From contig CANGIS010000033.1 in NCBI GenBank assembly GCA_947454055.1, forward strand, positions 1 through 32,043: 32,043 bases of DNA, given 5' to 3'. This document shows positions 1 through 32,043 of the stretch, piece after piece. The position numbers and the translations under genes are program-made. Each line of letters starts with the position of its first letter. Position 1 is the stretch's first letter. Origin of the DNA: Hyphomicrobiales bacterium (GTDB taxonomy: Bacteria > Pseudomonadota > Alphaproteobacteria > Rhizobiales > Beijerinckiaceae). Below the pieces are notes generated by a model, which saw nothing but the letters and a program-made list of their open reading frames with translations, was not told the DNA's origin and did not search any database.

Positions 1-64
1 AGCATAACGAAGGCAGAAATCCACTTATCAAGACACGCCGATCTGTTCAATCAAACCGAGCCAC

Positions 65-550
65 TTATTGGAGCCCCAACGTTAGGCTTGAGGCTTTTAA
101 GGTGGTGTTCAAGGCCAGAAATTTTTTGCCCAAAAGAGGAAGTTTCGCCAGCTTGCGGATAAAGCGCAATTCGTGAATGTCGCCCATTTGATGGTAACCT
201 GGAACGCCAAACACCATCCAAGCCCCCGGTGCGGCAATCCGGTGAGCCTCTGCCAAAGTCAGCCAGAATTTGGCGTCATGTTCCAGCAGGGAATTACACA
301 ATACGAGGTCAAAGGCCCCGTCTTGAAAGCGGCGAAGGTCGTGGGCATTACCTTCCAAGATCGTGAAGCGCTTGTAGGGATCCTCATAAGGTCCATCAAG
401 TCCGATGCCGGTTCGGGATGCCCAACCCGACAGAGACGGAAGTGTCAGAAGCGATTGGTGATGCGGTGAGGCACCAATTTCGATAACAGCGCCTTGAGCT
501 GGCAGCTTTCGACAAAGTTCATCGAAAGCGTCAAAAATATCCGGATGCAT
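65..550 (-). CDS. SAM-dependent class I methyltransferase (type 11-like), small
   Basis: A 161-residue protein. Near the N-terminus it has a Rossmann-type SAM-binding strand with acidic residue and glycine (VIEIGASPHHQ), then the acidic pair region LDGPYED, a GNAHDL segment and the post-motif FDLVLCNSLLEHD. This order is typical of class I methyltransferases of the Methyltransf_11 type. I place the start at the ATG at 550 rather than an upstream TTG at 574. The ATG shares one base with the stop of the sulfotransferase gene (TGATG), and an AAGGA ribosome-binding site lies about 9 nt before it. The two genes are therefore probably translationally coupled. The acceptor is unknown. Lying beside a sulfotransferase and glycosyltransferases, methylation of a glycan or its precursor is a reasonable inference. 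At 161 residues it is shorter than many family members but keeps the core fold. Confidence 0.8.
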   Translation of the reverse strand: MHPDIFDAFDELCRKLPAQGAVIEIGASPHHQSLLTLPSLSGWASRTGIGLDGPYEDPYKRFTILEGNAHDLRRFQDGAFDLVLCNSLLEHDAKFWLTLAEAHRIAAPGAWMVFGVPGYHQMGDIHELRFIRKLAKLPLLGKKFLALNTTLKASSLTLGLQ

Positions 551-1455
551 CAGTTCTTCGTCCTTCTTCCCCAAGGCAAGAACAACGATCTAGCGTCCGC
601 CGATGGGTCTTGATACCCAAAGGCCGAGAGCGCAGGTTGCAAAACCGCTAAGGCTTGTCTTCGTTTGAACCAGGATTGCCTCTCGTATTTGCCCATGGAT
701 GAAAGGGTAACCGAGCCGGCAAAGTCCGAGATTGTTTCGGCTTGATAGGACATCCCGAGCGCATCGAACACGTCGCGCGCTGTTGTCTCGGGACGGGTGA
801 CGAGATCTTCATATCGCAGTTCCAGATAGCGAGGCCCGATCATCGAGCCATAATGGCGACCGACGGTGACACTGTTCACCCAATGGCGTGCATTGAACAC
901 ATGAGGTGTTCGCCGATAGTTTTTTCGGGTGATGCGGTAGCCGTTCCAAACATTGATATGCGTTGTATCGAAGAAAATTTTGCGCCAGAAAGGCTCGACC
1001 GGAGCAACGTGATTGGAGAATGCCACGTCGCGTCCGTCACGGATCAGATGGACATAATAGGCATCCGGAAATATTTGAAAGAGAATGGGCAAAATATAGA
1101 CGGTCTCGCAAAGCTTCCAGCCCCAGCGCTGGCCCGGCCGAATGTCGCGCAAATGATAGGCGAAGACGGTATCGATGAGTTCTTCGAGCTGAACATCCCC
1201 GTCGCGAAGCAATGACGCGTAATGGGGATAGTGACCTTCCACAAGTGGTCGGACCATGCGCAAAATGTCAGCGGCATCCTCTGAATCGTTCAAATCATGA
1301 CCCAGATAGACATCGGCCGATGCAATAAGTTTTGCAAGCAAACGGCTGCCAGAATGGGATTTGTTGAAGATAATCACCGGTGGACCATATTCAGACCACC
1401 GTTTGGCAATCCTCGCAAACATCTCCTTACCACTATACACTATGCCTTTCTCCAT
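550..1455 (-). CDS. Sulfotransferase family protein (PAPS-dependent, probable carbohydrate sulfotransferase)
   Basis: A 301-residue protein with the two PAPS-binding landmarks of sulfotransferases. The 5'-phosphosulfate loop PVIIFNKSHSGSR is at about residues 26-38, and the 3'-phosphate motif with R139 and D140 is in YVHLIRDGRDVAFS. Such enzymes transfer sulfate from PAPS to a hydroxyl. No transmembrane segment is obvious, so it is probably cytosolic. The start is the ATG at 1455, and its end overlaps the methyltransferase start. It diverges from a glycosyltransferase gene with almost no space between the starts, which fits a shared glycan-decoration role. The exact acceptor cannot be read from the sequence. 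Confidence 0.82.
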   Translation of the reverse strand: MEKGIVYSGKEMFARIAKRWSEYGPPVIIFNKSHSGSRLLAKLIASADVYLGHDLNDSEDAADILRMVRPLVEGHYPHYASLLRDGDVQLEELIDTVFAYHLRDIRPGQRWGWKLCETVYILPILFQIFPDAYYVHLIRDGRDVAFSNHVAPVEPFWRKIFFDTTHINVWNGYRITRKNYRRTPHVFNARHWVNSVTVGRHYGSMIGPRYLELRYEDLVTRPETTARDVFDALGMSYQAETISDFAGSVTLSSMGKYERQSWFKRRQALAVLQPALSAFGYQDPSADARSLFLPWGRRTKN

Positions 1456-1466
1456 CCTTGTTTCTC

Positions 1467-2597
1467 ATGACCCAGAACGAAAAGCCGCTTTTGATGCCTT
1501 CCAGCCGGGATAGCGTTGAAAAACGACAAAACAGCACGGGGGCTGTTTTGTTCGTCATGCCACACCTATCATTCGGCGGTGCCGAGCGTCTAGCATCCCA
1601 TATTCTTCGCGATCTGGTTCAATCGGGAACCCGTTGCTCGGTTGCTGTCGTAACGCGCAATCGCCGTATTCCAGATGCCGCTTCAAGCTGGTTCGCTCCG
1701 GTTTGTCCGGTACACATGATTGTCGGCGATGTTGATCCGGCTTTATCCCTGCGCGCCATTATTCAAGCTGAAGATGTTGCGACGGTGGTGCTGTGTGGGC
1801 GTTCGCCCGCTTATGAATGGCTTGGATCCCTTGTCGCCCAGTTTCCTCATCTTCGAATTGTCACGTTTCAATTTAACGCTGTCGACTCGATTGACGAGAA
1901 CAGTCTGTTTTCGTCGTTCATTGATGCGACCATTGTGGAATGCCATGACGCCGCAACCCAACTGGTTGCTGCCGGTATGCCCGAGCACAAAATGGCGTTG
2001 ATTCCGAGCGGGGTTGATGTGCCCTCCCTTGCGTGCCGCATCCTGCCCGAGCGCGGAGCCCGCCCAATCTGTGTTGCCTTTGTCGGCCGCTTCGACAAGA
2101 CGAAAAATCCTGAAGGTTATATCCGCATGGCGGCGGTGCTCAGGCGGAGCGACATCTCCCTGCTGATGGTGGGGACGGGTAAATTAATGCTGCGCATGCG
2201 GCTTCTCGCTTTTCAGCTCGGTCTGTACCGGCAGCTTGTCTTTCGGGGTCTTCTCGACGGCGAAGCGCATCAGCAGCAAATGGATAGCATCGATATTCTG
2301 GTCGTGCCGTCGCGCATCGATGGCCGCCCATTGGTCATTCAGGAGGCGAAGTCCCGCGGGATCGCCGTTGTAGCCCATAGTGTCGGCGGAATTCCCGAGC
2401 TCGTCGAGCATGGTGTCACGGGGCTACTGTGTCCCCCTGATGATCCTGCGGCCCTGGCCCGCGCTGTTGCAAGGCTGATCGATGACGGAGACCTTCGCCA
2501 TCGTCTCGGACAGGCCGGCAAAGAAGATGCGCTGAGGAATGGTAATCTTGCTGATCGGCTTCCGCTCTACAAAAGCGTGATCACCGGCCGGCAATAA
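1467..2597 (+). CDS. Glycosyltransferase, GT-B fold, GT4 family
   Basis: About 376 residues. The N-terminal domain begins with the strand VLFVMPHLSFGGAERLASHIL, whose GGAE turn is characteristic of GT4 enzymes. The C-terminal domain contains CVAFVGRFDKTKNPEG, the nucleotide-sugar strand SLLMVGTGK, and an acceptor/donor region DILVVPSRIDGRPLVIQEAKSRG that ends in GGIPELVEHGVTGLL. It is expected to transfer a sugar from a nucleotide donor in the cytosol. The start is uncertain. The ATG at 1467 leaves only 11 bp to the divergent sulfotransferase ATG, the ATG at 1494 is an alternative, and neither has a strong ribosome-binding site. The 3' end overlaps the convergent gene by 17 bp. Confidence 0.85.
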   Translation: MTQNEKPLLMPSSRDSVEKRQNSTGAVLFVMPHLSFGGAERLASHILRDLVQSGTRCSVAVVTRNRRIPDAASSWFAPVCPVHMIVGDVDPALSLRAIIQAEDVATVVLCGRSPAYEWLGSLVAQFPHLRIVTFQFNAVDSIDENSLFSSFIDATIVECHDAATQLVAAGMPEHKMALIPSGVDVPSLACRILPERGARPICVAFVGRFDKTKNPEGYIRMAAVLRRSDISLLMVGTGKLMLRMRLLAFQLGLYRQLVFRGLLDGEAHQQQMDSIDILVVPSRIDGRPLVIQEAKSRGIAVVAHSVGGIPELVEHGVTGLLCPPDDPAALARAVARLIDDGDLRHRLGQAGKEDALRNGNLADRLPLYKSVITGRQ

Positions 2598-4269
2598 ATT
2601 TGGTGATCGTCCGTTGCCGCTTTTTTATGCTGCGTGAGAGGCGATCGAACAAGCCGCGTCGATGATGCGTGAGCAATTGGGCTGCGAGCTTTCGCGTGGC
2701 TGCTGTCTGGCTTGCCGCCTGCCATCGCACCGCCATTTCGTCATAGCTACAGGGCAAAGCGAGCGCTTCGAGCTGGAGAAAGGGAGCGCGCGCCTTTTCT
2801 GGATCAAAACAATCCCTGCACCACGCGTCAAAGGTGCCGAACATCGCCTGTGCCAAAACAGGATCAGCTAAATGCTCCAATTGGGTTTTCCATTCTGACG
2901 GAGAGCGGCCCGCTTTGAGGACACCTTGAGCTTCCGTCACCTCGTCAAAGGCGGTTTCATGGCCAACAATCGGAACCGCTCCGAGATAGGCCGAAACCAA
3001 GAGGCTCGCCATGCTTTTGTTGGCAATGTTCTTTGTCTCGCCATAGGGGTGGACCAAAACGTCCAGTCCGATTTTTTGCCAATCAAACACAAACGGACGA
3101 AATTCGGGCTCGAACGGTCTGGCCGTAACAGGTGTGTCATGGCGTGTGCGGGCCAGCTCTGAGGTCGCTATAATTTCGATGGGCCTGACAAGGCCCACAT
3201 CCTTCAAGGCCGGCAAGACATGCTGTTCAAAGGATCGACGGCGAAAGGCCCCGCCAATGGCACCGACCTTGAACCGCGTATGGCCCGCTACGGGCGAGGT
3301 AAGTCGGAGCGAGGGGTCATAAATGCAGGGCCAACGGATGAGGGTCGGATGCAAAGGGGCCAAGCGATGAGCGAGAGCGTCGCTTGTGACCAGAACGGCC
3401 GACGCACCGGTCAAAAAGGTCTTAAGGGCTTCTGGTGAAAAATAGTCCGGGCGTCCCTCTTCTGCTTTCAGTGTGATCAAATCATCATCGGTAAACCACA
3501 CATAGGGCACACCAATCTCGCGAAGAAGGTCAAATACGCCAGACATCTGGAGCTGGCGAAAATCGCGCATGACAACAACGAGGCCCGCAGAGGCCAGCCA
3601 GCCGAGATCACTCGATAAATCTCCCGGCTTCAAAAAGCGCAATCGGGACCGCAGATCGGGCGGCAGACCATCAAAATACAGGCTCACCGAAGCAGCCAGA
3701 TCACCATAAACGAGGATGAGCGGTTGTGAGCCGGTGTGACCGGTCAAAGGGGTTGCGCGCGCAAACGGCAAGCGCTCGGGCCACGCCGGCCTTGTTGCCG
3801 AGGAGCAGCGGGCAAAGCCGTCAAAACTTCCCCTGACCGAGCCATCGGCTGCAAGGGCACCAACAAGATCGGAAGGCCAGAAGCGATCCCATGATCGCTC
3901 GCCAATGCTTTCGGCAGCTTTTGCGAGGGCTCCTTTCGTCACGAGCAAGGCTCCGGCATCGGTTGAAAGGAACCGGCACGATTCCATGCGGGTCATGGGC
4001 CAGGACAGGCTGCCATCGGCATATTCGATCCGGCCGATCAATGCGCCGAGCTTCTGTTCGACGAGGGTAGAAGCCGCACGTTCCAAGGCTTCGGGTATGG
4101 CATCCTGCTTGACACCGGCGAGGTAGAAGGGGCCATGAGCCGGTTCTTCCGCCAATTTGGCCCAAAGCCCGGCAGGTGACGGCGATGACAGGGTTACACC
4201 CTCCCGCCGAGCCGAGCCCGATTGACCGCTCCATGAGATGGTCCAGTGCTGGAAACGGGTTTGGGTCAT
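2581..4269 (-). CDS. Large glycosyltransferase-like protein with GT-B-type C-terminal half
   Basis: About 562 residues from the ATG at 4269 (a TTG lies three codons upstream). The first 190 residues do not match a family I can name with certainty. A piece around GALIGRIEYADGSLSWP and GALLVTKGALAKA is reminiscent of GT2 transferases. The second half reads like a GT-B glycosyltransferase: the strands LILVYGDLAASVSLYFDGL, VVVMRDFRQLQMSGVFDLLREIG, VPYVWFTDDDLITL, RFKVGAIGGAFRRRS and LDVLVHPYGETKNIANKSM, followed by LGAVPIVGHETAFDE. The C-terminus is basic (SIKKRQRTITKF). It is probably a cytosolic transferase in the same glycan pathway as its neighbours. Function is assigned at fold level only. 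Confidence 0.65.
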   Translation of the reverse strand: MTQTRFQHWTISWSGQSGSARREGVTLSSPSPAGLWAKLAEEPAHGPFYLAGVKQDAIPEALERAASTLVEQKLGALIGRIEYADGSLSWPMTRMESCRFLSTDAGALLVTKGALAKAAESIGERSWDRFWPSDLVGALAADGSVRGSFDGFARCSSATRPAWPERLPFARATPLTGHTGSQPLILVYGDLAASVSLYFDGLPPDLRSRLRFLKPGDLSSDLGWLASAGLVVVMRDFRQLQMSGVFDLLREIGVPYVWFTDDDLITLKAEEGRPDYFSPEALKTFLTGASAVLVTSDALAHRLAPLHPTLIRWPCIYDPSLRLTSPVAGHTRFKVGAIGGAFRRRSFEQHVLPALKDVGLVRPIEIIATSELARTRHDTPVTARPFEPEFRPFVFDWQKIGLDVLVHPYGETKNIANKSMASLLVSAYLGAVPIVGHETAFDEVTEAQGVLKAGRSPSEWKTQLEHLADPVLAQAMFGTFDAWCRDCFDPEKARAPFLQLEALALPCSYDEMAVRWQAASQTAATRKLAAQLLTHHRRGLFDRLSRSIKKRQRTITKFIAGR

Positions 4270-4489
4270 GGGTACCAACTCAGGGCAGGGCGCGTTGAAT
4301 ATTGGGGCAGCCGGGGTGACGTTTAGCGGATGGCTCGGTCAACATCGAGTGAAATTCATTAGCCTGAAAATGTCATCGAATACATATTTCAGCGTCGTCT
4401 CTGGTTTCGAACATTGTCGCTGGTTCCAGCTGATCACTCCACATTAGTCCGGTCAAATAGGGACGCACAGCGATAGGCATTGTTGAGCG

Positions 4490-5545
4490 CTAGTTCGAAG
4501 CAGCGCAACGTCGGGCCTTCCATTTGTTCCGTTCGGCACGAAGCAATTCCGCAGCCGCGGCGATATTTGGCTCGGCCCATTGCAATCCCGTGTCCCGATA
4601 ATGACGGGTCCGGTCGGAATAGGGCACCAGATGAAAAGGGACGGTGCGCGCATGGGGATAGCGCGGCATAAAGTCCATATTGCCGGAATATCCCGTTGCA
4701 ATTGCGGGCGTTCCACGCTCCAGCATTTCGTGAATATTGAGGCCATACCCTTCTGAACGATGGAGGGAGAGATAGACATCGCCCATGCGTTGAAAGGCTG
4801 AGATGTCCTCGTCGTTGAACATTTCTTCAACAAGGCTGATATTCCGCACGCCTTTGAGCGCCGCATGGATGGCTGTTCGCATGAATTCCGTGTTTCGGCC
4901 AATGCGAATTTTCATGAGAAGATGCACCCGATCAACATCACCAAACGCCTGTCGCCATGCAGCGATATGGGCGAGCGGGTTTTTTCGATCGGGACAGGTA
5001 CCCAAATCCATAATGGCAAGCCCCAGAAACTGGTCGGCTTGAACACCAAAGCAGGAACGATCAAGCGAAGGACCATCCTCCACACGGACAGCATGGGGAA
5101 TAACCTTGACCGGAAGGTTGGTTACGGCGCGGATGGCTCGTTCACTGAACGAACTCGGCGTCCAGATCTCGTGCACGAGATCCAGTGCAAAGAGCCAATC
5201 CGTCGGAAAGGTTTCAAATTCAGTCACCCATAGGCCAATCCGGTACCCGTCTTTGAACCCCGGTGGAGGCGAGGCCAAAATTTTCCGATAATGGCGAGGT
5301 TGTCCCAGAATCAGGAAATTTCGTGACGATTTCGATAAAAGCCCTTCCGCCGAAAGGCGATCGGACTCGTAACGATAGGCACGCGAGAGGCCGTTTGGTT
5401 TGGCCGTATCGCCGATAAGGACGTAGCCCTTGTGATCGAGATCCGGAGATGTTTCGTTTTTCTTTAACCTCTCGGCCAACCGCCTGTTTCGCCAAGCTTT
5501 GGTGAATTGACCAATCCCGTCGGCTGCGCGCCTCAACATACTCAT
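4490..5545 (-). CDS. Glycosyltransferase family 1/4 protein
   Basis: About 351 residues. The best landmark is the donor-binding region DVYLSLHRSEGYGLNIHEMLERGTP followed by AIATGYSGNMDF, which is the E-x7-E type motif of GT4-like enzymes. Upstream strands include YRIGLWVTEFETFP, EIWTPSSFSERAI and VHLLMKIRIGR, as seen in GT4 proteins that act on polysaccharide precursors. The reading frame extends to a TTG at 5587, but I prefer the ATG at 5545 (MSMLRRAADG), with an ACGAG-like element before it. A second ATG lies at 5539. It is in the same orientation as the 562-residue glycosyltransferase, 220 bp upstream, and probably belongs to the same surface-glycan block. Confidence 0.8.
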   Translation of the reverse strand: MSMLRRAADGIGQFTKAWRNRRLAERLKKNETSPDLDHKGYVLIGDTAKPNGLSRAYRYESDRLSAEGLLSKSSRNFLILGQPRHYRKILASPPPGFKDGYRIGLWVTEFETFPTDWLFALDLVHEIWTPSSFSERAIRAVTNLPVKVIPHAVRVEDGPSLDRSCFGVQADQFLGLAIMDLGTCPDRKNPLAHIAAWRQAFGDVDRVHLLMKIRIGRNTEFMRTAIHAALKGVRNISLVEEMFNDEDISAFQRMGDVYLSLHRSEGYGLNIHEMLERGTPAIATGYSGNMDFMPRYPHARTVPFHLVPYSDRTRHYRDTGLQWAEPNIAAAAELLRAERNKWKARRCAASN

Positions 5546-5893
5546 ACAAAACTCGTGACTGACTGGAATACAAGGCAGGATATTCAACCCGCTGACGTTG
5601 GCCGAATTAGCTTGAAAAAGAAAAGCTATTCATCGTTCGAAAATTAAGAGCAGCCGTTTCATGTTAAGGTTGGCCGTGTTGAGCGTTGTCGCATTCAGCG
5701 TATTTACGCCGACAATTCTAACCTCAATGGATCAAAGTTGAGGCACAGGTCAATGGACTCGTGGCTTTTCTTTAACATCGACTGGTCATGGATGGCATCA
5801 TTTGAACTAAACGATCCGTCATGACCTTCTTTATGAGGTTTAATCCTTAGGGCCAATAAAGGTTCCATCGAGCAGCGAATTTATTCATCGCCT
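5546..5893. other. Non-coding gap between glycan block and catabolic operon
   Basis: About 350 bp without a convincing gene. It is richer in A and T than its flanks. An inverted repeat, CCTCAA at 5722-5727 and TTGAGG at 5738-5743, could form a 6-bp stem, but no T-run follows on either strand. A 26-codon frame (5661-5741, plus strand) starts MLRLAVLSVVAFSVF and would encode a hydrophobic peptide, but there is no strong ribosome-binding site and I do not call it a gene. The region probably holds the promoter of the leftward glycosyltransferase gene and the end of the seven-gene operon from the right. Confidence 0.5.
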
Positions 5894-6445
5894 TCAGCGG
5901 AGGAACTGATCGACATAGCCCTCGCCAAAGCCCTGAGCGTTGTAATGCTTCCGGCATAGGTCGATTTTGGTGAACACATCCTCGTAGCCTTGAACGGCTC
6001 CATCCGGATCAACGTAAATCATGGCACCGTTGACTTGAAACATCGTGATCATTTCTGGCACATCCGGATCGACCACCAGCGTATGGGTCTCGCCCGGCGC
6101 CTCATAGACATAGGCTCCTTCGGTCGCAACCCAATCATGCTCGAGATAGCGCCAGGAGCCTTTGAGCACAAAGCCATGCACGGGCTGGGGGTGACGGTGG
6201 CGGGACAGGACGCCGGATTTTCTAACCCGCAGCAGATTGACCCAATACCCCCGACTGGCCGAAAGGCACAGGGGACGAAACCATACATTCGTCGCTTGCG
6301 GCACCCATAGGCGCTCGTCCTCGGGGATCGCATGCGGGATGACAATTTCCGGAAACGCATCTTTGGGCTGCGGATGGCGATAGGGAATCCGGGACGTATC
6401 CTCGTCTTCCTTCAACCCTGCTCGATTGGCGGTTACGTCCTTCAT
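5894..6445 (-). CDS. Cupin protein, 2,4'-dihydroxyacetophenone dioxygenase family
   Basis: A 183-residue single-domain cupin. Motif 1 is SGVLSRHRHPQPVHGFVLKGSW with H83 and H85 as likely metal ligands; a histidine (H90) sits near where many cupins have glutamate. Motif 2 is GAYVYEAPGETHTLV with H121. Length and motif pattern resemble the dioxygenase family that cleaves the C-C bond of an aryl alpha-hydroxyketone, and related ChrR-like cupins. Here it is the last gene of a sugar-type operon, 18 bp after an SDR dehydrogenase. An aliphatic alpha-hydroxyketone made from a sugar is a plausible substrate, but that is inference. The start ATG is preceded by AAGGAAGGA. Alternative: a non-enzymatic cupin or an isomerase. 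Confidence 0.75.
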   Translation of the reverse strand: MKDVTANRAGLKEDEDTSRIPYRHPQPKDAFPEIVIPHAIPEDERLWVPQATNVWFRPLCLSASRGYWVNLLRVRKSGVLSRHRHPQPVHGFVLKGSWRYLEHDWVATEGAYVYEAPGETHTLVVDPDVPEMITMFQVNGAMIYVDPDGAVQGYEDVFTKIDLCRKHYNAQGFGEGYVDQFLR

Positions 6446-6463
6446 CGTGTGGTGTCCTTCCTT

Positions 6464-7198
6464 TTACTGGGCTGCATAGCCGCCATCGATCGGAAGGACG
6501 GCACCGGTGATAAATCGGGCTTCCTCCGAACAAAGATGGGCAACGACGCCGCCAATATCAGAGGGCGTTCCCCAGCGTTTCATCGGTGTTCGGTCGATGA
6601 TGGCTTTCGAGCGCGCCTCATCCTCTCGCGCGCCGCGGGTCAATTCCGTTGCAATCCATCCCGGTGCAATCGCATTGACGCGGATACCCTGATCGGCCCA
6701 CGCCACGGCAAGCGATTTGGTGAGTTGGACGATGGCCCCTTTCGATGCCGAATAGGCCGGCGTTAAAGGGCCGCCGAAGATCGACAACATCGACGCGGTA
6801 TTAACAATCGCGCCGTGCCCGGAAGCAGCGAGTTTTGACCGCGCCGCGACGCACATCCGCATCGTTCCCGTCAGATTGACATCGACCACTTTCTTGAAGG
6901 TTTCAATGTCATATTCGGCGCCGCCCCGAAGGATCATACCGGCGCAATTGATCAAGGCGTCGATCGGCCCGCAGGATGCGACCACGGCGGCTACCTCCGC
7001 ATCGCTTGTGACATCGAGCTTGACGGCGTGAAGCCCCTCGCGCTCCGGAACGGCGGCAATTTCGGCGGCCGATAATCCCGTCACGGTGACGTGATATCCG
7101 GCCGTCAGCAACGCTTCAGCAATACCAAAACCGATGCCCCGCGCACCCCCTGTAATGAGGGCTCGCTTGGTGATGCTCGCAGGATCCCTTGCCGGCAT
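6464..7198 (-). CDS. SDR-family NAD(P)-dependent oxidoreductase
   Basis: About 244 residues, a classical short-chain dehydrogenase/reductase. It has the cofactor loop TGGARGIGFGIA, the NCAG motif, a catalytic serine in NTASML and the catalytic pair in YSASK, followed by IRVNAIAPGWIATEL and a C-terminal ITGAVLPIDGGY. Such enzymes oxidise or reduce a secondary alcohol or ketone with NAD(P). I chose the ATG at 7198; a GTG at 7219 would add seven residues, and neither has a strong ribosome-binding site. It lies between the PanB-like gene and the cupin gene with short gaps, so it probably acts in the same catabolic route, for example making the ketone that the cupin enzyme cleaves. Confidence 0.88.
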   Translation of the reverse strand: MPARDPASITKRALITGGARGIGFGIAEALLTAGYHVTVTGLSAAEIAAVPEREGLHAVKLDVTSDAEVAAVVASCGPIDALINCAGMILRGGAEYDIETFKKVVDVNLTGTMRMCVAARSKLAASGHGAIVNTASMLSIFGGPLTPAYSASKGAIVQLTKSLAVAWADQGIRVNAIAPGWIATELTRGAREDEARSKAIIDRTPMKRWGTPSDIGGVVAHLCSEEARFITGAVLPIDGGYAAQ

Positions 7199-7256
7199 GA
7201 CGATGTTTCTCACGGACACAGACGGACCATGGTAGCATCCCGAACGAAAGAAGCCA

Positions 7257-8057
7257 CTAGGCCCCGGCGAGATGCTTCATGAACAGATCGAGCTCTTTGG
7301 GGTTCATGTGAACAATATGCTTGTCTTCCGGATAGGCTTTGCTTGTCACATCCGCCACATATTCCGAAAACGCCGCGACACGTTCGGCCTGCAGGCGATC
7401 GAATTCGGCCGCAAAATTCCGGTACACCTTGGAATGACGCGGCATGTGCCCGCGGTTTTGTCCGAGAATATCGTCGGCAAACAGATATTGCGCATCGCAG
7501 CCCATGCCTGCGCCCATCGACAGCATAAACAGCGAGGTCCGCTCCGAGATTGCCTTGGCGACTTCGACCGGAACCACCTCGATCTCGGCACCGAAAGCTC
7601 CGGCGGCCTCGTATTGTTTCACGGCGTTCCAGATTTCCATCGCGCTTGTTGCCGTTTTTCCGACGGCTTTGAAGCCACCCGTCCATGTCGCGCGGGAGGG
7701 AATAAGTCCGACATGGCCGATGACCGGAATGGCCTCGTCCGCCATCGCCTTGACGGTGGCATAACTGGCGCTGCAATAGACCGCATCTGCTCCCGCTTTA
7801 TAGAGGCGAAACGCCCACCGCACGAAATCATCCGATGTTCCAATTTCGTAGAAATTATCGCCCGGCATCGAAAACAGCGTCGGTGCCGCATCGCGATAGT
7901 TCGGATCCATCATCAGGCTTGGCGGGATCGAGACAATATCGATACCGGCACGCTCGGCCGCTTCCGCCTCGTCCAAATTCATGACCCGGAGCATGGTAAG
8001 CTGGCGCTTGCCCTTCATGGCGCGAAGGTCGGCAATGGTCGGTCGCTTGCGGGACAT
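7257..8057 (-). CDS. PanB-like (ketopantoate hydroxymethyltransferase superfamily) protein lacking metal ligands
   Basis: 266 residues along the whole length of PanB. The region PVIGHVGLIPSRATWTGGFK matches the PanB GHLGLTPQ...GGYK segment. IEVVPVEVAKAI keeps the catalytic glutamate position (E160), MGAGMGCDAQYLFADDILG matches the GAG..DGQ block, and the tail (SEYVADVTSKAYPEDKH) matches as well. By eye against remembered E. coli PanB, the three metal-ligand positions are changed: the Asp of GDSL is P46, the Asp of ADLPF is about G66 (with D67 next to it), and the Glu of KIEGG is S96. It is therefore unlikely to make ketopantoate. It lies 24 bp after a desaturase gene inside a sugar-type operon, not beside panC. 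A lyase or aldolase acting on an operon intermediate is a guess. Confidence 0.75.
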   Translation of the reverse strand: MSRKRPTIADLRAMKGKRQLTMLRVMNLDEAEAAERAGIDIVSIPPSLMMDPNYRDAAPTLFSMPGDNFYEIGTSDDFVRWAFRLYKAGADAVYCSASYATVKAMADEAIPVIGHVGLIPSRATWTGGFKAVGKTATSAMEIWNAVKQYEAAGAFGAEIEVVPVEVAKAISERTSLFMLSMGAGMGCDAQYLFADDILGQNRGHMPRHSKVYRNFAAEFDRLQAERVAAFSEYVADVTSKAYPEDKHIVHMNPKELDLFMKHLAGA

Positions 8058-8081
8058 GATCGAGCTCTTTCTTTTTCGGAT

Positions 8082-9188
8082 CTATTGCCGGCCGTTATTG
8101 GCGGCCATGTTGACGTGGTGAAATTCTTCGCGATATGGACGCGCGGTTGCAGGCAATTCGCGCTTCAAGAAGTAATCCTCGTTGCGCAATTGCCGCAAAA
8201 ACGCGGGTATCATTTCCCGATAGGCATGCCACATCGACGGGTTGGGCTCGGGCAGATCGTGTTTGATCAAGGCGTGCAGGCGCGGCAACGCATGAAACGG
8301 CACCATCGGAAACATGTGGTGTTCGACGTGGTAATTCATGTTCCAATAGATGAACCGGCTGATCGGGTTCATATAGACCGTGCGCGAATTGAGCCGGTGG
8401 TCCGTTACATTGTCGGCCAAGCCGCCATGCTGCAAAATGCCGGTCAGCAGCATATGCCAGCAACCATACATCCGCGGCAGGCCGATCAACATCAAAGGCA
8501 GCCAGGAATGCAGGTAGATCGTCAAAGCGAGGGTCACTGCGTAAATTGCCAGATGGACCTGCGCCGCGCGGACCGCCTTGGGCTGTTCGCTTTCGGGTAT
8601 GTAGCTCTTTTCATCGGGGGTAATCATGCCAAGCGCATTTTTCAAAAGCCCCGCCAGAGAATACCAGACATCGAACAGGCCGATATAGTTCAACACCAAA
8701 CGGATGAGCGCCGGAGGCCGCATGACGGCAATCTCGGCGTCACGACCAACGATGATCGTATCGGTGTGATGGCGCGCGTGGCTCCAGCGCCACGTCACCG
8801 GATTGCGCATCAACATGAAGCTCGCAATCTCGTACACGACATTGTTCATCCACGGCGTTTTGAACGCGGTGCCGTGGCTGCATTCATGCCAGCGCGAGTC
8901 GCTGGCCGAGCCATAGAGAACGCCATAGACAAAGAAGAAGGGAACGCAGGCCCAACTGCCCCAAAAAAATATTCCGCCGGCAGCGGACAGGGCCATGGCG
9001 CCCAGCCAGAGGATGGTATCGCGAATGGCCGGACCATTGGAGCGTTGCATCAGCTCCTTCATGTCCTTGCGCGAGACATCGGAGTGATACCACTCGGCGG
9101 ATGCAAGGCCGATTTCGATGGCCCGCCGCGTGCTTTCGCCAACCAGGCTGTAATCGCGTTTAACGTTAGCTTCAGTCGCCACGGACAC
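8082..9188 (-). CDS. Membrane fatty-acid-desaturase-like di-iron oxygenase
   Basis: 368 residues with all three histidine boxes of the membrane di-iron desaturase/hydroxylase superfamily: HECSH (101-105), HARHH (137-141) and YHVEHH (286-291). An extra histidine in ILQHGGLADN (H254) is also typical. Hydrophobic stretches lie around residues 57-95, 165-185 and 212-240. The start is the GTG at 9188, supported by GGGAGG about 5 nt upstream. Relatives desaturate or hydroxylate acyl chains or other hydrophobic substrates using O2 and an electron carrier; none is encoded nearby. Its place in the middle of a carbohydrate operon is unusual and suggests hydroxylation of a non-lipid substrate or of a glycoside's alkyl group, which is inference. 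Confidence 0.85.
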   Translation of the reverse strand: MSVATEANVKRDYSLVGESTRRAIEIGLASAEWYHSDVSRKDMKELMQRSNGPAIRDTILWLGAMALSAAGGIFFWGSWACVPFFFVYGVLYGSASDSRWHECSHGTAFKTPWMNNVVYEIASFMLMRNPVTWRWSHARHHTDTIIVGRDAEIAVMRPPALIRLVLNYIGLFDVWYSLAGLLKNALGMITPDEKSYIPESEQPKAVRAAQVHLAIYAVTLALTIYLHSWLPLMLIGLPRMYGCWHMLLTGILQHGGLADNVTDHRLNSRTVYMNPISRFIYWNMNYHVEHHMFPMVPFHALPRLHALIKHDLPEPNPSMWHAYREMIPAFLRQLRNEDYFLKRELPATARPYREEFHHVNMAANNGRQ

Positions 9189-9239
9189 GGTGACCTCCCA
9201 TTTGTTTCAAATAACCATCATGATGCCGTTTCGGTCCCG

Positions 9240-10421
9240 TCAAGACGGCTGCCGAAGAGCGGTAAAGTGTCCCGAAGGCTTCGGGAAATCGTCGGCGGGC
9301 TGGCGGGCGATGGCGCTTATCCGCGCTTCGGAGGCGGCGATCGCGCTTGCGCCATCCAGCACCCGGAAGACCGCGTCATAGGACCGATACTCGCCGTGTT
9401 CGAGCCAGATCATTTCGCCACGCTCGCGGGCCGCGAGATTTCCCGTGACGTGATGGGTCGATGGTTCAATTCCCATGGCGTAATGGCCCGCTTGAAAGTC
9501 CTGCCATTGATAGGTGCAGGGCAATTGGCTTTTGCGCGTTGTCACTTCGAAGCCGAGGCCCAACCGATCGTTCATCACGGCGATGGGCACTTCGTCTTTC
9601 GCATTGGCGACCATCTCGTGTTGCCAGACCTGTTCGATAAATTCGGATTGCGGCGCCGGCACCGTGCGGTAGCCGATCTTTTGGGCGCGATAGCGTTCGC
9701 CGTCATGGGCGGCCCACACCACGTCCCTGATCGGCGCGACATAACGCGCACCCTCATCAAGCAAGGGATAGCCGACATTGACATGATAGAAAAACATATG
9801 CGGCGTCCGCCGGAAACCGTGATTGACGACCCGGTCCGATATGCGGATTTCATGCCCGCCGACATCGGCTTCGATCCGCCGGATCAGATGCAGATCTTCT
9901 CCGAACATTGCCGATTGCTGGATGACGCCCTCGGCCCATAAGACGCACTGATCGCCCTTCCATGTCTCGCCATATCCGGTCAGTCGGGCCGGTATCATGC
10001 CGACACGGCCATGCAGCGTATGCCGAACGGTCTGGCGCCCGGGATAGCCATAATTGTCGCCGGGAACGTCTTGCGGCCCGAGAATATGGTCGAGCCCGCA
10101 GGTGACCATGAGCCCTGAAAACGAGCGCGCCCATGCGATGCCGTTTTCGCCTTCCTGATCGTGCAGGGAGGGATGGCGGAAACCCGTTGGCGAATGCCAG
10201 CCGATGGCCTTTCCGTTATATTCGCAATCGGCAATATCGAGTGCATGGTCAATCAGGGCCGTGAAGCGCAGGCCGGAGCCCGTCCTGAATTCGAGCATCC
10301 GGATGCCGCGTTCTACCCCATCCCCCAATTCCATCAGACGAACACCGGCAAACTGCGAGAGCAGGCCGGATCGCTCGGCAACTTGACGGCGTGTCAGGGT
10401 CTGGCCGTAAAGCTCCACCAT
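9240..10421 (-). CDS. DUF4432 aldose-epimerase-like protein
   Basis: 393 residues with the galactose-mutarotase-like beta-sandwich character of DUF4432 proteins. Recognisable segments are GIRMLEFRTGSGLRFTALIDHALDIADCEYNGKAIGWHSP, MVTCGLDHILGP, YGYPGRQ, LHGRVGMIPA and the metal or sugar-binding-like HMFFYHVNVGYPLLDEGARY. Members usually occur with sugar transport and catabolism genes and are thought to epimerise or bind sugars; few are characterised. The start ATG at 10421 has a CAGGAAAG element about 10 nt upstream. It is separated from the upstream isomerase gene by 78 bp that contain a strong GC hairpin, so it may be expressed at a lower level than the first two genes. Confidence 0.75.
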   Translation of the reverse strand: MVELYGQTLTRRQVAERSGLLSQFAGVRLMELGDGVERGIRMLEFRTGSGLRFTALIDHALDIADCEYNGKAIGWHSPTGFRHPSLHDQEGENGIAWARSFSGLMVTCGLDHILGPQDVPGDNYGYPGRQTVRHTLHGRVGMIPARLTGYGETWKGDQCVLWAEGVIQQSAMFGEDLHLIRRIEADVGGHEIRISDRVVNHGFRRTPHMFFYHVNVGYPLLDEGARYVAPIRDVVWAAHDGERYRAQKIGYRTVPAPQSEFIEQVWQHEMVANAKDEVPIAVMNDRLGLGFEVTTRKSQLPCTYQWQDFQAGHYAMGIEPSTHHVTGNLAARERGEMIWLEHGEYRSYDAVFRVLDGASAIAASEARISAIARQPADDFPKPSGHFTALRQPS

Positions 10422-10467
10422 GGAATTGCTGCTTTCCTGAATATGGATCGTCGGAGGGGCTAGGAGT

Positions 10468-10493
10468 GCGGCGCCGCATGAAAGCGGCGCCGC
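10468..10493 (-). terminator. GC-rich hairpin between isomerase and DUF4432 genes
   Basis: GCGGCGCCGC at 10468-10477 and again at 10484-10493 form a 10-bp stem with a 6-nt loop; each arm is also a palindrome by itself. No T-run follows on the minus strand, so it is not a complete intrinsic terminator. It could stabilise the upstream mRNA end or attenuate read-through into the DUF4432 gene. Confidence 0.45.
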
Positions 10494-10499
10494 GCTGTC

Positions 10500-11414
10500 T
10501 CAAAGGCCGTTCGAGCGGAATTTGCCGTCGAGAAATTTCTTGGCCCGAGGCACATCATCTTCCGACAAATGCTCGATGATGACCGGAATGTTGGGGTGCT
10601 TTTCCGAAAGCCGCTGCAGATATAAATCGTAATTCAGCGACCCTAAGCCAGGCGCCGGCAATTCGATTTCGCCAACGCCGCGGAAGGTGTGGCTTTCCAA
10701 AGCATCGGCATCACCAATATCGGCGTGCTTTTCAGCTTTATCATCGCCCGAACGCTTCACGTCTTTGGCGTGGGCGATTTTGATTTTGTCCGTCAGCGTG
10801 TCGAAGACCTGATTCAGAATCTGGTCCATCCGGTCAATGTTGTGAGATTCGAAATAATTGGTCGGATCCATCAACAGGCCAAGGCCGGGATGGTCCACTT
10901 GCGCGAACATCTTGACGGTTTCCTCGACCGAGCCGACGACATTGTTCACATAGGTTTCGAGCAGAAACACGGAGCCGTGATCATAGGCGGTCTGGGCCAG
11001 ATCGGCGATCACCTTCCGGCATTCTTCGAACCCTTCTTCCGTCTTGTTTTTGGGATGATGAACCCAATCGGACTCGGTATTGTAGGTTCCGGTCTCGGAA
11101 ATCACATAAGGGGTGCCGAACAGGCGCGCGTTGCGGATAATCTCTTTCAGATAGCCAACGCGGCGATCGCGTTCGCCTTTATCGGGATGGATAATATTGG
11201 TGTAGGCCGAAATGCAGCTGATCGGTAGATTGTGATCGCGGAACGTGTCACGAACCGTCTTGGCCTTGTCTTTGGTGATCTGGCCGGCGGAGAGATCGAT
11301 GTCTTTGAAATGAAGATCGAGCTGAACGGTATTGAAATCCAGCGCACGAATTTTTTGGGCCGTTTCCTTGAGGCTATACGGGAAATATCCCGTGAAAATG
11401 CCGGACTGCATCAT
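10500..11414 (-). CDS. Sugar phosphate isomerase/epimerase (TIM-barrel, AP-endonuclease-2 family)
   Basis: 304 residues of the xylose-isomerase-like TIM-barrel family. Visible strands and metal-site candidates are FNTVQLDLHF, PISCISAYTNIIHPD, TPYVISETGTYN, FLLETYVNNVVGS (Glu), GLLMDPTNYFES (Asp), KIKIAHAKDVKR (His) and PVIIEHLSEDD (Glu). The spacing matches the usual Glu-Asp-His-Glu metal set. The frame remains open upstream, but the real start is the ATG at 11414, with AAGGGAGGA about 9 nt before it. It follows the Gfo/Idh gene by 26 bp. In many operons these two families work together on oxidised (3-keto) sugars or inositols, so isomerisation, dehydration or epimerisation of a keto intermediate is likely. 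Confidence 0.87.
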   Translation of the reverse strand: MMQSGIFTGYFPYSLKETAQKIRALDFNTVQLDLHFKDIDLSAGQITKDKAKTVRDTFRDHNLPISCISAYTNIIHPDKGERDRRVGYLKEIIRNARLFGTPYVISETGTYNTESDWVHHPKNKTEEGFEECRKVIADLAQTAYDHGSVFLLETYVNNVVGSVEETVKMFAQVDHPGLGLLMDPTNYFESHNIDRMDQILNQVFDTLTDKIKIAHAKDVKRSGDDKAEKHADIGDADALESHTFRGVGEIELPAPGLGSLNYDLYLQRLSEKHPNIPVIIEHLSEDDVPRAKKFLDGKFRSNGL

Positions 11415-11440
11415 GATAAAAATCCTCCCTTTATATTTTT

Positions 11441-12535
11441 TTACGAGATCGAGATTTCGGATAATTTGACGGTGCGCCCCTGTTTGATCGAACGATATCC
11501 TGCTTCGATCAACGCCATTGTCTTCACATTGTCGGCAACCGACAGGGCAGGGGCCTCGCCGGTCTTTACCGCGTATTGCAGCTGCTCCATCACGCCGATA
11601 AAGGCGTGCGGAAACCACATCGTTTCCCAGCTTGGTGTTACCCATTCGCCGCCGGTTGTCTTTGTCGAGGCATAACTCAGCGTTGAGGCAGCGCCGGTAG
11701 GCCAGCCAATGGCCCCTTTTGCGACGCCTGAAACCCCTTCGACCCGCCAATGAATGTGCTGGTCGTCCTTGTAGCCAGCTTCGCGGGGGCCGGACCAAAC
11801 ATCCTCGACCGATACCGCCATGGCGCCCGATGGAAATTTCATCGTCGAGACCGTAATGCCGTCGGAATGGTCAAAGCGCGTGCGCGGATCTTTGCGCGTC
11901 AGCGTTGTGATTTCGTCGGGATCCCCGAACAAGAAACGCAAGACATCAAGATGGTGCACGCTCATATTGGCAAGGGTCAGCCGGTCATAGCCTTCCAGAA
12001 AGCCCTGCCAATGCGGAATGGCGTGCATGTCGATCTGGGCAAAGACAATCTCACCCAGCGCGCCGCTTTCCAGAATCTGTTTCAACACGCGCATCGATTG
12101 GTCGTAGCGCATGTTCTGGTTGACGGAGAGCACCTTGCCCGCCTTGGCCGCCTCGTCCCGCAGCTTGATGGCTTCATCCAGCGATAGAGCCAAGGGTTTT
12201 TGAGCCAGAATGGCCTTGATGTGCGGCTGCTTCAGAGCATGCCGGATCAAAGCGGGCTGCTGGTCCGGTGGATAAGCCATATCAATAATGTCGATGGCCG
12301 GATCTTCGATCAAGGCTTCGGGTGACGCATGGACCTTGGCAATGCCCCAGCGGGTGGCCACCTGCTCGGCCTTCGCTCTTGTGCGGGAAGCGATGGCTGC
12401 GACGGGAAATCCGGCCTCTTTGTAGGCAGCAAGATGACACTCGGCCATAATCATACCGGCGCCGATGCACCCGATCTTAAAGTCCCGGCAGCGGATATCG
12501 ATGTCGGGCTTGAACCCCTTCGCGTTAGGCATCAT
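11441..12535 (-). CDS. Gfo/Idh/MocA-family oxidoreductase
   Basis: About 364 residues. It has an N-terminal Rossmann dinucleotide site IGCIGAGMIM, then IASRTRAKAEQVA, AIDIIDMAYPP and the AQKPLALS segment, where the conserved lysine of the family's EKP motif is kept but glutamate is replaced by glutamine. The C-terminal domain contains NMSVHHLDVLRFLFGDP, with the expected paired histidines. It should oxidise a sugar, sugar derivative or inositol with NAD(P). I chose the ATG at 12535. A GTG at 12559 is possible, but the strong GGGAGG lies only just upstream of two ATG codons (12535 and 12532), so the start could be either. It is the first gene of the leftward seven-gene run and faces the LacI regulator. 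Confidence 0.88.
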   Translation of the reverse strand: MMPNAKGFKPDIDIRCRDFKIGCIGAGMIMAECHLAAYKEAGFPVAAIASRTRAKAEQVATRWGIAKVHASPEALIEDPAIDIIDMAYPPDQQPALIRHALKQPHIKAILAQKPLALSLDEAIKLRDEAAKAGKVLSVNQNMRYDQSMRVLKQILESGALGEIVFAQIDMHAIPHWQGFLEGYDRLTLANMSVHHLDVLRFLFGDPDEITTLTRKDPRTRFDHSDGITVSTMKFPSGAMAVSVEDVWSGPREAGYKDDQHIHWRVEGVSGVAKGAIGWPTGAASTLSYASTKTTGGEWVTPSWETMWFPHAFIGVMEQLQYAVKTGEAPALSVADNVKTMALIEAGYRSIKQGRTVKLSEISIS

Positions 12536-12845
12536 CCCTCCCTTTTCGGCTTTTTTCACGCCGATTTTTGATGGATTAAGTTCCCACTTGATTTAATCCC
12601 TGTCAATTATGATTTGTTCAAATTTCCAAAAATAAATAAAAGTTGATCCGTAAAAATAAAAATTTGAGTATTTTTTACCAAATTTTCGAAAAAAATAATC
12701 CAAAATAATAAATTTTACCTGATTTTGGCCAAAGCGGACGATCTACGTAATGTTGAGCCGATGAGCTGAAACCAATCATTTAACATCATTTTAATTGACA
12801 GGACGGCCGCTTCATGGAATTTCTTGGCGCAAAGGGAGGCTAAGA
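12536..12845. promoter_or_regulatory. AT-rich divergent regulatory region between Gfo/Idh operon and lacI-type gene
   Basis: About 310 bp without a gene; 12600-12720 is extremely AT-rich with many A and T runs. On the minus strand CATAAT (complement of 12606-12611) is a possible -10 box for the Gfo/Idh operon. TTGATTTAAT at 12588-12597 lies where its first transcribed bases would be, and repeats the left part of the palindrome upstream of the binding-protein gene. GGATTAA at 12573-12579 and TTAATCC at 12593-12599 form an inverted repeat. CCTGTCAATTA at 12599-12609 is perfectly inverted at 12792-12802. TTTTCGAAAA at 12683-12692 is a palindrome with a central CG, as in many LacI operators. These are candidate operators only. 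Confidence 0.55.
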
Positions 12846-13889
12846 ATGAGCAAACATTCGGCCATACGCAGTCGAGCAACGATTCTCGATATTGCCGCGG
12901 CAGCCAATGTCTCGACGGCTACGGTCGACAGGGTTCTGAACGGTAGGGGTGGCGTGAAGGGCCGCACGCTGCATCGGGTCATGGAGGCGGCTGAGCGTCT
13001 CGGTTACATCGATGCGGTTGAAGCGCCGCCACATTATTCGGCTCCGCTGTCGCTCGACTTTATCTTGCCCGGCGGCACCAACACCTTCATCAACAATCTC
13101 GCCGAACGCATTGCCGAGATCGCGGCCAAGCGCGAGCACGAGGCGACCATTCGGGTTCACCGGATCGAGGGTTTTGTCGCCGAAGCCTTGGCCGATTGTC
13201 TGGCCTCGCTCAGAGGTAAAAGCGACGGAATCGCCATCATTGCCATTGATCATCCGCTTGTTCGGGAGGCCGTCCGCGAATTGTCGAACGATCAATTGCC
13301 GGTGCTCACACTGGTGTCGGATATCTCGAATGTGCCCAGAATTGGCTATATCGGCATTGATAACCGCGCAGCTGGCAGGCTGGCAGGTCATTTAATGAGC
13401 CGTTTCGTCGGGCAGGGCGCCGGAAAAATTGCATTGTTCGCAGGATCACTCTCCTACCGAGGGCACGAGGAAAGGGAGATGGGGTTTCGCAATATTCTCG
13501 CCGAGGAGTTTTCCAATCTGACGATTGTGCAGATGCTGGAGGTGCGCGACGACACCGAACGCTCCTATCGGGAAGCGTGCCGGCTGTTCGCGGAGGTTCC
13601 CGATATTCGTGGAATTTATAACATTGGAGGAGGCAATCGCGGCATTGCCCGCGCCCTCGAAGAGACCGGCCACGCCAAGGCTGTCGTTTTCATCGGACAT
13701 GAACTGACCGAGCACACGCGGCGCTTTCTGCTCTCCGGCATTATGGATGCGGTCATCGATCAAAATCCCCGTGTGGAAGCGCGCGAGGCAATCGATCAAT
13801 TGATTCGGGCTGCGCGTGGCGAATCCGTGTCTTCCACGCTGCCGATTAGGACTCACGCCATCTTCAGAGAGAATATTCCCGAACAATAG
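12846..13889 (+). CDS. LacI-family transcriptional regulator
   Basis: 347 residues. It has an N-terminal helix-turn-helix and hinge typical of LacI: TILDIAAAANVSTATVDRVLNGRGGV, then GRTLHRVMEAAERLGYI. It is followed by a periplasmic-binding-protein-like effector domain with LSLDFILPGGTNTFINNLAERI, IGIDNRAAGRLAGHLM, IALFAGSLSYRGHEERE and DIRGIYNIGGGNRGIARAL. The start is the ATG at 12846, with AAGGGAGG 7 nt upstream; the frame extends further upstream without a better start. It probably represses both the divergent catabolic operon and the downstream importer, with the imported sugar or an early intermediate as inducer. The effector domain resembles ribose-type binding proteins, matching the transporter next to it. 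Confidence 0.9.
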   Translation: MSKHSAIRSRATILDIAAAANVSTATVDRVLNGRGGVKGRTLHRVMEAAERLGYIDAVEAPPHYSAPLSLDFILPGGTNTFINNLAERIAEIAAKREHEATIRVHRIEGFVAEALADCLASLRGKSDGIAIIAIDHPLVREAVRELSNDQLPVLTLVSDISNVPRIGYIGIDNRAAGRLAGHLMSRFVGQGAGKIALFAGSLSYRGHEEREMGFRNILAEEFSNLTIVQMLEVRDDTERSYREACRLFAEVPDIRGIYNIGGGNRGIARALEETGHAKAVVFIGHELTEHTRRFLLSGIMDAVIDQNPRVEAREAIDQLIRAARGESVSSTLPIRTHAIFRENIPEQ

Positions 13890-13967
13890 GGGAGACTGAA
13901 GGATCGTGGGACGTCTGTTTAAGCAAGGGTCAGCTTCGCTTTGATGTGAATTTTGATGGAAAAAAAA

Positions 13968-13999
13968 TGTTATAATTAAAATGAGTTGATTTAAATCAA
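13968..13999 (+). promoter_or_regulatory. Extended -10 promoter plus palindromic operator upstream of binding-protein gene
   Basis: TGTTATAAT at 13968-13976 is an extended -10 element (TGn plus a perfect TATAAT). No good -35 is visible, which is usual for this promoter type. Starting 10 bp after it, TTGATTTAAATCAA at 13986-13999 is a perfect 14-bp palindrome placed at or just after the expected transcription start, a classical repressor position. The LacI-type gene immediately upstream is the obvious candidate to bind it. The binding-protein mRNA would have a leader of about 130 nt. Confidence 0.6.
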
Positions 14000-14115
14000 A
14001 GGTTGCCAAGGGCATGATTAACAGATTAGCTTATTCAAAATAAAGATTTTCGTGCTGTTTAGCCGCGCAGCATGAAGCAGATTATTGAAAGCGGTTCTGG
14101 ACGGGAGAGAAACTA

Positions 14116-15246
14116 ATGATAAAGTCAAAATTCTTGCTGCCGTTGACGGCGGGCGCTGCCCTCCTCTTCGCGACGGCAGCTTTTGCAGGCCCGAAGATCG
14201 TTTCGGGCCCAGGTGCAGATCCAGCTTGCTTCAAGCCATGGACGCCTGAGACCAAATATTTCCAGTGGGAAAAAAAGCCAGGTCCTTACCGGATCGCTAT
14301 CGTCAACGGCTTCGTTGGCAATACCTGGCGCATTCAGATGATCAAGACCGCGAAGGCATTTGCTGAGCAGGCTGGCATCAAGGGTGACATCAAGGAATTG
14401 AAGGTTATCTCGACCGGTACCGACGTTGCAGCTCAGCTCGGCGCCATGGAAGACTTTATCAACCAGGGTTATGACGCGATTGTTACGATCGCTGTTTCGC
14501 CTGAAGGTTTCGACCGGGTGATCAAGCTTGCCGACAAGAACAACGTCGTCGTCGTTCCTTTCGACAACGTTCTTGATACCGACAAGGTCATGATGGTCAA
14601 CGAAGATCAGAAGCAGCTCGGCGCCATGCCAGGCGAGTTCCTGATCAAGGAAATCGGCAAAAAAGAAGGCAAGATCCTCGAAGTGCGTGGCTTGCCAGGC
14701 AACTCGGTTGATCGTGATCGTCACATCGGCTTCCGCAATGTGATGGAAGCGGCTGGCAACAAGTTCCAGATCGTTGAAGTTGTCGGCAACTGGGATGACG
14801 GCACCGCGCAGAAGGTTACGGCCGATGCGATCGCTGTTCATGGCAAGTTCGACGGCATCTATGTTCAGGGCGGCACCACCGGTGTTGTTCGCGCTATGAT
14901 GGACGCCAAACACCCCTTCGTTCCAGTCGCAGGCGAGTCTGAAAACGGCTTCCGCAAGCTGGTTGCCGAGCATGCCAAGGACGGTCTGAAGGGTCTGTCC
15001 ATTGGTCAGTCGCCTGGCCTGGTTGCGATTTCCATGAAGGCCGCTATCTCGGCTCTGAAGGGCAATCCAATGCCACAGCTCATCTCGATCCCGATCCCAG
15101 GTGGCGATTACACCACCTTCAAGGACGGCGTGAACTATTGGTCGAACCTGACCGATAACTTCTTCACGACGAACGAGTTTGCTCCTTGCGGCGTGAATAT
15201 CTCAGCTACCGAGATCATGGCCAAGGACGAAAAGAACTCGAACTAA
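14116..15246 (+). CDS. Sugar ABC transporter, periplasmic substrate-binding protein (RbsB-like)
   Basis: 376 residues. It has a signal peptide (MIKSKFLLPLTAGAALLFA, predicted cleavage after TAAFA) followed by a mature Peripla_BP_4-type domain: YRIAIVNGFVGNTWRIQMI, QGYDAIVTIAVSPEGFDRV, VVVVPFDNVLDTDKVMMV, LEVRGLPGNSVDRDRHIGF and FDGIYVQGGTTGVV. The N-terminal ADPACFKPWTPE segment precedes the fold and contains a cysteine. It binds the imported sugar in the periplasm. GGGAG lies 7 nt before the ATG. Codon use differs from neighbours (for example frequent CCA for proline and GTT/GCT endings), resembling the ribosomal protein genes in this window, as expected for a highly expressed binding protein. 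A terminator follows directly, favouring excess binding protein over the membrane parts. Confidence 0.92.
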   Translation: MIKSKFLLPLTAGAALLFATAAFAGPKIVSGPGADPACFKPWTPETKYFQWEKKPGPYRIAIVNGFVGNTWRIQMIKTAKAFAEQAGIKGDIKELKVISTGTDVAAQLGAMEDFINQGYDAIVTIAVSPEGFDRVIKLADKNNVVVVPFDNVLDTDKVMMVNEDQKQLGAMPGEFLIKEIGKKEGKILEVRGLPGNSVDRDRHIGFRNVMEAAGNKFQIVEVVGNWDDGTAQKVTADAIAVHGKFDGIYVQGGTTGVVRAMMDAKHPFVPVAGESENGFRKLVAEHAKDGLKGLSIGQSPGLVAISMKAAISALKGNPMPQLISIPIPGGDYTTFKDGVNYWSNLTDNFFTTNEFAPCGVNISATEIMAKDEKNSN

Positions 15247-15261
15247 TCGAGCCAAACAAGG

Positions 15262-15299
15262 AACCCGGGCAAGTGCTTTCGAGCGGCCCGGGTTTTTTT
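15262..15299 (+). terminator. Intrinsic terminator after binding-protein gene
   Basis: AACCCGGGC (15262-15270) pairs with GCCCGGGTT (15286-15294) across a 15-nt loop, followed by a T-run to 15299. It lies between the binding protein and ATPase genes, so partial read-through would set a high ratio of binding protein to transporter. Confidence 0.85.
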
Positions 15300-15328
15300 G
15301 TCCGCAATTCAAAACAGGCAGATGTGTT

Positions 15329-16876
15329 ATGACGCACCCCGCAGATGATGCTTTTCTATCTCTCACCGGGATTTCGAAGCGCTATGGCGGCGTTCATGCC
15401 CTCAACAATGTTGATTTTCATTGTGGTCGCGGCAAGGTCCATGCCGTTCTTGGCGAGAACGGTGCCGGCAAGTCGACCCTTATCAAGATCATTTCGGGCG
15501 TTGTACGCCCCGATCAGGGCACCATGATGCTCGATGGTCAGATGGTCAATTTCCAATCCCCATCGGCCGCCAATGCGGCGGGGATTGTGTGTATTTTCCA
15601 AGAATTGTCGTTGATGCCGGATCTTACGGTTTCCGATAATATTTCGATCGCATCGCCACCCCGCAAATTCGGCCTCATCGACGCCAAGGCGCAGCGGATG
15701 CGGGCTGAAGAGTTGCTCGCTTCGATCGGCTGCGAAGATGTCAATCCGCTGATGCGGGTGCGTGATCTGCCTCTTTCACGTCGGCAGATGGTCGAGATTG
15801 CGAAAGCTCTGGGCAAGAGCCCCAAAATTCTCATTCTGGATGAAGCGACATCGGCTCTCACCAGTTCCGACGTTGAAAAAGTCTATGCGATGCTCGCCCG
15901 TTTGAAGGCGGAAGGCGTTGCCATTCTTTATATCTCGCATCGTATGCACGAAATCGAGGCGCTGGCAGATAATGCGTCGGTCTTCCGCAATGGCCGTCAC
16001 ATCGAAACATTTGCCAAGGGCACGCGTAACAACGACGAAATCGTGCAATTGATGATCGGCCGCGAAATTTCGGCCCACTTCCCGCCAAAGCCTGCGTTGA
16101 AGCGGCCGAAGCCTTTGCTCGAAATCGAGAATCTGTCGTGGGAAAACCGCCTCGACCATGTTTCGCTCTCGGTTGGCCGCGGTGAAATTGTTGGTCTTGG
16201 TGGTCTCGACGGCCAGGGTCAAAAAGAGTTGCTGCTTTCCCTGTTTGGCGTCCTCAAGCGCGTTGAAGGCGACGTGAAACTTGATGGCGTGAAGCAAAAT
16301 CTGACATCGCCCCGGGTTGCCAAAAGCGCCGGCGGCGGTATTGCGCTTGTTCCCGAAGATCGCAAGACCGAGGGGCTGATGCTGCCGATGTCGATCGCCG
16401 AAAATCTGGTGCTTGCATCGCTGGATGAATTAAGCGCCGGATCTCTGGTCGACGAGACGAAAGTTTCAGCCGCCGTGGCCGATGCCATTGAGCGGTTGAA
16501 GATCAAGATCGGCAGCCCCGAGGATGCGGTCTCCACGCTTTCCGGCGGCAACCAACAAAAGGTGGTCATTGCCAAATGGCTGATGACCAAGCCCGATGTT
16601 ATTTTGTTGAACGATCCTACCCGCGGCATCGATGTCGGCACCAAGCAGGAAATCTATCGCCTGCTGCGCGAGCTGGCGGATGAGGGAGCTGCAATCCTGT
16701 TCTACTCGACTGACTATGACGAGTTGATCGGTTCATGCGATCGCGTTGCCATCATGTATGACGGCCGGATCATTTCCGAGCTGGAAGGCGACGCCATCAA
16801 CGAAAAGTACATTGTTTCTGCTTCGCTCAATATTGCCGGACAAAAATCGAATGGAGGCGCGCATGTCGGCCACTAA
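15329..16876 (+). CDS. Sugar ABC transporter, duplicated ATP-binding protein (RbsA-like)
   Basis: 515 residues with two ABC domains. The first has Walker A GENGAGKST (42-50), a divergent signature LSRRQMVEIAKAL and Walker B ILILDEATSAL. The second has a degenerate Walker A (GLDGQGQKE), the signature LSGGNQQKVVIAKWL and Walker B-like VILLNDPTRGIDVG. This asymmetry is normal for RbsA, XylG and related proteins. It powers import of the bound sugar from the inner face of the membrane. It lies downstream of the binding protein terminator and overlaps the first permease gene by 14 nt. Confidence 0.95.
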   Translation: MTHPADDAFLSLTGISKRYGGVHALNNVDFHCGRGKVHAVLGENGAGKSTLIKIISGVVRPDQGTMMLDGQMVNFQSPSAANAAGIVCIFQELSLMPDLTVSDNISIASPPRKFGLIDAKAQRMRAEELLASIGCEDVNPLMRVRDLPLSRRQMVEIAKALGKSPKILILDEATSALTSSDVEKVYAMLARLKAEGVAILYISHRMHEIEALADNASVFRNGRHIETFAKGTRNNDEIVQLMIGREISAHFPPKPALKRPKPLLEIENLSWENRLDHVSLSVGRGEIVGLGGLDGQGQKELLLSLFGVLKRVEGDVKLDGVKQNLTSPRVAKSAGGGIALVPEDRKTEGLMLPMSIAENLVLASLDELSAGSLVDETKVSAAVADAIERLKIKIGSPEDAVSTLSGGNQQKVVIAKWLMTKPDVILLNDPTRGIDVGTKQEIYRLLRELADEGAAILFYSTDYDELIGSCDRVAIMYDGRIISELEGDAINEKYIVSASLNIAGQKSNGGAHVGH

Positions 16877-17918
16877 ATCATCCGACCTCGGTTTACGCCT
16901 TCGTCAGAATATGGGCTTCGCGATCGCGGTTGTGCTCTTCGCTGTCGTCTATTTCTTGTATCAATTGTCCCACCCGAAGGGATTTTCATCGCAGGTTTTT
17001 GTCCAGAACTCGAACGAGGTTTTCTCGCTCGCAATGCTGGCGATGGCCCAGACGGTTCCTGTGTTGATGGGCGGTCTCGATCTTTCGGTTGGTGCCGTGA
17101 TGACGTTGGTTGACTGTCTGGCCAGCCACGTTCTGGAAGGGTCCGGCTGGAGCATTTTCGGCGGCATTGTCTTGTGTCTTTTGACAGGCGCCGCTGCGGG
17201 TCTGGTTAATGGCTGTGTGGTTGTTTTCGGTCGCATCCAGCCCATCATCGCAACGCTCGCAACCGGCGCGATCTATATGGGCCTTGCCCTGTTCCTGCGA
17301 CCCATTCCGGGTGGCAAGATCAACGAGGATATCAATTGGGCGATGACCAATTCGCTCGCTGATTTCGCCGAAACAGTTGGTATTTTTGACGACGGAAAAG
17401 CCCCTTGGTTCCAAACCATTGCGGGCTTTCCGACCTCCCTTGTTTTTCTGATTGTCGTTGCCAGCGTGATCTGGATTCCTTTCCGTCGCTCGGTCACGGG
17501 TCGGACGGTCTATGCGATCGGATCTGCGGAGGGTGCAGCCTTCATGTCGGGTCTCAATATTGAGCGTGGCAAGCTGGCGGCCTTTACGTTGGCGGGCATC
17601 TTCGCTGGCATTGGTGGCATCTTTATGGCGATCCAGACATCGTCCGGCAATGCCGACATTCCGATGGCAGGCGCTTATACGTTGAGCTCCATCGCGTCCG
17701 TCGTTATCGGAGGCACGTCGCTTCTGGGTGGAACGGGTGGGGCGATCGGATCGATCTTCGGAACGCTCATTTTGAAAGTGATCTCTTTCAATTTCAGAAT
17801 CTTCGACATCGCGCCGCTGCTTCAGCCTCTCTTCGAGGGCCTTGTCCTGCTGGGTGCTGTCAGCCTTGGCGCTCTGAGCATCCTGCGTGTGAAAAACCAA
17901 CTGGAGTTATTCCGTTGA
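16863..17918 (+). CDS. Sugar ABC transporter permease (RbsC-like), first
   Basis: 351 residues from the ATG at 16863, which has GGAGG 5 nt upstream inside the end of the ATPase gene. Many hydrophobic helices are present: FAIAVVLFAVVYFLYQL, a VPVLMGGLDLSVGAVMTLVD region, and GGIVLCLLTGAAAGLVNG. The conserved permease segment AGIFAGIGGIFMAIQTSSG is followed by YTLSSIASVVIGGTSLLGG near the C-terminus. It belongs to the BPD_transp_2 family and pairs with the next gene as a heterodimeric channel. RbsC often acts as a homodimer, so two different permeases point to a branch of the sugar importer family that uses a pair. Confidence 0.93.
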   Translation: MSATKSSDLGLRLRQNMGFAIAVVLFAVVYFLYQLSHPKGFSSQVFVQNSNEVFSLAMLAMAQTVPVLMGGLDLSVGAVMTLVDCLASHVLEGSGWSIFGGIVLCLLTGAAAGLVNGCVVVFGRIQPIIATLATGAIYMGLALFLRPIPGGKINEDINWAMTNSLADFAETVGIFDDGKAPWFQTIAGFPTSLVFLIVVASVIWIPFRRSVTGRTVYAIGSAEGAAFMSGLNIERGKLAAFTLAGIFAGIGGIFMAIQTSSGNADIPMAGAYTLSSIASVVIGGTSLLGGTGGAIGSIFGTLILKVISFNFRIFDIAPLLQPLFEGLVLLGAVSLGALSILRVKNQLELFR

Positions 17919-18889
17919 CCGATATGACACGATTTTCGCCCCTTTCCCGTCTCTCGCGCGATGATAAGCCCATCGCAATTGCGGCGATGTTCATCCTGGT
18001 CATTCTGATCGCCGGCACCTGTTATACGCTGGTGCGGTTCGGCAATGCGCCCTTGCTGACGCCGGCCTATTTGATCCAGCAACTCCAGATCGGGTCATTT
18101 TTGGGGATCATCGCGGCTGGCATGATGCTGGTCATCCTGATCTCGCAGATTGATCTGTCCGTGCCTTGGACGCTGGCCGCCGGAGCCATGACGGCAACCG
18201 CTGTCGGTGGTGAATGGGCCTTGCCAGCGGCCTTGGGTGTGGGCCTGTTCGTGGGCCTGCTGAATGGCTTTGGTGTGGCCTATCTGCGCATTCCGTCGAT
18301 GATCTTCACGCTCGGGGTCAATGCCGTGATGCGCGGGTTGATGGTGGCGCAAACCGGCGGCTTTGCTCCGCAAACGGCTGCGACCGATTTGATGCGCTAC
18401 ATAGCAGCCGAACGGACGTTTGGTGTTCCCCACGCGATCTTTGTCTGGTTGGCGATTTCCATCGGCATGGTGATCTTGCTGCGCAAAACAACGTTCGGAC
18501 GGGCCATCTATGCCATCGGCAATAAAGAAGCGGCAGCCTATCTATCGGGTGTTGCGACGCGCCGGGTGACAATCCTCGCTTTCGTGATGTGCAGCGTGGC
18601 GGCAAGCCTCTCAGGCGTTCTCCTCGCGGGCTATGCCACCAAGGCCTATCAGGGCATGGGCGATGCCTATGTGTTGCCGGCCATTGCGGCGGTTGTCATT
18701 GGCGGAACCAATATTCTGGGCGGCCGCGGCCGCTACCTGGGCACTGTTGTCGGCGTGATCCTGATCGTTCTGCTTAACAGCGTTTTATCGATCATGGAAA
18801 TGCCGGAGGCGGGTCGCCAGATTATCTATGGTTTGGTCATTATTTCCATGCTTCTCGTTTATGGACGGGGCGAAAAAGTAGCCTCGTAA
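17915..18889 (+). CDS. Sugar ABC transporter permease (RbsC-like), second
   Basis: 324 residues. The TTG at 17915 overlaps the stop of the first permease (TTGA) and has TGGAG about 9 nt upstream; an ATG lies three codons later at 17924. It has the same family layout as its neighbour: AAGMMLVILISQIDLSVPWTLAAGAM, VGLLNGFGVAYLRIPSMIFTLGVNAVMRGL, FGRAIYAIGNKEAAAYLSGV and VLPAIAAVVIGGTNILGGRG. It is an integral inner-membrane protein that forms the translocation path with the first permease. A strong terminator follows. Confidence 0.92.
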   Translation: MTDMTRFSPLSRLSRDDKPIAIAAMFILVILIAGTCYTLVRFGNAPLLTPAYLIQQLQIGSFLGIIAAGMMLVILISQIDLSVPWTLAAGAMTATAVGGEWALPAALGVGLFVGLLNGFGVAYLRIPSMIFTLGVNAVMRGLMVAQTGGFAPQTAATDLMRYIAAERTFGVPHAIFVWLAISIGMVILLRKTTFGRAIYAIGNKEAAAYLSGVATRRVTILAFVMCSVAASLSGVLLAGYATKAYQGMGDAYVLPAIAAVVIGGTNILGGRGRYLGTVVGVILIVLLNSVLSIMEMPEAGRQIIYGLVIISMLLVYGRGEKVAS

Positions 18890-18950
18890 AGCCCGGCCAC
18901 CGCGGTGCCCGTGTTCATCGCAAGAATGGACCGCACGGCAGCAGAAACAC

Positions 18951-18982
18951 AAAAAGGCCACGCAAGGAGCGTGGCCTTTTTT
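18951..18982 (+). terminator. Intrinsic terminator after the sugar transporter operon
   Basis: A stem of AAAAAGGCCACGC (18951-18963) with GCGTGGCC plus T-run (18969-18982) and a 5-nt loop. It is nearly symmetrical, so it could also work on the other strand. It closes the transporter operon. The 220 bp after it (to 19205) hold no gene I can support. Confidence 0.9.
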
Positions 18983-19205
18983 GATATGGGACGTGGGAGA
19001 GGAACTCACGCCTTTAGGCCGAATGGGTTGAGATGTGGTAAGTGCGCGACCCCGCAGGCCAAATGGGACCTTTGACGCTGTCGATGGTGTCGGCGATACC
19101 GATGCTAGATTGTGGGCATGTCCCTCGGCCATGGATGCAAGCGATGCCCTTGACGCCCATATACAGTTTTCTGCGGCAAAAGCCGCTTAATCAGGAGAGC
19201 CTATC

Positions 19206-19553
19206 ATGTCGATTGCCAGCCTCATTTCGCGTCTGTTCAGTTCGTCGAGCGTTCCTGCCATCGAACACGAGGATATGCAGATAGCCGTTGAAAGCGGGGA
19301 GTGTCACATTGTCGATGTGCGCGAACCGAACGAATATGCCGCAGGCCATATTCCGGGCGCCCAGAGCTATCCGTTATCCTCTTTTGATCCGGCCAAATTG
19401 CCCACCGGCAAGCCGCTGATTCTGGTTTGTCAGGCGGGGGGACGCTCCGTGCGCGCGTTGCAGGCGACACTGGATTCAGGCAGAAAGGACGTTGTCCATT
19501 ACGCGCCCGGCACGGGTGGCTGGCTAGGGCGCGGTGGACCTGTCACGCGTTGA
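19206..19553 (+). CDS. Rhodanese-like domain protein
   Basis: 115 residues, one rhodanese domain. It has the CH2A-like start IVDVREPNEYAAGHIPGA, then PLSSFDPAKL and the active-site loop LVCQAGGRSVRA with the catalytic cysteine in CQAGGRS. The usual role is transfer of sulfane sulfur through a cysteine persulfide; the acceptor is unknown. No signal peptide is convincing, so it is probably cytosolic. AGGAG lies a few bases before the ATG. It precedes the bd oxidase genes by 46 bp in the same direction and may be co-transcribed with them. Confidence 0.88.
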   Translation: MSIASLISRLFSSSSVPAIEHEDMQIAVESGECHIVDVREPNEYAAGHIPGAQSYPLSSFDPAKLPTGKPLILVCQAGGRSVRALQATLDSGRKDVVHYAPGTGGWLGRGGPVTR

Positions 19554-19599
19554 ATTGAGGTTATGTTCGGGCGCAAGCTCGCCTATAGGGTTCTAAACG

Positions 19600-21021
19600 A
19601 TGGTCGTCTTCGATGCTCTAAGTCTGGCCCGAATGCAGTTTGCGTTTACCGTCAGTTTCCACATTATTTTCCCAGCGTTTTCGATCGGTCTTGCGAGCTA
19701 TCTTGCTGTGCTCAATGGATTGTGGATCTGGACGGAGCGCTCCGTTTTTCTCGATCTTTTCAATTATTGGAAAAAGATTTTTGCCGTCGCTTTCGGCATG
19801 GGCGTCGTCTCGGGTATCGTGATGAGCTATCAGTTCGGGGCGAATTGGAGCGTATTTTCTGACAAAGCGGGCCCCGTTATCGGACCGCTTCTCGGATACG
19901 AGGTGTTGTCCGCTTTCTTCCTCGAAGCAGGATTTCTCGGCGTGATGCTGTTCGGCCTGCAACGGGTCGGCCGACGATTGCATTTCTTCGCAACGGTAAT
20001 GGTGGCCTTCGGCACCTTCATGTCGGCCTTCTGGATTTTGGCGGTCAGCAGCTGGATGCAGACGCCTCAGGGTTATGCCATTAACGCGGCCGGACAATTT
20101 ATTGTGACCGATTGGTTCGCCGTTATTTTTAATCCGTCCTTTCCCTATCGCCTTGTCCATATGCTGCTTGCCGCTTACCTCACGACGGCCTTTGTGGTTG
20201 GTGCGGTGAGTGGACTTCATTTGCTTCGCAACCGCCACAATGAAGCGACGCGGATCATGTTCTCGATGGCCATGTGGATGGCTGCGATTGTCGCGCCAAT
20301 CCAGATTTTGGCGGGAGATGTACACGGCATCAACACGGTTCAATATCAGCCCGCAAAAATTGCGGCGATGGAAGGCGATTACGAGACGCAGGCCGGCGCC
20401 CCGCTTATTCTGTTCGGCATTCCAAATCCTGCTGCCGAGCGGATTGATTACGCAATTGAAATTCCGAAACTTGGCTCTTTGATCCTGACCCGCGATCCGG
20501 ATGGGATTGTAAGGGGCTTGAAGGAATGGCCGGTAGACCAGCGTCCTCCTGTCTCGGTCATTTTCTGGAGTTTCCGGGTCATGGTGGCGCTGGGCATGGC
20601 GATGCTGGCGGTAGGCGTCTGGAGCCTCGTCGGGCGCGCACGAGGGACGCTTTATGAGGCGCGATGGTTGCATCGCGCCGCCATCGTGATGGGTCCATCC
20701 GGCTTTCTCGCCGTGTTGGCGGGTTGGATTACCACGGAGGTCGGACGCCAGCCCTATACGGTCTACGGTTTACTGACCACCGTGCGGTCGGCCTCGCCGA
20801 TTGACGCTGCCGCCATTGGTGCCTCGCTGATTGCCTTTATTCTCGTCTATTTTACGCTGTTCGGGGCGGGTCTGTTTTATATTTTCCGCCTGATGAACAA
20901 GGCGCCGCAGCCCTCCGAAGGGGAACTTGCCCCGCATGAACCGATCCGCGCGGGCGGCATTATGCCCGCTCCTGTCATGCAGGCCGATGCTGCCGCTTTG
21001 TCAACGAACTTTGGGGCATGA
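19600..21021 (+). CDS. cioA: Cytochrome bd-type (cyanide-insensitive) ubiquinol oxidase subunit I
   Basis: 473 residues, the short-Q-loop class of bd oxidase subunit I. The N-terminal RMQFAFTVSFHIIFPAFSIG carries the heme b595 histidine ligand, and GYEVLSAFFLEAGFLGVMLF contains conserved glutamates. SSWMQTPQGYAI lies before the Q-loop, and VGRQPYTVYGLL is the conserved late segment. There are about nine hydrophobic helices. It oxidises quinol and reduces oxygen to water in the inner membrane without pumping protons. The stop overlaps the start of the next gene (ATGA). The CIO subclass is assigned on length and on the accompanying DUF2474 gene; the symbol cydA would also be used. Confidence 0.93.
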   Translation: MVVFDALSLARMQFAFTVSFHIIFPAFSIGLASYLAVLNGLWIWTERSVFLDLFNYWKKIFAVAFGMGVVSGIVMSYQFGANWSVFSDKAGPVIGPLLGYEVLSAFFLEAGFLGVMLFGLQRVGRRLHFFATVMVAFGTFMSAFWILAVSSWMQTPQGYAINAAGQFIVTDWFAVIFNPSFPYRLVHMLLAAYLTTAFVVGAVSGLHLLRNRHNEATRIMFSMAMWMAAIVAPIQILAGDVHGINTVQYQPAKIAAMEGDYETQAGAPLILFGIPNPAAERIDYAIEIPKLGSLILTRDPDGIVRGLKEWPVDQRPPVSVIFWSFRVMVALGMAMLAVGVWSLVGRARGTLYEARWLHRAAIVMGPSGFLAVLAGWITTEVGRQPYTVYGLLTTVRSASPIDAAAIGASLIAFILVYFTLFGAGLFYIFRLMNKAPQPSEGELAPHEPIRAGGIMPAPVMQADAAALSTNFGA

Positions 21022-22028
21022 CCATGACGCTCGATCTTCCCTTTATCTGGGCCGGCCTGATCGCAGTCGCGGTCTTGGCGTATGTCCTGCTTGACGGTTT
21101 TGATCTGGGCGTGGGTATCCTCTTTGCCTTCATCAAAGGTGAGAAAAACCGCGACCAGATGATGAATTCGGTGGCGCCGGTATGGGATGGCAACGAGACA
21201 TGGCTGGTGCTGGGTGGAGGCGGTCTCTTTGCTGTCTTTCCGCTGGCCTATGCCATCATCATGCCGGCGCTTTACGCGCCGCTTATGGTCATGCTGCTCG
21301 GTCTTATTTTTCGCGGTGTGGCGTTTGAATTCCGCTGGAAGACCAAGCGCGGCCAGTTTTTGTGGGATTGGGCGTTTGCCGGCGGCTCCACCTTCGCGGG
21401 ATTTGCTCAAGGTGTGGCCCTGGGTGCATTGGTGCAGGGCATTCCGGTGGCGGATCGTGCCTATGCGGGGGGATGGTGGAATTGGCTGACCCCCTTCAGC
21501 GTGCTGACGGGGGTAGCCTTGGTCGTCGGCTATACGCTGTTGGGCGCGACATGGCTGATTTTGAAGACCGAAGGCGAGGTGCAGGACAGCGCCTATCGTG
21601 CGGCACGATGGGTGGGCCCTGCAACGCTGCTTTTCATTCTCATTTTCAGCGCATGGACGCCCTTTCTCAACGACATTTATCTCCACCGCTGGCTGGCGTG
21701 GCCGCAGGTGCTGCTGGTTGTGCCGGTTCCGATGATGGTTTTAATATCGGCAGCACTGTTGCTTCGCGGCATCCTGCATCGCCACGAGCTCAGTCCGTTC
21801 CTATCCGCGCTTTCCCTGTTTGTGGTCAGTTTTATCGGCCTTGGCATCAGCTTTTATCCGCATATCGTGCCCAATAGCCTTACGATCTGGGAAGCTGCGG
21901 CACCCGAAAACAGTTTGGGATTTTTGCTGGTGGGCGCTGTCGTCCTGATCCCGACGATCCTGGTATATACGGCCTATGCCTATTGGGTCTTCAGAGGCAA
22001 GGTGAAGGCCGAAGGTGGCTATCATTGA
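21018..22028 (+). CDS. cioB: Cytochrome bd-type ubiquinol oxidase subunit II
   Basis: 336 residues. The opening helix LPFIWAGLIAVAVLAYVLLDGFDLGVG is the hallmark of CydB, with VAPVWDGNETWLVLGGGGLFAVFPLAYA following. Further helices span LLVVPVPMMVLISAALLLRGI and the C-terminal SLGFLLVGAVVLIPTILVYTAYAYWVF. It forms the membrane heterodimer with subunit I. The start ATG at 21018 overlaps the cioA stop; a second ATG at 21024 is possible. Length is typical for the CIO class. Confidence 0.94.
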   Translation: MTMTLDLPFIWAGLIAVAVLAYVLLDGFDLGVGILFAFIKGEKNRDQMMNSVAPVWDGNETWLVLGGGGLFAVFPLAYAIIMPALYAPLMVMLLGLIFRGVAFEFRWKTKRGQFLWDWAFAGGSTFAGFAQGVALGALVQGIPVADRAYAGGWWNWLTPFSVLTGVALVVGYTLLGATWLILKTEGEVQDSAYRAARWVGPATLLFILIFSAWTPFLNDIYLHRWLAWPQVLLVVPVPMMVLISAALLLRGILHRHELSPFLSALSLFVVSFIGLGISFYPHIVPNSLTIWEAAAPENSLGFLLVGAVVLIPTILVYTAYAYWVFRGKVKAEGGYH

Positions 22029-22174
22029 CAGCCGAGACGCAGGCGGGGAACCAAACGATCAAAGCCGCCCGATCATCGGTATGGCGCAAGCTTGGGTGGT
22101 TTGTGCTGTTATGGCTATCGAGCGTTCTGCTCGTGGCTATGATAGGCTACGGCATTAAGCTTGTGCTGACATAG
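22025..22174 (+). CDS. DUF2474 small membrane subunit of bd oxidase (CydX-like)
   Basis: 49 residues from a TTG at 22025 that overlaps the cioB stop (TTGA). The protein is TAETQAGNQTIKAARSSVWR followed by KLGWFVLLWLSSVLLVAMIG, a single transmembrane helix, then YGIKLVLT. It matches the pattern of DUF2474 proteins that accompany CIO-type bd oxidases and are thought to be small accessory subunits like CydX. It is easily missed because it is short and has a TTG start. No other start fits: the frame is open upstream but only inside cioB. Confidence 0.75.
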   Translation: MTAETQAGNQTIKAARSSVWRKLGWFVLLWLSSVLLVAMIGYGIKLVLT

Positions 22175-22227
22175 ACCAATTTAAAAAATGCGACCTTCAC
22201 GGGTTAGCCGTGTCCGTTGGCCTTTGC

Positions 22228-22446
22228 TTAAACGGCCTCATCAGGGTCGGGGCGTTCCATCCAGCGGATCAGGGGCATCATGGGGATGATCCAGGAAAGG
22301 CCGGCAACGGCGTAATAGATGTCCTGCCAGATTTTGTCGGCATCCTGCAAACGTCCTTGCGCGATCATCATGGCGATGAGGCTATAGAGGCAGACGAAAA
22401 CCAGCATGGTGATCGCACCGATCAATTTACGGGTTCTGCGGCGCAT
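22228..22446 (-). CDS. DUF2842 small membrane protein
   Basis: 72 residues from the ATG at 22446, which has AGGAG 9 nt upstream; a longer frame begins at 22539 without good support. The sequence begins MRRRTRKLIGAITMLVFVCL and has two hydrophobic segments (MLVFVCLYSLIAMMIA and YYAVAGLSWIIPMMPLI) ending RWMERPDP. This is the pattern of DUF2842, a family common in Alphaproteobacteria with no assigned function. It diverges from the heme A synthase gene and converges with the DUF2474 gene; a short stem CACGG/CCGTG (22198-22212) lies between the convergent genes. Confidence 0.8.
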   Translation of the reverse strand: MRRRTRKLIGAITMLVFVCLYSLIAMMIAQGRLQDADKIWQDIYYAVAGLSWIIPMMPLIRWMERPDPDEAV

Positions 22447-22558
22447 GGCGGGTTTCTCCTGAACAGGGCGTGTGCGGCAATACGGATGATTGCCGCTGGA
22501 TGACGGCGGGACTATGTAAGCGCAATGCCTGTGTTTCAAGTCCAGAAAGTATCACGCC

Positions 22559-23629
22559 ATGCGCTCGCCTGCCAATTCCCTCCCGCTTGATGCCGCTTCC
22601 CGTATGGCGCCAAATGGCCAAGGCTTACTGAGGATGTGGCTATTTTCGATTGCCGGCCTCGTCTTTTTGATGGTTCTGGTGGGCGGAGCAACGCGGCTGA
22701 CCGGCTCGGGGCTTTCGATTACCGAGTGGAACCCGATTATGGGCGCCATTCCGCCGCTGACCGATCAGGCATGGCTCGACGCTTTCGAGAAATACAAAGC
22801 CATCCCGCAATACAAGCTTGTGAATGAGGGAATGGCACTCGGCGATTTCAAGTTCATTTTCTGGTGGGAGTGGTCGCACCGCCAGCTCGGTCGTGCCATG
22901 GGACTGGTGTTTGCCCTTGGCTTTGTCGGATTTTTGGTGACGGGCCGGATGCGGGGCAGCTTGGCGCTCAAAGTGCTCGGGATCGGGCTGCTGGGCGGGC
23001 TTCAGGGTGGTATCGGCTGGCTGATGGTCAAGTCCGGCCTCGATGATGGCATGACGGCGGTGGCACCCATCAGGCTGATGTTCCATCTCACCATGGCGTC
23101 GCTGATTTATACGCTGATTGTGATGGTTGCGACCTCGCTGGGTCGTTCGCGGGGCGAGGTCGCCCCTTCCGCCATCACCCGCGGCGCGACCATCGCGCTG
23201 ATACTGGCCCTGCTCCAGATTGCGCTGGGCGCTTTGGTGGCCGGCTCAAAGGCGGGTTTGACGTGGAACACCTGGCCCCTCATCGACGGACAATTCATCC
23301 CGCGTTCGGACCTTTTGTTTTCGGTCACACCAACCATCGAAAACTTCGTCGACAATACCGCTCTCGTGCAGTTCGATCACCGCATGACCGCTTATTTGCT
23401 GTTGGCGGCTGCCGTTTGGCATAGCTTTAGGGTTACCCATGCCATGCCCGGAACGAGCGCGCAGAAGCGTGCCATGGTCAATGCCGGATTGGTTGGCGGT
23501 CAAGCGGTGATCGGCATTTTGACGCTGCTCTACGCCGTACCCTTATGGCTCGGCCTCGTGCATCAGGCCTTTGCCTTCGTCGTGCTCGGCATGGTGGCTG
23601 TCCACCGAGCCGCTCTGGCACGGGGTTAA
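22559..23629 (+). CDS. ctaA: Heme A synthase (COX15-type)
   Basis: 356 residues with about eight membrane helices. The four heme-linked histidine regions of the COX15/CtaA family are visible: FWWEWSHRQLGRAMG, RLMFHLTMASLIY, LVQFDHRMTAYLLLAA and LGLVHQAFAFVVLG. The first loop has GGATRLTGSGLSITEWNPIMGAIPP, a strong signature of the alphaproteobacterial/mitochondrial type. It converts heme O to heme A for aa3-type cytochrome oxidase, so the cell has at least one heme A oxidase elsewhere besides the bd oxidase here. The start ATG at 22559 lacks a strong ribosome-binding site. Confidence 0.95.
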   Translation: MRSPANSLPLDAASRMAPNGQGLLRMWLFSIAGLVFLMVLVGGATRLTGSGLSITEWNPIMGAIPPLTDQAWLDAFEKYKAIPQYKLVNEGMALGDFKFIFWWEWSHRQLGRAMGLVFALGFVGFLVTGRMRGSLALKVLGIGLLGGLQGGIGWLMVKSGLDDGMTAVAPIRLMFHLTMASLIYTLIVMVATSLGRSRGEVAPSAITRGATIALILALLQIALGALVAGSKAGLTWNTWPLIDGQFIPRSDLLFSVTPTIENFVDNTALVQFDHRMTAYLLLAAAVWHSFRVTHAMPGTSAQKRAMVNAGLVGGQAVIGILTLLYAVPLWLGLVHQAFAFVVLGMVAVHRAALARG

Positions 23630-23679
23630 GCGCTGTCGCCGGCATCTCTGCCTTCTGCCTCAAACCGGCGAACCGCGAT

Positions 23680-23742
23680 CTAGCCGATTGAAAGCAACAA
23701 GCAGGGAAGGACGAAGTTTGCGTAGATGAAAAGTACGGTCAT
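23680..23742 (-). CDS. Putative 20-residue hydrophobic microprotein
   Basis: The frame encodes MTVLFIYANFVLPCLLLSIG. Its ATG (23742-23740) overlaps the TGA of the 77-residue gene upstream (ATGA), and AAGGA lies 8 nt before the start. The peptide is almost entirely hydrophobic and could span the membrane once. The overlap plus a good ribosome-binding site argues that it is translated, coupled to the upstream gene. I do not recognise a family. It could be chance, since such a short frame carries little statistical weight. Confidence 0.45.
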   Translation of the reverse strand: MTVLFIYANFVLPCLLLSIG

Positions 23743-23972
23743 GCGACCAATCCTTTCAATATTCGACAGGCAAAGGCGTGAAAAGAAATAGCCAATGCAA
23801 TCCAGACCAAACTAACGATAAAAATAATAAGCATGCCCTGCGATTTTGTCCAATCGGCAGAGCTCATATTGGTCGAAACCGGGCCAAAAACGCCTACGGC
23901 CAGACTGGCGGTTGACGCACGATCCAGCGCGTTGGCCAATAATTTGGTCTGCTCGTTGCGAACGAGACTCAT
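23739..23972 (-). CDS. Small two-helix membrane protein, unknown function
   Basis: 77 residues: an N-terminal polar segment SLVRNEQTKLLANALDRAST, then a hydrophobic stretch SLAVGVFGPVS and a long helix MLIIFIVSLVWIALAISFHAFACRILKGLV. It resembles small alphaproteobacterial proteins that begin with an NEQTKL segment, but I cannot assign a function. Its stop overlaps the start of a 20-residue frame. Upstream of it, TTAGGATG (23998-24005) and CACCCTAA (24014-24021) form an imperfect inverted repeat that may be an operator. It is convergent with ctaA. Confidence 0.6.
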   Translation of the reverse strand: MSLVRNEQTKLLANALDRASTASLAVGVFGPVSTNMSSADWTKSQGMLIIFIVSLVWIALAISFHAFACRILKGLVA

Positions 23973-24045
23973 AGCTTTCGGTCCGGCTTCCTTGCCTTTA
24001 GGATGCTATAAGACACCCTAACGTCAAGAGATGATCATCGGCGCC

Positions 24046-24483
24046 TCAGCGATAGACCAGGACCGGAATCGCCGAGTGCGCCAAAACTTTCTGCGTTTCG
24101 GAGCCGATCAGTACGGCGCCAACGCCACCGCGGCCATGCGAGCCCATGGCGATGAGGTCGCATTTTTTCTTCTTCGCCGTCGCGATGATCGCCTCATAGG
24201 GATGATCATGTTCTGTCTCGACGAGATGGCAGGCAACGCCGCGGGCTTTGGCGAGCGCTCCAACTTTTTCAAGCGTTGCTTTGGCTTCGGCTTTGGCGTG
24301 CTTCGTATAGATCTGCGGTGTGTCCGTCAGCATTTCCGTTTCGAGCGTGAACATGTGAAACGGCTCGTAGACGGTGAGCCCCGTTACTTCGGCGCCAATG
24401 GCTTTGGCAAAATCGAGGCCTTGCTTGACGGCTGTGGTGGCCAGTGCCGACCCATCGGTCGGGATCAGAATATGCTTGTACAT
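24046..24483 (-). CDS. Universal stress protein, UspA family
   Basis: 145 residues from the ATG at 24483 (MYKHILIPTDGSALATTAVKQ), with GAAAGG about 10 nt upstream; the open frame continues to 24522 but the shorter start fits the family. One Usp domain is present: N-terminal ILIPTDGS, and C-terminal ATP-binding motif GSHGRGGVGAVLIGS followed by TQKVLAHSAIPVLVYR. ATP-binding members respond to stress and growth arrest; targets are not visible. It is the same strand as metZ, 122 bp upstream, but a repeat/hairpin region separates them. Confidence 0.9.
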   Translation of the reverse strand: MYKHILIPTDGSALATTAVKQGLDFAKAIGAEVTGLTVYEPFHMFTLETEMLTDTPQIYTKHAKAEAKATLEKVGALAKARGVACHLVETEHDHPYEAIIATAKKKKCDLIAMGSHGRGGVGAVLIGSETQKVLAHSAIPVLVYR

Positions 24484-24579
24484 GATGCGTCGCCTTTCAT
24501 GCAGCTTCCCTTTGGGTAGCACTGACAGAAAGGCGATGCTTTGGCTTTGAGATTGGTCAACGATAACGGGGGAGGGAAT

Positions 24580-24640
24580 AGGGCGTAGGGAGTAGGGGAT
24601 AAACGAAGCCCTACGCCCTAAACCCTACGCCCTAAACCCT
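24580..24640. repeat. Heptad TAGGG repeat hairpin downstream of metZ
   Basis: On the plus strand, three heptads of the form NNTAGGG (24579-24597) are followed by CCCTACGCCCTAAA twice in tandem (24609-24622, 24623-24636) and a final CCCT. AGGGCGTAGGG (24580-24590) is perfectly complementary to CCCTACGCCCT (24609-24619 or 24623-24633), so a long stem-loop with alternative pairing can form. It lies in the gap after the metZ stop and probably acts as the mRNA end or terminator. It may also be a copy of a dispersed repeat family. Confidence 0.7.
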
Positions 24641-24644
24641 CATA

Positions 24645-25931
24645 TCACTTTGCTGCCAATGCCTGATCGAGATCAGCGATAATATCGGCGACATCTTCAA
24701 TGCCGACCGAGAGGCGCACAACGTCGGGGCCTGCACCGGCGATTGTTTTCTCGGCGTCGCTTAATTGGCGATGCGTCGTCGAGGCAGGGTGAATAACGAG
24801 CGAGCGCGTATCACCCACATTGGCAAGATGCGAGAACAGCTTGAGGTTGGATACCAGCTTGATGCCGGCATCATAGCCGCCCTTCAGCCCGAAGGTGAAA
24901 ACGGCGCCGGCACCCTTTGGTGTGTAGCGCTTGGCGAGCGCGTGGTATTTATCGCCTTCAAGTCCCGGATAACTGACCCAGGCAACGCCCGGATGCTTGG
25001 ACAGATATTTGGCCACCGCCAGCGCATTGTCGCAATGGCGCTGCATGCGAAGCGGAAGCGTCTCGATGCCTGTCAAAAGCAGGAAGGCATTGAAGGGTGC
25101 CAGAGCCGGCCCAAGATCACGTAGACCCAAGACGCGGGCGGCTATCGCAAACGCGAAATTGCCGAAGGTCTCGCCGATCACCATGCCGTTATATTCAGGA
25201 CGCGGCGTGGACAGCAGCGGATACTTGCCCGACGAGACATAATCAAAGTTGCCGCCATCCACAATCACGCCGCCGATCGAATTGCCGTGACCGCCGAGGA
25301 ATTTGGTGGCCGAGTGCACAATAATATTGGCGCCATGCTCGAACGGCTTGATCAGGTAGGGCGTCGCCAGCGTGTTATCAACGATCAGCGGAACGCCCGC
25401 CTTTTTGGCAATCGCGGCAATCGCTGCAATGTCCGTAACCACACCGCCCGGATTGGAAATCGATTCAATAAAGATGGCCTTGGTCTTGGGTGAAAGGGCC
25501 GCCTCGAAACTCGACAGATCATCCGGATCCGCCCATTTCACGCGCCAGTCGAAGCTTTTATAGGAATGGTTGAACTGGTTGATCGAGCCGCCATAGAGCT
25601 TTTTCGACGCGATAAATTCGTCGCCCGGCTGCAACAGCGTGTGGAAGACAAGGAATTCGGCAGCATGACCTGACGCCACCGCAAGGGCAGCCGTGCCCCC
25701 TTCGAGTGCCGCAACGCGGCCTTCCAGTACGGCATTGGTCGGGTTCGTGATGCGGGTGTAAATGTTGCCAAACGCCTGCAGACCGAAAAGCGAGGCGGCA
25801 TGATCGACATCATCAAAAACAAACGATGCGGTCTGATAAATGGGCGTTACGCGCGCGCCCGTTGCAGCATCCGGAGCGGCACCGGCATGAATGGAGAGGG
25901 TTGAAAATCCCGGGGTATGTTCTGCGGTCAT
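24645..25931 (-). CDS. metZ: O-acetylhomoserine (or O-succinylhomoserine) sulfhydrylase
   Basis: 428 residues of the Cys/Met-metabolism PLP family. The PLP lysine is in HSATKFLGGHGNSIGG, preceded by PLIVDNTLATPYL. The N-terminal HAGAAPDAATGARVTPIYQT and the GGTAALAVASGHAAE segment are typical of the long MetY/MetZ class. It makes homocysteine from O-acetylhomoserine and sulfide, in the direct-sulfhydrylation branch of methionine synthesis. The start ATG has GGAG 9 nt upstream. Families with the same length include both acetyl- and succinyl-homoserine users, so the substrate is not certain; the symbol metY is an alternative. Confidence 0.9.
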   Translation of the reverse strand: MTAEHTPGFSTLSIHAGAAPDAATGARVTPIYQTASFVFDDVDHAASLFGLQAFGNIYTRITNPTNAVLEGRVAALEGGTAALAVASGHAAEFLVFHTLLQPGDEFIASKKLYGGSINQFNHSYKSFDWRVKWADPDDLSSFEAALSPKTKAIFIESISNPGGVVTDIAAIAAIAKKAGVPLIVDNTLATPYLIKPFEHGANIIVHSATKFLGGHGNSIGGVIVDGGNFDYVSSGKYPLLSTPRPEYNGMVIGETFGNFAFAIAARVLGLRDLGPALAPFNAFLLLTGIETLPLRMQRHCDNALAVAKYLSKHPGVAWVSYPGLEGDKYHALAKRYTPKGAGAVFTFGLKGGYDAGIKLVSNLKLFSHLANVGDTRSLVIHPASTTHRQLSDAEKTIAGAGPDVVRLSVGIEDVADIIADLDQALAAK

Positions 25932-25990
25932 CGGCTCGTTCTCCGTTGGGGTTGGTCTCGACTAAGTCAGTTAAATCAGTCCATACGTTC

Positions 25991-26019
25991 TTTTTAGAGA
26001 ACGAAATGTCAGACGTCAA
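25991..26019 (-). promoter_or_regulatory. Probable metZ promoter and short leader
   Basis: On the minus strand TTGACG (26019-26014) and TAAAAA (25996-25991) are spaced by 17 bp. Transcription would begin near 25984 and give a leader of about 50 nt. CGTTCT/AGAACG (25986-26003) form an inverted repeat over the -10 box that may be an operator. The leader contains GACT-T-AGTC and an ACTGATTTAACTGACT segment, possibly another regulator site. Confidence 0.6.
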
Positions 26020-26090
26020 CGGGGTGATGCAACAGGGCCGACGAAATTTTTAAGGGGCGTGTAGCGACGGGCTGATCATGTTGGAACCAA

Positions 26091-26621
26091 TCAGATCCCA
26101 CGCTTCTGCCAACTTTTGGTGCCGAGCATCGGCTTTTTTGATGTTAGCAAGCCCGTATTTACGCCCGACCAGCCAATTTCGCCTGAAAAGCGGCCATATT
26201 CGATTTTAGGGCAGCGGTTCATGATGACGGTGAGGCCTTTGGCTTCGGCTTTGGCTGCGGCCTCGTCGTTACGAACGCCTAATTGCATCCAGAGGATTTT
26301 GGGCAGGGGGTCCAGCGCTAAGGTCTCATCGGTGATGGGGCCGGCGGCTTCCGAATTGCGAAAAATATCCACCATGTCGATGGGATCGGAAATTTCGGAA
26401 AGGCTCGCGTAAACCGTGGCTCCGAAAAACACCTGGCCCGCCAGCGCCGGATTGATCGGATAAACGGTATAACCCCGCTCGATCAGGTATTTGGTAACGA
26501 AATAGCTGGGCCGTGCTTCATTGTTGGAGAAGCCGACCAGTGCGATGCTTTTCACGCTTTTCAGAATGCCGTGGATCAGCGCGTCGGGATAGGCGTCGTG
26601 TTGCCTCGGATCAAAGCTCAT
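26091..26621 (-). CDS. CoA-binding domain protein
   Basis: 176 residues of the CoA_binding_2 (YccU-like) family, related to the Rossmann domain of succinyl-CoA synthetase alpha. It has KSIALVGFSNNEARPSYFVTKYL, YTVYPINPALAGQ, a DMVDIFRNSEAAGPI segment and LWMQLGVRNDEAAAKAEAKGL, ending MNRCPKIEY. The protein is thought to bind CoA or a nucleotide; the role is not established. The ATG at 26621 overlaps the stop of the crotonase-like gene (ATGA), indicating translational coupling; an ATG at 26633 is possible. The C-terminal extension TGLLTSKKPMLGTKSW is less typical. Confidence 0.88.
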   Translation of the reverse strand: MSFDPRQHDAYPDALIHGILKSVKSIALVGFSNNEARPSYFVTKYLIERGYTVYPINPALAGQVFFGATVYASLSEISDPIDMVDIFRNSEAAGPITDETLALDPLPKILWMQLGVRNDEAAAKAEAKGLTVIMNRCPKIEYGRFSGEIGWSGVNTGLLTSKKPMLGTKSWQKRGI

Positions 26622-27475
26622 TGGCCGGTCCATTCCGGTGTGCGTTTCTCGATAAAGGCGCCAATGCCCTCCTCGGCGTCGCGGGCGAGCATGTTTTCAA
26701 CCATGATGCGCGAGGCATGAAGATAGGCGTCGTCCAACCTCATCTCAGCCTGTTCATAAAAAGCACGCTTGCCAATGGAGACCGTCAACGGGGATTTGGA
26801 GGCGATCCGCCGTGCCATGACCTCCGCTTGCGCCAGAGCTTCGCCCTCCGGCATGACACGGTTGATAAGGCCGAAGCGATACGCCTCGCCCGCTGTGATC
26901 ATATCGCCCAGCAACAGCATCTCCATCGCGTGCTTTCGTGCCAAATTGCGCGACAGGGCAACCATGGGCGTCGAACAAAACAGCCCAATATGGACGCCGG
27001 GGGTTGAAAATTTGGCCTGCTCGCCCGCGATGGCCAGATCGCACGAAGCCACAAGCTGACAGCCGGCGGCGGTGGCCACACCCTCAACAGCTGCGATCAC
27101 CGGTTGCGGCAGCGTGAGGATCGTCTGCATCATTTTCGAACAGCGGCCCAGAATATCGGTGAAATAGGCGCGTCCTCGATCGGCATCTTGCCGGTGTGCA
27201 GTCATTTCCTTTAGATCATGGCCGGCAGAAAAGACGGGGCCGTTGGCTGCCATGATGACCGCGCGAATATCGCGGCGAGGCGCGATCTGCGCAAAAGTCT
27301 CCATCAAGGCCGCGAGCATCGCCTCCGAAAGCGGATTGCGCGAGTCCGGGCGATCAAGCGTAAGGATGGCATATCCATCACGCTCGGCAAGCGTCAGGGG
27401 AGGGGAAGCGACTGGGATTGCAGATGGCGTGTTCATGACAAGAGCGTCGCGCCAGATGACGTCGGCGTCAAGCAT
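26618..27475 (-). CDS. Enoyl-CoA hydratase/isomerase family protein, ECHDC3-like
   Basis: 285 residues, a crotonase fold: the oxyanion-hole region FSAGHDLKEM and AAVEGVATAAGCQLVASCDLAIAG. The segment FSTPGVHIGLFCSTPMVALSR and the tail (HASRIMVENMLARDAEEGIGAFIEKRTPEW) closely resemble human ECHDC3. The positions of the two catalytic glutamates of true hydratases appear replaced (glycine in TPGVHIG, and CSTP in place of the second site), as in ECHDC3. It may therefore not be a classical hydratase. I chose the ATG at 27475 because GAGGA lies 9 nt upstream; another ATG at 27436 would drop 13 residues. Confidence 0.85.
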   Translation of the reverse strand: MLDADVIWRDALVMNTPSAIPVASPPLTLAERDGYAILTLDRPDSRNPLSEAMLAALMETFAQIAPRRDIRAVIMAANGPVFSAGHDLKEMTAHRQDADRGRAYFTDILGRCSKMMQTILTLPQPVIAAVEGVATAAGCQLVASCDLAIAGEQAKFSTPGVHIGLFCSTPMVALSRNLARKHAMEMLLLGDMITAGEAYRFGLINRVMPEGEALAQAEVMARRIASKSPLTVSIGKRAFYEQAEMRLDDAYLHASRIMVENMLARDAEEGIGAFIEKRTPEWTGQ

Positions 27476-27543
27476 CGTATTTTTCCTCGAATTGACCTAT
27501 TGATTGTCGCTGCTTTGCCACTCGAGATTCTTGTGCCGACATC

Positions 27544-27978
27544 ATGACGATCCAGCCTGCCGCCCTTTCCCTCGACGAAATCGACGCCTTTCTCCGTCGT
27601 GACTTTCCCCAACTTTATGTTCATGGGGAAATTTATACGGTGCAGGAAATCGGTCATGGCACCTGCCGGATGCGCATGGCCTATCACGAGAGCCAGCTTC
27701 GCCCTGGTGGAACCATCTCGGGTCCGGCGATGATGGCGTTGGCGGATGTGGCCCTTTATGTCGCTCTTTTGGGCGCAATCGGCGAAGTTGTCCTCGCGGT
27801 TACGACCCATTTCTCGATCAATTTTCTAAAAAAGCCCGAGCCCCGCGGCCTTATTGCCGAGTGCCGTTATTTCAAAATAGGCAAAACGCTGGCGGTGGGC
27901 GAGGCGACCCTGTTTTCCGAGGGGGATGAGGGGCCCGTGGCCCATGTGACAGCGACCTACGCCATCCCGCGTCCATAA
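27544..27978 (+). CDS. PaaI-family (hotdog-fold) thioesterase
   Basis: 144 residues with the hotdog-fold pattern. After a polar N-terminus it has LRPGGTISGPAMMALADVALYVALLGAIG, which carries the conserved active-site Asp of PaaI-like thioesterases. It is followed by VTTHFSINFLKKPEPRGLIAECRYFKIGKTLAVGEATLF and AHVTATYAIP. It should hydrolyse an acyl-CoA or aryl-CoA ester; the substrate cannot be told. It diverges from the crotonase-like gene and lies upstream of rplM, an arrangement common in Hyphomicrobiales. Confidence 0.9.
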   Translation: MTIQPAALSLDEIDAFLRRDFPQLYVHGEIYTVQEIGHGTCRMRMAYHESQLRPGGTISGPAMMALADVALYVALLGAIGEVVLAVTTHFSINFLKKPEPRGLIAECRYFKIGKTLAVGEATLFSEGDEGPVAHVTATYAIPRP

Positions 27979-28055
27979 ATAAGGTATCATAATACCGCAT
28001 ACCCTAACTCACGGAAAAATAGTCGAAATTTAAGCCTTTTGTTGATTTTGAACAG

Positions 28056-28084
28056 TTGACGACAGCTGAGGCATCCTCTAATCG
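28056..28084 (+). promoter_or_regulatory. Promoter of rplM-rpsI
   Basis: TTGACG (28056-28061) and TAATCG (28079-28084) spaced by 17 bp. Transcription would start near 28091, giving a leader of about 80 nt before rplM. The leader may hold a ribosomal-protein regulatory structure but I see no known one. Confidence 0.7.
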
Positions 28085-28173
28085 ATGCCCATCGCAAGGA
28101 GCGGGTAACCGTTTCGATATTCTATCCGCGCAGGGCTATTTACCGGCCCTCGCCAACATCTGGAATTACTCCC

Positions 28174-28638
28174 ATGAAGACTTTTTCGGCCAAGCCTGCC
28201 GAGATCGAGAAGAAATGGGTGCTGATCGACGCCAAGGGTCTGGTTGTAGGCCGTCTTGCCTCGATCATCGCCATGCGTTTGCGCGGCAAGCATCTTCCGA
28301 TCTTCACCCCGCATGTCGATTGCGGCGACAACATCATCGTCATCAACGCCGACAAGGTGGTTTTGACGGGTCGCAAGCGCGACCAGAAGGTCTATTATCA
28401 CCACACCGGTTATCCGGGTGGCATCAAGGAACGGACCGCGAAGTTCATTCTCGACGGTCGTTTCCCTGAGCGCGTGGTCGAGAAGGCCGTTGAGCGTATG
28501 TTGCCACGTGGTCCGCTGGGTCGCCAGCAGCTCAGCAATCTCCGCGTCTATGGCGGCGCTGAGCATCCGCATACCGCCCAGACGCCAGCCGTTCTCGATG
28601 TCGGCGCGTTGAACCGCAAGAATGTGAGGAGCGCCTGA
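28174..28638 (+). CDS. rplM: 50S ribosomal protein L13
   Basis: 154 residues across the whole of L13: [59 protein letters not shown], and the tail [15 protein letters not shown] with [15 protein letters not shown]13 is an early assembly protein of the large subunit, contacting 23S rRNA. Codon use favours fast-translation codons, as in the sugar-binding-protein gene. It is two bases upstream of rpsI and forms a conserved operon with it. Confidence 0.98.
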
Positions 28639-28640
28639 TC

Positions 28641-29117
28641 ATGGCCGAAACGCTTCAATCTTTAGCCGATCTCAAGGGATCGCCAGTGGAAGCCGCAGAG
28701 GCTCCGCGTCATGTCCAGAAGCTCGACAAGCAGGGCCGTGCTTACGCCACCGGCAAGCGCAAGGACGCGGTTGCCCGCGTCTGGATCAAGCCGGGCTCCG
28801 GCAAGATCACGGTCAATGAGCGTGCTTTGGAAGTTTACTTTGCCCGTCCGGTGTTGCGCATGATTTTGCAGCAGCCTTTCGGCATCGCTGCCCGCGTCGG
28901 CCAGTATGACGTTGTGGTTACCGTTGCTGGTGGTGGTCTTTCGGGTCAGGCGGGCGCTGTGCGTCATGGTCTGTCCAAGGCGCTCACCTATTTCGAGCCG
29001 GAACTGCGCGGCGTGCTGAAAAAGGCAGGTTTCCTGACCCGCGACAGCCGTACCGTCGAGCGCAAGAAGTATGGCCGCAAGAAAGCGCGCCGGAGCTTCC
29101 AGTTCTCCAAGCGCTAA
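28641..29117 (+). CDS. rpsI: 30S ribosomal protein S9
   Basis: 158 residues. The conserved body starts at [32 protein letters not shown], continues with [29 protein letters not shown], and ends in [26 protein letters not shown], the C-terminal tail that reaches the ribosomal P-site. An N-terminal extension of about 30 residues ([15 protein letters not shown]...) is common in Alphaproteobacteria. Second gene of the rplM-rpsI operon. Confidence 0.98.
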
Positions 29118-29118
29118 T

Positions 29119-29144
29119 ATTTCACTACTCTACTTTAGTGAAAT
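29119..29144. repeat. Inverted repeat right after rpsI
   Basis: ATTTCACTA (29119-29127) and TAGTGAAAT (29136-29144) form a perfect 9-bp inverted repeat with an 8-bp centre, starting within 2 bp of the rpsI stop. No T-run follows. It could be an mRNA structure or, given the integrase next door, part of a recombination site; neither is shown. Confidence 0.5.
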
Positions 29145-29158
29145 TATTCAACGATTTC

Positions 29159-29192
29159 AACGCGCTGTGCATCACACAGCGCGTTTTTTATT
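29159..29192 (+). terminator. Intrinsic terminator of rplM-rpsI
   Basis: AACGCGCTGTG (29159-29169) pairs with CACAGCGCGTT (29175-29185), a loop of 5 nt, followed by a T-rich tail. This is a strong terminator ending the ribosomal operon, and marks the end of clearly ancestral sequence. Confidence 0.92.
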
Positions 29193-29298
29193 GACTAGCA
29201 TTTCGTTAGCAGATTGTTGATGTCATTGACTTTTTTGGAGGGACGTTTTAGCAGTGCGGTAGCATTGCAGCCATCTTCGCGCAGCATTTTGCTGCCGT

Positions 29299-29316
29299 TT
29301 GCACGGGTGGGTGCAC
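29299..29316 (+). repeat. 18-bp repeat, upstream copy, next to integrase
   Basis: TTGCACGGGTGGGTGCAC lies 17 bp before the integrase start. A copy with 15 of 18 bases identical (three transitions) lies at 30902-30919 beyond the gene. Similar direct repeats are often arm-type integrase sites; this is inference. Confidence 0.5.
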
Positions 29317-29332
29317 ACATGGGTGCAAGCGC

Positions 29333-30880
29333 ATGGCTTATTACCTGAATAGGCACGAGCATTATGACGGCGCGCTGCTGCTGTATCAGCGCAACCTCCC
29401 TGTCGCTGTAGCCAACGCCAAGCAGCATCGCCCCCAAGTTTGGTACATGCGGCTGAAGATTAAGGGGCATAAAGGCTATTACGACCGCAGCACAAAGCTC
29501 ACCAACTATGAGGAAGCCTACGTGTTCGCTAAGAGCGAGCTGCTGAGGCTACAGCAGAACGTGCGTCTTGGGTTTACGCTAGATGAGTACACTTTTGAGA
29601 AGCATTGGGACGAGTGGTTTGAGCGCAATAAGCGCAATCGCACATGGAAGCCAGATAGGCAGCGGTGGCATGAGAACTACGCTAAGCGTTACTTTAAGCC
29701 CTATTTCAGCAATGCTGACGGCACAAGCAAGCTGCTGAACGAGATAACGCCGCAAGTGGCTTCAGCTTATTGGGATTGGCGCATCACATATTGGCAGCGT
29801 GAGAAGGCAGAGCGCATCATCGCAAGCAATCCCAAACGTCGCGGCGCTAAGACGCTTTCAACTTACAACGCTAAGAAGCAACCTGCGCCTAAGACGCTGG
29901 CGATGGAACAATCAGCGCTAAACCAGATTTTCAATGACGCTGCTGAGCAAGGGCGATTGCAGCAGCTGCTCAAGCTTCGTTCCCCCATGCGAGTGAGCAA
30001 GGATGATAGGCGCGCGACGATTGAGATGGGCGATGAATATGACAAGCTAACGCGCTACTTAAACAGCTATAGGAAGGGTGTAGGCGTATTTAAGGAAGTG
30101 CGAGCAACGGCGCTGCACGACAAGCAGCGAGAACAGCTGTATTTCTTGGTGATGATACTCAGCAACAGCGGCTTGAGGATAGGCGAAGCGAGGCAGCTAA
30201 TTTGGGCTGACATAACTTTTGACGTTGAGATGGATGACACACATTTGATGATTGCTGAGATAAGAGTGCCAGACAAGGATACCAAGCAAGGGTTCAGATA
30301 CGTTCAGACGCAGCCTAATGCCAATGATTATCTGAAGGAGTGGCGTGCTGCCACGCCACACAAGGGCAATTTGCACCCTGTGTTTTTTGGCCAGAAGTCA
30401 GCTGATGACATAGAGCCAAGCAAGTTCGTAGACTTAAACAAGAGCTTCCAAGCCTTTTTGCGCAGGGTACCTGTAGAGGGTAGGAAGGATGGATTATTGC
30501 GCGACCGAGATGGCAAGGTACGTTCGCTGTACTCGCTGCGCCATGCTTACGCCACGATGCGTTTGGGATTGGGCGGCGTGGACATAAACGACTTGGCGAT
30601 GAACATGGGCTGCAAGGTAGCGCAGATAGAGCGTCATTACTCGCACCTTATACCTAAGCAGCGGCGGCGGCAGATAACGCAGATGGCACCTAAACCACAC
30701 AAGGTGCGCAAGCTGCGAGAACAGCAAGCTGTTGAGCAAGCTGTTGAGCAAGCTGCTAAAGCTGCGGCAGCTCCTACCGCGGATGAGGCATTTAAGCTTG
30801 AAGCGCTAAGACGGTTCCAGCGAGGTGAGCTAAGCGAAGCTGCGTTCTTAGAGTTTGCTAAGTTGAGTAAACCAAGTTGA
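29333..30880 (+). CDS. Tyrosine recombinase / phage-type integrase
   Basis: 515 residues. The C-terminal catalytic domain has the first Arg in ILSNSGLRIGEARQL, the second Arg block in LYSLRHAYATMRL (Tyr in place of the usual His at the first position of HxxR) and the nucleophile Tyr in IERHYSHLIPKQ. The N-terminal half (KPDRQRWHENYAKRYF, EITPQVASAYWDWRI) is a SAM-like core-binding domain. After the catalytic part there is a charged tail with a VEQAVEQAAKAAAA coiled-coil-like repeat. The enzyme integrates or excises DNA. Codon use differs from the preceding genes (for example many TTG and AAG, fewer GCC), suggesting acquisition. It lies 215 bp past rpsI, so it probably marks the left end of a genomic island or prophage-like element. 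The start ATG lacks a strong ribosome-binding site. Confidence 0.9.
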   Translation: MAYYLNRHEHYDGALLLYQRNLPVAVANAKQHRPQVWYMRLKIKGHKGYYDRSTKLTNYEEAYVFAKSELLRLQQNVRLGFTLDEYTFEKHWDEWFERNKRNRTWKPDRQRWHENYAKRYFKPYFSNADGTSKLLNEITPQVASAYWDWRITYWQREKAERIIASNPKRRGAKTLSTYNAKKQPAPKTLAMEQSALNQIFNDAAEQGRLQQLLKLRSPMRVSKDDRRATIEMGDEYDKLTRYLNSYRKGVGVFKEVRATALHDKQREQLYFLVMILSNSGLRIGEARQLIWADITFDVEMDDTHLMIAEIRVPDKDTKQGFRYVQTQPNANDYLKEWRAATPHKGNLHPVFFGQKSADDIEPSKFVDLNKSFQAFLRRVPVEGRKDGLLRDRDGKVRSLYSLRHAYATMRLGLGGVDINDLAMNMGCKVAQIERHYSHLIPKQRRRQITQMAPKPHKVRKLREQQAVEQAVEQAAKAAAAPTADEAFKLEALRRFQRGELSEAAFLEFAKLSKPS

Positions 30881-30882
30881 TT

Positions 30883-30896
30883 ACACCTATAGGTGT
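30883..30896. repeat. 14-bp palindrome just past integrase stop
   Basis: ACACCTATAGGTGT is a perfect palindrome starting 3 bp after the integrase stop. It has no T-run; it could be an operator for a neighbouring gene or a recombination-associated site. Confidence 0.45.
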
Positions 30897-30901
30897 GATG
30901 G

Positions 30902-30919
30902 TTGCATGGGTAGGTGCGC
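30902..30919 (+). repeat. 18-bp repeat, downstream copy
   Basis: TTGCATGGGTAGGTGCGC; matches 29299-29316 at 15 of 18 positions, in direct orientation, on the other side of the integrase gene. Confidence 0.5.
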
Positions 30920-30974
30920 CTGAAAGCAAAAAATATTATTGGTTAAATCGGTCCTGAATAATGTTAGTCAGTGA

Positions 30975-32042
30975 TTAGTTAACTGAACAAATTGGATCAA
31001 GAAGCACTTCTCCCTTATGATTTATTATTACTACCCTCTTACCAATGCCTACGCTTGCCAAACTATCTCTAAAAGGCATTACATAATCAAACTGAGGTGG
31101 GATTACAAACACCCCATGATGATTGATAAATCCCCATTTACTGCCAGACATTGCAGGAGCTAATCCCTCACTAAAACCTGAGCTTCCCTCAAAGAAGAAT
31201 AAATTACCAATGTGAAATTGTCTCTTAATAACGGTTGATCCAGAACGATCAATAAAGCTGGATTGTTCTCCAACCGTTACTGCCGCTAATCCCTCCCTGA
31301 AATCGTCTGCGACATCATACTGCGGGTTAATAACAATTTTTCCACTACGGTCTATAAAACCCCACTTTCCACCGATATCTACACGCGCCAAATCTTCTGA
31401 AAAACTAAAAGCTCCGTCAAATTGCGGATTGATGACTTTCTTCCCTGTATTATCAATAAAACCCCACTTCTTTGCGATTTTAACTGTTGCTAATCCTCCA
31501 TTAAATCGAAAAGTGATATCATAATTCAGGCTAATTTTTAAGACACCTGAGTGATCCAAAAAACCACTTTTTTCACCAACACGAACTGATGCTAAACCTT
31601 CGCTAAAGCTATCCACATTATCGAATTGAAGATTAAATACTGATTTTCCAGTTTTATCGATAAAATAACCTTTTTTGCCAATTATTACTGCAGCAAGCCC
31701 TTCGCTAAATGGGTAAGCAAAATCATACTGCGGGTTAATAACAATTTTTCCACTGAGGTCTAAAAAGCCCCACTTTCCACCAATCTCTATACGCGCCAAG
31801 TCTTCTGAAAAACCATAAGCTCTATCGAATTGCGGATTGATGACCCAACAATGGTTTCTATTTACATAACCCCACTTGCCATCGCTTTTTTGAAAGGGAG
31901 TATTGCTTTCGGTTGCAGAAAACCCATCTTCTAAGTCACCAGCCCAAACGGTTAAGTTAGCCATTTGACAGCAAGCAACTAGAGCAATTACTTGCGTCAA
32001 ATTAACTGCTGCTCTTGCCAATTTGGTGCTTAAATGCGCCAT
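30975..32042 (-). CDS. WG-repeat (KWG) protein, probably secreted
   Basis: 355 residues from the ATG at 32042, one base from the window edge, so the start could be further upstream. The N-terminus LARAAVNLTQVIALVACCQM with TVWAGD looks like a signal peptide, so the product is probably exported. The rest consists of about nine WG-type repeats of about 34 residues, with the pattern KWGFIDxxGKxVINPQFDxxxxFSEGLAxVxI. Five copies keep the KWG triplet; the others have KGY, KSG, QSS or RVV. Repeats fold as beta elements and are found in surface or peptidoglycan-related proteins of unknown role. DNA is strongly AT-rich compared with the rest of the window, consistent with acquisition together with the integrase. 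Confidence 0.8.
   Translation of the reverse strand: MAHLSTKLARAAVNLTQVIALVACCQMANLTVWAGDLEDGFSATESNTPFQKSDGKWGYVNRNHCWVINPQFDRAYGFSEDLARIEIGGKWGFLDLSGKIVINPQYDFAYPFSEGLAAVIIGKKGYFIDKTGKSVFNLQFDNVDSFSEGLASVRVGEKSGFLDHSGVLKISLNYDITFRFNGGLATVKIAKKWGFIDNTGKKVINPQFDGAFSFSEDLARVDIGGKWGFIDRSGKIVINPQYDVADDFREGLAAVTVGEQSSFIDRSGSTVIKRQFHIGNLFFFEGSSGFSEGLAPAMSGSKWGFINHHGVFVIPPQFDYVMPFRDSLASVGIGKRVVIINHKGEVLLDPICSVN
31314..31436. repeat. DNA-level internal duplication in WG-repeat gene, copy 1
   Basis: About 123 bp that closely match 31722-31844. The offset is 408 bp, exactly four 102-bp (34-residue) units. Segments such as CATACTGCGGGTTAATAAC and AATTGCGGATTGATGAC are identical in both. Confidence 0.75.
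31722..31844. repeat. DNA-level internal duplication in WG-repeat gene, copy 2
   Basis: Partner of 31314-31436 with constant 408-bp offset. High nucleotide identity, including silent positions, indicates a fairly recent duplication or gene conversion among the repeat units. Confidence 0.75.
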
Positions 32043-32043
32043 G

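What the first reader, a model, noticed from the sequence alone, without database searches (positions are those of the whole stretch)
5894..18889. LacI-controlled sugar-type locus whose catabolic operon includes two apparent oxygenases
Seen: a leftward run of seven genes with gaps of 18-78 bp, opposite a LacI regulator and a complete RbsABC-like importer. Known: Gfo/Idh and TIM-barrel isomerase pairs process keto-sugars or inositols. Unusual: the same run contains a membrane di-iron desaturase/hydroxylase, a dihydroxyacetophenone-dioxygenase-like cupin and a PanB-like protein. I know of no described sugar pathway with this set. Inference: the imported compound is an unusual polyol or a methylated, alkylated or deoxy sugar, needing O2-dependent steps; the SDR makes an alpha-hydroxyketone that the cupin cleaves, and the PanB-like protein does a C-C bond step.
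Basis: partly seen in the sequence, partly recalled or inferred. Interest (0 to 1): 0.75.

Follow-up and report, generated by a model that had tools for sequence, protein, structure and literature searches.

The report
Methylated-sugar breakdown operon with PanB look-alike
A bacterium carries a sugar-import and breakdown locus whose oxygen-using enzyme belongs to a family that probably strips methyl groups from sugar-like compounds, and an often-neighbouring vitamin-pathway look-alike may catch the formaldehyde released.

Summary
In detail: seven leftward genes with 18-78 bp gaps face a LacI gene and an Rbs-type importer. The 'desaturase' is a MocD-type di-iron oxygenase (70-76% identical to rhizobial homologues), the oxygenase type of rhizopine (3-O-methyl-scyllo-inosamine) catabolism, so a related pathway is known. 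One MocE ferredoxin and one MocF reductase lie on another contig around an inositol dehydrogenase. Rhizobium alvei and Rhizobium sp. RU36D carry Gfo/Idh-TIM-DUF4432-MocD-MocE-MocF-PanB-like in one run. Best reading: O-demethylation of an imported methylated sugar or polyol. The PanB-like protein co-occurs with MocD (16 of 18 PanB-like genomes have MocD, though 11 of 27 MocD genomes lack PanB-like), has lost PanB's metal and lysine positions, and persists in a genus without detected PanC; it is unlikely to be a pantothenate enzyme. Its place beside such oxygenases, at times with formyl-THF deformylase, suggests that it moves the released C1 unit onto folate (inference). The SDR-cupin pair is portable and not found with the conserved core; the cupin is of the dihydroxyacetophenone-dioxygenase family. 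An operator-like TTTTGATGGA occurs exactly twice in the window, in the two gaps beside LacI. New variant of a known kind.

The parts
5894..6445 (-). DAD-family cupin (Cupin_7)
   Evidence: PDB 4p9g (2,4'-dihydroxyacetophenone dioxygenase) E 6.7e-39
6464..7219 (-). SDR dehydrogenase, paired with the cupin
   Evidence: 52-76% to SDRs near cupin relatives in L038, L091, L092, L093, L094
7257..8057 (-). PanB-like protein without PanB's metal positions; proposed C1-handling partner of MocD
8082..9188 (-). MocD-type membrane di-iron oxygenase, proposed O-demethylase; three His boxes HECSH, HARHH, HVEHH
9240..10421 (-). DUF4432 aldose-1-epimerase-like protein
   Evidence: PDB 3ty1 (hypothetical aldose 1-epimerase) E 7.4e-29
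10500..11414 (-). xylose-isomerase-like TIM barrel (sugar isomerase/epimerase family)
   Evidence: 79-91% in the 8 other loci with a strong TIM hit
11441..12559 (-). Gfo/Idh/MocA dehydrogenase (likely start 12532)
12566..12575 (+). operator-like TTTTGATGGA in the Gfo/LacI gap
12795..13889 (+). LacI-family regulator (likely start 12846)
   Evidence: 51-57% to LacI of Gfo-TIM-DUF4432 loci L083, L084, L085, L088
13951..13960 (+). operator-like TTTTGATGGA in the LacI/SBP gap
14116..15246 (+). sugar-binding protein
   Evidence: 72-75% to an Azospirillum thermophilum SBP
15329..16876 (+). RbsA-type ATPase
   Evidence: similarity only
16863..17918 (+). RbsC-type permease 1 (ORF listed from 16746)
   Evidence: similarity only
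17915..18889 (+). RbsC-type permease 2
   Evidence: similarity only

Best explanation
A LacI-controlled uptake and catabolic locus for an O-methylated sugar or sugar-like polyol. The Rbs-type importer brings it in. MocD, fed electrons by the MocE ferredoxin and MocF reductase encoded on another contig (C11), hydroxylates the O-methyl group, so the ether collapses to an alcohol plus formaldehyde. The PanB-like protein takes this C1 unit, most likely onto tetrahydrofolate. The Gfo/Idh dehydrogenase, TIM-barrel isomerase/epimerase and DUF4432 mutarotase-like protein process the sugar skeleton, and the SDR and DAD-type cupin finish a downstream ketone or acid. Shown by sequence: gene content, family membership, conservation of the core, single MocE and MocF genes elsewhere, loss of PanB residues, a shared operator-like motif. 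Inferred: demethylation chemistry, folate as acceptor, order of steps, substrate.
For: MocD family: 286 plasmid records match, 256 with best place at 60-80% identity; MocE-family ferredoxin, FAD oxidoreductase and PanB-like genes follow it in L001, L002, L004 and L010. R. indicum L004 joins MocD-E-F-PanB-like-PurU to a PLP-dependent aminotransferase-family protein (MocR-like, my reading), SBP, Gfo/Idh and IolE, the make-up of a rhizopine locus. Own genome: one MocD, one MocE (TIGR02377 169.6 bits against cut-off 136.15), one strong MocF (54%; next match E 1.5e-16). Core order Gfo-TIM-DUF4432-MocD in L023, L024, L032 and L056; MocE in 4 of 4, MocF in 3 of 4 (not L032), PanB-like in 3 of 4 (not L056). 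Window MocD lies in an 8-row clade with all six DUF4432-linked MocDs of the tree, support 96/93. In 347 family genomes 27 have MocD, 18 PanB-like, 16 both, p 1.3e-18; without the own genus 16, 7 and 6 of 335, p 2.9e-8 (relatedness not corrected). TTTTGATGGA twice in the window against 0.18 expected, 0 of 100 shuffles with two (pattern chosen after reading the gaps).
Against: No substrate or biochemical evidence. The O-demethylase role of MocDEF is recalled from the rhizopine literature, not shown here. 11 of the 27 MocD genomes have no PanB-like match, G119 (L056) among them, and L006, L008 and L009 of the 10 plasmid loci lack it, so MocD does not need PanB-like. L009 has DUF4432-MocD with no MocE, MocF or PanB-like in its 25 kb. 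Gfo-TIM-DUF4432 occurs without MocD at the locus in L083, L084, L085, L088, so the skeleton pathway does not need demethylation; P. qamdonense T808 has MocD on another plasmid. No close relative of the importer's SBP was found in the stretches of L023, L024, L032 or L056. No operator-like site in the gap upstream of the C11 MocE. Of 26 PanB-like places found by PanB-like queries, 7 have no MocD/E/F within 7 kb, five of them cut by contig ends. The own genome has a glutathione-type formaldehyde dehydrogenase over cut-off, so PanB-like need not be the only sink.
Confidence: 0.6

Rival explanations
1. MocD hydroxylates or desaturates a carbon of the sugar skeleton rather than demethylating; the PanB-like protein is a retro-aldol C-C lyase acting on the product.
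For: PF02548 is in an aldolase-type superfamily (recalled); the E. coli Glu181 and His136 positions are kept in 30 of 30 PanB-like rows; PF00487 enzymes can desaturate or hydroxylate (recalled).
Against: PanB is a metal-requiring class II aldolase (PMC4814558, passage); the positions recalled as its metal ligands are lost: E. coli Asp84 in 30 of 30 rows, Glu114 in 30, Asp45 in 27, and Lys112 in 30. PanB-like relatives sit beside oxygenases of two families (PF00487 and PF04116) and before formyl-THF deformylase in L004, L024 and L057, which fits C1 release better.
Confidence: 0.2
2. The locus handles an O-methyl inositol (pinitol or ononitol type), a direct relative of rhizopine catabolism.
For: MocE and MocF of this genome flank an IolG over its curated cut-off (TIGR04380 435.1 bits against 355); an IolD-like gene is in the genome (46%); other MocD loci sit beside iol genes.
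Against: The window Gfo/Idh scores 97.6 against the IolG cut-off of 355; DUF4432 resembles a hypothetical aldose epimerase and has no hit in the iol-linked stretches L006 and L007 or L053; no iol gene recognised in the seven-gene run.
Confidence: 0.25
3. A patchwork of modules with no single substrate: the LacI-Gfo-TIM-DUF4432 unit, MocD-PanB-like, SDR-cupin and the importer serve different compounds.
For: Each unit occurs apart from the others: core without MocD at the locus, SDR and cupin with tricarboxylate-transporter or other genes, importer relatives with no desaturase annotated nearby (gene tables incomplete).
Against: Tight 18-78 bp gaps in one run; the same operator-like 10-mer in both gaps beside LacI and nowhere else in the window.
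Confidence: 0.2

Closest known systems
Rhizopine (moc) catabolism, mocDEF with mocABC and mocR (PMC10107442, passages)
   Same: MocD-type oxygenase with MocE ferredoxin and MocF reductase in the genome, a Gfo/Idh enzyme, a TIM-barrel protein, an SBP; PanB-like and PurU follow MocDEF in R. indicum L004
   Different: LacI instead of a MocR-like regulator at the locus; DUF4432, SDR and cupin added; MocE and MocF unlinked
FixV-type LacI genes divergent from mocD operons (PMC3538637, passages)
   Same: LacI beside MocD and a TIM barrel; TTTTGATRGAWW occurs in LacI gaps of such loci and in both window gaps (sequence)
   Different: Window LacI is nearer the LacI of Gfo-TIM-DUF4432 loci (51-57%); Gfo-TIM-DUF4432 core and Rbs-type importer
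P450 demethylation of 6-O-methyl-D-galactose in marine Flavobacteriia (PMC10033563, passages)
   Same: Ferredoxin-fed oxidative O-demethylation of a sugar giving formaldehyde, as proposed here
   Different: Haem P450, not a membrane di-iron enzyme; no PanB-like partner in the passages read
Gfo-TIM-DUF4432-SDR loci of Sinorhizobium and others (L083, L084, L085, L088)
   Same: Same three-gene core and LacI type
   Different: No MocD at the locus; SDR follows, then CoA transferase and enoyl-CoA hydratase in three of the four (lactonase in L085)

Membership tests
MocD-type oxygenase module | MocD homologue with three histidine boxes | tested here: met
   boxes in 44 of 44 MocD rows, window included
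MocD-type oxygenase module | MocE ferredoxin and MocF reductase | tested here: met
   in the genome, not at the locus:
Rhizopine moc system | MocR-type PLP/GntR regulator at the locus | tested here: not met
   LacI instead
Rhizopine moc system | rhizopine-type SBP (MocB) | tested here: inconclusive
   NF052284 is not among the 10 NCBIfam matches of the window SBP, but the SBP of L004 also misses its cut-off (39.8 against 420)
Rhizopine moc system | MocA-type Gfo/Idh | tested here: inconclusive
   TIGR04380 97.6 bits against cut-off 355, but two Gfo/Idh of L004 also miss it (182.1 and 100.5)
Rhizopine moc system | growth on 3-O-methyl-scyllo-inosamine | not testable with these tools
   needs growth tests
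PanB (ketopantoate hydroxymethyltransferase) | Pfam PF02548 | tested here: met
   141.2 bits against cut-off 28.7, but only profile positions 91-258 aligned
PanB (ketopantoate hydroxymethyltransferase) | curated equivalog score TIGR00222 | tested here: not met
   98.7 against 207.55
PanB (ketopantoate hydroxymethyltransferase) | metal-ligand and lysine positions (roles recalled: Asp45, Asp84, Glu114, Lys112) | tested here: not met
   kept in 7 of 7 canonical rows; in 30 PanB-like rows Asp45 kept in 3, Asp84, Glu114 and Lys112 in 0
PanB (ketopantoate hydroxymethyltransferase) | partner PanC in the genome | tested here: not met
   PF02569 in 0 of 12 genus genomes; the control rang in 9 of 14 named genomes
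2,4'-dihydroxyacetophenone dioxygenase-family cupin | sequence similarity, HxH plus later His (metal role recalled) | tested here: met
   alignment to 4p9g; shows family, not substrate

The most novel reading that the evidence does not exclude
The PanB-like family is a tetrahydrofolate-dependent formaldehyde-capturing enzyme: a PanB that lost its metal and keto-acid half and transfers the formaldehyde (or the hemiacetal CH2OH) made by membrane di-iron O-demethylases onto THF, so that methyl-ether sugar catabolism feeds one-carbon metabolism without free formaldehyde. One paper (PMC7073904, passages) calculates the spontaneous reaction to be too slow to serve assimilation, names Fae for tetrahydromethanopterin, and could not rule out an uncharacterised enzyme for THF.
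Probability: 0.3. Interest if true: 0.82.

Novelty: new variant of a known kind. Interest (0 to 1): 0.56.

Why it matters
It extends MocD-type O2-dependent chemistry from rhizopines to a wider set of sugar-like compounds in rhizobia and other Alphaproteobacteria. It gives a reason to question the annotation 'ketopantoate hydroxymethyltransferase' on a family linked to oxygenases. It also offers a concrete, cheap test of whether bacteria have an enzyme that loads formaldehyde onto tetrahydrofolate.

Tried and rejected
PanB-like as the organism's PanB: rejected (PF02569 in 0 of 12 genus genomes; lost residues). C-C lyase: disfavoured. AlphaFold2 of the PanB-like protein from six sequences was poor (mean pLDDT 45.0); no fold search was made with it. 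A MocE/MocF operator shared with the window: not found. The 9-mer TTTTGATGG is absent from L083, L084, L085, L087, L088, L023, L024 and L056, so the motif is not general to that core; it is in the Gfo/LacI gap of L032. Holding the six DUF4432-linked MocDs alone as one clade is rejected (p-AU 0.00025); L034 and L005 nest among them. PurU in the own genome: only a 29% partial match. The L029 flavoprotein beside a PanB-like gene could be a demethylase, but its best PDB relatives are NCR and dienoyl-CoA reductase, before trimethylamine dehydrogenase: undecided. The first MocD tree mislabelled short copies of the window and L032 loci; labels were corrected.

Literature: eight searches. No title or abstract start listed there names a PanB-like partner of a demethylase; listings were capped and the library holds open-access PMC papers only. 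Papers opened, by passages only: PMC10107442, PMC3538637, PMC5132102, PMC10033563, PMC7073904, PMC4814558.
Full report
Seven leftward ORFs (cupin, SDR, PanB-like, desaturase-family, DUF4432, TIM barrel, Gfo/Idh) lie between 5894 and 12559 with gaps of 18, 37, 24, 51, 78 and 26 bp, opposite a LacI gene, an SBP, an ATPase and two permeases. Pfam places the nine proteins scanned over curated cut-offs; the ATPase and permeases were judged by similarity to annotated genes.

The oxygenase is MocD-type. tblastn against plasmids gave 286 records, 256 with best place at 60-80% identity; by first word of the name 147 are Rhizobium and 85 Sinorhizobium. [quoted passage not shown] L005 and L007 lack the FAD gene. 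PanB-like is found in 7 of the 10 and not in L006, L008 or L009. In R. indicum L004 MocD-E-F-PanB-like-PurU lies beside a PLP-dependent aminotransferase-family protein (MocR-like, my reading), SBP, Gfo/Idh and IolE, the make-up of a rhizopine locus. That mocDEF takes part in rhizopine catabolism, and that LacI genes divergent from mocD are known, I read in passages of PMC10107442 and PMC3538637. That its job is O-demethylation of 3-O-methyl-scyllo-inosamine is my recollection of Bahar et al. 1998, whose title I saw in a reference list. All 44 MocD rows examined show three histidine boxes.

The electron chain is split. The genome holds one MocD, one MocE and one strong MocF (54%; the next match is E 1.5e-16). 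MocE and MocF lie on contig C11 around a Gfo/Idh; MocE passes TIGR02377 and the Gfo/Idh passes the IolG model. In same-genus G005 a partial copy, 93% identical, of that IolG follows MocD-MocE, so C11 looks like an O-methyl-inositol-type locus lacking its own MocD (inference).

The core is conserved, the rest less so. Gfo-TIM-DUF4432-MocD recurs in Rhizobium alvei L023, Rhizobium sp. RU36D L024, same-genus G011 L032 and same-family G119 L056 (in the last with importer-like genes inserted before DUF4432). MocE is there in 4 of 4, MocF in 3 of 4 (not L032, a short contig), PanB-like in 3 of 4 (not L056; G119 has no match either). Gemmobacter L009 has DUF4432-MocD alone. The MocD tree (42 rows, two long branches dropped) puts the window in an 8-row clade with all six DUF4432-linked rows, support 96/93, apart from the other same-genus MocDs except that of L032; the six alone are not a clade. 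The Gfo-TIM-DUF4432 core with the closest LacI relatives (51-57%) stands without MocD at the locus in L083, L084, L085 and L088, followed by an SDR and, in three of the four, CoA transferase and enoyl-CoA hydratase. SDR and cupin travel as a pair: in G008 with close relatives of the window's importer (88-90%) and an amidohydrolase-like ORF (named by eye); in L091-L094 with other genes, tricarboxylate-transporter genes in three of the four. The SBP is 72-75% identical to an Azospirillum protein with no desaturase annotated in the 19 kb shown (gene table incomplete).

Regulation. TTTTGATGGA occurs exactly twice in 32,043 bases, at 12566-12575 and 13951-13960, in the two gaps beside LacI; 0.18 expected, 0 of 100 shuffles with two. 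The pattern was chosen after reading these gaps, so the number overstates surprise. TTTTGATRGAWW has 10 matches in 9 of 106 loci, 9 of them in LacI-MocD or LacI-TIM gaps and one inside a LacI gene. This pattern too was chosen after reading gaps of some of these loci; L007, L008, L031 and L062 had not been read before, but L031 is a near copy of L001. The nearby motif is not in the gap upstream of C11 MocE, and TTTTGATGG is absent from L083-L085, L087, L088, L023, L024 and L056.

The PanB-like protein. It scores under half the PanB equivalog cut-off (98.7 against 207.55). In 30 relatives against 7 canonical PanBs, E. coli Asp84, Glu114 and Lys112 are each lost in 30 of 30 and Asp45 kept in 3 of 30, while His136 and Glu181 are kept in 30 of 30; a Tyr-Cys pair (Tyr94-Cys95 in the window protein) stands at the Lys112-Ile113 positions in 30 of 30. 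The roles of the E. coli residues are recalled; that PanB requires a metal I read in a passage of PMC4814558. None of 12 genus genomes has a PanC match, yet 11 of 12 have PanB-like. In 347 family genomes 27 have MocD (E 1e-100 or better), 18 PanB-like (40% identity or more, two of them fragments) and 16 both; outside the own genus 16, 7 and 6 of 335. The two PanB-like genomes without such a MocD, G007 and G025, hold MocD fragments at contig ends. Against a fixed partnership, 11 of 27 MocD genomes have no PanB-like. Relatedness is not corrected for.

Neighbourhood of PanB-like. Of 26 places of 40% identity or more found by PanB-like queries and fetched (window not counted, a G078 fragment not fetched), 19 have MocD, MocE or MocF within 7 kb. 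Of the 7 others five are cut by contig ends, and L029 and L059 are true exceptions. Two weaker relatives were fetched apart: L078 (33%) has a MocE-like ferredoxin beside it, L077 (36%) has no Moc gene. In L076 (44%) and L078 the neighbours include a membrane hydroxylase of another family, PF04116, and a MocE-like ferredoxin. PurU follows PanB-like in L004, L024 and L057, and follows MocF in L006, which has no PanB-like in the stretch. The pattern suits a protein that handles the C1 product of oxidative demethylation. Against necessity: the own genome has a glutathione-type formaldehyde dehydrogenase over cut-off, as has G009 (2 of 12 genomes); 9 of the other 10 have PanB-like.

Cupin. Its best solved relative is 2,4'-dihydroxyacetophenone dioxygenase 4p9g (E 6.7e-39), with the HxH and the later His aligned. 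The family is right; an aromatic substrate seems unlikely in this neighbourhood (inference).

Verdict. Parts of a known kind in a new arrangement: a MocD-type, probably demethylating, sugar operon. The open and interesting point is the PanB-like family, for which a folate-linked formaldehyde-capture role is the boldest reading the data allow (probability 0.3). PMC7073904 (passages) reports that spontaneous formaldehyde-THF condensation is too slow to be an effective assimilation route, and that deleting panB with ltaE in E. coli did not change the growth that it supports.

Noticed in passing
L053:11375-14004 (own genome C11): MocF-IolG-MocE run with no MocD, LacI or transporter hit beside it; looks like a locus that lost its oxygenase.
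   Followed up: partly
L076:8372-11514 and L078:5668-8782: Distant PanB-like proteins (44% and 33%) near a PF04116 membrane hydroxylase and a MocE-like ferredoxin: a second oxygenase family with the same partner.
   Followed up: partly
L029:447-4948: PanB-like gene beside an OYE/trimethylamine-dehydrogenase-like flavoprotein and a Creatinase_N protein, possibly another demethylation context.
   Followed up: partly
L043:7377-13317: Two PanB-like copies on either side of a PurU remnant of which only the two ends match, in same-genus G006.
   Followed up: no
L083, L084, L086, L087, L088: DUF4432, SDR, CoA transferase and enoyl-CoA hydratase genes together in five loci (beside GH78 and GH88 in Croceibacterium L086), perhaps an undescribed sugar-to-CoA route.
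   Followed up: no
genus of the window genome (12 genomes): No PanC match in any of 12 genomes and, in the own genome, no PF02548 protein but the PanB-like one: probable pantothenate auxotrophy.
   Followed up: partly
window 2581-5587 and 19600-21021: Glycosyltransferase-like ORFs to the left and a cytochrome bd subunit I-like ORF to the right, judged by eye only.
   Followed up: no
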